A stretch of DNA of 64,000 nt from Neoarius graeffei (Eukaryota; Chordata; Actinopteri; Siluriformes; Ariidae), in the NCBI RefSeq assembly GCF_027579695.1, contig NC_083583.1, forward strand, positions 1,253,625 through 1,317,624. Direction: 5' to 3'. The translations under genes and the position numbers were made by a program. Positions 1 to 64,000 of this stretch are shown here, in pieces. Below the pieces are notes generated by a model that saw nothing but the letters and a program-made list of their open reading frames with translations, had not been told where the DNA came from and made no database searches. Each line of letters begins with the position of its first letter. Within the stretch, counting starts at the first letter, position 1.

Positions 1-464
1 CCCTGCCACATTGCTCAATCGCCTGCAGTACATCCAAAACTCAGCAGCTAGTGTCCTCACACTCACGAAGTGCACGGCTCACATCACTCCTGTTTTACAG
101 CAACTGCATTGGTTGCCAGTTATCTCTTGGATTAAATACAAAATCTTGCTTCTAATCTATAAAGCTCTTCATGGTCTCTCCCCTTCCTATCTCTGTGATC
201 TAATTAATTTGTACTGTCTCTCCCACTCCCTCAGATCTTCTGTCTCTGGACTTTTGACTGACCCATGTTTTAAACTGTCATCTGTGGGTGGCAGATCATT
301 CAGTGTTGCTGCTCCTAAACTTTGGAATTCATTACCACAATTGCTTCGTAACTGTTCCACTCTCTCTTCCTTCAAAGCTTACCTGAAAACTTTCCTCTTT
401 ACCTCACACTACTCTTCCTAGTGTGGGTTTATTTTGTTTGTTTTTTTTGGTGTGTGTAACTCCT
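1..464 (+). mobile_element. 3' end of an L2-type LINE (RT C-terminus), cut by a gypsy insertion
   Basis: The reading frame at 11-421 encodes about 136 residues typical of the region after the reverse transcriptase in fish L2/Maui-type LINEs: an LQYIQNSAASVLT segment, HITPVLQQLHWLPV, then LWNSLPQ and a C-terminal FKAYLKTFLF block. It has no start of its own and runs in from the left edge, so it is the tail of a longer ORF2. The 3' UTR is interrupted at 464 by the gypsy element 465-12351 and resumes at 12357. The target duplication CTCCT stands at 460-464 and 12352-12356. This is a fossil retrotransposon, not a host gene. Confidence 0.85.
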
Positions 465-979
465 TGTAACACAGTTTTAACAAACCAGATGCTCGCAGAT
501 ATTGAATGAACTCAAAGTTTTAATGAGCACAATGGAAAAAGACAATGTACAACAGCTAGGCCAGGTCAATACCAAGAACTCCAAAACAGTAACAAGGGCT
601 AGACAAATCATGGTTGGAAAACAGGCGAGGATCGAGAAACCGGGAAGCAAGAGAAACAAGCAAACAAGCACAAGGGCTAGGCAAGATGGGAGAAAACCGG
701 AAGGCAAAAAGGGTCATACACAGGAATACAATCAGAATGGAAATGCTCAGTAGGCTCATGAAATGTGGAGGCAATACTGTGTGAGGAACAATATAAACAA
801 AGGGGTATAAATACAAATGGAAACAAAAAGGTACAGGTGATGGTAACTAGAACTTGGGGGAGCCACTCCTAGAAAGTGGCTCCGGGTTGGCTGATGGAGT
901 GCACGTGGTAGTGACTGGTGTGTGAGGGGGACTGTGGGAAGTGGAGTCCTGAGTGTTAGGTGAGCCTGGGAGCATGACA
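465..979 (-). repeat. 3' LTR of the chromovirus-type gypsy element
   Basis: Runs from TGTAACACAG to AGCATGACA on the plus strand. It aligns along its length with 11872-12351, apart from an extra 11 bp near its left edge and an extra 24 bp near 572-596. Immediately inside lies a poly-C run, a G-rich polypurine tract on the coding strand, as expected next to a 3' LTR. Confidence 0.88.
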
Positions 980-1005
980 GTTACCCCCCCCCCCCCCCCC
1001 CAGGA
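980..1005 (-). other. Polypurine tract of the chromovirus-type gypsy element
   Basis: On the minus strand a long run of G (the plus strand shows about 16 consecutive C) precedes the 3' LTR by a few bases. This is the position and composition of the primer site for plus-strand DNA synthesis in LTR retrotransposons. Confidence 0.7.
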
Positions 1006-1113
1006 GTCTAAGGAGGCTGAGGGACAAGGACGACCATGATGACTGCCACCCATGCTACTGGGAAAACTCCTTAGCGAGCCATCAGAACTGCTGCGGTGCT
1101 GGACAGAGGGCTG

Positions 1114-1665
1114 TCACCGCAGACGACCTCTGGGACCACTGCTGCGCAGACTGCCGGGAGGGCTGGACCCATGGCACCTGGGATGGCCCCTAGGCTGAGG
1201 CATGTGCTTCTCTAGATGATGCTGATGGAACTCCTCCACCAACCCCGGATCCAGGATATCTTGTGCGGGAACCCAGCTATGCTCCTCAGGCCCATAGCCC
1301 TCCCAGTCCACAAGGTACTGCAGAGTCTCTCCTCTCCTTCTGGAGTCCAGCAACTGGCAGACAGCATACACCAGGGTACCTTCTACATACACCAGCGGTG
1401 GGGGTGAGACATCGGGTGTGGCCTCATCCAACGGACTTGAGACAACAGGTTTCAAGTGCGATACATGAAATGAGTTAGAAACATGATAATACACAGGCAG
1501 ATCTAATTTGTAAGTAATTTCATTAATTCGCTGGAGAATTTTAAACTGACTTGTGAATTTGGGTAATAATTTTCTACCTCCCTCAGGAAACCTGAAGTTC
1601 CAGGTTGACAGCCACACTCTGTCCCCAGGGAGGTAGGTAGGTGTGTCACCTCTATGACGATCCAC
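1114..1665 (-). pseudogene. Integrase C-terminus plus chromodomain
   Basis: An open stretch of 183 residues. It starts with an integrase C-terminal segment (PGDRVWLSTWNF, then FKILQRINEITYKLDLP and VSHLKPV). From about residue 92 it carries a chromodomain, with YLVDWEGYGPEEHSWVP as the diagnostic aromatic-rich core. In chromoviruses this domain is thought to steer integration to particular chromatin. It joins the rest of the integrase only across a frame break near 1670, so it is the end of a broken pol gene. Confidence 0.85.
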
Positions 1666-1677
1666 CAGTCTCTTGTG

Positions 1678-2580
1678 TCAGTGGAGGACATTCTTGATCC
1701 ACTGGTGGGTCTGTTCCCAGACCTGCTCACTCCGTTGCATCCAACTGTCAACAGCCGGGTTGTCAGAGGGCATGGCAGACCATGGCATTAAGGGGGGTTG
1801 GTAACCCAGCATACATTGAAAGGGTGTGAGACCTGTAGCAGAGCTAATTAACAAGTTTTGGGCCATTTTGGCCCAGGGCAAGTAGTTGGACCAGTCGGCT
1901 TGGTTTTCATGACAGTACAGTCTCAAAAACTTTCCCAGTTCTTGGTTTACCCATTCATATTGACCAATGGACTGGGGATGGTAACTGGAGGTGAGACTTA
2001 CATTAACTCCCAGTCTCTCAAAGAAAGCTGACCATACATGCGAGGTGAATTGAGGCCCTCGATCTGCACTATATCTTCTGGAATACCAAATATACGGAAC
2101 ACATAGTTAAAAAGGGTTTCAGCTGTCTGAAAGGCAGTAGGTAGGCTAACAAAGGAAATAAATCTAACTCCTCGTGAGAACCTATCAACAATGGTCAGAA
2201 TGACCATGTAGTTCTGTGAGGGGGGCAGGTCAGTCTACCACTAAATGTGACCATGGACGAGAAGGGACAGGCAAGGGCATGAGTTTACCGGCAGAGAGAG
2301 TTTTGGGTGTTTTGCATTTTGAACAGGTCGTGCATGAGGAGACAAACCTATGGATATCTGATAGCATATTTTCCCACCAATATCTGACAGACAATAACTG
2401 GTGTGTATGTGTCTCTCCCGGATGGCCAGAAGACAAAGAGGAGTGGTCCCATGTAATTAACTTGTCCCTGCATTGAGTGGGTACATATTTACTTCCTACA
2501 GGGCAAGATTCAGGGGCAGGAGTCACAGATAGTTCTTGGTCGATCTCTTTGTTTATTTCCCATCTAATGGGGGCGACCAC
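1678..2580 (-). pseudogene. Integrase (zinc-binding and core regions), broken
   Basis: Three open pieces, 2580-2230, 2207-1998 and 1926-1678, follow each other on the minus strand. The first has an HHCC-like zinc region (GHPGETHTHQLLSVRYWW followed by CTTCSKCK). The second starts the catalytic core ([15 protein letters not shown]). The third has [19 protein letters not shown], usual for the end of the gypsy core. Frame breaks between them, and the loss of a recognisable complete D,D,E triad, make it non-functional. Confidence 0.8.
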
Positions 2581-2603
2581 AACTGACAGGGGTAGTACAT
2601 TAA

Positions 2604-3116
2604 CTACCCCAGGGGAGGATTCAGGACTAGGATATATATGAGACAGGGCATCTGCTTTAGTATTACGGGAACCGGGATGATAAGAGATGGAAAAATCAAG
2701 TTGGGAAAAGAATAGAGACCACCAAGCCTGACGGGGATTGAGTCATTTAGCTGACTGTAAATATTCAAGGTTTTTATGATGATGAGGAAGGGATGCGTAG
2801 CTCCCTCTAGCCAATGGCAGCATTCTTTGAAAGCTAGTTTCATGGCCAGCAATTCTCTATCTCCGATACTGTAGTTATGTTCTGCAGGGGTCAGTTTATC
2901 GGAGTAGAAGGCTATTGAATGTAATTTGAAGGGGTCACCTACATGCTGGGACAGCAAAGCTCTGGTGCCTATCTCAGAGGCATCCACCTCCACCATGAAA
3001 GGCTGAGTGGGATCAGGATGCTTCAGAATGGGGACAGAGGTGAAGGCTACCTTGAGGGATTCGAATGCTTCCTGTGCCTGGGTATTCCACGAGAGTTTTT
3101 TGGCATTTCCTTTCAA
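2604..3116 (-). pseudogene. RNase H region of the chromovirus-type pol
   Basis: The frame begins just after the RT thumb and carries [19 protein letters not shown], the first catalytic aspartate block of gypsy RNase H. The block [20 protein letters not shown], with the conserved glutamate, follows. The last third, after [11 protein letters not shown], lacks the usual DHKNLEY motif and diverges, so the domain is damaged. Confidence 0.78.
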
Positions 3117-4221
3117 TAAGGTGGTAAGAGGAGCTGCTAGACTACTGAAATTGTGAATGAAATGATGGTAGAAATTAGCAAACCCAAGAAATCACTGGAT
3201 CTCCTTTATGGAAGTAGGGATGGGCCAATTCATTATGGCTTCTACTTTCTTATCGTCCATAACAACACCCTCCGGACTGATGACATAGCCTAGGAAAGAA
3301 ATGGAAGGGAGATGAAATTCACACTTCTCCCCTTTAACATACAGCTAGTTCTCAAGCAGATGTGTAAGGACAGAACGGACATGATGAATATGAGTTTCTG
3401 ATTCAGGGAGTAAATCAAAATGTCATCGATGTAGGCAATAACATATTTGCCAAGCATATCCCTGAGGACATCATTTACAAATGCTTGAAATATGGATGGG
3501 GCATTGTGCAACCTGAAGGGCATTACTAAATACTCATAGTGCCCCCTAGTGGTAAGAAATGCTGTTTTCCATTTGTCACCTTACTTTATACAGACTAAAT
3601 TGTATGCACTTCTTAAGTCAAGTTTTGTAAATATAAATGCTCCATGAAGTTGTTCTAGTGCTACAGGGATTAAAGGCAGCGGGTAAGAGTAGGGTTGAGT
3701 GATCTGATTTAACCCATGATAGTCAATGCAGGGCCTAAGTCCCCTTTCTTGTTGATGAAAAATAACCCTGCAGCTGCAGGAGAAGTAGAAGGACGGATGA
3801 AACCCTGTTCTAAAGCCTCCTGAATATACTTCTCCATAGCTCTCTCCTCAGCCTGAGTGAGTGGATAAATCCTAGACTTAGGTGGGATAGCATCATCTAT
3901 TAATTCAATGGAACAGTCATATTCTCTGTGAGGGGGAAGTTTGGTGGCACTTTTCTTACTAAATACTTCTAACAAGTCACTGTATTTGGAAAGCATGGAA
4001 ACTACAACATTGGCATTGGGGCTTTCTATAGTCGTTGATGATACCAAAACTGTGAGAAGCGCTAGACAATGGTCATAGCAGTAACTGGACCATGAGAGTA
4101 TTTCTTTATCAGACCAGGATATGACGGGGTTATGTTTTCTAAGCCAGGGCAAACCTAAAATAATAGCATACTTACAAGAATTCAATACAAAAAAACCAAA
4201 TCTATTCAGGATGTAATGCAC
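3117..4221 (-). pseudogene. Reverse transcriptase region of the chromovirus-type pol, broken
   Basis: The piece 4221-3709 gives the RT N-terminus: [30 protein letters not shown], then a [19 protein letters not shown] block. The piece 3523-3290 gives the palm region with [19 protein letters not shown] and the catalytic YIDDILIYS. The roughly 180 bp between them carries RT-like sequence in other frames. Frameshifts and stops divide the domain, so no active polymerase could be made. Confidence 0.8.
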
Positions 4222-4992
4222 TGACAGTCATATTAATGGGTTTCATAATCCGGTTAACAAGTCCTTCTCCCACAGGATCCCCATCGACAGCAGTCAATCT
4301 CAGCGGCTCTTCCAGTGGCTCCACAGGAATCTGGAGTTGCTCCACCAGCTTGGCGTGGATAAAGTCACCTTCAGCTCTAGAATCAATTAATGCAGAGAAC
4401 ACAAAGACAGACTGAGGGCAGTTAACTGTCACAGGTAGGAGGAAGGACTTGAAGACCAACCCCTTAGTGGGTACACTCACCACATTAGTGCGTGGAGCAG
4501 ACTCCATGTGCTTTCCCGGGGTCGGTGCCGAAGTACTGTGTTGGTGGATTTGACTGTCACCTAGAATGTGACCCGCAGTTCTGCAATAGAGACACAGCCC
4601 ATCATGGAGACATCGCTGCTTCTCCTCCGCAGACAAATGGAATGAGTCACACTGGATGGGTTCTAGGGATTTAACCATTTCCACTAGTATGTCGGAGTTC
4701 AATCCATTGTGAAATGTCACTAGTAAAGCCATCTTATTCCAACCACTCCCAGCCGCAAGAGTGCAAAATTCCAAAGTGTAGTCAGAAACTGAGCGATTAC
4801 CCTGACGTAAACAGGTAATTCCCCTTGAGAGCGGCCCTCACTGGTGTGATCAAAAACTGCTCTAAATTCTTTAACGAAATTGTTGTAAGTGTTGGACTGG
4901 ACTATGGGCCAAACTGCGGTAGTCCAATCTAAGGCCTTGCCTGTAAGGCGAGAAATCATAAAAGAAATACAAGCCTTGTCTTGGGAATCAGA
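4202..4992 (-). pseudogene. Gag C-terminus and aspartic protease of the chromovirus-type element
   Basis: The right-hand part continues gag, with a MISRLTGKALDWTTAVWP segment at about 4959-4900, shortly left of the LINE insertion at 4993. The frame at 4774-4202 carries a cysteine-rich stretch (CLHDGLCLYCRTAGHI, a decayed zinc knuckle) and the protease region (VFSALIDSRAEGDFIHAKL). The protease active site normally reads DSG and here reads DSR. The retained FLAP-region similarity (LRLTAVDGDPVGEG) supports the assignment. Confidence 0.75.
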
Positions 4993-5339
4993 TATGTGAA
5001 GCTAAGCTCTTCCTGGTTTACGCACTTCCTGTTTCCTGAGTTGTTCGCGCCGAGTCCTTTTTCCCGCGAGTGCCGGCGTTAATTACTAATCCTTTTTTAA
5101 CTTTTTTTCTATAAATAAATTTCCAGTATCCTCTTCATTTTTATTATACTGTCGCTTTCATTTTTGTACTTTTCACTTTCACTTTCCTTTTTCCGGTTTT
5201 TTCTCTTTCTTTTTTCGGAAGAACGCCGAGACCGGAAGCTTTCTTTTTCTCTCCTCCTGTGTAAAGTCCACAAGCGGAGGCCATCTGATCTGCTTTAATA
5301 TCAACAGATCTTCGATTAAGGGGCGTGAATCTTTTCATC

Positions 5340-6254
5340 ATGGCACACCTTCAGCCTGTTCAGTGTGCTGAGTGCAGGATGTTTAGTCATTCTTCCTCCA
5401 TCACTAGCGATAGCTCTATTAGCTTTACTTGTGATAAGTGCAGATTAGTTAGCTCTCTGACGGAGAAGATTTCAGTGCTAGAAGCGCGTGTCCAGGCTTT
5501 AGAGCAGGTTAGTGAGCGTGAGAACAGTGTAGTTTCTGTTAGGGAAAGTCTGGACGCCCTAGGTGGAGTTAGCAATCCCCCAACTCCGGCATTAGAGCCC
5601 TTACAGCGGGGCGAATGGGTGACGGCTCGGCGGCATAAGCGTAGAGCCAAAGCTACCGCTGAGGCTCGCCCACGGGAGCACCACTCCTCTCCGCGTCACG
5701 TGTCGAACAGGTTTGCTCTCCTTAGTGATGCACCCACTGAGAAACCTGAAAGAGCTCTGGTTATAGGGGACTCTATCATACGGCACGTGAAATTAGCTCA
5801 GCCTTTAGGGGCACCAGCAGCTTTAGTCAGGTGTATACCGGGAGCCAGGGCGCCGGACATAGCAGGTAATCTTAGGGTCCTAGGCAAGCACAGGTTCTCA
5901 AAGATAGTTATCCATGCAGGAGCTAATGATATACGCCTTTGTCAGTCTGAGGTTACTAAGAGTAACTTTGTAGAGGTGTTTAAATTAGCGAAGGCGATGT
6001 CTGATGCTGTAGTATGCTCTGGCCCCATCCCAATGCGGCGTGGCGATGTAGCTTACAGCAGGTTATGGTCGCTGAACTGCTGGCTGTCCAGGTGGTGCTC
6101 TGAAAACAGTGTGGGCTTTATAGATAATTGGGCTAATTTTGAGGGCACTGCTGGCCTGTTAGGGCGGGACGGTATCCATCCCACTCGGGAAGGTGCTGCT
6201 CTCATTTCCTGCAGCATAGGTCATAGTCTCAGAACAGGCCTAGTTAATTTCTGA
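5340..6254 (+). CDS. LINE ORF1 protein with SGNH/GDSL esterase-like domain
   Basis: An intact ORF1 of 304 residues if started at 5340; an in-frame ATG at 5325 would add five. The start at 5340 has a G at +4. The N-terminal 40 residues have paired cysteines (CAEC and CDKC), a possible zinc ribbon, followed by a predicted coiled coil (SLTEKISVLEARVQALEQV). From about residue 140 there is an SGNH hydrolase fold: GDSIIRH with the nucleophile serine, HAGANDI with the asparagine, and GRDGIHP with the aspartate and histidine of the triad. ORF1 proteins of this kind occur in CR1/L2-type LINEs and are thought to help form the ribonucleoprotein. All four block residues are kept. It is a transposon gene, not a host lipase. 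Confidence 0.9.
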   Translation: MAHLQPVQCAECRMFSHSSSITSDSSISFTCDKCRLVSSLTEKISVLEARVQALEQVSERENSVVSVRESLDALGGVSNPPTPALEPLQRGEWVTARRHKRRAKATAEARPREHHSSPRHVSNRFALLSDAPTEKPERALVIGDSIIRHVKLAQPLGAPAALVRCIPGARAPDIAGNLRVLGKHRFSKIVIHAGANDIRLCQSEVTKSNFVEVFKLAKAMSDAVVCSGPIPMRRGDVAYSRLWSLNCWLSRWCSENSVGFIDNWANFEGTAGLLGRDGIHPTREGAALISCSIGHSLRTGLVNF

Positions 6255-6350
6255 CAATCCAGAGCCAAGGCCAGGAAGCAGACGAACAGGCTAAACCGAC
6301 TGTCTGCTAGCTGCACAGAGTCGTCACTCAGGGCCCACTACATCGAGACT

Positions 6351-9328
6351 GTGTCTGTTCCCCGAGCTCAACAAAAAGGTAGAAATTTTCAGAGAGTTTG
6401 TTCCAGTAACCTAATCAATATAAAATTAGATCAGACTGACTGTACAGCTGCTGCCAGCACCTTTGATCTAAAGGTGGGGCTATTAAATATTAGATCTCTT
6501 ACATCTAAAGCGCTAATGGTTAATGAACTCATTACTGATCAGGAGTTTAATGTACTGTGTTTAACAGAAACATGGATTAAGCCAAATGAATATATAGCAT
6601 TAAATGAAGCGAGTCCTCCTGGATACAGTTATATACACCAGCCTCGTCTAACTGGCAGAGGAGGAGGCGTCGCGGTTATTTATAACGATTATCTAGGTGT
6701 AACACACAAACCTGGTTATAAATTTAATACATTTGAAGTTCTTCATACTCATATAATGTATGTAGCCTCGAAAAATAAGTCTACCCAGTTAATTCCATTG
6801 CTTATTATTTACAGGCCCCCGGGGCCATATTCTGAGTTTCTTTCTGAATTTGCAGATTTTATCTCAGATTTGGTTATTTCCTTAGACAAAGCTTTAGTTG
6901 TCGGAGATTTTAATATTCACTTCGATAACCCAGAAGACCCTTTAAAAACAGCGTTTGTGTCCATCTTAGATTCAGTCGGGATTAAGCAGAATGTCATAGG
7001 ACCGACCCATAATGGTGGTCACACCCTTGATCTAATACTAACATTCAGATTAACCGTAGACAATATAGTCATACTTCCACAGTCTGAAGTTATCTCAGAT
7101 CATTATCTCATCTCATTCAAAATATGTCTGAGTAATAATATATGCACCTCACCACGCTACTGTATTAAACGTACTTTCACGTCAACTACTGCACAGAGCT
7201 TTATAAATGATCTCCCAGAGCTGTCAACTTTGATTGGGTCACTGTCAGCCCCTGCAGAACTTGATCAGGCAACTGAATGCTTAGAGTCAACATTCCGCCA
7301 TACTTTAGATAATGTAGCTCCTCTAAAAAGGAAAATGGTCAGAGACAAAAAATTAGCACCCTGGTATAATGATGACACTCGCACATTAAAACAGACCACT
7401 CGAAAATTGGAACGTAAATGGCGTCAAACAAAATTGGTAGTGTTCAAATTAGCTTGGAAGGAGAGCTTCCTGAAGTATAGAAAAGCTCTTAGTGCTGCGA
7501 GATCAACATATTTCTCCTCCCTAATAGAAGATAACAAAAATAATCCTAGATTCCTATTTAATACTGTAGCAAAATTAACCAGGAATAAGTCCACTATCAA
7601 CACATGCACACCTGCATTATGTAGTAGCAACGACTTCATGAATTTTTTTAATGACAAAATTGAGAATATCCGACAAAAAATTCAAACTACTAATTTAAGG
7701 TTAGACAATGAAAGTGACCTTGTAGTTAACAATATAACTGTATCAGATCATCAGTTAGAATGTTTTACTCCCCTTAGAGAAACTGAATTACTTTCATTAT
7801 CTCTACATCAAAAGCCTCAACTTGCGTACTAGATCCCTTACCGACACATCTATTCAAACAGATAATACCTGGAGTAATTGAACCGCTTCTAAAAATAATA
7901 CATTCTTCTCTTATGATTGGCTATGTACCCAAATCCTTTAAACTAACAGTTATCAAACCCCTGATTAAAAAACCTGACCTTGATCCCTGTCAGCTGTCCA
8001 ATTATCGGCCAATATCAAACCTCCCCTTTATCTCCAAGATCCTTGAAAAAGCTGTGGCACAGCAGTTATGCTCATATTTACATAGGAATAACATCCATGA
8101 AATGTATCAGTCAGGATTTAGACCTCATCATAGCACAGAGACAGCACTGGTTAAAGTAGTAAACGACCTACTGTTGGCGTCTGATCAGGGCTGTGTCTCG
8201 CTACTTGTGTTGCTTGACCTTAGTGCAGCATTTGATACCATTGATCATTCCATTCTTCTGGATAGACTAGAAAATGTTGTGGGAGTTAAGGGAATGGCCC
8301 TCTCCTGGCTCAGGTCTTATCTTACTGATCGTTATCAGTATGTTGACATAAATGGTGATATTTCTAGACGTACCGAGGTAAAGTTTGGTGTTCCACAAGG
8401 TTCTGTCTTGGGTCCACTGCTTTTTTCTCTATATATGTTACCTCTGGGCGATATTATTCGTAAACATTGTATTAGTTTCCACTGTTATGCTGATGACACA
8501 CAGTTGTATGTCTCTGCAAAACCTGATGAGAGACACCAGCTTAATAAAATTGAGGAATGTGTTAAGAACATTAGGCACTGGATGCTTATAAATTTCCTTC
8601 TGCTTAACTCTGACAAGACTGAAGTACTTGTGCTAGGACCACATACATCTAGAAGTAAGTTTTCTGATTACACAGTAACTCTGGATGGCCTTTCTGTTTC
8701 TTCACGTGCAGCAGTAAAAGACCTCGGAGTGATTATTGACCCCAGTCTTTCATTCGAAACTCACATTGATAACATCACCCGGACAGCTTTCTTTCATCTC
8801 AGAAATATTGCAAAGATAAGAAATTTAATGTCATTGCATGATGCAGAAAAACTAGTCCATGCTTTCGTTACCTCCAGGTTGGATTATTGTAATGCCTTAC
8901 TGTCTGGATGTTCCAATAAGTGCATAAACAAGCTCCAGTTAGTTCAAAATGCCGCAGCAAGAGTCCTTACTAGAACTAGAAAATATGACCACATCACGCC
9001 TGTCTTATCCACACTGCATTGGCTCCCAATCAAATTTCGTATTGATTATAAAATACTACTATTGACCTTTAAAGCACTAAATGGTCTCGCACCACAGTAC
9101 CTGAGTGAACTTCTGCTCCTCTATGACCCGCCACGCCTACTTAGATCAAAAGGTGCAGGCTATCTGCTGGTACCTCGTATAGTGAAGGCTACATCAGGGG
9201 GCAGAGCCTTTTCTTACAAAGCCCCACTGTTATGGAACAGCCTTCCAAGTAATGTTCGGGAATCAGACACAGTCTCAGCATTTAAGTCTAGGCTGAAAAC
9301 ATATCTGTTTAGTCAAGCCTTTTGTTAA
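6351..9328 (+). pseudogene. LINE ORF2: APE endonuclease and reverse transcriptase, one frameshift
   Basis: The first part (6351-7832) carries an apurinic-type endonuclease: LLNIRSLTSKA, CLTETWI, GGGVAVIY, VVGDFNIHF and the terminal SDHYLISF. The second part (7913-9328) carries the reverse transcriptase: [43 protein letters not shown], the catalytic CYADDTQLY, and the L2-type C-terminal [13 protein letters not shown] region. The frame changes once, between about 7795 and 7808; the second frame reads back continuously to that point. Otherwise the protein appears complete, so a single indel inactivates this copy. Confidence 0.88.
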
Positions 9329-10476
9329 TGGTGTTTATGAGGTAAAGGAGTAGATCTGGAGGGTCCTCAGACATAGAGTGTTTTGGTAAACTGGGATGTA
9401 TGGATGCTGTCAGTCCCCACTCGCTTGCTCACTCGAGTTTGTTGATGGTGTAGTGGCTGGCTGCTTTATGTCACGGGGCTCCCTCATGCCTGTGTTACCT
9501 TCTGGCTCTCTCCTTTTAGTTATGCTGTCATAGTTAGTTGCCGGAGTCCCTGCTTGTACTCGGTGCAATATGTATACTGTTCCTACTTATTCAGGTGACA
9601 TTGGGCATACCTAACCACCTGTGTTTTCTTTCTCTCCCCCCCACCCCAAATCTGTCCCTCTGAGTTACATGGAGTCAACAGGAAATCTTTTGGTGGAGAC
9701 GGTGGGGACCTCGACTGGCTATCGTAGCCTGCAGGGAATCGGCCGTCAGACATTCTGTCGCATGTCCCAGACCCGGTGAAATGTAACTGAATTGTCTTGG
9801 CCAGGCCTAAGGGTCCCATCTGCATCTCATCATTGCTGAGGAGTGTGCTCCCATCACCCAATCAAGCATCCAGCCAGAGCAGGTCATGATATATTTTTTA
9901 CCATATTAACATGCCATTGTGTGTTATGCCTGATGTAAAGACTCTCGTCTCTGCGAGTCTACCACACAGATTTAATACTTGTCATTTTTAGGGCATACCT
10001 AACAACGTGTTTTCTTTCTCTCTCTCTCTTCCCCCCCCCCCATCTGTCCCTCTGAGTTACATGTTGATCTTGGGATTGAGATGCTGGCCTCTTCTGCCCC
10101 TCGGACCTGCTTGATCCATCCTGGTGCCCTGTGTCTGGTCGGAGTTTTATCGCCCCACTCCTGTGAAGGACGGCCCCATGAGGACAGTTGAGGGTTATAC
10201 CTGTTAAAACTGTTAATATTATAGTCAGGCTGTCTGTTGTTGCCCAAATGAGGATGGGTTCCCTTTTGAGTCTGGTTCCTCTCGAGGTTTCTTCCTCATG
10301 TCGTCTGAGGGAGTTTTTCCTTGCCACCGTCGCCACAGGCTTGCTCATTGGGGATAGATTAGGGATAAAATTAGCTCATGTTTTAAGTCGTTCAAATTCT
10401 GTAAAGCTGCTTTGCGACAATGTTTATTGTTAAAAGCGCTGTACAAATAAACTTGATTTTGATTTGATTTGATTTG
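9329..10476 (+). other. Long 3' UTR and repeat tail of the LINE
   Basis: About 1.15 kb without a gene. A roughly 70-bp block ending TCTGTCCCTCTGAGTTACAT occurs twice, near 9602-9672 and 9991-10062, so part of the UTR was duplicated. The last 80 bp (AAAGCGCTGTACAAATAAAC followed by GATTT repeats) is the sort of conserved 3' end that L2-type reverse transcriptases recognise. Short ORFs here are chance. Confidence 0.75.
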
Positions 10477-10537
10477 TCAGAGCTCAGAGGCGAATTCGCA
10501 AAAAATATCGAACATTGTAACAAAAACTCTTTACACT

Positions 10538-11541
10538 CAGTGGGTTTACATGCACATAGAGAGAATCGAATTTCTGCCATTGCTCGACTGAAATCGAAGT
10601 TCAAAATGCCATGTATACACCTTAATTTGGCTGAAATTGAACCGAACTTGATTTCTCGGAATCGAGCTACACGACCTAGATTATGCGATTTCTGCCGAGC
10701 TACTTAGTGCATGTATACCCTATTGAGCTACATATTCGAGCTACTTACTTCAGCACTGCCCCTTCCGGAAGTGACGAGTGACGAGACCACAAGGGAAACA
10801 CAACAGCCTCGGTCGGCATGACAACGAATCATGACAACGGCATGAATCTTTTCTTTTTGTGGCATTGTTTGCACTGTTAAAATTTAGCTCACTTACTGTA
10901 TCACCAAATACATCTGTACAGCTGTTGCATAGCTGTGAATTGTGTACATAAACAAGTCATTGTATTTGTGTGTGTGTTTGTGTGTGTGTGTATATATATA
11001 CACACACAAATATATGTCCAACATCTGAAGAATGTCAATAAAAACAAAACAATTGAACTTTTTGTGTGTTTATTAAGACATAAGTTAAATTGTAAGCAAA
11101 AAAAAAAATTTTTTGTAAGCAAAAAATGGACTTTAGAAAAATATTATTGTGCAAAATAAGTTGTCTTACAAAACAGTGGTCTGCGCCGGACAGTTTGTAG
11201 CCATACAGTCTGTTAGAGCAAGCCTAACAGCTTGAGCACGAAACTCCAGTGTTGCCAGATTGGGGGGGTTTAAGTGCATTTTAGTGGATTTGAACATGTT
11301 TTGGGCTGGAATACGTCAGCAGTATCTGGCAACACTATAGCTCTTCTTCATGACGACAACCGGAAGTGAACCAACACGATGGGGCGTGTAGCGCCACGTG
11401 TGGCTCGGGTGCACAATGCACCTTGCACAATAGCCCGATTTCACTTGTGCATGTAGGATTGGATTTCTCTGGCACCCCTGCTGGGACCCTTTGCTCGATT
11501 ACCGACAGTAGCTCAATTTGGACGTGCATGTAAACGTACTG
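10538..11541. mobile_element. Non-autonomous DNA transposon with 3-bp target duplication, inside gag
   Basis: The ends are inverted: CAGTGGGTTTACATGCAC on the left and, read on the other strand from the right, CAGTACGTTTACATGCAC. The direct repeat ACT flanks both sides (10535-10537 and 11542-11544), and the gypsy gag reading frame would be continuous without the element and one ACT copy. A 3-bp duplication suits PIF/Harbinger-type elements. No transposase is visible in the 1.0 kb interior, which holds a GT/TA-rich stretch near 10967-11010 and A/T runs. The superfamily is inferred from duplication length only. Confidence 0.82.
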
Positions 11542-11845
11542 ACTGATTTGGTGAGCCATCAAATTTATCCGGTTTACTGACAACAAACGAACTGGTATCA
11601 GCCGTGGAGGGAGCGGCTTGGTTAGTAACCATAGGCAAGCCGGAGGAACTGAGTTGTTGGAGTTGGGTGGTGATTTCTTTCATGCTTTCAACAATCTGCA
11701 TCAACTGTTTTTGCTGCTCACCTTGCTGCTGCGTAAGATTCTGGATGGACTGAGTCATGGAGCTGAAACGCTGGTGATGTTGTCCAAGCATCTGTCCTTG
11801 GCTGTTAAGTGCTATCTGTAGGTCTGTGTAATCCACCGTCTGCAT
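11542..11845 (-). pseudogene. Gag N-terminus of the chromovirus-type element
   Basis: From an ATG at 11845 the frame reads about 100 residues with a glutamine-rich coiled coil (QSIQNLTQQQGEQQKQLMQI) and then SFVVSKPDKFDGSP, the usual start of gypsy capsid. It is cut by the DNA transposon at 11541. A further 60 bp of the same gag lies at 10477-10537, cut in turn by the LINE, and the rest resumes at 4992. Gag would package the element RNA; this copy is split into three pieces. Confidence 0.8.
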
Positions 11846-11871
11846 GATGGCACAGTATTCTGTAACGTGGC

Positions 11872-12351
11872 TGTAACAAACCAGACGCTCGCGGATATTG
11901 AATGAACTCAAGGTTTTAATGAGTGCAATGGAAAATGACACTGTACAACAGCCAGGCCAGGTCAATACCGAGAGACAAATCGTGGTTGGAAAACAGGCGA
12001 GGATCGAGAAACCGGGAAGCAAGAGAAATGAACAAACAAACACAAGGGCTAGGCAAGATGGGAGAAAACCGGAAGGCAAAATGGGTCATACACAGGAATA
12101 CAATCAGAATGGTAATGCTAAGTCGGCTCACGAAATATGGAGGCAATACTGTGCGAGGAACAAAACAAACAAAGGGGTATAAATACAAACGGAAACAAAA
12201 AGGTACAGGTGATGGTAATTAGAACTTGCGGCAGTCACTCCTAGGAAGTGGTTCTGGGTTGGCTGATGGAGTGCACATGGTAGTGACTGGTGTGTGAGGG
12301 GGATTGTGGGAAGTGGAGTCCTGAGTGTTAGGTGAGCCTGGGACCATGACA
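11872..12351 (-). repeat. 5' LTR of the chromovirus-type gypsy element
   Basis: Begins TGTAACAAACCAGACG and ends ACCATGACA on the plus strand. It matches 465-979 apart from two indels. It lies at the 5' end of the minus-strand element, next to gag. No clear tRNA primer site could be identified just inside it. Confidence 0.88.
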
Positions 12352-12356
12352 CTCCT

Positions 12357-12429
12357 GTGTAAAATGTCCTTGGGTTTGTGAAAGGCGCTATATAAATTGA
12401 ACTTATTATTATTATTATTATTATTATTA
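12357..12429 (+). mobile_element. Last 70 bp of the L2-type LINE, beyond the gypsy insertion
   Basis: The sequence GTGTAAAATGTCCTTGGG followed by GAAAGGCGCTATATAAATTG is a typical L2-type 3' terminus and ends in an ATT microsatellite tail at about 12402-12429. It continues the fragment 1-464 once the gypsy element and one CTCCT copy are discounted. Confidence 0.82.
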
Positions 12430-13190
12430 CATTAGCGTTAGCGCTGGGTAACAGCCATGACAATAACAACAGTAAACTCACATGGCAGATAGAAAGGCCG
12501 GTATCTCAGTGTGACAAACTCCAGATCAGGTGAGCAGTGTCTTTCAATCACCATAGCGTTTGTACACTACCTATTGTTAGAGTAGATGCACAGCCCTCCG
12601 CCCGTGCTCTTACTGGATTCACTGTTTCTATCAGCCCAGTGCGCTGTGAGTCCCGTCAACATGATAGCCTCGTCCGGGATTCCTGAGTGCAGCCATGTCT
12701 CCGTTATCACTATCAGCAAGCAGTTCTGCACTGATTTTTGTGCATCGATGACCAGCGTTAGCGCATCCATCTTGTTACTGAGTGATCTGGTGTTGGTCAG
12801 GAAGATGCTGGATAGTGCTGGCCTGTGCAGGGCTTTCCTCAGTCAGGCCTGAATGCCATTTCTACAGCCGCACTTCTGGCGTCGTTCCCTGCACCACCTC
12901 TTGTGTCTTCCACCTGGTATGGTGATCCACGAACACCCCACTGGTTGTGCAATCTTTGGTGGCAGATAGTCAATGTTAAAACTTTTGGTGAAATCCGAAT
13001 CACCACCCAATGTCCCAATCCTTAACAAGTCTTGCCGTTTGTATGTCAAGGTTCCCGCCAACGAAAAAACAAACAAGACAGACAAAAGAAACAACCACAT
13101 TGAGGAGAGCAAAGCTGCTGCATTCTTACATGCTGCCATCTGCTAGTGCTTAGGTTGCCAGCCTAAGCGCTAACATAAAACCATACCAAA
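12430..13190 (-). mobile_element. 5' fragment of a second LINE family (5' UTR and endonuclease start)
   Basis: On the minus strand 12770-12567 gives an endonuclease start: VITETWLHSGIPDEAI and STGGGLCIYSN. The open frame at 13139-12843, upstream in the same orientation, resembles the leader region of Rex1/CR1-group LINEs in fish. The fragment stops abruptly at the ATT tail of the L2 LINE near 12430, so the rest of this LINE is missing here. Left and right edges are approximate. Confidence 0.6.
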
Positions 13191-13345
13191 AAAGAAAACA
13201 TAATGAAGACTACTGGGTTTTGGTGCAAAATGAAGAAGTGAGTGTGACAGACAAAGTGCCCAGAAGAACTGTGGCTGGTTCTGTAAGATGCTCAGTAAAA
13301 CATAGAGCTCATTTCCTTATTATCTGTTATCTTGGAATTTAATAC

Positions 13346-13399
<54 letters not shown>

Positions 13400-14268
13400 C
13401 CCTGTGGTCTGAGCTGGTGCTGATCCGGGCCTGATGTTTGGACTCTCTGTGATAATGTTCAGCAGGAAGAGAAAGAGAAAACGAAAACCTATGGACAGAT
13501 TTATTCCATAATTTCAGCAGTTAGGACACACATGGCTCACAGATGTGCTTTAGAGAAATGATTCTGTCTATCAGCAGTCCATCATTCTGCAGCGTCAGCT
13601 CCCTCTGTCACCAAAATCATAGATGAGAGCAAAGAAACATGGACAGAAGAAATCTGTGGAATTCCTGAAGTATTCACGCATTCCTTGTAAATCAGTGATT
13701 TCATCAGAAGCTGTGTTCAGTTCATGGGTTAAAGTTGTATCTTAAACGTCACTGTGTGATTTACATCTGACTCACATCTCACCTCAATCACCGCCACACA
13801 CACACACACACACACAGTCAGAAATTATATTTAAACCCCTTTATCTCAGTAATAATGTTTAAAACCTGTCACAGTGTTCGACTAAATTCAATCTGAACAA
13901 TAAAACAAATCATGTTTTCCAGAGAGAACACATTGTTTCCCAAACCTCGAATGTTCTCCAGATGTTCTGTGTTTCATTAAATTCCACCATCAGTGTCTCT
14001 GATTTCACTCCACGTTGAGGATCAGTGCTGGAGCTGGACAACAAATACAAGGCTGATTTTTTTCGCAGGTTGTGACGATCAAACTGTGACACAAACAAAG
14101 AAACTGAGGAAGCTGAGAGCAGAAGATCTAAAAAAAAACTCAGAGTGTCAGAGCTCTGACTGGGAGAAGAACATGTTTTATCAGAAATGGTTTAAAACTT
14201 TGTTGCAGCGAAGAAAACATTTTTTTTTTTCAGAAAACTAAAGCAGAAGAAATTGCATCATGTTGAAG
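13191..14268. other. Gene-free stretch with GT and CA microsatellites
   Basis: About 1.1 kb. A perfect GT repeat occupies 13348-13398 and a short CA repeat about 13795-13816. Small open frames at 13910-14241 have no recognisable features. I see no exon, RNA gene or complete transposon here. Confidence 0.6.
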
Positions 14269-14558
14269 TGTGGCAGCGGGGGCGTGGTCAAGCATCAGTC
14301 TGTGACCGGAGGGTAGAGTCAGGGAAGGTAAGTGGCAGAATCACTGCACCTGATGTTGGTTAATCTGTGTTTGTGTCTTCCCCAGTGACTGCGCCCTATA
14401 TGAGGAGAGAGAGAGACGAGGAAGGACGCTCTCTCCCCAACCAGATGTCTGGTGTGAGTGTATGAATAGGTTAAAGCTGAAAAGCTAAAATAAAGAGTTT
14501 TGTTAAACTGAATTCTGGCCTGCCGTCTTTCTGTGCTCCACCTACCCGAACTGCTACA
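14269..14558 (+). repeat. 5' LTR of Gmr1-like copy A
   Basis: Begins TGTGGCAGCGGGGGCGTGG and ends CGAACTGCTACA, close to the inverted termini TGTGGCAG/CTGCCACA of the family. It carries an AATAAA-type signal in its right third. Confidence 0.88.
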
Positions 14559-14559
14559 G

Positions 14560-14577
14560 TGGTGCTGAAACCCGGGA
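14560..14577 (+). other. Primer-binding site of copy A, complementary to tRNA-Phe
   Basis: One base inside the 5' LTR stands TGGTGCTGAAACCCGGGA. It is complementary to the 3' end of vertebrate tRNA-Phe including CCA, with one position (T where C is expected) that would form a G-U pair. The same site is present in copy B. Confidence 0.75.
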
Positions 14578-14604
14578 ATCAAGCACAGGAAAAAGAACAG
14601 CCCC

Positions 14605-15483
14605 ATGGAGTCCTCCCCCTTCGCGGACCTGGTCCACGCCCTTGCCACGGCCCAGCAGAGCCAGCACCAGGCGCTAGTCACCCTCCAAAAGGAGCAGGAG
14701 CACCGGTTCGAGGCCCTGGTGCTGGTGCAGCAAGAAGACCGACAGGCGTTCCGGCACCTCCTCGCATCGGCGGGGTCCACCACCTCCACCACCGCGGGCC
14801 CTTCTCCCCTCACCCTCACTAAGATGGGCCCGCATGACGACCCCAAGGCCTTCATCACGCTCTTCGAGCAGGCAGCAGAGGCCTCGGGCTGGCCGGTGGA
14901 ACAGCGTGCGGCGCGCCTCCTCCCCCTGCTAATGGGCAAGGCACAGCTGGCCACGCTACAGCTCTCCGCCGACCGCCGGCTGGTCTACGCAGATCTTCGC
15001 CGCGCCATCCTCCAGCGGGTGGGGCGCACCCCTGAACAACAGCGTCAGCACTTCCATGCTCTGCGTCTGGAGGAAGTCGGCTGGCCGTTCGCATTTGGCC
15101 AGCAACTCTGGGATGTCTGCTGGCGGTGGTTGAGAGCCGACAACCGCGACGCCGAGGGGATCATCGATCAGGTGGTACTGGAGCAATTCATCGCCCGCCT
15201 ACCAGAGGGACCCGCGGAGTGGGTCCAGTGCCACCGCCCGGCGTCACTGGATCAGGCCATCAAGTTGGCGGAGGACCATTTGGTGGCTGTTCCAACAGCA
15301 GGACAGCGGACATCCTCTTCTTCCCTCTTCTCTCCCTCTCCCCCTTCTCCTCCTGTGTCTTGTCCTCACCCCATTCCCCCACCGTGGAGGCGGGGGCCGG
15401 CCGCACCCCAGCCGGCCCGTCGCACCCGCGGTGCCCTCCCATTTTTCCCTTCTGTGTCTTTCTCTCCCCCCCCAGGTGAGTGA
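14605..15483 (+). pseudogene. Gag of Gmr1-like copy A
   Basis: An open frame of 292 residues starting at the first good ATG after the primer site. It has an N-terminal glutamine/alanine-rich helical part (HALATAQQSQHQALVTLQKE), then a capsid-like region (MGPHDDPKAFITLFEQAAEA, with EQFIARLPEGPAEWVQCHRP) as in gypsy and SCAN-like capsids, and a proline/serine-rich tail. It ends in PPPGE at the same point as gag of copy B. The nucleocapsid knuckle lies in a different frame just downstream. Listed as pseudogene because the polyprotein as a whole is broken. Confidence 0.8.
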
Positions 15484-15990
15484 GCCCCAGAGCGCCGGTG
15501 CAGAGAGGAAGCCTGGGCTGGTTTGCTGGTGCTGCAGGGAGCCGGGCCACCTCCAACAGCAGTGCTCAGCAATGGAAGTGGGCGCGGTGGTTCAGATCCC
15601 CGACGCACCAGGAGCCGCCTTCAATCAGGCTGGAGTGTATCGCATACTGGTGAGTATCCAGGGAGATACATATCAGGTGTTGGTGGACTCCAGCTGTAAT
15701 TAGACCTCAATTCACCAAAGTCTGGTGCAAGACGAGGCATTGGGGGGAGCACAATTGGTGAAGGTGTTGTGTGTGCACGGGGATGTTCACAAGTACCCTT
15801 TAGTGTCGGTCCACGTTCTTTTTCGAGGGGGAAAATTTAGAGTAAAGGCGGTGGTTAATCCTCGCCTTACCCACTCGATAATTTTGGGGACTGATTGACC
15901 GGGATTTGGGGAATTAATGAGTCATTTGGTGAAGAGTGGGTCCTGCCATAGGGGGAGGTCCCGGTGTCGCTTTGGCAGGAGCAGCTGTCA
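15431..15990 (+). pseudogene. Zinc knuckle and protease region of copy A
   Basis: In the frame +1 to gag, a CCHC zinc knuckle (CWCCREPGHLQQQC) is followed about 50 residues later by the protease active-site region (YQVLVDSS), where the usual DSG has become DSS. A stop follows at about 15701. Protease-like sequence continues to about 15900 (WD-type LILGTD region with a further stop). Loss of the glycine and the stops make the protease inactive. Confidence 0.75.
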
Positions 15991-16208
15991 CAGAGCCGTC
16001 TACGTCATCTCCGTGTCAGAGTGAGGAGCTGCAGGCTCCTCCTCCTTCTATAGGGGAATCCCTTGCGGATTTCCCATTAGAGCAGTCATGAGATGAGACT
16101 CTGCGGCATGCGTTTGACCAAGTGAGAGTAATCAATGGTCAAACGCTCCAGCCAAACACCACCCCGTCCTTCTCCTACTTCTCAATCATGAAGGATAGAT
16201 GATACCGA

Positions 16209-17362
16209 GTGATGCAGGACACTCAGACTAAAGAAAAAATCACGCAGCTTTTGATTCCAAAAAGCCACCGGGAATTGGTATTCCAGGTGGCTCACTTTAA
16301 TCCCATGGCTGGACACTTAGGGCAGGATAAAACACTAGCCCAAATAATGGCCCGGTTCTATTGGCCAGGAATTCGCAGCGATGTCCGTAGGTGGTGTACG
16401 GTGTGCCGCGAATGCCAGTTAGTAAATCCAGTGGCCATTCCAAAAGTGCCTTTGTGCCCTCTCCCATTAATCGAGACCCTGTTCGAAAGGATTGGGATGG
16501 ATCTTGTCGGGCCATTAGATCGGTCAACATGAGGGTATCACTTTATTTTAGTTTTGGTGGACTATGCAACACGATACCTGGAAGCAGTGCCTCTGCGCAA
16601 TATCTCAGCACGCAGTATTGCAGAGGCGCTCTTCTGCGTCATCTCCCGAGTTGGAATCCCCAAAGGATTCTGACTGATCAAGACACCTCGTTTATGTCAT
16701 GGACACTGAACAAACTGTATGGGTTATTAGGAATTAAGCCAATCTGCACCAGGGTTTATCACCCACAAATGGACGGTTTAGTTGAACGGTTCAATCGCAC
16801 CCTCAAGAATATAATTAAGAAATTCGTAAGTGAGGACACACATAATTGTGATAAATGGCTCGAATGCTTGTTATTTGCAGTGTGAGAGGTCCCACAAGCC
16901 TCCACGGGGTTCTCCCCGTTCGAATTGTTATATGGGCGTAAGCCGCGCGGCATTTTAGATGTGCTGCAAGAAAATTGGGAGGAGGGACCTTCACCAAGTA
17001 AAAATGAGATTCAATACGTTATTGACCTGCGCACAAAACTCCACACATTCACCCACCTAACCCAGGAGAATTTGCGGCAGGCTCAAGAACGGCAAACCCG
17101 CCTGTACGACAAGGGTACGTGCCTAAGGGAGTTCACACCGGGAGATAAAGTACTTGTACTGTTGCCCACATCGAGCTCCAAATTAATTGCCAAGTGGCAA
17201 GGACCCTTTGAGGTCACATGGCGAGTCGGGGACGTCGACTATGAGGTGAGGCGAATGGACGGGGTGGGGCGCTACAGATTTACCACCTCAATCTACTCAA
17301 ACTCTGGAATGAGGAGGTCCCCGTGGCATTGGTGTCAGTGGTTCCGGAGAAGGCAGAGCTAG
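16209..17362 (+). pseudogene. Integrase of Gmr1-like copy A, placed upstream of RT
   Basis: The piece 16209-16532 carries the HHCC zinc domain (HFNPMAGHLGQDKT and CTVCRECQ) and the first core segment with the catalytic aspartate (GMDLVGPLD). 16391-16885 has ILTDQDTSFMS with the second aspartate and VYHPQMDGLVERFNRTLK with the catalytic glutamate. 16925-17362 carries the C-terminal region (TPGDKVLVLLPTSSSKLIAK and QGPFEVTWRVGDVDYEV), a GPY/F-like module. Frameshifts and a stop at about 16884 separate these pieces. It runs directly into RT sequence. Confidence 0.87.
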
Positions 17363-18837
17363 GGCTGGAGGTTCAAAAGGGAACATTGGCATCGCGTACC
17401 TCTCCGGTCCCCTGTGGAGACCACCTCTCCCCGACCCAACTCACGGAGGTCACCCAATTGCAGACTGAATTTTTGGACGTGTTCTTGCCCCTGCCCGGCC
17501 ACACCAACCTCATAGAGCACCACATTGAGACGCCCCCGGGGGTGGTAGTGCGCAGCCGCCCTTACAGGTTACCTGAACACAAGAAAAAAGTGGTTTGGGA
17601 CAAACTCGAGGCCATGCTCGAAATGGGCATCGTCGAGGAGTCCCACAGTGACTGGAGCAGCCCGGTGGTCTTGGTACCCAAGGCCAACGGGTCGGTCTGG
17701 TTCTGTGTAGACTATAGAAAAGTCAACGCGGTGTCTAAATTCGACGCGTACCCAATGCCTCGTATTGATGAGTTGCTCGATCGACTAGGCACGGCTCACT
17801 TTTACTCGACACTGGATTTGACAAAGGGTTATTGGCAGATCCCCTTGACTCCATTATCCCGAGAAAAAATGGCCTTTTCCACACCGTTTGGCTTACACCA
17901 ATTTGTCACACTTCCTTTTGGGCTGCTTGGGGTACCCGCTACGTTCCAGCGGCTGATGAATAGGGTCCTCCGCCCCCATGCCACCTACACGGCTGTATAC
18001 TTAGATGACATCATTATCTATAGTAATGACTGGCCATGGCACCTACAATATCTGAGGGCCGTCCTTAGGTCGCTGAGACGAGTGGGTCTCACAGCCAACC
18101 CGAAGAAGTGTGCGATTGGGCAGGTGGAAGTACGGTATCTGGGCTTCCACTTGGGCAACGGGCAGGTGCGTCCCCAAATTAACAAGACAGCGGCAATTGC
18201 GGCCTGCCCGAGGTCCAAGACCAAAAAGGGGGTGAGACAGTTCCTGGGGCTGGCTGGCTACTATCGTAGGTTTATACCTAATTATTTGGACGTCACCAGC
18301 CCGCTGACTGATCTCACTAAAAAGGGGGTACCAGATCCGGTCCAGTGGATGGAGCAATGCCAGCGGGCTTTCTCTGAGGTGAAGGCTGCACTGTGCAGGC
18401 GGCCACTGTTACACTCCCCTGACTTTTCTCTCCCCTTTACGTTGCAGACGGACGCGTCGGACAGAGGGCTGGGGGCTGTTCTGTCCCAGGAGGTGGAGGG
18501 GGAGGACCGCCCCATCCTGTACATAAGCAGGAAGCTGTCAGTGCATGAGGGGTGCTACAGCACCATCGAAAAGGAGTGCCTGGCGATCAAGTGGGTGGTC
18601 CTCGCCCTCCGCTACTACCTGCTGGGACGCCCTTTCACCCTCTGTTCGGACCACACGCCCTTCCAGTGGCTCCACCACATGAAGGATGCCAACGCGCAGA
18701 TCACTCGTTGGTATCTGGCACTCCAACCCTTTAACTTCAAGGTGATCCACAGGCTGGGGGTGCAGATGGTCATGGCAGACTTCCTCTCCCGTCAAGGGGG
18801 GGGAGTCGGCTGCAGGCTGGACGCCCACCCGGCCTGA
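17323..18837 (+). CDS. Reverse transcriptase-RNase H of Gmr1-like copy A
   Basis: An uninterrupted frame of 504 residues. The RT starts near residue 85 (EEMLEMGIVEE-type region, SDWSSPVVLVPKANGSVWFC), continues with YRKVNAVSKFDAYPMPRIDE, FYSTLDLTKGYWQIPL, and the catalytic VYLDDIIIYSND. RNase H follows with LQTDASDRGLGAVLSQ, STIEKECLAIKWVV and LCSDHTPFQWLH. It ends with ADFLSRQGG, 17 bases before the 3' LTR, so no integrase follows. The frame is open, but as part of a polyprotein with upstream breaks it is unlikely to be expressed correctly; the ATG at 17323 is not necessarily a real start. FWYCVDY-type RT motif reads WFCVDY here. Confidence 0.85.
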   Translation: MALVSVVPEKAELGLEVQKGTLASRTSPVPCGDHLSPTQLTEVTQLQTEFLDVFLPLPGHTNLIEHHIETPPGVVVRSRPYRLPEHKKKVVWDKLEAMLEMGIVEESHSDWSSPVVLVPKANGSVWFCVDYRKVNAVSKFDAYPMPRIDELLDRLGTAHFYSTLDLTKGYWQIPLTPLSREKMAFSTPFGLHQFVTLPFGLLGVPATFQRLMNRVLRPHATYTAVYLDDIIIYSNDWPWHLQYLRAVLRSLRRVGLTANPKKCAIGQVEVRYLGFHLGNGQVRPQINKTAAIAACPRSKTKKGVRQFLGLAGYYRRFIPNYLDVTSPLTDLTKKGVPDPVQWMEQCQRAFSEVKAALCRRPLLHSPDFSLPFTLQTDASDRGLGAVLSQEVEGEDRPILYISRKLSVHEGCYSTIEKECLAIKWVVLALRYYLLGRPFTLCSDHTPFQWLHHMKDANAQITRWYLALQPFNFKVIHRLGVQMVMADFLSRQGGGVGCRLDAHPA

Positions 18838-18854
18838 GTTGGGTGGTGGGGGTA
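18838..18854 (+). other. Polypurine tract of copy A
   Basis: The short run GGGTGGTGGGGGTA lies immediately before the 3' LTR. This is where plus-strand priming occurs in LTR elements. The same G-rich run precedes the 3' LTR of copy B. Confidence 0.7.
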
Positions 18855-19171
18855 TGTGGCAGTGGGGGCATGGTCAAGCGTCGGTCTGTGACCAGAGGGC
18901 GGAGTCAGGGAATTTAAGTGGCAGAATCACTGCACCTGATGTTGGTTAACATGTGTCTGTGTGTCTTCCCCAGTGACCACGCCCTATTTAAGGAGAGAGT
19001 GAGAGCAGAGGAGGGGCTCTCTCCCCAACCAGACACCTGATGTGTGTGCGTGTGCATGCATGTATGAGAGAGTGCGAAAAGACAACTGAAAAGTGTCAAA
19101 ATAAACAAGTTACGAAACTCAGTTCTGGCCTGCCGTCTTCTGTGCTCCTCCCACTCCTACAAACTGCTACA
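18855..19171 (+). repeat. 3' LTR of Gmr1-like copy A
   Basis: Begins TGTGGCAGTGGGGGC and ends CAAACTGCTACA. It is about 27 bp longer than the 5' LTR and differs from it at many positions. It abuts LINE sequence at 19172. Confidence 0.87.
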
Positions 19172-21053
19172 TACAGTCTGATGGTGTGAGGGACAAAGGA
19201 GTTTTTGAATCTGTTCATCCTGCACTTGGGAAGGAGCATTCTGTCACTGAACAGGCTCCTCTGGTTGCTGATGATGGTGTGCAGAGGGTGACTGGCATTG
19301 TCCATGATGTTCAATAGTTTGTCTATAGACCTCTTCTCTGCCACCGACACCAGAGAGTCCAGCTTCATGCCGACCACAGAGCCGTCCCGCCTGATCAGTT
19401 TGTCCAACCTGGATGTGTCCTTCTTGGATGTGCTGCCCCCCCAGCACACCATGGTGTAAAACAGGACACTGGTGACCACAGACTGATAGAACATCCACAG
19501 GAATTTCCTGCAGATGTTAAAGGATCGCAGCCTTCTAAGGAAGTATAGCCTGCTCTGTCCCTTCCTGTATAAGTGTTTGGTGTTGCAAGTCTAGTCCAGC
19601 TTGCTGTCCAGCCACAGCCTGAGGTACTTGTAGGAATCCATGGCCTCCACCTTGACTCCCTCGATCAGAACTGGTCGTGACCTTGGTCTGGACCTCCCAA
19701 AGTCAATGAACAGCTCCTTGGTCTTCGAGGTGTTGAGCTGCAGATGGTTCCTGTTGCACCACACAGCAAAGTCCCTCACCAGGCTCCTATACTCCTCCTC
19801 TCTGTCATCACTGATACACCCAATGATGGCTGTGTCATCGGCAAACTTCTCAATGTGACACAGCTCTGAGTTGTAGCAGAAGTCTGCGGTGCACAGGGCG
19901 AAGAGAAGAGGGGCCAGCACCGTGCCCTGGGGTGCTCCGGTGCTGCTAATCACAGTGTCAGACATGATGTCCTTCAGCCTGACATACTGCTGCCTGTCAG
20001 TGAGGTAGCTGGATATCCAGGTGACCAGGCAGGGGTCCACTCGCATCCTGTTCAGTTTGTCCTGAAGCAATAGGGGCTGGATGGTGTTGAAGGCACTCGA
20101 GAAGTCCAAGAAGAGGATCCTCACTGTGACATTTCCCTTATCCAGATGTAAGTGGGCTCAGTGTAGCAGGTAGAGGATGGCGTCTTCCACACCAACACCT
20201 GCCCGTTACGCAAACTGCAGACAGTCCTGGGCATGTTGTACCTGAGGTCTTTGGAGGCTGAGGAAAAGCCACTCCAATGTCTTCATCAGATGTGAAGTGA
20301 GTGCCACTGGTTGGAAGTCATTCAGCTCGCTGGGCCGATTCTTTTTGGGAACTGCAATGATACATGATGTCTTCCAGAGGGTGGGCACTCTCCCCAGCTG
20401 CAGGCTGAGGTTGAAGATGCGTTGGAGTGGTTCACCCAGTTCAGCAGCGCAGGTCTTCAGTAGTCGGGGACACACCTTGTCTGGTCCTGCTGCTTTCCTG
20501 GGGTGAAGTTTCCTCAGTTGACCTCTGACCTGGTCTGCAGTAATGCATGGAGGAGTCTGTGTTGAGGTGGGGGAGGAGGGGACTGCTGTGATGACTGGGG
20601 GTAGGTGTATTGAGGAAAGAAGGAGAGATGGCTGCAGTGAGGGAGAGGGTGGGGGGGGACATGGGGTGGTTGAACCAATTGAAGTAGTCATTCAACTCAT
20701 TCGCCCTCTCGACTGTCCCCTCAACGACTCTGGTCTTTGTATTGTGGCCTGTGATGGTTTTCACACCTTCCCAAACCTCCCTCATGCTGTTCTCCTTCAG
20801 CTTCTGCTCCACCTTTCTCCTATAGCTGTCCTTAGCTTCTCTCACGCAACGTTTTACCTCCTGCTGTGCTGCTTTCATCGCCTCCCTATCCCTGCTCCTG
20901 AAGGAGGCCTTCTTCCTGTTGAGGACAGCTTTGACTTCCTGTGTTAGCCATGGCTTGTTATTAGAGTAACACAATACAGTCTTAGCAGGGGATACCACAT
21001 CTGCAAAGAAGTTAAGGTAATCCATCAGACAGTGTCAGCCCGTCTATGTCCTC
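19172..21053 (-). mobile_element. Rex1/CR1-group LINE, reverse transcriptase half (split by a giant hAT)
   Basis: Minus-strand pieces 21025-20441, 20691-20206, 20124-19591 and 19494-19096 give, in order: a linker (KPWLTQEVKAVLNRKKASF), the RT start (RKAAGPDKVCPRLLKTCA), ILFLDFSSAFNTIQPLLL, GAPQGTVLAPLLF, the catalytic KFADDTAIIG, and a C-terminal LPKCRMNRFKNSFVP block. Frame breaks and stops are present. The upstream endonuclease half lies at 37812-38950. The junction at 21053/37812 is a transposon target site. The right edge of copy A's LTR marks this LINE's 3' end. Confidence 0.87.
21046..21053. repeat. Left target-site duplication of the giant hAT
   Basis: ATGTCCTC directly left of the terminal CAGTGTTG. 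Its partner ATATCCTC is at 37812-37819, differing at one position. Eight bases is the hAT duplication length. Confidence 0.85.
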
Positions 21054-21065
21054 CAGTGTTGTTTT

Positions 21066-21300
21066 TGGCAGCCATTTTTGATTTAGTTTTAGTCTTAGTC
21101 TTTTGAACGAAATGCTTATTAGTTTTAGTCACATTTTAGTCAATTCCATCCTTGATAGCTTTGGTCTAGTTTTAGTCGACGAAAACTAAAAGGATTTTAG
21201 TCCAGTTTTAGTCATTCATTTTAGTCAAAAAATTACTTTAAAACATTAAACTAGGCCAATACAGAAATAGGAAATTGTAATAGAGGTTGACAGGTTGTGC
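21066..21300. repeat. Left subterminal region of the giant hAT, rich in TTTTAGTC
   Basis: Within about 180 bases the octamer TTTTAGTC or a close variant (TTTTAGTT, TTTTAGTCG) recurs about ten times in the same orientation. A few copies also occur near the right end at 37740-37750. Clustered subterminal motifs are typical transposase-binding sites of hAT elements. No coding sequence is present. Confidence 0.7.
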
Positions 21301-21308
21301 ATAACATA

Positions 21309-22997
21309 CTCTCTACATAAACGCTGTCTAGTGTGCATACTCTACATAAATGCTGTCTAGTGTGTAAACTCTCTACATAAACGCTGTCTAGTGTGCATGC
21401 TCTTTACATAAAAGCTGTCTAGTGTGTATACTCTACATAAACGCTGTCTAGCGTGTAAACTCTCTACATAAACGCTGTCTAGTGTGCATGCTCTCTACAT
21501 AAACGCTGTCTAGTGTGCATGCTCTTTACATAAACGCTGTCTAGTGTGTAAACTCTCTACATAAACGCTGTCTAGTGTGCATGCTCTTTACATAAAAGCT
21601 GTCTAGTGTGTATACTCTACATAAACGCTGTCTAGCGTGTAAACTCTCTACATAAATGCTGTCTAGTGTGTATACTCTACATAAACGCTGTCTAGCGTGT
21701 AAACTCTCTACATAAACGCTGTCTAGTGTGCATGCTCTCTACATAAACGCTGTCTAGTGTGCATGCTCTTTACATAAACGCTGTCTAGTGTGTAAACTCT
21801 CTACATAAACGCTGTCTAGTGTGCATGCTCTTTACATAAAAGCTGTCTAGTGTGTATACTCTACATAAACGCTGTCTAGTGTGTATACTCTCTACATAAA
21901 TGCTGTCTAGTGTGTATACTCTACATAAACGCTGTCTAGTGTGCATGCTCTCTACATAAACGCTGTCTAGTGTGTATACTCTCTACATAAATGCTGTCTA
22001 GTGTGTATACTCTACATAAACGTTGTCTAGTGTGTATAATCTCTACATAAACGCTGTCTAGTGTGCATACTCTCTACATAAACGCTGTCTAGTGTGTATA
22101 CTCTACATAAACGCTGTCTAGTGTGCATGCTCTCTACATAAACGCTGTCTAGTGTGTATACTCTCTACATAAACATTGTCTAGTGTGTATAATCTCTACA
22201 TAAACGCTGTCTAGTGTGCATACTCTCTACACAAATGCTGTCTAGTGTGTATACTCTCTACATAAACGCTGTCTAGTGTGTAAACTCTCTACATAAACGC
22301 TGTCTAGTGTGCATACTCTACATAAATGCTGTCTAGTGTGTAAACTCTCTACATAAACGCTGTCTAGTGTGCATGCTCTTTACATAAAAGCTGTCTAGTG
22401 TGTATACTCTACATAAACGCTGTCTAGCGTGTAAACTCTCTACATAAACGCTGTCTAGTGTGCATGCTCTCTACATAAACGCTGTCTAGTGTGCATGCTC
22501 TTTACATAAACGCTGTCTAGTGTGTAAACTCTCTACATAAACGCTGTCTAGTGTGCATGCTCTTTACATAAAAGCTGTCTAGTGTGTATACTCTACATAA
22601 ACGCTGTCTAGCGTGTAAACTCTCTACATAAACGCTGTCTAGTGTGCATGCTCCCAACATAAACGCTTTCTAGTGTGTATACTCTCTACATAAATGCTGT
22701 TTAGTGTGCATGCTCTCTACATAAATGCTGTCTAGTGTGTATACTCTCTACATAAACGCTGTCTAGTGTGTAAAATCTACATAAACGCTGTCTAGTGTGC
22801 ATGCTCTCTACATAAACGCTGTCTAGTGTGCATGCTCTTTACATAAATGCTGTCTAGTGTGTAAACTCTCTACATAAACGCTGTCTAGTGAGTAAACTCT
22901 CTACATAAACGCTGTCTAGTGTGTATACTCTCTACATAAACGCTGTCTAGTGTGTAAACTCTCTAAATAAACGCTGTCTAGTTCGCATGCTCTCTAC
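21309..22997 (+). repeat. Minisatellite array, block 1
   Basis: About 55 tandem units of 29 or 31 bp. The core is TACATAAACGCTGTCTAG, followed by TGTG and a variable hexamer (GCATGC, GTATAC, GTAAAC), then CTCTC or CTC. The two lengths differ by a CT dinucleotide. Units with GTAAAC are frequent here and rare in later blocks. No open reading frame is maintained. Confidence 0.95.
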
Positions 22998-23377
22998 TAG
23001 AGGTCTGCGCGGGTCGGATTTTTCAGTCCCGCTCCTGCCCGCGCCCGCATTGTGTAGTCACGCTCCCACCCACGCCCGCAAAGAATTATGATTTTCAGTC
23101 CTGCTCCCGCCCGCACCCACAAAAAATTATGATTTTCAGTCCCGCTCCCGCCCGCACCTGCCATATTTTGTCCCGCTCCCGCCCGCAAATCCCGCATGAT
23201 GCAGACGTTCGTGTTATTTCTCAGGAAAGTTCTTGTCTTGACACAGCGTGATGGTGCCCCGCCCCCTACTTTGAGTGGATTTGAGCATAAATATCTACAG
23301 CTCACGTTCATGTTTGTTATTATTTACCTTGTTTCTGAATTCAGCATGTAGTGTCTCTAATAATAATAATAATAATT

Positions 23378-24099
23378 AGTGCTGTCAAGCGATTAAAATA
23401 TTTAATCGCGAATCACACATTTTTATCACATGAGAAACCATTGTAATTCTCTGATCAGCATAAAAAAGTGAATGGGCTTGCTTTGTACCAATGGTGTTTT
23501 TTTTTTATTGCAAAGCAGAGCTAGCAAGAGGAGTGAACTTCACTCTTCTTCCACTTCACTCAGTGAAGTGATTTACTGCTTGAGTTAGTCTACAACTCTA
23601 ATCAGAGAGACAGGTTACACAGTGACGGTAGGCTTGACATGCTTGATTATAATATACACTATCATATTAACTTTAAGTTGTTCATTGATAAATATTGCAT
23701 TGAATCTGATCTTTACTGTTTCATCTCACTTAACACATTTCGTACTTTTACACTTTTTCTGCCTGTTGATGCGTCACGCTGTCCAATCAGAGGCGGCCAA
23801 ATTTGCATATTACAGGAAGGATTTCTGGGATAGCATTGAGTTTACAGACGCTGTCTTCTTAAAACTGAATAAATATTTTAAAAGAGCCAAATGAGCCAGT
23901 CTTTTGAACAGCTCTTTTCAAAGAACGGATCAAAAAGATGCGGATCCCATCAAAGAGCCATAAATCCCATCTCTACTAGTTTCAAAAGCTTATGAAAAAC
24001 CTACATCATGTCACAGAGCGTTAATCTCGCGATAAAAAAAATTATCGCCGTTTAAATTGAGTCAAGTTAACGCGATAATAACGCGACATTTTTTACAGC
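23378..24099. mobile_element. Dispersed AT-rich repeat inserted in an AAT microsatellite
   Basis: Starts AGTGCTGTCAAGCGATTA and ends AACGCGACATTTTTTACAGC, with AAT repeats on both sides (about 23358-23376 and 24100-24136). Both ends carry TTAATCGCG- or CGCGATAA-like sequence in opposite orientation, as in non-autonomous TIR elements. Inside, about 23880-23980, lies a stretch rich in AAGAGCC and GGATC motifs, which looks like part of another MITE. The short open frames (23622-23894) have no recognisable domain. Confidence 0.55.
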
Positions 24100-24136
<37 letters not shown>

Positions 24137-24500
24137 GACAGGCGAGCATGTAATTCCATGTGGAAATTTGGTATATTTATTGTTCAGCCATACAAAATAT
24201 TAGGCTAACCCAGTTTACATTTGTTAAGCATTTCTAACTAGAATATCCTATAGAATACCCTATAAGCATAGCATATATAAATGTTATAACAAAGCACAGT
24301 CCTAGCCGACAACAACAAAAAATCGACAGTATAGGCTACTGTAGACATTATAGGGCTATGGTTGCACATTTCTAAAACTATTTGGGCTTGAGCCTCCGTG
24401 CAAGTGTTAAACTCAATATAACATAGCTGACCTTGTTTGAATATGAATAAGAAAAATGAGAAAATCAAATGCAGGTAAACGAAACAGCTAAGCCTATTGC

Positions 24501-25088
24501 TTAGGATATCGGGTTCTTTGAACAGCTATGGAGAAACAGCAAATTGTTCACTGTTGAGGGCTTCAACATACTGCGCCTTTCCTCCAGTATGCGACCACAT
24601 ATGCTGAACGCGCGCTCGGATGGTGCGCTGGAACCTGGAATGGCCAGTACATGCCGTGCCAGTTTGGCAAGTGTGGGAAAGTCATAGCAATGATTTTTCC
24701 ACCACAGCAGGATATCTTTAGATTGGTGTGATTCGGATCCAATAAGTTTCACTGTCAGATAATCATCAATCTCGGAGTTTACAGACTTCGATTCAGCACC
24801 CGTAGCACCGACATCCTCCCATTCCTCAAACTCACGAAAAGTGACCTTTTTAGGTGGAGGTGGCTCCGCGCTTTCATCAGTTTGGACATCAAACCCCAAC
24901 TCCTCAGTCATCTCTTTCACAGCTTCCGTCACGTATTGGCTTTCATTTGCATTGATCATCCAAAGATGACGCAGCTTTGGAGTAAGGAAAGTTGCTACTT
25001 TATACAGCATGTCAATTCCATTTGGGACAAAGTGACTTGGTGACAGCAGTGCGTCTAGGCGTTGCGCACACGCAGATGCGATGACAGG
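24501..25088 (-). pseudogene. hAT transposase C-terminus (dimerization domain)
   Basis: The minus-strand frame is open from 25088, upstream of the first ATG at 25010, to a stop at 24501, about 195 residues. It ends with the hAT C-terminal signature: FPTLAKLARHVLAIPGSSAP, then SERAFSICGRILEERRSML and NNLLFLHS. An acidic linker (AEPPPPKKVTFREFEEWEDV) precedes it. In active elements this region dimerises the transposase and completes the RNase H-like core. Here the upstream core and DNA-binding parts are absent: the frame is cut by the minisatellite at 25089. Confidence 0.87.
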
Positions 25089-25600
25089 TCTCTACATAAA
25101 CGCTGTCTAGTGTGCATGCTCTCTACATAAACGCTGTCTAGTGTGCATGCTCTACATAAACGCTGTCTAGTGTGCATGCTCTCTACATAAACGCTGTCTA
25201 GTGTGCATGCTCTCTACATAAACGCTGTCTAGTGTGTATGCTCTCTACATAAACGCTGTCTAGTGTGCATGCTCTCTACATAAACGCTGTCTAGTGTGCA
25301 TGCTCTCTACATAAATGCTGTCTAGTGTGCATGCTCTCTACATAAACGCTGTCTAGTGTGCATGCTCTCTACATAAACGCTGTCTAGTGTGTATACTGTA
25401 CATAAACGCTGTCTAGTGTGTATACTGTACATAAACGCTGTCTAGTGTGTATACTCTCTACATAAACACTGTCTAGTGTGCATGCTCTCTACATAAACGC
25501 TGTCTAGTGTGCATGCTCTCTACATAAACGCTGTCTAGTGTGTATACTGTACATAAACGCTGTCTAGTGTGCATGCTCTCTACATAAACGCTGTCTAGTG
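25089..25600 (+). repeat. Minisatellite array, block 2
   Basis: About 17 forward units of the same 29/31-bp repeat as block 1, mostly the GCATGC type. It starts exactly where the hAT coding sequence ends and stops at an inverted piece of that hAT at 25601. Confidence 0.93.
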
Positions 25601-25996
25601 TTGATTATCTCGTTTTTCTTATTCATATTCAAACAAGGTCAGCTATGTTATATTATTACACACTAGACAGCGTTTATGTAGAGAGCGTGCACACTAGACA
25701 GCGTTTATGTAGAGTATACACACTAGACAGCGTTTATGTAGAGTATACACACTAGACAGCGTTTATGTAGAGAGTATACACACTAGACAGCGTTTATGTA
25801 GAGAGTATACACACTAGACAGCGTTTATGTAGAGAGCATGCACACTAAACAACATTTATGTAGAGAGTATACACACTAGACAGCGTTTATGTAGGGAGCA
25901 TGCACACTAGACAGTGTTTATGTAGAGAGTATACACACTAGACAGCGTTTATGTAGAGTATACACACTAGACAGCGTTTATGTAGAGAGCATGTAG
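25601..25996 (-). repeat. Inverted block: hAT snippet plus about 11 reversed minisatellite units
   Basis: 25601-25654 is the reverse complement of 24416-24469 (shared ATTCATATTCAAACAAGG and GGTCAGCTATGTTATA), with a few changes. It is followed by units reading CTAGACAGCGTTTATGTAGA, that is, the minisatellite in the opposite orientation, to about 25996. Forward units resume at 25997. The block records an inversion or template-switch that carried transposon DNA into the array. Confidence 0.9.
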
Positions 25997-28900
25997 AGTG
26001 TGTATACTCTCTACATAAATGCTGTCTAGTGTGCATGCTGTCTACATAAACGCTGTCTAGTGTGTATACTCTACATAAACGCTGTCTAGTGTGCATGCTC
26101 TCTACATAAACGCTGTCTAGTGTGTATACTCTCTACATAAACGCTGTCTAGTGTGTATGCTCTCTACATAAACGCTGGCTAGTGTGTATACTCTACATAA
26201 ACGCTGTCTAGTGTGCATGCTCTCTACATAAACGCTGTCTAGTGTGTATGCTCTCTACATAAACGCTGGCTAGTGTGTATACTCTACATAAACGCTGTCT
26301 AGTGTGTATACTCTCTACATAAACGCTGTCTAGTGTGTATACTCTCTACATAAACGCTGGCTAGTGTGTATACTCTACATAAACGCTGTCTAGTGTGCAT
26401 GCTCTCTACATAAACGCTGTCTAGTGTGTATACTCTCTACATAAACGCTGTCTAGTGTGCATACTCTCTACATAAACGCTGTCTAGTGTGCATACTCTCT
26501 ACATAAACGCTGTCTAGTGTGCATACTCTCTACATAAACGCTGTCTAGTGTGCATGCTCTCTACATAAACGCTGTCTAGTGTGCATGCTCTCTACATAAA
26601 CGCTGTCTAGTGTGCATGCTCTCTACATAAACGCTGTCTAGTGTGCATGCTCTCTACATAAACGCTGTCTAGTGTGCATGCTCTCTACATAAACGCTGTC
26701 TAGTGTGTATACTCTCTACATAAACGCTGTCTAGTGTGCATACTCTCTACATAAACGCTGTCTAGTGTGCATGCTCTCTACATAAACGCTGTCTAGTGTG
26801 TATACTCTATATAAACGCTGTCTAGTGTGCATGCTCTCTACATAAATGCTGTCTAATGTGCATGCTCTCTACATAAACGCTGTCTAGTGTGTATGCTCTC
26901 TACATAAACGCTGTCTAGTGTGCATGCTCTCTACATAAACGCTGTCTAGTCTGCATGCTCTCTACATAAATGCTGTCTAATGTGCATGCTCTCTACATAA
27001 ACGCTGTCTAGTGTGTATGCTCTCTACATAAACGCTGTCTAGTGTGCATGCTCTCTACATAAATGCTGTCTAATGTGCATGCTCTCTACATAAACGCTGT
27101 CTAGTGTGTATACTCTCTACATAAACGCTGTCTAGTGTGTATACTCTCTACATAAACGCTGTCTAGTGTGTATACTCTACATAAACGCTGTCTAGTGTGT
27201 ATACTCTCTACATAAACGCTGTCTAGTGTGTATACTCTCGACATAAACGCGGTCTAGTGTGTATACTCTCTACATAAACGCTGTCTAGTGTGTATACTCT
27301 CTACATAAACGCTGTCTAGTGTGCACGCTCTCTACATAAACGCTGTCTAGTGTGTATACTCTCTACATAAACGCTGTCTAGTGTGCACGCTCTCTACATA
27401 AACGCTGTCTAGTGTGTATACTCTCTACATAAACGCTGTCTAGTGTGTATACTCTCTACATAAACGCTGTCTAGTGTGTATACTCTCTACATAAACGCTG
27501 TCTAGTGTGTATACTCTCTACATAAACGCTGTCTAGTGTGTATACTCTTCATAAACACTGTCTAGTGTGTATGCTCTCTACATAAACGCTGTCTAGTGTG
27601 TATACTCTCTACATAAACGCTGTCTAGTGTGCATGCTCTCTACATAAACGCTGTCTAGTGTGCATGCTCTTTACATAAACGCTGTCTAGTGTGTATACTC
27701 TCTACATAAATGCTGTCTAGTGTGTATACTCTACATAAACGCTGTCTAGTGTGCATGCTCTCTACATAAACGATGTCTAGTGTGCATGCTCTCTACATAA
27801 ACGCTGTCTAGTGTGCATGCTCTTTACATAAACATTGTCTAGTGTGTATACTCTCTACATAAATGCTGTCTAGTGTGTATACTCTCTACATAAACGCTGT
27901 CTAGTGTGTATACTCTCTACATAAATGCTGTCTAGTGTGTATACTCTCTACATAAACGCTGTCTAGTGTGCATACTCTCTACATAAACGCTGTCTAGTGT
28001 GCACGCTCTCTAAGTAAATGCTGTCTAGTGTGTATACTCTCTACATAAACGCTGTCTAGTGTGTATACTCTCTACATAAATGCTGTCTAGTGTGTATACT
28101 CTCTACATAAACGCTGTCTAGTGTGTATACTCTCTACATAAATGCTGTCTAGTGTGTATACTCTCTACATAAACGCTGTCTAGTGTGTATACTCTCTACA
28201 TAAACACTAGTGTGTATGCTCTCTACATAAACGCTGTCTAGTGTGCATGCTCTCTACATAAACGCTGTCTAGTGTGTATGCTCTCTACATAAAGGCTGTC
28301 TAGTGTGCATGCTCTTTACATAAACGCTGTCTAGTGTGTATACTCTCTACATAAACACTAGTGTGTATGCTCTCTACATAAACGCTGTCTAGTGTGCATG
28401 CTCTCTACATAAACGCTGTCTAGTGTGCATGCTCTCTACATAAACGCTGTCTAGTGTGCATGCTCTTTACATAAACGCTGTCTAGTGTGCATGCTCTCTA
28501 CATAAACGCTGTCTAGTGTGTATGCTCTCTACATAAACGCTGTCTAGTGTGCATGCTCTTTACATAAATGCTGTCTAGTGTGTATACTCTCTACATAAAC
28601 ACTAGTGTGTATGCTCTCTACATAAACGCTGTCTAGTGTGTATACTCTCTACATAAACACTAGTGTGTATGCTCTCTACATAAACGCTGTCTAGTGTGCA
28701 TGCTCTCTACATAAACGCTGTCTAGTGTGTATACTCTCTACATAAACGCTGTCTAGTGTGTATACTCTCTACATAAACACTAGTGTGTATACTCTCTCCA
28801 TAAACGCTGTCTAGTGTGTATACTCTCTACATAAACGCTGTCTAGTGTGCATGCTCTCTACATAAACGCTGTCTAGTGTGTATGCTCTCTACATAAACGC

Positions 28901-29931
28901 TGTCTAGTGTGCATGCTCTTTACATAAACGCTGTCTAGTGTGTATACTCTCTACATAAACGCTGTCTAGTGTGTATGCTCTCTACATAAACGCTGTCTAG
29001 TGTGCATGCTCTTTACATAAATGCTGTCTAGTGTGTATACTCTCTACATAAACGCTGTCTAGTGTGTATACTCTCTACATAAATGCTGTCTAGTGTGCAT
29101 GCTCTCTACATAAACGCTGTCTAGTGTGTATACTCTACATAAACGCTGTCTAGTGTGTATACTCTCTACATAAACGCTGTCTAGTGTGTATACTCTACAT
29201 AAACGCTGTCTAGTGTGCATACTCTCTACATAAACGCTGTCTAGTGTGTATACTGTCTACATAAACGCTGTCTAGTGTGTATACTCTCTACATAAACACT
29301 GTCTAGTGTGCATGCTCTCTACATAAACGCTGTCTAGTGTGTATACTCTACATAAACGCTGTCTAGTGTGTATACTGTCTACATAAACGCTGTCTAGTGT
29401 GTATACTCTCTACATAAACGCTGTCTAGTGTGTATACTGTACATAAACGCTGTCTAGTGTGTATACTCTACATAAACGCTGTCTAGTGTGTATACTCTCT
29501 ACATAAACACTGTCTAGTGTGCATGCTCTCTACATAAACGCTGTCTAGTGTGCATGCTCTCTACATAAACGCTGTCTAGTGTGTATACTCTCTACATAAA
29601 CGCTGTCTAGTGTGTATACTCTACATAAACGCTGTCTAGTGTGTATACTCTCTACATAAACGCTGTCTAGTGTGTATACTCTACATAAACGCTGTCTAGT
29701 GTGTATACTCTCTACATAAACGCTGTCTAGTGTGTATACTCTACATAAACGCTGTCTAGTGTGTATACTCTCTACATAAACGCTGTCTAGTGTGTATACT
29801 CTCTACATAAACGCTGTCTAGTGTGTATACTCTCTACATCAACGCTGTCTAGTGTGTATACTCTCTACATAAACGCTGTCTAGTTTGTATACTGTCTACA
29901 TAAACGCTGTCTAGTGTGTATACTCTCTACA
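25997..29931 (+). repeat. Minisatellite array, block 3
   Basis: About 130 forward units. Variants include ATAAATGCTG and ATAAACACTG at the unit's single CpG, a shortened unit reading AAACACTAGTGTG, and a rare unit GCACGCTCTCTAAGTAAATG at 28001 that recurs in block 4. No genes. Confidence 0.95.
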
Positions 29932-30192
29932 CAGAGGCGATTCTTGAGTCTGTTGTGGCCCCAAGCAAAAATTTCCAGGGGGCCCTTCTGACCAGTGTTC
30001 ATCACCAATATGTTATAAATAATCTGACACCAAATTTTTTTTAAATTCCAAATGTGAAAATACAATGGTAAAGTACAATAAAAACAATAAAAAACAAAAT
30101 AAATAAGCCCTCAGGCCCCAACTCTCGGGGGCCCCTGGGCCAGGGGGCCCCAAGCAGTTGCCTGCCTTGCCTGTTCACAAGCTGCGCGTCTG
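29932..30192. mobile_element. 261-bp hAT-type MITE, copy 1, inside a minisatellite unit
   Basis: Begins CAGAGGCGATTC and ends GCTGCGCGTCTG, weakly inverted hAT-like ends. The exact 8-bp repeat TCTCTACA, part of the array unit, flanks it (29924-29931 and 30193-30200). It contains GGGGCCCC-rich palindromic sequence near its right end. The short minus-strand ORF across it is chance. A same-length and apparently identical copy with the same flanks is at 35619-35879. Confidence 0.85.
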
Positions 30193-33100
30193 TCTCTACA
30201 TAAACGCTGTCTAGTGTGCATGCTCTCTACATAAACGCTGTCTAGTGTGTATACTCTACATAAACGCTGTCTAGTGTGTATACTCTCTACATAAACGCTG
30301 TCTAGTGTGCATACTCTCTACATAAATGCTGTCTAGTGTGCATGCTCTCTACATAAACGCTGTCTAGTGTGTATACTCTCTACATAAACGCTGTCTAGTG
30401 TGCATGCTCTCTACATAAACGCTGTCTAGTGTGTATACTCTCTACATAAACGCTGTCTAGTGTGCATGCTCTCTACATAAACGCTGTCTAGTGTGCATGC
30501 TCTCTACATAAACGCTGTCTAGTGTGCATGCTCTCTACATAAATGCTGTCTAGTGTGTATACTCTCTACATAAACGCTGTCTAGTGTGCATGCTCTTTAC
30601 ATAAATGCTGTCTAGTGTGTATACTCTCTACATAAACGCTGTCTAGTGTGTATACTCTACATAAACGCTGTCTAGTGTGCATGCTCTCTACATAAATGCT
30701 GTCTAGTGTGTATACTCTCTACATAAACGCTGTCTAGTGTGCATACTCTCTACATAAACGCTGTCTAGTGTGTATACTCTACATAAACGCTGTCTAGTGT
30801 GTATACTCTCTACATAAACGCTGTCTAGTGTGTATACTCTACATAAACGCTGTCTAGTGTGTATACTCTCTACATAAACGCTGTCTAGTGTGTATACTGT
30901 CTACATAAACGCTGTCTAGTGTGCATGCTCTCTACATAAACGCTGTCTAGTGTGTATACTCTCTACATAAACGCTGTCTAGTGTGCATACTCTCTACATA
31001 AACGCTGTCTAGTGTGCACGCTCTCTAAGTAAATGCTGTCTAGTGTGTATACTCTCTACATAAACGCTGTCTAGTGTGTATACTCTCTACATAAACACTA
31101 GTGTGTATGCTCTCTACATAAACGCTGTCTAGTGTGTATACTCTCTACATAAACGCTGTCTAGTGTGTATACTCTCTACATAAACGCTGTCTAGTGTGCA
31201 TGCTCTCTACATAAACGCTGTCTAGTGTGTATGCTCTCTACATAAACGCTGTCTAGTGTGCATGCTCTTTACATAAACGCTGTCTAGTGTGTATACTCTC
31301 TACATAAACGCTGTCTAGTGTGTATGCTCTCTACATAAACGCTGTCTAGTGTGCATGCTCTTTACATAAATGCTGTCTATTGTGTATACTCTCTACATAA
31401 ACGCTGTCTAGTGTGTATACTCTCTACATAAATGCTGTCTAGTGTGTATACTCTCTACATAAACGCTGTCTAGTGTGTATACTCTCTACATAAACACTAG
31501 TGTGTATACTCTCTACATAAACGCTGTCTAGTGTGTATGCTCTCTACATAAACGCTGTCTAGTGTGTATACTCTCTACATAAATGCTGTCTAGTGTGTAT
31601 ACTCTCTACATAAACGCTGTCTAGTGTGTATACTCTCTACATAAACGCTGTCTAGTGTGTATACTCTCTACATAAACACTAGTGTGCATGCTCTCTACAT
31701 AAACGCTGTCTAGTGTGTATACTCTCGACATAAACGCTGTCTAGTGTGTATACTCTCTTCATAAACACTAGTGTGTATGCTCTTTACATAAATGCTGTCT
31801 AGTGTGTATACTCTCTACATAAACGCTGTCTAGTGTGTATACTCTCTACATAAACGCTGTCTAGTGTGTATACTCTCTACATAAATGCTGTCTAGTGTGT
31901 ATACTCTCTACATAAACGCTGTCTAGTGTGTATACTCTCTACATAAACACTAGTGTGCATGCTCTCTACATAAACGCTGTCTAGTGTGTATACTCTCTAC
32001 ATAAACGCTGTCTAGTGTGTATACTCTCTACATAAACGCTGTCTAGTGTGTATACTCTACATAAACGCTGTCGTGTGTATACTCTCTACATAAACGCTGT
32101 CTAGTGTGCATGCTCTCTACATAAACGCTGTCTAGTGTGTATACTCTACATAAACGCTGTCTAGTGTGTATACTCTCTACATAAACGCTGTCTAGTGTGT
32201 ATACTCTACATAAACGCTGTCTAGTGTGTATACTGTCTACATAAACGCTGTCTAGTGTGTATAGTCTCTACATAAACGCTGTCTAGTGTGTATACTGTCT
32301 ACATAAACGCTGTCTAGTGTGTATACTCTCTACATAAACGCTGTCTAGTGTGTATACTGTCTACATAAACGCTGTCTAGTGTGTATACTCTCTACATAAA
32401 CGCTGTCTAGTGTGTATACTGTCTACATAAACGCTGTCTAGTGTGTATACTCTACATAAACGCTGTCTAGTGTGTATACTGTCTACATAAACGCTGTCTA
32501 GTGTGTATACTCTCTACATAAACACTGTCTAGTGTGCATGCTCTCTACATAAACGCTGTCTAGTGTGTTTACTCTACATAAACGCTGTCTAGTGTGTATA
32601 CTGTCTACATAAACGCTGTCTAGTGTGTATACTCTACATAAACGCTGTCTAGTGTGTATACTGTCTACATAAACGCTGTCTAGTGTGTATACTCTCTACA
32701 TAAACGCTGTCTAGTGTGTATACTGTCTACATAAACGCTGTCTAGTGTGCATGCTCTCTACATAAACGCTGTCTAGTGTGCATGCTCTCTACATAAACGC
32801 TGTCTAGTGTGCATGCTCTTTACATAAACGCTGTCTAGTGTGTATACTCTCTACATAAACGCTGTCTAGTGTGTATACTCTACATAAACGCTGTCTAGTG
32901 TGCATGCTCTCTACATAAATGCTGTCTAGTGTGTATACTCTCTACATAAACGCTGTCTAGTGTGCATGCTCTTTACATAAATGCTGTCTAGTGTGTATAC
33001 TCTCTACATAAACGCTGTCTAGTGTGTATACTCTACATAAACGCTGTCTAGTGTGCATGCTCTATACATAAATGCTGTCTAGTGTGTATACTCTCTACAT

Positions 33101-35618
33101 AAACGCTGTCTAGTGTGTATACTCTCTACATAAACGCTGTCTAGTGTGTATACTCTACATAAACGCTGTCTAGTGTGCATGCTCTCTACATAAACGCTGT
33201 CTAGTGTGTATACTCTCTACATAAACGCTGTCTAGTGTGCATACTCTCTACATAAACGCTGTCTAGTGTGCACGCTCTCTAAGTAAATGCTGTCTAGTGT
33301 GTATACTCTCTACATAAACGCTGTCTAGTGTGTATACTCTCTACATAAACACTAGTGTGTATGCTCTCTACATAAACGCTGTCTAGTGTGTATACTCTCT
33401 ACATAAACGCTGTCTAGTGTGTATACTCTCTACATAAACGCTGTCTAGTGTGCATGCTCTCTACATAAACGCTGTCTAGTGTGTATGCTCTCTACATAAA
33501 CGCTGTCTAGTGTGCATGCTCTTTACATAAACGCTGTCTAGTGTGTATACTCTCTACATAAATGCTGTCTAGTGTGTATACTCTCTACATAAACGCTGTC
33601 TAGTGTGTATACTCTCTACATAAACACTAGTGTGTATGCTCTCTACATAAACGCTGTCTAGTGTGTATACTCTCTACATAAATGCTGTCTAGTGTGTATA
33701 CTCTCTACATAAATGCTGTCTAGTGTGTATACTCTCTACATAAACGCTGTCTAGTGTGTATACTCTCTACATAAACACTAGTGTGCATGCTCTCTACATA
33801 AACGCTGTCTAGTGTGTATACTCTCTACATAAACGCTGTCTAGTGTGTATACTCTCTACATAAACGCTGTCTAGTGTGTATACTCTCTACATAAACACTA
33901 GTGTGCATGCTCTCTACATAAACGCTGTCTAGTGTGTATACTCTCTACATAAACGCTGTCTAGTGTGTATACTCTCTACATAAACACTAGTGTGTATGCT
34001 CTTTACATAAATGCTGTCTAGTGTGTATACTCTCTACATAAACGCTGTCTAGTGTGTATACTCTCTACATAAATGCTGTCTAGTGTGTATACTCTCTACA
34101 TAAACGCTGTCTAGTGTGTATACTCTCTACATAAACACTAGTGTGCATGCTCTCTACATAAACGCTGTCTAGTGTGTATACTCTCTACATAAACGCTGTC
34201 TAGTGTGTATACTCTCTACATAAACGCTGTCTAGTGTGTATACTCTACATAAACGCTGTCGTGTGTATACTCTCTACATAAACGCTGTCTAGTGTGCATG
34301 CTCTCTACATAAACGCTGTCTAGTGTGTATACTCTACATAAACGCTGTCTAGTGTGTATACTCTCTACATAAATGCTGTCTAGTGTGTATACTCTACATA
34401 AACGCTGTCTAGTGTGTATACTGTCTACATAAACGCTGTCTAGTGTGTATACTCTCTACATAAACGCTGTCTAGTGTGTATACTGTCTACATAAACGCTG
34501 TCTAGTGTGTATACTCTCTACATAAACGCTGTCTAGTGTGTATACTGTCTACATAAACGCTGTCTAGTGTGTATACTCTCTACATAAACGCTGTCTAGTG
34601 TGTATACTGTCTACATAAACGCTGTCTAGTGTGTATACTGTCTACATAAACGCTGTCTAGTGTGTATACTCTACATAAACGCTGTCTAGTGTGTATACTG
34701 TCTACATAAACGCTGTCTAGTGTGTATACTCTACATAAACACTGTCTAGTGTGCATGCTCTCTACATAAACGCTGTCTAGTGTGTTTACTCTACATAAAC
34801 GCTGTCTAGTGTGTATACTGTCTACATAAACGCTGTCTAGTGTGTATACTCTACATAAACGCTGTCTAGTGTGTATACTGTCTACATAAACGCTGTCTAG
34901 TGTGTATACTCTCTACATAAACGCTGTCTAGTGTGTATACTGTCTACATAAACGCTGTCTAGTGTGTATACTCTCTACATAAACGCTGTCTAGTGTGTAT
35001 ACTGTCTACATAAACGCTGTCTAGTGTGTATACTCTCTACATAAACGCTGTCTAGTGTGTATACTGTCTACATAAACGCTGTCTAGTGTGTATACTCTAC
35101 ATAAACGCTGTCTAGTGTGTATACTGTCTACATAAACGCTGTCTAGTGTGTATACTCTCTACATAAACGCTGTCTAGTGTGTATACTGTACATAAACGCT
35201 GTCTAGTGTGTATACTCTACATAAACGCTGTCTAGTGTGTATACTCTCTACATAAATGCTGTCTAGTGTGTATACTCTACATAAACGCTGTCTAGTGTGT
35301 ATACTCTCTACATAAACGCTGTCTAGTGTGCATGCTCTCTACATAAACGCTGTCTAGTGTGCATGCTCTCTACATAAACGCTGTCTAGTGTGTATACTCT
35401 CTACATAAACGCTGTCTAGTGTGTATACTCTACATAAACGCTGTCTAGTGTGTATACTCTCTACATAAACGCTGTCTAGTGTGTATACTCTACATAAACG
35501 CTGTCTAGTGTGTATACTCTCTACATAAACGCTGTCTAGTGTGTATACTCTCTACATAAACGCTGTCTAGTTTGTATACTGTCTACATAATCGCTGTCTA
35601 GTGTGTATACTCTCTACA
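30193..35618 (+). repeat. Minisatellite array, block 4
   Basis: About 180 forward units between the two MITE copies, the longest uninterrupted block. It contains internal higher-order duplication: the rare AAGTAAATG unit occurs at 31016 and 33270, and a TGTCGTGTG deletion unit at about 32070 and 34258, giving a period near 2.2 kb. Alternating 29- and 31-bp units with GTATACTGTC dominate around 32200-32700 and 34400-35200. Confidence 0.95.
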
Positions 35619-35879
35619 CAGAGGCGATTCTTGAGTCTGTTGTGGCCCCAAGCAAAAATTTCCAGGGGGCCCTTCTGACCAGTGTTCATCACCAATATGT
35701 TATAAATAATCTGACACCAAATTTTTTTTAAATTCCAAATGTGAAAATACAATGGTAAAGTACAATAAAAACAATAAAAAACAAAATAAATAAGCCCTCA
35801 GGCCCCAACTCTCGGGGGCCCCTGGGCCAGGGGGCCCCAAGCAGTTGCCTGCCTTGCCTGTTCACAAGCTGCGCGTCTG
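35619..35879. mobile_element. 261-bp hAT-type MITE, copy 2 (copied with the array)
   Basis: Same length, ends and TCTCTACA flanks (35611-35618 and 35880-35887) as the copy at 29932, exactly 5687 bp away. The neighbouring units on both sides also correspond in order. It is therefore a duplicate made by array duplication, not a second transposition. Confidence 0.9.
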
Positions 35880-36740
35880 TCTCTACATAAACGCTGTCTA
35901 GTGTGCATGCTCTCTACATAAACGCTGTCTAGTGTGTATACTCTACATAAACGCTGTCTAGTGTGTATACTCTCTACATAAACGCTGTCTAGTGTGCATA
36001 CTCTCTACATAAATGCTGTCTAGTGTGCATGCTCTCTACATCAACGCTGTCTAGTGTGTATACTCTCTACATAAACGCTGTCTAGTGTGCATGCTCTCTA
36101 CATAAACGCTGTCTAGTGTGTATACTCTCTACATAAACGCTGTCTAGTGTGCATGCTCTCTACATAAACGCTGTCTAGTGTGCATGCTCTCTACATAAAC
36201 GCTGTCTAGTGTGCATGCTCTTTACATAAACGCTGTCTAGTGTGTATACTCTCTACATAAACGCTGTCTAGTGTGTATACTCTACATAAACGCTGTCTAG
36301 TGTGCATGCTCTCTACATAAATGCTGTCTAGTGTGTATGCTCTCTACATAAACGCTGTCTAGTGTGTATACTCTCTACATAAACGCTGTCTAGTGTGTAT
36401 ACTCTACATAAACGCTGTCTAGTGTGCATGCTCTCTACATCAACGCTGTCTAGTGTGTATACTCTACATAAACGCTGTCTAGGTGTGCATGCTCTCTACA
36501 TAAACGCTGTCTAGTGTGTATACTCTCTACATAATCGCTGTCTAGTGTGCATACTCTACATAAACGCTGTCTATTGTGCATGCTCTCTACATAAATGCTG
36601 TCTAGTGTGTATACTCTCTACAGAAACGCTGTCTAGTGTGTATACTCTCTACATAAACGCTGTCTAGTGTGTATACTCTCTCCATAAACACTGTCTAGTG
36701 TGTATACTCTCTACATAAAAGCTGTCTAGTGTTCATGCTC
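35880..36740 (+). repeat. Minisatellite array, block 5 (right end)
   Basis: About 28 forward units. The first several repeat the order seen just after the first MITE copy (from 30193), with occasional changes such as ACATCAACG. Divergence rises toward the right edge near 36740, where unique transposon sequence resumes. Confidence 0.94.
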
Positions 36741-37247
36741 CATTGTTCACAGACTCGTGTTTCTGCCTCCGTTTAACATGTCACAATGCACTGATAAAGC
36801 ACAAACATGTCATGATGAACACACAACTAGAAGATGACCACGCTGTCCATTAATGTAAATATGATGGCTAAACATGCTGCTAACGTTAGAGTAGCCAGGT
36901 GTGCTGCTGCTCATTTAGACATATTAAAGCCCAGCAACAGGTCTGAAAAGCTACAGTTCCCCCCGTATGTTTCACAGTAACTCAAATATGGGTCAATATA
37001 TGACAAAGCATTCAGTTGCTGTCCCACCAATAACCCCTGCAGGACAAGTTTTACTCATGACATGGTAATTGAAGTTAAGTTAGCTTAACCAAGCCAACTT
37101 TAGCATGAAGCTAGTGGTCCCATTCATTTTTGCCAGGTCACGGTGTTTTGGAAAATTTCATAGGAAATTCATCACAGACTGATTGTTGAGTGACATTAAC
37201 CAAAGCTAGGAAACGTATACACAATCTGTTAAGGACTTCTTGTCACG
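36741..37247. other. Non-repetitive inner flank of the giant hAT, no gene seen
   Basis: About 500 bp between the array and the BED-finger frame. It has stops in all frames at short intervals and no recognisable domain. It could be an intron or untranslated part of the original transposase gene. Confidence 0.5.
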
Positions 37248-37541
37248 TTAATTTACTGTCGCAGAAATAGCAACATGGTGAGCCTTTAGATGCCTCTTGA
37301 GGTTGGTTGTATTTTTGCCACATAGTTTATAGCCACAGCGTGTACCTCTGTCTCCCACTACAAGGCATTCTGTTTTATTTTCTGCTGGATTATGTGTAAA
37401 GTATGTCCATAAATCATCACGTTTTTTCCGCCCACCAAGGCCTTGTGCTGGCATTGCTGCTGCCATGGTCCATGAACTGTGTGTGGCTGCCCCGGTGTGC
37501 ACTGTGCCCGGACATGCCTGGTGGTGGGCATGACCAAACAA
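37248..37541 (-). pseudogene. BED-type zinc finger, N-terminal part of a hAT transposase
   Basis: The minus-strand frame contains GGRKKRDDLWTYFTHNPAEN, then CGYKLCGKNTTNLKRHLKAH. The aromatic W..YF start, paired cysteines and the final histidine pair are a BED finger, the DNA-binding module at the N-terminus of hAT transposases. The frame ends soon after the finger (stop at 37248) and no RNase H-like core follows. It lies 270 bp inside the right terminus of the giant hAT and reads inward, the expected place for a transposase start. Which ATG was used is unclear. Confidence 0.8.
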
Positions 37542-37811
37542 GGACAGGATGCAGGTGCATTGCTGATATTTTCAGCAATTGGCAGACTGATTGCACGCAC
37601 CACTGGAGGAAACGCCATGCATTTTGATCGTCCTATAGCCAACCCACTAACATTTTCGTCTCGTCTCGTCAACGAAAACAACAGATATGTCTCGTCATAT
37701 TTTCGTGATCAAAGAGTTATGTTTAGCTCGTCACTGTCTCGTTTTAGTCATAAAAAAAGGTGCATTAACAAAATCATTTCGTCATCGTCATCATTAACGA
37801 AAACAACACTG

Positions 37812-38950
37812 ATATCCTCACAGTGTGGGCTAAGCAGCACATCCCAGTCCGTGATATCATAGCAGTCCCTGAGGGCATCTTCCATTTCAGGGGACCACCC
37901 CCTGATGGAGCTAGTTGTTGCAGGCTGCCTTTGAACCAGGGGAGTGTACTTCAGCTGTAGATGAACCAGGTTGTGGTCAGACTTCCCTAGTGGGGGGAGG
38001 GAGGGGTGTGGCTCTGTATGCATCCCTCACATTAGCATACAGCAAGTCAATTGTCCTGTTGTTCCTTGTTGGACAGTCCACAGCCTGGTAAAAAGCAGCC
38101 AAAGTAGAGTCCAAAGTAGCATGATTAAAGTCCCCAGAAATGATGATAAATGCCTCAGGGTGCTGTGTCTGCAGCCTTGCTGTGACAGAGTGAATCCTCT
38201 CACATGCAGCAGCTGCGTCTGCCCTCAGAGGGATGTAAACACAGATGGTGATCATGTGACTGAACTCCCTCGGCAGATAATATGGCCGCAGGCTAATGGC
38301 TAGCAGCTCCAAGTCCGGGCAACATCAAACTGTCTTTAAGGAGATATGTCCTGAGTTACACCAGCGGTTGTTAACATAAATGATGAGTCCCCCACCTTTG
38401 TTTTTCCCACATGTGTTAGTGTCTCTGTTGGCTCTCACAGCAGTGAATCCCCACAGGTCCACATTAGCATCCGGTACAAGGTGTGTTAGCCATGTCTCCG
38501 TAAAGATAAATAAGTAAATCCGCTGGTTGTTCAGAGCGGAAAGCTCGTCAGCTTTATTCGGCAGCGAGTTCACATTCCCCATGATAACGGAGGGAATGGA
38601 TGGTTTGCAGTGCCGCCGGTTGTCCGCTAGCCTAGCCTTTAGCTTAGCTCCAGCTTTGCAGCCCCTGGGTTTCCTCCTCAGCTCGGCTGGGATAGGGTGT
38701 CGTATCCCGGCTCATCCCATTGTTTTCAGGGCCAGCAACTCCTCTCTTGAATAAGTGAGAAAACTGGCTCCTGGTTGCGTGTTAAAGTTAAAAATATCCA
38801 TGTGATATAAGTAAAACACACTATGTCTTTGTAAGAAGAGCAGAAAAGTAAAAAATGGTGGAAAAAAGAGGTTTAAAGAGCTAAAAACTACAGAGCTACT
38901 GGAAAGGCAGCCATCTCACACAGCGCCCATACTAGATGGGCATATCATGG
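37812..38950 (-). mobile_element. Rex1/CR1-group LINE, 5' half (endonuclease), beyond the giant hAT
   Basis: Minus-strand pieces 38582-38325, 38312-37977 and 38023-37812 read as an APE-type endonuclease in order: NSLPNKADELSALNNQ, FTETWLTHLVPDANV, GGGLIIYVNN, AFIIISGDFNHATLDS, and GKSDHNLVHLQLKY. The remaining 5' part up to about 38950 is leader sequence. The frame ends at the transposon target site and is taken up again on the other side at 21053. The small frameshifts show it was already, or became, non-functional. Confidence 0.85.
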
Positions 38951-39786
38951 GTAAATTCAGGAGCAAGATCAATGTAATTCTCCTATTTTATATTAAACTT
39001 TGGTCAAATATCTGTAACATTCTGCATTCTCTGCATTTTTTTACCTTGCGCAATACCAGAAAAATTCAGTTGAAATCAAGCAATTTGAGGTGAACTGGCC
39101 CACCTCTGAAAAAACTTTGCATTTGAATTTCCCGGGAAACATTGATTTTCGCGACGTCATCTGCAGGACGCCTCCTTCTGAATCCTACATCAGCGCTAGT
39201 TTGTTTATGAGAAAATGGCCTGGTGGTTTTCTGCAAATTTCTTCAACGTTATCATGTAATTATTAAAATGGTTAACAGATGTATCGTAGGAGGGTGTAGC
39301 AACACCAATCATGATGGGATTAGTACTCATCGTTTACCAAAAGCCCGGACAATGAGAGAGAAATGGGAGCACTTGGTCTACACAGGCTGTGCACTGAAAC
39401 CGTGCAAAGCTCTAGCAGCCTGCTGGCGCTTCCGCAGGTGACGTCACGAATCTGGCTCCAGACTCCCTTGGGATTTTTCCAGATGCGTTTTGTTATTTTA
39501 TTTTTTATACTGTAGACAGATGGCTTTGTGCAAAATTACCCTTCTGGATGAGCGTGTAAAGGGACATACTTTCATATAAAAAAAACTAAATTGGTCCAGA
39601 ATATGCACTTTAACTTACCTGGGCTTGTCACTAGCCCACGTACATGGGCTCCGCCCAGGGATCTAAAGTCATGTTCATAAATGACACTTTAATGCTCTGT
39701 AGATAGTGGAATCAAAAATACTGAGAAAATACACACGGCTCTCTGAGTTGATTTTTTTTTCACAGTAAAAGTAAATCATCATTAAA
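38951..39786 (+). other. THAP-type zinc finger fragment within a decayed DNA transposon or gene
   Basis: The plus-strand frame at 39268-39441 starts MVNRCIVGGCSNTNHDG, then HRLPKARTMREKWEHLV: the CxxxxC spacing, proline and tryptophan of a THAP finger. It lacks the later C2 and H ligands, as the frame changes after about residue 45, and it ends at 39441. THAP fingers occur in P-element and Kolobok transposases and in host genes. Flanking sequence (GTCCAGAATATGCACTTTAA at 39593-39612, and a weakly inverted match near 38937) suggests a transposon. 39445-39786 holds no other recognisable feature. Confidence 0.5.
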
Positions 39787-40000
39787 GTATGGTGGCCAGG
39801 AAGTGCAAAACAAAATTACAAAATGTGAAATACTTTTACATTTTATAAAACAAAATTACATTAGCAAAACACTTTTACCAAGGACAAAACAAATTTACAT
39901 CTTTGAAAACAAATTGACAAGACACAAAACCCTTTTACAAGAATTTTTAAAGGACACCGACCAGACAGAAGGACCAAGCGCACAGGGAACAAGACAATGG

Positions 40001-40101
40001 CTGTGTCTGAAATCACTCACTCATTCACTACTCCTTACTCACTATATAGGGAATTCTATATAGAGGACTATGTAGTGAGTAGTGAGTGATTTCAGACACA
40101 G
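40001..40101. mobile_element. 101-bp palindromic MITE in the loop of the fold-back element
   Basis: Starts CTGTGTCTGAAATCACTCAC and ends with its reverse complement, with further ACTCACTA-type inverted sequence inside, so it could fold into one long hairpin. No coding capacity. Confidence 0.75.
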
Positions 40102-40305
40102 GGAACATGAATTGACCACTCACTCTATCACTTCCTGGCCACCGTACTTCCAGGTCGCTTGCGGTATTTGGTACATTCCCCTTCCATGAAGATTTTCATT
40201 TGTAAATTTGTCTCAGTGCTTGTAAAAGGGCTTTGTGTCTTGTCAATTTGTTTTCTAAGATGTAAATTTGTTTTGTCATTGGTAAAAGTGTTTTGCTAAT
40301 GTAAT

Positions 40306-40677
40306 TCATCTCATTATCTGTAGCCGCTTTATCCTGTTCTACAGGGTCGCAGGCGAGCTGGAGCCTATCCCAGCTGACTACGGGCGAAAGGCGGGGTACA
40401 CCCTGGACAAGTCGCCAGGTCATCACAGGGCTGACACATAGACACAGACAACCATTCACACTCACATTCACACCTACGCTCAATTTAGAGTCACCAGTTA
40501 ACCTAACCTGCATGTCTTTGGACTGTGGGGGAAACCGGAGCACCCGGAGGAAACCCACGGGGACACGGGGAGAACATGCAAACTCCGCACAGAAAGGCCC
40601 TCGCCGGCCACGGGGCTCGAACCCAGACCTTCTTGCTGTGAGGCGACAGCGCTAACCACTACACCACCGTGCCGCCC
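40306..40677 (-). mobile_element. tRNA-derived SINE, copy 1
   Basis: Read on the minus strand it begins GGGCGGCACGGTGGTGTAG and has GTAGTGGTTAGCGC and GGTTCGAGCCC, matching RNA polymerase III A and B boxes of a tRNA-derived head. A unique body follows and an ATGAGATGA-type tail. The direct repeat GCTAATGTAAT (11 bp) flanks it at 40295-40305 and 40678-40688, as for LINE-driven insertion. A second copy is at 60014-60389. Confidence 0.88.
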
Positions 40678-40815
40678 GCTAATGTAATTTTGTTTTATAA
40701 AATGTAAAAGTGTTTCACATTTTGTAATTTTGTTTTTTCCTTCCCAGCCACCATACTAAAGCCTGGATTCCATAAATAAAGATGGATTTGGTCCGGACAG
40801 TGACGACAGAGTAGG

Positions 40816-41624
40816 TCAGATTTCCTTCTTCTGGTTCTTGTAGCGCATCCTGAGCCCTGGAGCTTCGGCTACTCCTGATTGGTTGGAATTAATCAAAGCT
40901 TCAGGCTTGTATGTGAGAAGGAAGTCAATTAGATCAATTTCCTGTTCTTCAGGATCACATGTGAATTGAGTGCTGAAGCCCAGACGCTCAGCCTCCATCA
41001 GCGGGTCATCCTCCTCACTCTCCATCTCCATCTGCTTCAGATCATTATCTTCATTCTGTTTATCTTCCTGCTCATCATCATCATCATCCTCTTCAGGAGC
41101 GTCTTCCTCCACCTCCTCATCTTCATAACTGCAGCCAACAGCGCCTCCTTGTGGATAATGGAAGACGTGCCTGTGATGACTGAATGTGATCTGTTTTCTC
41201 CTGCTGGGTGTTTCTCCTTCATTCTGATTTCCTGGTGAATTTGGCATCTCCTCTTCATCAGCAGAACTTTGAGCCAGACCAGGTTGGTCTTCACCAACTT
41301 CCTCCTCTTCCTCTTCATCCTGGTTATAATCTTCTTCATCAGCATCACCTTCATTATCATCTGTTTCTTCTTCTTTTTCGTATTGTGCCTGTTTGAGTTC
41401 ATCATCATCCTTCATCCCTTGAGGACCATCTTCATCTTCACTGGACTCATCTTTCACTTCTTCTGTCCTTTCTTCATTCTTTTCATCCTCTTCTTCTCTC
41501 TCCATTCTTTCAGCCACTTCCTCAGGTGTAGGAACATCTCCATATGGCTCCTCAAAGATGACACTTGGATATCGATGCCTGTAAAGCGGCACCTCATACT
41601 GAGGAAAGGTCTCCTCTGGATAAC
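40816..41624 (-). CDS. ric3: ric3 last coding exon (acidic C-terminus)
   Basis: Starts after the acceptor CTTTGTCCTCCTCAG and completes the glycine codon of SADWEG. It begins GYPEETFPQYEVPLYRHRYP, as in RIC3 of other vertebrates, then EEVAERMEREEEDEK. About 150 residues of glutamate/aspartate-rich low-complexity sequence follow (for example QDEEEEEEVGEDQPG), then QEIDLIDFLLTYKPEALI and a basic end (MRYKNQKKEI). The tail is longer than in mammalian RIC3. Open frames in the other strand and frames here are shadows of this composition. Confidence 0.88.
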
Positions 41625-44600
41625 CTGAGGAGGACAAAGAACAAAATTGCACATGCATAAGAATGTCTTTCAAATCATTTGAGACTTTCATGAGAAATGG
41701 AGGCTCTTCAGATGCTCTCCAGACTAGTTCGGTCACGTTAAGCAGGGATCCTGGATTCAGAATAAGAACCTTCACAGGGAAAATGACATTAGGAGTTTAA
41801 ACAGCTCAGTAGGTGATGTTTTACCTTCCCAGTCTGCAGAATATGAGGTTTCCTCAGCTTCCACCTCAGGGGTGACGTCTTCCAGCAGCCGTCCCTCCAC
41901 TAACATGTGCGTGATCTTCCTCAGGTTCTGGACTTTTATCTCCTCCCGTCCACTTCTGTACTCACGACATCTGTAACCAGGACAACACACGTATCATTAT
42001 GAGCTGTGTTCTGGTACTCAGTGAGTTGGTTATGAGGATGAAGCTGTTCTTCTGTGAACTCTGAGAACACTCAGGTGAGAAGTTTGGGTTTTTTACCTTG
42101 TAGGATGTTGGACAGATTTTGGTGTTCTCTCCCTCTGGACTTCCATCTGCTTTAATCTGGTCTGTAGCTGAGCCATCTCATCTTCAGCTGGAATCAACAG
42201 TTACGCAAGTGTTTACAGATGTACTGAGGTTCACGACCCTTACCCCTTTTCTGCCAAAGTGAACCAAGTGCTAGTTCTGGGCTGGTGCTAGTGCTGGTTC
42301 AGAGCTGGTTCAACATGTGAACTTTCTAAGAACTGGTTTGCTTTTCCATGAGCTAGAGAAGCACCATAGAGCTACATCTTTACATCAGAATGTACGTCTC
42401 CACTTTCACAGCCGCTAGACCCACTGCTAATGTCACTATGGTACAGGGCCCAAAATGGTACAGGGCCCAATTACCTCTCTGATATGTTGCAGCAGCCTAA
42501 CCCAATCAGATCTACCAGATCAAAACAGAAAAATTTACTATTAAAACCAGTTGTTAAAATAAAGTGTGGTGAAGCAGCTTTTAGCTACTATGCAGTACAG
42601 CTATGGAACCAACTCCCAGAGGACATTAAAAATGCTCCTGCTGTTGGCAGCTTCAAATCTAGGTTAAAGACCAAGCTGTTTTCAGATGCTTTCTGTTAAA
42701 TAATTAATATTGTCTTCTTTACATTCTTTATAATCTTTACTTCTCTGCATGTTTTAAATTTACTTTAACTTTATCCTATTTTATTCTTTATTCTATTCTG
42801 CTGTTTTTTTTCTTTCTCATCTTATTTGAACTACTACTTCATTTTATTATTTTATTTTTGCTATTGTTTAATTCTTATTATTTTCTTTTAATTCTTTTAA
42901 TTAATTGTTTTAGAATAAAAATAAAATTATTTTATGTAATTTTATTTCTCTATTGTTTACTGTTTTTGTTTTTACTTCTGTAAAGCACATTGAACTGCCA
43001 TTGTGTATGAAATGTGCTATATAAATAAACTTGCCTTGCCTTGCCTAGCACCAAGCACAACAACAACAACGGCAGACAATATCATCTCTTTTTCTTCTTC
43101 TTCTCTGGATTAGTGAGAATAAATTCTACACTAGCTTTGTTTTTTTTTAAATATGGTTGTCACGACGTTTTATCTGGTCTTGTTGGCCATGATAATCCCA
43201 TCCCTCGCCTCTGATATAGGAGGTTCTTGGTTCTAGACCCTCAAAAATTTAGTGCCACTCTTGAACCAGTTTTCCTGGCTGAGAGCCAGTTCTATGGCTG
43301 TTGAAAAGTGAAGAACCGGTTCAAGATAAGGCACTGGCCCTGGAACTGCCCTGGTGGAAAAGAGGCATGTGATGTAAAATAACACATTCATCCATTTTGT
43401 GCATCTGTTAAAAGGAGCTCAGTTCTTATCCTAAAGATCTGCACTTCACTGGTATCGGCAGCTGCTGAGCTGCTCATGATTTTATAATCTGGGTTTAACA
43501 CCAGAATAAAACTCCCTCCAGGCTGTAAGAAGATCTTAATCAGCCTCATCATGTGCAATATCAACACCATCAGGAGGTTAATGAGGAAATAAAAATAACA
43601 ACAGTGCTCCTGCGATGCTGAAGATGATCTTCCTGGTGAAGTTCATTCCCTGACTTGTGCAGGTCACCAAGCAGCTGCTTTGTGTTGGACAATGATGGAA
43701 TTTTACAGCTGATTATTTGGTCAAAAACATTGCTTCTAGAAACCAACACAATTTATTTAGGATTACAATTAGTCTGTGTGTATTTTAAATATTATTAAGG
43801 GCTGTAAAATTTCATCAACTGCACAGTCCAGATTTTCCACAACATTCATTTTCATCATGACCTGAATATAAGGTGGTGATATTTTTTTTTCTTGTCTGCT
43901 TAAATTTTTAACCCAAAATTTAAAACCACGATGATTTGTTTCATTAAAATGAATAAAATTAAACGGTCAAAACTGTTTACTTTTTTAAAATAGAAAATAC
44001 TAACATTTTAAAAGGGGTGTGTCACGTCAGTGCTGGTTTGGGCCACTCTGGTCTTCGTTACCCAACAGCCCCATCAGCCTACTACAGATCACATGACCCT
44101 GTCACATGCCCCTTTAATCACATGCCCCGTGTTTCCTGTTGATTATTGTTCCCGTTTAAACTCTGACTGTTGTGTGTTTGGTGCCATGTGGTCTTTAGCT
44201 CTCGCTCTGTATGATTATTATTTTGTTCAGTTTATTCTTTGTTTAATTAAAATCCTGCCCTTGTGTTCATCTCCACCACACTGTGGCATATTTATGGAGA
44301 TCTTTTTTTTTTGTTAGTTTAAAGGTAAGCAGTTTCTCAAATGATGTGAGTCGATGGTTTTTGTCCATGTCCATCATCCTGGATTTCACTTTCCTCATTT
44401 TGCAGTATATTTCCCAGTAAACGGTTAAACTTACGCAGCTCCTGTGCTGTGTGTTCAGGTCGCGGGATGGAGAAGCTACAGTGGTGTGTTGTAGATGGGT
44501 CATTTTGTGTAAGCTGTAGAGGAAATAAAGCAAAGTTTTGTTTACAAAGAAGCCACAGAAAATTCACAAAGACAATAAGAATGGATCATGACTACAAAAT

Positions 44601-47600
44601 CGGCTTTCTGAACATTAGTACATAGCTGTGGTTCCGTTTGGGTGGTGTCTGTTTCTTCACACAGTCCTGATGTTTCACTGGAGTACATGGAACACGATGG
44701 CATTTAAAAACACACACCGTCACCTGATGATGATGATGAATTTCTATAGTATTTTTCACAGTCCCAAGGTCACTTAACAGTAGGGGTGGGGGTGGGGGGA
44801 CTGGGCAGTCAGAATGGAAGAGAAACATTTGTGGAGAAGATAACTCTTCAATTGAGATTTGAAAATTGAGAATGACCAGCAGTCACAGAGAGATTGAGGA
44901 GGAGAATTATAGAGTTTGGGGACACCCCCCCCCAGAAAGTCTGGTGATGTAGGACAGCAAGTAAATCGTTGCCTTGCTGAAGAGTTAAAAACATCATCCT
45001 TTGTTTATTTCATAGACAATAAAAAGAGGAGACGGAGCCACTCCAAAGGGTTTGAATGGAGAGCAGTGAAGCCGGATTGGGGCCACTTCCTTTTGAGCAC
45101 TTCCTGTTGAGCCTCTCACTGACAGCTGTGCAGAATGAGGCCCGGTTTGAGAACATAAAGTAACACAAGAACACACCTGTAAACACAGTACTCATCTGGT
45201 AGCTGCACCTCAAAAATTCTTTTGACTCAGTTTCTACTTTCTAAAATGTGACTAATGTCTTTTTTTTCCGAGTGAAACCAAAACACGGTCCAATAAAACA
45301 CCACTGATGCAACTGTCTCTGCACTCATGGCTGAATGAATTTTTTTTCAGATTCCCAGAGTTTAATTTTTATCAAAGTTGGAGAAAATCGTGGCCATAAA
45401 ATGAGTTACGAGGTTATGGAGACAATCACAGTGTCACGTTTCTCTAGAAAATAACAAAAATGGACAATGGTCCAGAAGTTATTTGATGTTTAAAAAGCTG
45501 AAATGAACCGAAGTCACTGTAAAGCTAAAGCTAGCTGGTTGTCTCACCCTCCCGTGACGGCTACACATTTCGAACGCTCAATTACCACCGTGGTTTATTT
45601 CTTGTGGGAGTTCGGAGCAGGTGGGTGGAGCACAGAGGACGGCAGGACAGAGATCAAGTTCCAATTTAGTATTTATTGTCACACTTTTCAGCATAACATC
45701 CGCTCAGACAGACACACACACACACGACGGGTGTCTGTTCAGGGAAGAGCTCCTCTGCTCTCTGCTCTCCCTCCCTATATAGGGCGCGGTCACTGGGAAG
45801 ACACACAAACACAGGTTAATTGCTCTCAGGTGTAGTGATTCTGCCACTCACCTTCCCTGACTCCGCCCTCCTGTCACAGACCGGCGCTTGACCACGCCCC
45901 CGCTGCCACATACCCCCACCGCCCGACTCAGGCCGGGCGGCTGTCCGGCCTGCAGCCAACTCCCCCCCCCCCTTGGCGGGAGAGGAAGTCCGCCACGACC
46001 ATCTGCGCCCCCGGCCTGTGGACCACCTTGAAATTAAAGGGTTGGAGTGCCAGATACCAACGGGTGATCCGCGCGTTGGCATCTTTCATGCGGTGGAGCC
46101 ACTGGAGGGGCGCGTGGTCCGAACAGAGGGTGAAAGGGCGCCCCAGCAGGTAGTACTGGAGGGTGAGGACCGCCCACTTGATGGCCAGACACTCTTTCTC
46201 TATGGTGCTGTAGTGCCCCTCACGCACCGACAGCTTCCTGCTGATATACAGGACGGGGCGGTCCTCCCCCTCCACCTCCTGGGACAAAACCGCCCCCAGC
46301 CCTCTGTCCGACGCATCGGTCTGCAACATAAAGGGGAGAGAAAAGTCAGGGGAGTGTAGAAGTGGCCCCCCACACAGTGCAGCCTTTACCTCTGAGAAAG
46401 CCCGCTGGCATTGCTCCGTCCACTGGACCCGATCTGGTGCCCCCTTTTTAGTGAGATCAATCAGCGGGCTGGTGACGTCCAAATAATTAGGTATAAACCT
46501 ACGATAATAGCCAGCCAGCCCCAGGAACTGTCTCACCCCCTTTTTGGTCTTGGGCCTCGGGCAGGCCGCAATTGCTGCGGTCTTGTTAATTTGGGGACGC
46601 ACCTGCCCGTTGCCCAAGTGGAAGCCCAGATACCGTACTTCCACCCGCCCAATCGCACACTTCTTTGGGTTGGCTGTGAGACCTGCTCACCTCAGCGACC
46701 TAAGGACGGCCCTTAGGTGTTCCAAGTGCCTCGGCCAGTCATTACTATATATGATGATGTCATCAAGATAGGCGGCCGCATAGGTGGCGTGGGGGCGGAG
46801 GACCCGGTCCATCAGCCGCTGAAACATAGCGGGCGCCCCAAACAGCCCAAACGGAAGTGTGACGAATTGGTGTAACCCAAACGGTGTGGAAAAGGCCGTT
46901 TTTTCTCGGGATAGTGGAGTCAAGGGGATCTGCCAATATCCCTTCGTCAAATCCAGTGTCGAATAAAAGTGAGCCGTGGCTAGTCGATCGAGCAGCTCGT
47001 CAATACGAGGCATTGGGTACGCGTCAAATTTAGACACCGCGTTGACTTTCCTATAGTCTACACAGAACCGGACCGACCCGTCGGCCTTGGGTACCAAGAC
47101 CACCGGGCTGCTCCAGTCACTGTGGGACTCCTCGACGATGCCCATTTCAAGCATGGTCTGAAGTTCTTCCCGAACCACCTTTTTTTTGTGTTCAGGTAGC
47201 CTGTAAGGGCGGCTACGCACTACCACCCCCAGGGGCATCTCAATGTGGTGCTCTATGAGGTTAGTGTGACCGGGCAGGGGCGAGAACACATCCGAAAACT
47301 CGGTCTGCAACTGGGCGACCTCCGTGAGTTGGGTCGGGGAGAGGTGGTCTCCACAGGGGACCGGAGAGGTACGTGATGCCAATGTCCCTTTTTGAACCTC
47401 TGGCCCCAGCTCCGCCTTCTCCGGAACCACCGACACCAACGCCACGGGGACCTCCTCGTTCCAGAGTTTAAGCAGATTGAGGTGGTAAATCTGTAGCGCC
47501 CCACCCCTGTCCGTTCGCCTCACCTCATAGTCGACGTCCCCGACTCGCCATGTGACCTCAAAGGGTCCTTGCCACTTGGCGATCAATTTGGAGCTCGACG

Positions 47601-49426
47601 TGGGCAGCAGTACGAGTACTTTATCTCCCGGAGTGAACTCTCTAAGGCGCGTACCCTTGTTGTACAGGCAGGTTTGCCGTTCCTGGGCCTGCCGCAAATT
47701 CTCCTGAGTTAGGTGAGTGAGCATGTGGAGTTTTGCGTGCAGGTCCATAACGTACTGAATTTCATTTTTGCTTTGTGAAGGTCCCTCCTCCCAATTTTCC
47801 TGCAGCACATCTAGGATGCCGCATGGCTTACGCCCATATAATAATTCGAACGGGGAAAACCCCGTGGAGGCTTGGGGGACCTCTCGCACTGAGAACAGCA
47901 AGGGTTCGAGCCACTTATCCCAATTACGTGCGTCCTCACTTACGAATTTTTTAATAATATTTTTGAGGGTGCGGTTGAACCGTTCTACTAAACCATCCGT
48001 TTATGGGTGATACACACTGGTGCAGATCGGCTTAATCCCCAATAACCCATACAGTTCGTGCAGTGTCCGTGACATAAACGTAGTGCCTTGATCAGTCAGA
48101 ATCTCTTTCGGGATTCCAAGTCGGGAGATGACGCGGAAGAGCGCCTCTGCAATACTGCGTGCTGAGATATTGCGCAGAGGCACTGCTTCCGGGTATCGCG
48201 TTGCATAGTCCACCAGAACTAATATAAAGCGATACCCTCGTGCTGACTGATCTAATGGCCCGACGAGATTCATCCCAATTTGCTCAAACAGGGTCTCGAT
48301 TCATGGAAGAGGGTGCAAAGGCGCTTTTGGAATGGCCGCTGGATTTACTAACTGGCATTCGCGGCATGCCGTACACCACCTACGAACATCGCCGCGAATA
48401 CCCAGCCAATAGAATCAGGCCATTATTCGGGCTAGTGTTTTATCCTGCCCTAAGTGTCCAGCCATGGGATTAAAGTGAGCCGCCTGGAATACCAATTCCC
48501 GGCGGCTCTTCGGAATTAAAAGCTGCGTGACATGCTCTTTAGTTTGAGTGTCCTGCGTCACTCGGTATAACCTATCCTTCATAATTGCGAAGTAGGGGAA
48601 GGACGGGGCGGCGTTCGGCTGGAGCGTTTGACCATCGATTACTCTCACTTGGTCAAACGCATGTCGCAGAGTCTCGTCTCGCGATTGTTCTAATGGGAAA
48701 TCCGTGAGGGATTCCCCAATAGAGAGAGGAGAAGCCGGCGGCTCCTCACTCTGACGCGGAGATGACGTAGATGGCTCTGCGACAGCTGCTCCCACCAAAG
48801 CGGCACCGGGACCTCCCCCTGTTAATGGCAGGACCCACTCTTTATTAGGTGTGTCATTAAACCCCGAAATCCTGGCCAATCAGTCCCCAAAATTAGAGAG
48901 TCGGTAAGGCGGGGATTAACCGCCGCCTTCACTATAAATTTTTCCCCTCTGAAAATAATGTGGACCGACACCAAAGGGTAGCTGTGAACATCCCCGTGCA
49001 CACACAACACCTTCACCCCTTTTGCTCCCCCCAATGCCTCGTTTTGAACCAGGCTTTGGCGAATTGAGGTCTGATTACAACCAGAATCCACCAATGCCTG
49101 ATATGTAGCCCCTTGGATACTCACTGGTATGCGATACGCTCCGGCCCGATCGAGGGCGGCCTCTGGCGCATCGGGGATCCGAACCACCGCGCCCACTTCC
49201 ATTGCCGTGCACTGCTGTTGAAGGTGGCCCGGCTCCCCACAGCGCCAGCAAACCGGCTCGGGCTTTCCCTCTGCACCGGTGATCTGGGGCTCACTCACCT
49301 GAGGTGAGGGAGAGACAGACACAGAAGGGAGAAATGGGAGGGCACCGCGGGTACGGCGGGCCGGCTGGGGTGGTGCCGGCCCCCGCCTCCGCGGAGGGGG
49401 AATGGGGCGAGGACGGGACACAGGAG

Positions 49427-49463
<37 letters not shown>

Positions 49464-50856
49464 AGAGAAGAGAAGATGCCATCTGCTGCCCTGCCGCCGG
49501 GACAGCCGCCAAATGGTCCTCTGCCAGCTTGACTGCTTGATCCAGCGACGCCGGGCGGTGGCACCGGACCCACTCCGCAGTTCCTGCTGGCAAGCGAGCG
49601 ACGAACTGTTCCAGCGCCACCTGGTCGAGGATTCCTTTGGCATCGCGGTTGTTGGCCCTCAGCCACCGCCAGCAGGCGTCCCGGAGCTGCTGGCCAAACG
49701 CGAACGGCCGGCCGACTTCCTCCAAGCGCAGCGCGCGGAAGCGCTGGCGCTGCTATTCCGGAGTGCGCCCCACGCGCTGAAGGACGGCCCGGCGGAGGTC
49801 CGCGTAGGCCAGCTGGCGGTCGGCGGGGAGCTGTAGCGCGGCCAGCTGTGCTTCTCCCGTGAGCAGGGGGAGGAGGCACGCCGCGCGCTGCTCCATCGGC
49901 CACCCCGAGGCTTCGGCGACTTGCTCAAAGAGCGTGATGAACGCCTCGGGGTCGTCCTGCGGGCCCATCTTGGTGACGGTGAGGGGAGATGGGCCCGCGG
50001 TAGGACTGCTGGTGGGCCCCGCCGACGCGAGGAGGTGCCGGAACACCTGTCGATCTTCTTGTTGGGCCAACACCAGGGCCTCGAACCGCTCTTCTTGCTC
50101 CTTTCGGAGGGTGAGTAGCGCCTGGTGCTGGCTTTGCTGGGCCGTGGCGAGGGCGTGGATCAGTTCAGCGAGTGGGGAGGACTCCATGGGGCTGTGAGGT
50201 TGCTGTGCTCCAGGTCCCGGGTTTCAGCACCACTGTGGCAGTTCGGAGCAGGTGGGTGGAGCACAGAGGACGGCAGGACAGAGATCAAGTTCCAGTTTAG
50301 TATTTATTGTCACACTTTTCAGCATAACATCCGCTCAGACAGACACACACACACAACAGGTGTCTGTTCAGGGAAGAGCTCCTCTGCTCTCTGCTCTCCC
50401 TCCCTATATAGGGCGCGGTCACTGGGAAGACACACAAACACAGGTTAATTACTCTCAGGTGTAGTGATTCTGCCACTCACCTTCCCTGACTCCGCCCTCC
50501 TGTCACAGACCGGCGCTTGACCACGCCCCCGCTGCCACATTTCTATTTTTGATGGTATTGAAAATCATACAGCTGGGCTTTCTAAATATACCGTAGTACC
50601 ACCCAAACCTATCAGTGGCCCTCATTATAAAAATACATTTTATATACCTTATAGAATATATAGATGATGTAGAGGAAAATTCCAAAGCCATAAGCAGGAG
50701 TGACTTGAGCGATTAGTGTGGGTTTCTGAAAAGTCTTCTTTTGGGAAAAGGTCTTGGAGTTCTGACTTGGATAAAGTGAGTCAGGCATCCACTGGTCATC
50801 TTCTGATGATGCACCACAGCCGTATCTTAGAACAGGAAGACTTCCAGGACCAACTG
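40816..50856 (-). CDS. ric3: ric3: chaperone for nicotinic acetylcholine receptor (exons 2 to end; exon 1 not found)
   Basis: RIC3 is an endoplasmic-reticulum membrane protein that helps fold and assemble nicotinic acetylcholine (and 5-HT3) receptors. Five coding exons on the minus strand are 50648-50856, 44435-44513, 42097-42187, 41825-41970 and 40816-41624, each with AG acceptor and GT donor. Phases agree at every junction, and the coding total is 1334 bases (about 443 residues plus a split codon). Diagnostic parts are the second membrane helix (AYGFGIFLYIIYIFYK), a coiled coil (EDEMAQLQTRLKQMEVQRER), the block NLRKITHMLVEGRLLED to SADWEG, GYPEETFPQYEV, and a long acidic tail. Exon 1, with the signal/first membrane helix, must lie beyond 50856. 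Fish have two ric3 paralogues and I cannot tell which this is. Intron 2 carries a 4.9 kb retrotransposon. Confidence 0.88.
41825..41970 (-). CDS. ric3: ric3 exon with conserved LREIT-type block
   Basis: 146 bp; acceptor GTCCTGGTTACAG, donor GAAG then GTAAAAC. Encodes CREYRSGREEIKVQNLRKI, then THMLVEGRLLEDVTPEVEAE and ETSYSADWE. It is equivalent to the RIC3 region with LREITRVMKEG and EAPYMEDWEG in mammals. Phase 2 at the start and phase 1 at the end match the adjoining exons. Confidence 0.88.
42097..42187 (-). CDS. ric3: ric3 coiled-coil exon
   Basis: 91 bp; acceptor CTGTTGATTCCAG and donor ACAAG then GTAAAA. Encodes EDEMAQLQTRLKQMEVQRER followed by TPKSVQHPT, the start of the RIC3 cytosolic coiled coil (AQLQEKLKE-like). 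Too short to stand out as an ORF, but phase fits both neighbours exactly. Confidence 0.83.
42188..44434 (-). other. ric3 intron 3, containing a LINE 3' end
   Basis: 2.25 kb between the exon donors and acceptors of ric3. 42453-43048 is a 5'-truncated LINE in the opposite orientation. The remainder (42188-42450 and 43049-44434) has no recognised gene. A short hydrophobic minus-strand frame near 43646-43580 followed by a 60-residue frame (43570-43388) has no recognised match. Confidence 0.7.
42453..43048 (+). mobile_element. 5'-truncated L2-type LINE, 3' end, in ric3 intron 3
   Basis: The frame from about 42453 to 42699 reads NGTGPNYLSDMLQQPNPIRS and ends VGSFKSRLKTKLFSDAFC, nearly the same as the end of ORF2 in the LINE at 56006-61195. 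A 350-bp AT-rich 3' UTR follows and ends AAATGTGCTATATAAATAAA with CCTTG repeats. It preserves the complete 3' terminus that the other copy lacks. It is antisense to ric3. Confidence 0.88.
44435..44513 (-). CDS. ric3: ric3 exon 3 (short linker)
   Basis: 79 bp; acceptor TTTCCTCTACAG, donor GAGCTGC then GTAAGT, a strong match to the vertebrate consensus. Encodes LTQNDPSTTHHCSFSIPRPE and HTAQEL, a linker between the membrane helix and the coiled coil. Identity rests on splice sites, phase (0 in, 1 out) and position, as this region is poorly conserved in RIC3. Confidence 0.75.
44514..45602 (-). other. ric3 intron 2, part between exon 3 and the retrotransposon
   Basis: About 1.1 kb with short simple repeats (ATG/CAT near 44724-44742, poly-C at 44925) and no gene, RNA gene or complete transposon that I can support. 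TTTCT at 45598-45602 is the target duplication of the adjoining element. Confidence 0.6.
45603..45910 (-). repeat. 3' LTR of Gmr1-like copy B
   Basis: On the plus strand runs from TGTGGGAGTTCGGAGC to CGCTGCCACA. The fifth-position change (G for C) in TGTGGCAG is private to this LTR. Contains the element's TATA-like CCCTATATAGGG and AATAAA (minus strand). Confidence 0.92.
45928..48879 (-). pseudogene. Integrase, RT and RNase H of copy B, in that order, with in-frame stops
   Basis: From 48879 the frame gives the integrase HHCC domain (HFNPMAGHLGQDKTLARIMA), then at 48273-48001 the core (MNLVGPLDQSARGYRFILVL, EILTDQGTTFMS). At 47901-46687 one continuous frame holds the end of integrase (PGDKVLVLLPTSSSKLIAK) and the RT (VLVPKADGSVRFCVDYRK, AYLDDIIIYSNDW). 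At 46644-45928 the same frame continues into RNase H (LQTDASDRGLGAVLSQ). Stops at about 48415, 48001 and 46687 are in-frame single-codon changes. The piece 47901-46687 directly shows integrase and RT fused in one polypeptide, integrase first. Confidence 0.9.
48822..49643 (-). pseudogene. Zinc knuckle and aspartic protease of copy B
   Basis: In a frame shifted +1 from gag, this carries CWRCGEPGHLQQQC (CCHC zinc knuckle) and an aspartic protease with an intact active-site triplet in YQALVDSGCNQTSIRQSL, then a VKAAVNPRLTDSLILGTDWP segment. It ends at 48822, where the integrase frame overlaps. Unlike copy A, the DSG triplet is kept. The early part of this open frame (49643-49400) overlaps gag and is not meaningful. 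Confidence 0.83.
49291..50187 (-). pseudogene. Gag of Gmr1-like copy B
   Basis: From an ATG at 50187 (MESSPLAELIHALATAQQSQ) the frame runs to a stop at 49753, and the same frame resumes at 49725 to end at 49291 with SGE. It corresponds to gag of copy A along its length: capsid-like MGPQDDPEAFITLFEQVAEA and EQFVARLPAGTAEWVRCHRP, then a low-complexity tail with GA/TC repeats at about 49434-49457. One internal stop separates an otherwise intact gag. Confidence 0.83.
50215..50232 (-). other. Primer-binding site of copy B, complementary to tRNA-Phe
   Basis: On the minus strand, one base inside the 5' LTR, TGGTGCTGAAACCCGGGA pairs with the 3' end of vertebrate tRNA-Phe with one G-U pair. Identical to the site in copy A. 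Confidence 0.75.
50234..50539 (-). repeat. 5' LTR of Gmr1-like copy B
   Basis: On the plus strand runs from TGTGGCAGTTCGGAGC to CGCTGCCACA; on the minus strand it begins TGTGGCAG and ends CTGCCACA, an 8-bp inverted terminal repeat. It ends 108 bp from the splice donor of ric3 exon 2. Confidence 0.92.
50648..50856 (-). CDS. ric3: ric3 exon 2 (second membrane helix)
   Basis: Acceptor TTTTTTCCAG at 50866-50857 (an alternative AG three bases on would start it at 50853). Donor AAG then GTATAT at 50647. It encodes a polar stretch (YGCGASSEDDQWMPDSLYPS) and then QVTPAYGFGIFLYIIYIFYK, the highly conserved RIC3 helix (IIPIYGFGIFLYILYILFK in mammals). The exon boundary directly after this lysine fits the known exon organisation. 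The short open frame at 50503-50691 overlapping it is a shadow. Confidence 0.88.
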
Positions 50857-51535
50857 CTGGAAAAAACAAAACAAAACCTAAAAGTTATGTTCAAGGCTGA
50901 AATTTCTCTCTGCACCAAAAACTTATAAAACTCCTCAGTGACATTTCTTTCCACTTTAGTCCTGATCCTGAGGTTTTACTGCAACAGTAAATGATTATAA
51001 ATCTTAAATGAATCTGTAAAAAGTACCTCCAAGAAATACCTGATTTATTAAAACAAATTTTCTTGGAGCAAAAAGTAAAAAAAAACCAAACAAACAAAAA
51101 ACCCAAACATTCTGAAACACTCAGAACAAATGTACTGCTTGGTGTCTGAGGAAGCGTCACTGTGTACATACACACACTACACTGCTATACTTTATTTACG
51201 TTTCTATTATGAATACATCTATTAGCATAAAACTCTTCTGGAATTTACTTGGGGGGTGGGGGTTATATATAATAACATACTAACAGTTATATTTAATAGT
51301 AATATTTTCCCCGTAATATATTTTAAAAATATTTTCTCTGTTGGTTTCCAAAAAGAGAAACGGGTAATGACACACTGCACTGCGTGGTGTTTTCCTTTTT
51401 ACATCACTTCTGAACTTTAACCAGCATGTATTTTAAATATTATTTATTTAGGTTTAAGTTCTGATGAAACTGAGACCAGAAGGGAATTTAACAAGCGTTC
51501 ATATGACTGTATTTACCAGAACAGCTAAACACATC
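50857..51535. other. Upstream ric3 intron sequence, no gene seen
   Basis: About 680 bp, AT-rich. The minus-strand frame 51175-50891 has a hydrophobic segment but does not look like RIC3 exon 1 and lacks a suitable splice donor that I can identify. ACATC at 51531-51535 is the target duplication of the adjoining solo LTR. Confidence 0.55.
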
Positions 51536-51718
51536 TGTGGCAGTGGGGGCGTGGTCAAGCGTTGGTCTGTGAATGGAGGGCGGAGTCAGGGAAGGTAAGT
51601 GGCAGAATCACTGCACCTGACAGGAATTAACCTGTGTCTGTGTGTCTTCCCCAGTGACTACGCCCTATAAGAGGAGAGGGAGAGCAGAGGAAGGGAGCTC
51701 TCTCCTCAACCTGGACAC

Positions 51719-51772
<54 letters not shown>

Positions 51773-51888
51773 GCGTGTGTGTGCGGGAGAATAAGTGGAA
51801 AGCTGAAAAGCTAAAATAAAAGGGTTTTGGTGAACTCAGTTCTGGCCTGCCGTGCTTCTGTGCTCCACCCACCTTAACTAGTTCTACA
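51536..51888 (+). mobile_element. Solo LTR of the Gmr1-like family
   Basis: Begins TGTGGCAGTGGGGGCGTGG and ends CTAGTTCTACA. It aligns with the LTRs of copies A and B and includes AAAGCTAAAATAAAAGGG near its end. ACATC flanks both sides exactly (51531-51535, 51889-51893). No internal region is present, so the element was removed by LTR-LTR recombination. A GT microsatellite at about 51720-51784 has expanded within it. Confidence 0.9.
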
Positions 51889-52543
51889 ACATCACTGTAA
51901 AGAACTGTGCAGTCTTGACTACATTATACACTGGTATAGTAGTATTTTTACACACACACATAAATATATCCATTCACTTTCTAAAAGTGGAGCTTCTGAT
52001 GAATTTATGAGCAAAATATCTCCAAGAGCACAAAATCCCCCTGAATAGAATAATAATATTACAGCACCATGAATGAACCATCGAATTGTGTCGTGTCATG
52101 TTTTTCACCTCAATAAATCACTGCATTGTCTTGTGACAGTGAGACCAATAACGAGATTCACATCGCAGTTACGATACATATTTACTGCTTTCTTTGACGC
52201 CGCATGCCCTGCGCCAGCAACAACACCAGCACATTTATTATGGTGTGACTCTGCTGGGTGCCTGGGGGACAGCAGTGAACCAGCGCTTTCACTTTACACC
52301 ACTACTGTAGAGTTACCATCCAATATCACACTCCGTACGTCACACAGCTGTCTGGTTTCATCTGTCACGGCCACACACAGCAGCAATAGAACTAATCCCC
52401 ATGCACCTGTTCCTGATTAGAGCTCAATCACAGCACAGACATTTATATAAGGACTCTGAATAACACACAGACTTTGTGAAAGCCTTGTATTTTGTGTCAC
52501 TTTTCTGGTTTTGACACTTTTTGTGTTTTTGGACTGTGAGTAT
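51889..52543. other. Intergenic or intronic stretch, possible LTR remnant
   Basis: No gene. From about 52362 (TGTCACGGCCACACACAGC) to the LINE end at 52544, the sequence has a TGTCA start, a TATATAAGG-like box near 52445 and promoter-like content. It could be a truncated LTR of a different family, but no partner end was found. Confidence 0.4.
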
Positions 52544-52704
52544 TGTATCAGAATCAGAATCACTTTTATTGCCAGGTATGTGAACACACATGAGCAATTT
52601 GACTCCGGTTTCACTTAGCTCTCTTAGTACAAACAGATAAAAAGCGTAGACAAAAACAAAACAAAAAGCTATGTACATGTAGAAGGGTAAATATGTATGG
52701 ACAA

Positions 52705-52767
<63 letters not shown>

Positions 52768-54608
52768 TCTTTTGGTGCAAAATGGTGCATAGTGCAAGGA
52801 TGACTTAGTAAATATAAATATACAGTGTGCACAGAATCACGGTATGAGTGTGCAGATATTTCACAGTTGAGGTTACTGATATTTGAGTCCGGTTTTAGCT
52901 GTTCATCACAGAGACAGCCTGAGGGGAAAAAACTGTTCTTGTGTCTGGTTGTTTTTGCGTACAGTGATCTGTAGCGTCTCCCAGAGGGGAGAAGTTTAAA
53001 CAGTTTGTGATGAGGGTGTGATGGGTCTGCAGAGATGTTACCTGCCCGTTTCCTGACTCTGGACAGGTACAGGTCTTGGATGGAGGGCAGGCTGACACCA
53101 ATAATTTTCTCTGCAGACCTTATTGTCCATTGCAGTCTGTTCTTGTCCTGCTTGGTGACCGATCCAAACCAAACAGTGATGGAAGAGCAGAGAACAGACT
53201 GAATGATGGCAGAGTAGAATTGTGTCAGCAGCTCCTTAGACAGGTTGAGCTTCCTGAGCTGGCGCAGAAAGTACAGCCTCTGCTGGGCCTTTTTGATGAT
53301 GGTGACTGTGTTGGTCTCCCACTTCAGGTCCCAGGAGATTGTGGAACCCAGAAACCTGAAGGTTTCAACAGCAGTCACAGTGTTGTTGGTGATGGTGATG
53401 GGCAGCAGAGTGGGGGGGCTCCTCCTAAAACCAACTGCCATCTCCACAGTTTTGAGCATGTTCAGCCCCAGATTGTTCTGACCGCACCAACAGACCAGCC
53501 GTTCAACCTCCCGTCTGTATGCAAACTCATCACTGTCTCGGATGAGGCTGATGACCGTTGTGTCGTCTGCAAATTTCAGGAGTTTAACAGATGGGTCTCT
53601 TGAGGTGCAGTCGTTGGTGTAAAGGGAGAATAGCAGTGGGGAGAGCACACACCCCTGGGGGGCACCAGTGCTGATAGTCCGAGTGCTGGATGTGATGCTC
53701 CCTAGCCTCACCTGCTGCTTCCTGTCAGTCAGGAAGTTTATAATCCACTGACAGGTGGAGGAGGGCACAGTGAGCTGGGTGAGCTTGGTGTGGAGGATGT
53801 CTAGAATGATGGTGTTGAACGCCGAACTGAAATCCACAAACAGGATCCTGGCATATGTCCCTGCAAAGTCAAGGTGTTGCAGGATGTAGTGAAGTCCCAT
53901 ATTGATTGCATGATCTGCTGACCTGTTTGCCCGGTAGGCAAACTGCAGGGGGTCCAGCAGGGGGTCTGTGATGTCCTTCAGGTGTGACAACACCAGTCTC
54001 TCAAAGGACTTCATGACTACAGATGTGAGGGCTACAGGCCTGTAGTCATTCAGTCCTGTGATGGTGGTTTTCTTGGGAACCGGGATTATTGTGGAGCGTT
54101 TGAAGCATGAGGGGACTTCACACAGCTCCAGGGATCTATTAAAGATCTGGGTGAAGATGGGGGCCAGCTGATCACCACAGACCTTCAGACAGGAGGGTGA
54201 CACACCATCTGGGCTGGGTACCTTCCTGATCTTCTGTCTGCGAAAATGCTGACAAACATCCTCTTCACAGATCTTGAGTGCTGGTGTGGGGTCAGAGGCG
54301 AGAGGAGGCAGAATAGCAGGGGGTGTAAATGGGTCTTTAATGTCTGAGGGGGGGAGAGGTGTGAATGTGTCAAATCTGCAGTAGAACACATTCAACTCAT
54401 CAGCCAGTTGATGGTGCATTGCAGTGTTGGGGGATGGTCTCCTGTAGTTGGTGATGTTCTTCAGGCCTCTCCACACTGACGCCGGATCGTTGGCTGAAAG
54501 GCTGTTTGTATCCCTCTGATATCCTGTCTGTGCCTCACTCCACCACTGCCTGGTTTTCCACTTGGCCCTTGTCTCCATTTTAGCTCTTTTTTTGCTTTGC
54601 CTACTCAA
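52544..54608 (-). mobile_element. Rex1/CR1-group LINE with long open RT frame
   Basis: A minus-strand frame of 665 residues (54608-52611) carries a complete reverse transcriptase: KVPSPDGVSPSCLKVCGDQL, NDYRPVALTSVVMKSFERL, RILFVDFSSAFNTIILDIL, GAPQGCVLSPLLFSLYTNDC and the catalytic KFADDTTVISL. The C-terminal region follows (AQQRLYFLRQLRKLNLSKEL, LPSGRRYRSL). The endonuclease half is absent, so the copy is 5'-truncated near 54608. The native stop is lost: the frame runs on through an expanded AT repeat (52707-52758). It ends TGGCAATAAAAG with GATTCT repeats on the minus strand. Confidence 0.88.
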
Positions 54609-54880
54609 GTGAGTAAGACGCTTCTTTGCTTTGCTCCTGCTTGCTCTTTAATTTTTTACTTTTTCACCTAATTTCCACTATTTCTTCATTTTATTTTTCA
54701 CCTTTACAAGATAAGTTAGCTTAGATAGTAAGAACACTGAACGGGAAACTTCAGTGGTTATTTGCTTGAGAGGCTAAAATAAAAAAAACTGGCAACAACC
54801 GAACAGCAAATCATCTTGACATTGGATTAAAACAAAATTTCTTCTCCGTGCTCTCACGGAAAGTGGTCGCATTTCTCTGC
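54609..54880. other. AT-rich stretch between two retroelements
   Basis: About 270 bp that might be leader sequence of one of the neighbouring retroelements. There is no ORF or recognisable motif. Confidence 0.45.
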
Positions 54881-56005
54881 TCTCCTCTCCTCTCCTTTTT
54901 TCCTGCTTGTGCTCTTTGTTTCGTCTCGTCTGCCTATACTTTTTTTTTGAGAGACTCTCTCCGCATTGAATTTCTAAACTAAAAAAGCATGGATTTGATA
55001 AACTGGTCTCCTAACGAAATTGACATAGTTTCTGGGTTCGGGGGAACCCACCTGTCCTGCCGGAATGTCTGTGGAGGACATTGGAGATATCTACCTATTC
55101 AGAACCATGATTATCAGACTTTTGCTGATTGGATTAGGCATTGCTCTGGTATATCGAGGAAATCAGACAATGGTGACAGCTGTTCAAAGCCCCACAAAGC
55201 TGCCCGATATGATTGAGTGGTGGGCAAAGCTGTCGGCACTCAGACTGTGGCAGAACTTGAACCACAACATGGTTGTCATCTTGGAGACGCTTTCGGATTT
55301 GCAAGGAATAAGTATTTAGGAGACCAAATGGAATTGAATTGAACAGAAATGGACAGAAATGGACAGATATGGACAAAATGGACAGATATGGATGAGTGGT
55401 GTGGATGTGTAAAGACTGAGTCTGTTCGAAAGACCAAACAATCTCTATCTTATCGACATTCGGCTCCCTGAACAGCACTGGCCTCGATCAAGGCCGTTGC
55501 TGGGCAAACATTTCCCCCAGAAGTTCACTGCTGGGAGACACTCTCGCATTCTTCACATTCCTTCCCCAGTTTTCCGCGGTCACCGTTTTTCACCCCCAGT
55601 GTGACAAGCGGGTGCATGACCAGCCCCGCTTGCATGGCTGCAGGAGCGGACGGCTCCTTGCTTGCGCTGGGTTACCTCTACCTCCTCCCCTCCCCTCCTA
55701 CCCCCTTACCCCTTACCCCCACCCCTGATTGCCCCCTCCTTCCCCCCTTCCCCCCCTCAAGTCCCATGTTTTAAAGTGTACTTGTGTTATTGTGTGCTTG
55801 TGCGGAGGTTTGTAAATGCTTCCACACTGTACTCCTGATAGGAGCATAGTGGGGGGGGGTTCTTTTTTCCTCATCTTTCCTCATGTTACTACTGTGTTTC
55901 TTTTTCTTTTATCCCTGTCTTCCTGTCCTGTTCCCCCTCTGTAAGGACAGGTTGATGGTCATTTTCACTGGTAACAGTGACAATAAAGGGTTCATTCATT
56001 CATTC
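54881..56005 (+). mobile_element. Unrecognised small retroposon with a predicted membrane-protein ORF
   Basis: It ends with AGTGACAATAAAGGG and ATTC repeats, the form of a retroposon 3' end with a polyadenylation-type signal. The coding region starts at 54989 (MDLINWSPNEIDIVSGFG); after a one-base shift near 55060 it continues from 55065 as MSVEDIGDIYLFR. It then has a hydrophobic segment (MIIRLLLIGLGIALVY) and ends at 55319 with a helical NHNMVVILETLSDLQG. Short repeats (GACAGATATG type) at about 55350-55392 and C-rich sequence at 55680-55760 follow. There is no reverse transcriptase. I do not recognise the protein. The left edge is approximate. Confidence 0.5.
54989..55319 (+). pseudogene. 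Unrecognised ORF, about 110 residues with one transmembrane segment
   Basis: Two overlapping frames (54989-55216 and 55065-55319) appear to be one gene with a single extra base near 55060. The first gives MDLINWSPNEIDIVSGFGG, the second the rest, with one likely membrane helix of about 17 residues and an amphipathic C-terminus. I cannot assign a family. It could be an accessory ORF of a LINE, a captured host exon, or chance, though the codon-like continuity over 330 bp argues against chance. Confidence 0.4.
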
Positions 56006-56007
56006 AA

Positions 56008-57690
56008 ATGCCAGGGGGCAAAAAATCCAGGAGATCCTGCAGAAAATGCACAGAACTAGAACAGAGGATTTCCATCCTGGAATCAAAGATTGATGCCCTG
56101 CCAAAGATGGAAGAACTAAGAGAGTATCTCACAAAAGGAGTACAGAAACAGTGGCTGAGAATGCAGAGATTGCACCCTGACAGGCCGATGGCATTGCAGA
56201 TCGAGTGGATGAATTCATCGATCTAACAGAGCAAAATTTGAGTACAGAAAACTGGCAGACGATGGGTGGCAGGCCCAAAAATAAAAACAGAAGAGTAATT
56301 ACCTCAACACCAGTTCGTTCTGATACTATGCAACCCATGCTCCACAGCCATGCTATTAGAAATAGAGCCAGGTCTACAAACTACAATAGGATTTACAGTC
56401 CTATGGAAAATCCACAGCCCATAAGGCTTCAGAACAAATCTGAATGCCTCAGGGATGTGGAAGCGGAATTTTCAGGCGGACAAACACATCATAGAAAGAG
56501 ATCGCACCACAGCCGAAGAGCTGTGGGAAGAGGCAAAAAGCAGCCCGTAACACCACCTGATCCCACAACCCTTGTTCTTGGTGATTCCACTGTAAGACAT
56601 TTAAAAGGACATAGGATGATTATTTGCTGCCTTCCAAATGCATCCATCTCTGACACCAAAGACAGCATTTTGAAACTCATGTCCGAGCATAAAACTATCA
56701 AATGTATTGTTGTGCATGTGGAAGCAAATGATGTTTTCAGAGAACAGCTGTTTGTCCAAGATGATTTCAGAAAACTTTTTTATAAGACTAGAATACAATC
56801 TTTTATCAGTGGCCCACTCCCTGCAAGGGGAAGCTTTGCATTTACTAGACTCTTCAGTCTTAACCCCTGGCTTGGAAAAACTTGTTTTTTATTTGGTATG
56901 AACTTCATAAACAATTTTAACCTTTTCTGGAATCGCAGAGAATTCTTCAGGCCAAATAGCACTGAACTCAGCCGGATTGGGACCAAAGTTTTGGCTGATC
57001 ACTACAGCCTCTCTTCTCCAGCATGCATTCTTTTCTCAGCCAACATCGGGCAGAACTGCTGATAAGTGTTCACAGACTGACCCAGTTACAGATATCAACA
57101 AAACCTCTGCAAAGCCAAAACAACTACCCATGCAAGCACAGCAGAGATGCTTCAACAAGGACACACAGCCATCTGGGGCAGACTGCCAAGGACATCAACA
57201 ATCACATGGAGAATGTGAGCATGCTGTTAACAATGGGCAGCCACAGATCTCTGCATCGCCCATCCAGATTGAGGACCTGACCAAAGACAATCATGCAAAG
57301 ATTGCATCATCCACATCTCGACCCCATGCAAGTATCACAGAGACTGTCACGGAGACAGTCACCACGGAGACAGTCATGGAGACACTCACAAAGACCTCAC
57401 CAAAGTCCCAATCTCAGTCTTGCTCTTCTGACTTCATTGTACCATCCCCGTCTCCCCCCTGCATGGAAAGTATGCAGAGACTGCTGCCAATGGCTGCACT
57501 CTCTTTTTCCAGCCCAAATCATTCGCGACAAGCAGTGTACCCAGTTCATCAAAAATCAACCAACAGACTGAACTGTGTTCACCCAGGACTTTCAGCTGGC
57601 TACCAATCTTTTTCACCATCTAAAAAATACATGACATCTCCATTCCTTCCCCCTCCCAACCTCATGGAATATACGGAGAGTCTTGTATGA
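56008..57690 (+). pseudogene. LINE ORF1 with decayed SGNH domain
   Basis: Three overlapping open pieces (56008-56226, 56205-57062, 56977-57690) with two frame changes. The first has a basic start with CRKCTEL and a coiled coil (LEQRISILESKIDALPKMEE). The second has the SGNH domain: GDSTVRHLKG keeps the serine, but the usual HAGANDI reads HVEANDV and the terminal D-x-x-H block reads FFRPN. The third piece is a low-complexity tail rich in TVTETV and serine/proline repeats. Compared with the intact ORF1 at 5340, the hydrolase site is lost. Confidence 0.8.
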
Positions 57691-57696
57691 TGTGCT

Positions 57697-60600
57697 GTGG
57701 GTCCCTGCACTGGGTGTAGTTTTGAAAACAGGCTGAGACCCAGTATGCCTATGCCATTCTCTATTCCTGTGTTGATAAGAAATAGAAAACATAGAGCATA
57801 TTTAACCCAGGGGGTAAACCAGTCTAGTCTCCTTCCTGTTTCAAAACAACATCAGAGTGCCCAAGCGGATATTACTTCTAGACTTTCTGTAAAGCTAGCT
57901 CTTCTGAATGTTAGATCACTTTCAAACAAGTCATTTTTAATTAATGATCTTATTTGCAAACACAATCTTGATTTTTTGCTTCTAACTGAAACATGGCTGG
58001 ATCAAACAAAGAGTGCTACCATCCTTATTGAAGCAGCTCCCCCAAATTTTAATTTCATGAGTGCTACCTGACATGGGAAAGGTGGAGGGATAGCAAATAT
58101 ATTCAAAGCCTCTTTTCAATGTAAACAATCCTCACTTGGTGATTTTACATCCTTTGAACACTTATGTGCACTTGTTACATGCTCTCCTAACATATTGTTA
58201 TTAACTATTTACAGGCCTCCGAGACATTCAGCCAAAGTTTTTCTGGAAGAGTTTGATGAACTGTTGTCAGTCATTTGCTTAGAGTTTGACTGTCTTATTA
58301 TATCTGGGGATTTTAACTTGCATGTAGATAATCTTGAAAACACTTATGCCAGAGAACTACTTGTACTTATTGACAACTTCAACCTAGTACAACATGTACA
58401 GGGGCCGACCCACTCTCGTGGTCATACCCTTGACCTTGTTATCGCAAAGGGTCTTACTGTTTCTATGACTGTTGTTGACCTGGCCTTATCTGATCATTTC
58501 TGTGTTTTCTCTGATGTTTCTATGTCTCCTCACATTCAGAGCAGCTCAACGACTATGGGTAGGAGAGTCATAAATGACAACACATGTTCTCTTTGAGCAA
58601 GCTCTCTCACGGATCTCAACTAAAATGTCAGACTCTGTAGATGACTTACTGGAAATTTTTAATTTAAATATGACCCAAATTATGGATGATATTGCTCCAT
58701 TCAAAATCAAAAGAGTCAATGACAAGCAGAAAGCACCATGGAAGCAATACCCAGCTGTTAAACTGCTAAAGAGAGAATGTAGAAAGACTGAAAGAAAATG
58801 GCGCAAATCTAAACTTCACATCCATTATCAAATCCATAAAGAGATGCTTTGTAAATATAATTATGAAATTGGTAAAGCAAGACAGTCTTTCTTCTCCAAC
58901 ATCATCAACAGGAATATGAACAATGCCCGTGTGCTATTTTCAACAGTAGAGAAGCTAACTAATCCCCCACCACAATTAGCACCTGAACTTCTCTCAGTTA
59001 ATAAATGCAATGAGTTTGCATGCTTCTTCAAAGGTAAAATTGATAAAATACGGCAGAATATTGCTCATAATATATCTCAGTTGCAAATAACTGAAAAGCT
59101 GCAATCGCCAGTGACAGACAGACAATTTCAACACAATGTCAGAATTTTGTTTAATTGATTATGAGACTCTTGAAAAAACTGTACAAAATCTCAGTTCCTC
59201 AACATCTGAATTGGACATTCTGCCCACCAACTTTTTTAAGTCTGTTCTTCACCTCATAATTACAGATGTGCTTCAGATCATAAATACATCCCTAGAGACT
59301 GGCATTGTTCCTGTGTCCCTGAAAAAAGCCGTTGTAAAGCCCCTACTTAAAAAGAATAATCTGGATGCTTCAGTATTAAATAACTACAGGCCAATATCAA
59401 ATCTACCATTCATCGGGAAAATCCTTGAAAAAATTGTCTTCAATCAATTAACTGCCTTCTTGATATCAAACAGCTGCTTTGATAACTTTCAGTCAGGATT
59501 TCGTGCCAATCACAGCACTGAAACAGCGCTGATTAAAGTTGTAAATGACATACGTCTTAATACTGATGCAGGCAAAACATCGGTCCTGGTGTTACTGGAC
59601 CTCAGTGCAGCTTTTGATACTGTTGATCACAACATACTGCTATATCGACTTGAACATTGCTTTGGGTTGACTGGTAAAGTTATCAATTGGTTAAAATCAT
59701 ACTTAAAAGATAGAAGCTTCTTTGTTACCATGGGAAATTGTACCTCAACATCGATGTCCTTGACCTGTGGTGTCCCCCAGGGGTCGATCCTTGGACCATT
59801 ACTATTCAACCTTTATATGCTCCCACTTGGACAAATGATCAAGAACAACTCAATTTTGTATCACTGCTATGCAGATGACACCCAAATTTGTTTTTCTCTA
59901 TCACCTAATGATTATGCCCCCCTTGAATGTCTCTACCAGTGTATCGACCAAATCAACAACTGGATGTCACAAAATTTTCTTCAGCTGAACACAGATAAAA
60001 CAGAAGTAATTCTCATCTCATCTCATCATCTCTAGCCGCTTTATCCTGTTCTACAGAGTCGCAGGCAAGCTGGAGCCTATCCCAGCTGACTACGGGCGAA
60101 AGGCGGGGTTCACCCTGGACAAGTCGCCAGGTCATCACAGGGCTGATACATAGACACAGACAACCATTCACACTCACATTCACACCTACGCTCAATTTAG
60201 AGTCACCAGTTAACCTAACCTGCATGTCTTTGGACTGTGGGGGAAACCGGAGCACCCGGAGGAAACCCACGCGGACATGGGGAGAACATGCAAACTCCAC
60301 ACAGAAAGGCCCTCACCGGCCACGGGGCTCGAACCCGGACCTTCTTGCTGTGAGGCGACAGCACTAACCACTACACCACCGTGCCGCCCAGAAGCAATTC
60401 TATTTGGGAAAAAAGATGAAAGACTCAGGATTACTACTATTCTTGACACAAAGGGGGTTAAAACAAAAGATATGGTTAAAAATCTTGGTGTTTTCATTGA
60501 CAGCGAGCTAAACTTTGACAGTCATATGAAAGCAATCACTAAATCGGCATTTTATCACCTAAAAAACATTTGCAAACTAAGAGGACTTATGTCAAAAAAT

Positions 60601-61086
60601 GATCCGGAAAAACTTGTCCATGCCTTCATCTCTAGTAGGGTTGACTACTGCAATGGCCTTTTCACAGGCCTGCCAAAAAAGACCATCAAACGACTTCAGC
60701 TGGTTCAAAATGCAGCGGCGAGGGTTCTCACACGAACAAAAAGAACAGAGCACATTACTCCAATTCTAAGGTCCCTTCACTGGCTTCTCGTAAGCTACAG
60801 AATTGACTTTAAAGCATTGCTGCTGGTGTACAAATCTCTAAATGGCACAGGGCCCAATTACCTCTCTGATATGTTGCAGCGGCCTAACCCAATCAGATCT
60901 ACCAGATCGCAGCAGCAAAATTTACTGGTAAAACCTGTTGTTAAAACAAAGTGTGGTGAAGCAGCTTTTAGCTACTATGCAGTGCAGCTATGGAACCAAC
61001 TGCCAGAGGACATCAAAAATGCTCCTGCTGTTGGCAGCTTCAAATCTAGACTAAAGACCAAGCTGTTCTCAGATGCTTTCTGCTAA
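57697..61086 (+). pseudogene. LINE ORF2: endonuclease and RT, broken and SINE-interrupted
   Basis: Endonuclease pieces (57697-58071, 58195-58596) contain LLNVRSLSNKSFLINDLI, LTETWLDQ, IISGDFNLHVDN and DHFCVFSD. A linker frame (58574-59158) follows. The RT (59136-60013) has [48 protein letters not shown] and [10 protein letters not shown]. After the SINE, 60402-61086 completes the C-terminus (LVHAFISSRVDYCNGL, LHWLLVSYRIDFK). Stops at 58070 and 58594 and several frame changes inactivate it. Confidence 0.85.
60014..60389 (-). mobile_element. tRNA-derived SINE, copy 2, inside LINE ORF2
   Basis: Same family as 40306-40677: on the minus strand it starts GGGCGGCACGGTGGTGTAG with B-box GGTTCGAGCCC and ends in ATGAGATGAG repeats. 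Flanked by AGAAGTAATTCT (60002-60013) and AGAAGCAATTCT (60390-60401), a 12-bp duplication with one difference. The plus-strand ORF beginning at 60277 starts inside it by chance. Confidence 0.88.
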
Positions 61087-61195
61087 CTGATAAATATCAT
61101 CTTTACATGTTTTAAACTTTACTTAACTTTTACAGTCTCTGCATGTTTTAAATTTTACTTAACTTTTATTCCATTTTATTCTGCTGTTTTTTACT

Positions 61196-61627
61196 GAACC
61201 AGGGATGTGATTTGGGGCTGGTGAAATTATCTGAAAATTTTAGCCGGGGGTCTGGGCCCCCAGCTGGTCCAGGGCAGCGTAGGCCCCCAGCTGGTCCAGG
61301 GCAGCGCCCTTTTGGGGGGACAAGGGGGGCAAAGCCCCCCGAAGCTCCTGGGTTCTGGGGTTTTCTGACTTAAAAATTGTACTAAAATAGCAAGCAAACA
61401 CACAAGAAAAAACTTGTCATGATTAACAAATTCAAGCCAATTTAATGGTCAACATGCAACTCTGAGCCCCTGTAGTAAATTCAATGATTCTTAACTGACA
61501 AAAAGCCAAAACATGAAACCTAAAAATGTCATTCTAAATTAAATCATCTGCATTAGAATAAATAGAAAATTGTATAAGGAAAAACAAAATTTATACTTTC
61601 AATTACTGTAGAAGTTGAACATAACTA
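61196..61627. other. Unclassified repeat fragment, C/G-rich then AT-rich
   Basis: It starts CCAGGGATGTGATTTGGGG, which resembles some hAT ends. A block GGCCCCCAGCTGGTCCAGGG is present twice in tandem (about 61253-61310) and GGGGGGCAAAGCCCCCC can form a hairpin. The last 270 bp are AT-rich with no gene. No partner terminus was found. Confidence 0.4.
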
Positions 61628-61847
61628 CAGTGGTGCCTGAAAGTTTGTGAACCCTTTAACATTTTCTATATTTCTGCATAAATATGACCTAAAACATAAT
61701 CAGATTTTCACACAAGTCCTAAAAGTAGATGAAGAGAACCCAGTTAAACAAATGAGACAAAAATATTAGATTTGGTCATTTATTTATTGAGGAAAATGAT
61801 CCAAAATTACATATCTGTGAGTGGCAAAAGTATGTGACCCTTTGCTT

Positions 61848-62870
61848 TCAGTATCTGGTGTGACCCCCTTGTGCAGCAATAACTGCAACTAAACATTTCC
61901 GGTAACTGTTGATCAGTCCTGCACACTGGCTTGGAGGAATTTTAGCCCGTTCCTCCGTACAGAACAGCTTCAACTCTGGGATGTTGGTGGGTTTCCTCAC
62001 ATGAACTGCTCGCTTCAGGTCCTTCCACAACATTTCCATTGGATTCAGGTCAGGACTTTGACTTGGCCATTCCAAAACATTCACTTTATTCTTCTTTAAC
62101 CATTCTTTGGTAGAACGACTTGTGTGCTTAGGGTCGTTGTCTTGCTGCATGACCCACCTTCTCTTGAGATTCAGTTCATGGACAGATGTCCTGACATTTT
62201 CCTTTAGAATTTGCTGGTATAATTCAGAATTCATTGTTCCATTAATGATGGCAAGCTGTCCTGGCCCAGATGCAGCAAAACAGGCCCAAACCATGATACT
62301 ACCACCACCATGTTTCACAGAAGGGATAAGGTTCTTATGCTGGAATGCAGTGTTTTCCTTTCTCCAAACATAACGCTTCTCATTTAAACCAAAAAGTTCT
62401 ATTTTGGTCTCATCCATCCACAAAATATTTTTCCAACAGCCTTCTGGCTTGTCCACGTGATCTTTAGCAAACTGCAGACGAGCAGCAATGTTCTTTTTGG
62501 AGAGCAGTGGCTTTCTCCTTGAAACCCTGCCATGCACACCATTGTTGTTCAGTGTTTTCCTGATGGTGGACTCATGAACATTAACATTAGCCAATGTGAG
62601 AGAGGCCTTCAGTTGCTTAGAAGTTAACCTGGGGTCCTTTGTGACCTCGCCGACTATTACATGCCTTGCTCTTGGAGTGATCTTTGTTGGTCGACCACTC
62701 CTGGGGAGGGTAATATTGGTCTTGAATTTCCTCCATTTGTACACAATCTGTCTGACTGTGGATTGGTGGAGTCCAAACTCTTTAGAGATGGTTTTGTAAC
62801 CTTTTCCAGCCTGATGAGCATCATCAACACTTTTTCTGAGGTCCTCAGAAATCTCCTTTGTTTGTGCCAT
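61848..62870 (-). CDS. Tc1-like transposase, apparently intact
   Basis: 340 residues from MAQTKEISEDLRKSVDDAH, the usual start of fish Tc1 transposases; an in-frame ATG 34 codons earlier lies in non-coding terminal sequence. The N-terminus has paired helix-turn-helix domains (GYKTISKEFGLHQSTVRQIV; GRPTKITPRARHVI with a GRPT/GRPR-like hook between). The catalytic DD34E triad is seen in ILWMDETKIELFG, MQQDNDPKHTS and QSPDLNPMEMLWKDLKR, with a glycine-rich box KHGGGSIMVWACF. Full length and all catalytic residues suggest a recent copy. Activity cannot be judged from sequence alone. Confidence 0.92.
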   Translation of the reverse strand: MAQTKEISEDLRKSVDDAHQAGKGYKTISKEFGLHQSTVRQIVYKWRKFKTNITLPRSGRPTKITPRARHVIVGEVTKDPRLTSKQLKASLTLANVNVHESTIRKTLNNNGVHGRVSRRKPLLSKKNIAARLQFAKDHVDKPEGCWKNILWMDETKIELFGLNEKRYVWRKENTAFQHKNLIPSVKHGGGSIMVWACFAASGPGQLAIINGTMNSELYQQILKENVRTSVHELNLKRRWVMQQDNDPKHTSRSTKEWLKKNKVNVLEWPSQSPDLNPMEMLWKDLKRAVHVRKPTNIPELKLFCTEERAKIPPSQCAGLINSYRKCLVAVIAAQGGHTRY

Positions 62871-62948
62871 GATACACTTCCACAAACATGTGTTGTGAAG
62901 ATCAGACTTTGATAGATCCCTGTTCTTTAAATAAAACAGGGTGCCCAC

Positions 62949-63762
62949 CAGTGTTGGGCACGTTACTTTCAAAAAGTAATTAGTTATAGTTACTAGTTAC
63001 TTTTCCCAAAAAGTAACTGAGTTAGTAACGGAGTTACTTTGTCATAAAAGTAACTAATTACCAGGGAAAGTAATTATTCCATTACATTTTGTTCCCCCTC
63101 AAAAAAAATCAAATTCAATTAGTGTAATCATAATAAAAGTGAATGTTAAATGTGTTTAATGACTGAAATGGACACTTAACAGAACCAATTAGTAACGTTA
63201 TCTACATTATATTAATATTTTTGTGGGACAATGTGAGATAAGACATCTATCAAATGTAATATATTTTTGTAGTTATTAAAATTATGTTACTAATTACTGG
63301 CCACTGACGAGGACAAACGCTTTGTTCCTCGACATAATGTGCATTGCACGTAAACACTCTTGCCTTTTATTTCAAGTAATGAAAAGTAATGGCTGTATTT
63401 CCAATGTGAAAGCGCAGTGCTGGGCTGACCGCTCGCCATCGCTGGGTCTTCCGATTGAAAGAGTGCGCAGTAGTGCAGTAGGCGTGGCCTACCTACATAT
63501 GTTGTCCAAATCTACTCTGATTGGCTTACTGTGCCGGTGTGTCGTGTCTCCCCGCCCCACACGAAAGCAGAGTAAAGAAAGGCTGAATGAGCAGCGTGCC
63601 AGATGAGAACAGCGTTAATAAAGTAACGCATAGTATTTTATTGTAAGTAACGGGAACGGCGTTATAACGATGCAAAAAGTAATTAGTTGGATTACTCGTT
63701 ACTAAAAAAAGTAACGCCGTTAGTAACGCCATTTATTTCTAACGCCGTTATTCCCATCACTG
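62949..63762. mobile_element. Non-autonomous hAT element nested in the Tc1 transposon
   Basis: Starts CAGTGTTGGGCACGTTACTT; its right end, TTATTCCCATCACTG, is an imperfect inverse. GTGCCCAC flanks both sides exactly (62941-62948 and 63763-63770), the 8-bp hAT duplication. AAAGTAACT and GTAACG motifs are repeated in both subterminal regions. No transposase; the ORF 63322-63606 shows no domain. Confidence 0.9.
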
Positions 63763-64000
63763 GTGCCCACTCACACCTGATTGTCATCCCATTGATTGGA
63801 AACACCTGACTCTAATTTCACCTTCAAATTAACTGCTAATCCTAGAAGTTCACATACTTTTGCCACTCACAGATATGTAATATTGGATCATTTTCCTCAA
63901 TAAATAAATGACCAAGTCTAATATTTTTGTCTCATTTGTTTAACTGGGTTCTCTTTATCTACTTTTAGGACTTGTGTGAAAATCTGATGATGTTTTAGGT

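Follow-up and report, generated by a model that had tools for sequence, protein, structure and literature searches.

A 16.8-kb hAT-type element in Neoarius graeffei with a large internal tandem array

The outer element and the LINE around it

We analysed a 64,000-bp stretch of DNA from Neoarius graeffei (the window), in which a hAT-type element, here called the outer element, spans positions 21054-37811 (16,758 bp). The sequence CAGTGTTGTTTT starts at 21054 and its reverse complement ends at 37811, giving inverted ends that match at 12 of 12 bp. The 8-mers that flank the element, ATGTCCTC on the left (21046-21053) and ATATCCTC on the right (37812-37819), agree at 7 of 8 bases and form the two copies of the target duplication. 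We scanned the window for 12-bp inverted ends starting with CA, 0.3-20 kb apart and flanked by a repeat of at least 7/8 bases. The pair at 21054/37811 was the sole one to pass; 100 random sequences of 64 kb each, drawn from a first-order Markov model, contained none.

The left end (21054-21305, plus strand) consists of the 12-bp inverted repeat and, within these 252 bp, seven copies of the subterminal repeat TTTTAGTC, all on a single strand. The right end (36741-37811, minus strand; 1,071 bp) comprises a non-repetitive part, a BED exon, subterminal TCGTC repeats and the 12-bp inverted repeat. It holds one copy of TTTTAGTC, which does not occur on either strand of the 47,242 bp of flanks scanned outside the element; TCGTC is present 8 times in the right 1,071 bp versus 36 times in the same 47,242 bp, both strands counted. 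The element thus shows several traits of the hAT superfamily, namely short terminal inverted repeats (12/12 bp), an 8-bp target-site duplication (7/8 bases), subterminal short repeats (TTTTAGTC) and the N-terminal BED zinc finger of ZBED-type members. Catalytic and C-terminal dimerisation domains of its own are lacking, as is usual for a non-autonomous member, and a tandem array lies within its ends, as in satellite-carrying non-autonomous DNA transposons.

The outer element interrupts a LINE on the minus strand. The reverse-transcriptase side of the LINE forms the left flank (19096-21034, minus strand; RVT_1 with E 2.8e-17 at 19591-20157), and its upstream side, placed by frame continuity and in the same orientation as the left part, forms the right flank (37820-38711, minus strand). 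When the flanks were joined with one target copy kept, one LINE frame was open through the junction and reached a stop about ten codons later, past which the LINE resumes in a different frame. With this stop and frame shift near the junction, the LINE must have been degraded already when the element inserted, or have become so afterwards. Pfam searches with the three right-flank ORFs (37748-38026, 37977-38324 and 38325-38711) gave no match, and their place in the LINE therefore rests on frame continuity. The left-flank ORF 20206-20691 likewise had no Pfam match, and ORF 20441-21034 had just weak matches to unrelated families, under their cut-offs. An earlier note on this DNA had claimed the 12-bp matching ends, the 8-bp flanking repeat with one mismatch and the LINE that reads across the gap in the same orientation, and all three were recovered in our analysis. 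The ends, the target duplication and the interrupted LINE together give good support to the view that the array lies within a single inserted hAT.

Two other features were noted in the window. Frames of an LTR-type retrotransposon at 14569-18837 encode, in this order, a SCAN domain (E 3.3e-20), an integrase zinc-binding domain (E 2.3e-21) and a weak match to an integrase core, followed by reverse transcriptase and RNase H; we take this position of the integrase before the reverse transcriptase to recall Gmr1-like Gypsy elements. On the minus strand, an ORF of 326 aa at 40816-41796 has a high content of acidic residues and no Pfam match; it is possibly a host gene exon.

The BED exon and the transposase

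The right end of the outer element contains a BED-finger exon of a ZBED-type hAT transposase (37254-37466, minus strand), next to which a possible splice donor, GTAAAT, was seen by eye. The match to Pfam zf-BED (E 0.001) reached 19.5 bits, slightly below the cut-off of 20.6. The exon is 57-88% identical to five aligned proteins, all from fish, and we consider the BED finger proposed in the earlier note to be real. Four of these proteins are ZBED-like (P0010-P0013, 595-652 aa; 57-67% identity). The fifth, P0009, is a Neoarius graeffei gene model whose start is 88% identical to the exon. P0009 is named kynureninase isoform X2 and also holds a retrotransposon RNase H; its BED match may reflect an exon capture or a gene-prediction error. 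Because P0011 and P0013 (595 and 652 aa) carry zf-BED and Dimer_Tnp_hAT together, the BED exon can be tied to hAT transposases. A precomputed domain list also gives P0012 a hAT dimerisation domain and lists none for P0010.

The ZBED-type hAT proteins P0010-P0013 extend for several hundred residues, whereas in the outer element the BED exon stands alone. With their sequence from residue 70 onwards, P0011-P0013 gave no credible match to the two tips of the element (best E 0.21); the single strong tip match of P0010 is to its own BED finger, owing to its longer N-terminus. Compared with the whole window, the whole BED-relative proteins matched the BED exon and, weakly, a foreign hAT fragment described below, and nothing else. 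A hAT dimerisation domain was not found in the outer element's own sequence. Judged from this arrangement, the array appears to occupy the place of an intron and of the catalytic part, and our guess is that it began in the intron after the BED exon. Lacking a catalytic domain, the outer element could move only with transposase supplied by another copy. A search with the BED protein against the viral_contigs set returned 10 stretches that fit a pattern, none of which was confirmed.

Array units, guest elements and block copying

Array units were located with the anchor CTGTCTAGTG, allowing at most 2 substitutions. Six blocks hold 401 anchors, and another 16 units are hidden in 58-bp doublets, each of which hides one 27-bp unit, giving about 417 units in all. 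Most units are 31 and 29 bp long, and some have 27 bp. Added up, the block lengths come to 12,775 bp, in which 7 bp are included twice; the array covers about 12.77 kb, 76% of the outer element's 16,758 bp. The earlier note had described a 29/31-bp repeat of about 12.7 kb and 400 units. Its sizes hold; the 27-bp units have to be added, and the array is not continuous, being split by a 2,091-bp foreign hAT fragment, by a 54-bp filler with an inverted stretch and by two copies of a 261-bp insert. From left to right, the blocks are A (21306-22997, plus strand; 55 anchors), whose units lie further from the consensus than those of the central block E; B (25089-25600, plus; 17 anchors); C (25655-25989, minus, inverted; 11 anchors); D (25990-29931, plus; 123 anchors and 5 hidden units); E (30193-35618, plus; 167 anchors and 11 hidden units), which is nearest the consensus and contains blocks duplicated about 2.2 kb apart; and F (35880-36740, plus; 28 anchors).

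Tandem arrays whose units are almost the same pose difficulties for assembly, and the two hAT ends lie 16.8 kb apart, so an array from elsewhere might have been joined between them by an assembly error. However, the matching target duplications and the continuing LINE pair the ends with each other, though they do not fix the placement of the array between them. Variation among the units (66 distinct sequences among 395 anchor-to-anchor units) also helps assembly, though the unit count could still be wrong. We regard such an error as very improbable.

Distances among units were computed over 379 of the 395 anchor-to-anchor units, with the 16 doublets left out. The mean weighted distance to the consensus was 2.07 in A, 2.12 in B, 1.65 in C, 1.43 in D, 1.11 in E and 1.61 in F, and the large central blocks are closer to the consensus than the array edges. 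Units nearer the consensus in E than in the outer blocks A and F are expected if exchange took place mainly in mid-array. Neighbouring units differed by 2.21 on average versus 2.24 for all pairs (1.95-2.25 over the 22 lags listed); because neighbours are hardly more alike than random pairs, local unit-by-unit slippage has left little trace. The 27-bp variant lacks 4 bp relative to the main unit and is present at 16 places, grouped in three clusters, between 28199 and 34145. Its exact motif is found 16 times on the plus strand of the window, always within blocks D and E, and the variant is a marker for block copying.

Blocks A and B are separated by a foreign hAT fragment (22998-25088, minus strand) with one end that carries subterminal repeats, by inspection, and a C-terminal transposase part. 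This part (24501-25091) contains Dimer_Tnp_hAT (E 2.7e-21) and is 91% identical to residues 432-624 of P0001, its closest match, a protein with a dimerisation domain and a Hermes-type DNA-binding domain; two further matches, P0002 and P0003, come from fish, and insects and a liverwort are among the sources of weaker protein matches. No N-terminal transposase part of the fragment was found. A search for its second end (14-mer, at most 3 substitutions) gave two matches in the window, neither of which lies within the outer element. A short element was seen by eye inside the fragment, starting near 23378 (AGTGCTGTCAAGCG) and lying between two (AAT)n runs. We considered 24501-25091 as the outer element's own C-terminal transposase part and rejected it as belonging to another family. 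At E 1, P0001 had no match to the BED exon of the outer element; among the relatives of that exon, P0012 and P0013 matched 24501-25091 with 24% and 30% identity and P0009-P0011 had no match at E 1. The earlier view that only the tips and the BED-finger frame look like a transposon is thus correct for the outer element and overlooked the C-terminal part of a second hAT inside it.

The 54-bp filler (25601-25654, minus strand) is 96% identical to the reverse complement of 24415-24468, within the foreign fragment, and is directly followed by the 11 inverted units of block C. A search for the source of block C gave about 94-95% identity at many places. The filler and the inverted block are probably the scar of a template switch or of break repair. 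This inverted patch, which suggests that break repair acted here, is also consistent with a later and independent arrival of the array, in which outside repeat DNA entered an old hAT copy and replaced its middle by repair or as reintegrated circular repeat DNA. The unit's lack of relation to the surviving hAT sequence also speaks for such an arrival: its similarity score was reached by 148 of 200 shuffles for the left tip and by 94 of 200 for the right, and we rejected a derivation of the unit from the surviving tips, as the similarity is not above that of shuffles. A later arrival is nevertheless quite unlikely in our estimate, as the window contains no further array and no extra sequence was seen by eye at the outer array borders, the latter being a weak argument.

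The 261-bp insert is present at 29932-30192 and again at 35619-35879, and the two copies are identical (0/261 differences). The first copy has TCTCTACA on both sides. The insert begins with CAGAGGCG and finishes with CGCGTCTG; past the first bases its inverted ends match poorly (12/25). By inspection, the 8-bp repeat and the end letters make the insert look hAT-like.

We sought ungapped matches within 25089-36740 and listed the best 40. A 796-bp pair at 29801/35488 has 7 mismatches and includes the 261-bp insert in both copies; a 653-bp pair at 31799/33987, 2,188 bp apart, and a 471-bp pair at 30900/33154 have 5 mismatches each. The longest among the matches listed (928 bp at 26435/26805) has 58 mismatches, which is the background level. 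Array blocks were therefore still being copied after another element had invaded the array. The 99% identity around the insert pair fades beyond about 0.9 kb, where gapped windows are about 96-97% identical, near the level of other array stretches. This limit implies either that the copied block measured about 0.8-0.9 kb and was placed 5.7 kb away, or that a longer copy was afterwards overwritten. Had a long block been duplicated in tandem, the match should extend far on both sides, and its early fading speaks against growth in place by such a step. An assembly error could likewise produce near-identical blocks. A partial order of events follows, in which the array was present, other elements entered it and array blocks were then copied together with a guest. 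The one-ended foreign hAT, the inverted patch beside the 54-bp copy and the insert present twice within a copy of about 0.8 kb are later events that the earlier note had missed.

Origin of the array and comparison with known systems

We lean towards the reading that a non-autonomous hAT of the ZBED-transposase family inserted into the LINE and that its array grew mostly in place by block exchange, which we consider somewhat more probable than all other readings together. The outer element would have kept both ends and the BED exon and lost the rest of its transposase, in whose place the array now sits. It may have landed with few array units or none; the array would then have reached about 417 units in place through unequal exchange or template switching of multi-unit blocks, and other hATs may have used it as a landing site. 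Growth inside an inserted element, one of the two routes offered in the earlier note, is favoured by the block duplications, including the one that carried a later insert along. However, neighbouring units are barely more alike than random pairs and the unit is unlike the surviving hAT sequence, both of which speak against growth in place. Much of the array could also predate the landing.

The array might instead be a trait of the hAT family. Copies of the family would then transpose together with tens to hundreds of internal units and spread the satellite in this way, a route that the earlier note had also raised. The array does lie wholly in one clean insertion, between the BED exon and the left tip, as a family repeat would. 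However, neither a second copy of the outer element nor an array outside it is present in the 64-kb window, and an element already 16.8 kb in length at insertion would be a long one for the superfamily. A weak test, in which the translated array was compared with a protein database, gave 5087 candidates and none at E 0.001. Among viral and prokaryote contigs, the unit and the left tip had no matches in viral_contigs and the unit had none in genome_contigs, a result of little weight given the origin of these contigs. We regard a family trait as possible but rather unlikely. A broader version, in which a hAT family has a repeat-prone site after the BED exon, so that its copies routinely carry arrays, move and seed satellites while the arrays serve as hAT landing sites, is speculative and in our judgement unlikely.

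The Xenopus MITEs Xmix/Xstir and miDNA4 were reportedly first described by Hikosaka and Kawahara in 2004 and by Scalvenzi and Pollet in 2014. In the excerpts of a review that covers them, these are likewise DNA transposons with an amplifiable tandem repeat, and they measure about 400 bp, whereas the present element is 16.8 kb long and has a BED exon left (PMC9659126). Section 2.1 of that review, as excerpted, names both MITE-borne and Helentron-borne satellites; transposons with internal tandem repeats are thus already known (PMC9659126). A family trait gains support from the non-autonomous Cg_HINE Helentrons of the oyster Crassostrea gigas, which, in the portion of the source available, likewise carry satellite-like central tandem repeats between transposon flanks (PMC7492417). 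Cg_HINE comprises 11 elements of the Helentron superfamily with a genome-wide spread, according to the same portion, whereas the present case is a single hAT copy that is flanked by an 8-bp target duplication and contains about 417 short units (PMC7492417). The Tetris foldback transposon of Drosophila virilis, in the extracts available, is also a DNA transposon that is a source of satellite units; these derive from its inverted repeats, whereas the unit described here is unlike the ends (PMC4079207; table in PMC9659126).

The general idea that transposons spread satellites is likewise in print, as extracts of two reviews attest (PMC9659126, PMC12628747). The unusual parts of the present locus are the size of the array and its hAT carrier; among the matches listed from the open-licence literature searched, in the excerpts these provide, no hAT with an internal array this large is named. 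Because a partial order of events can be read from it, the locus is a natural tracer for array growth. If sister copies carry the array too, cut-and-paste hATs would join the transposons known to spread satellites.
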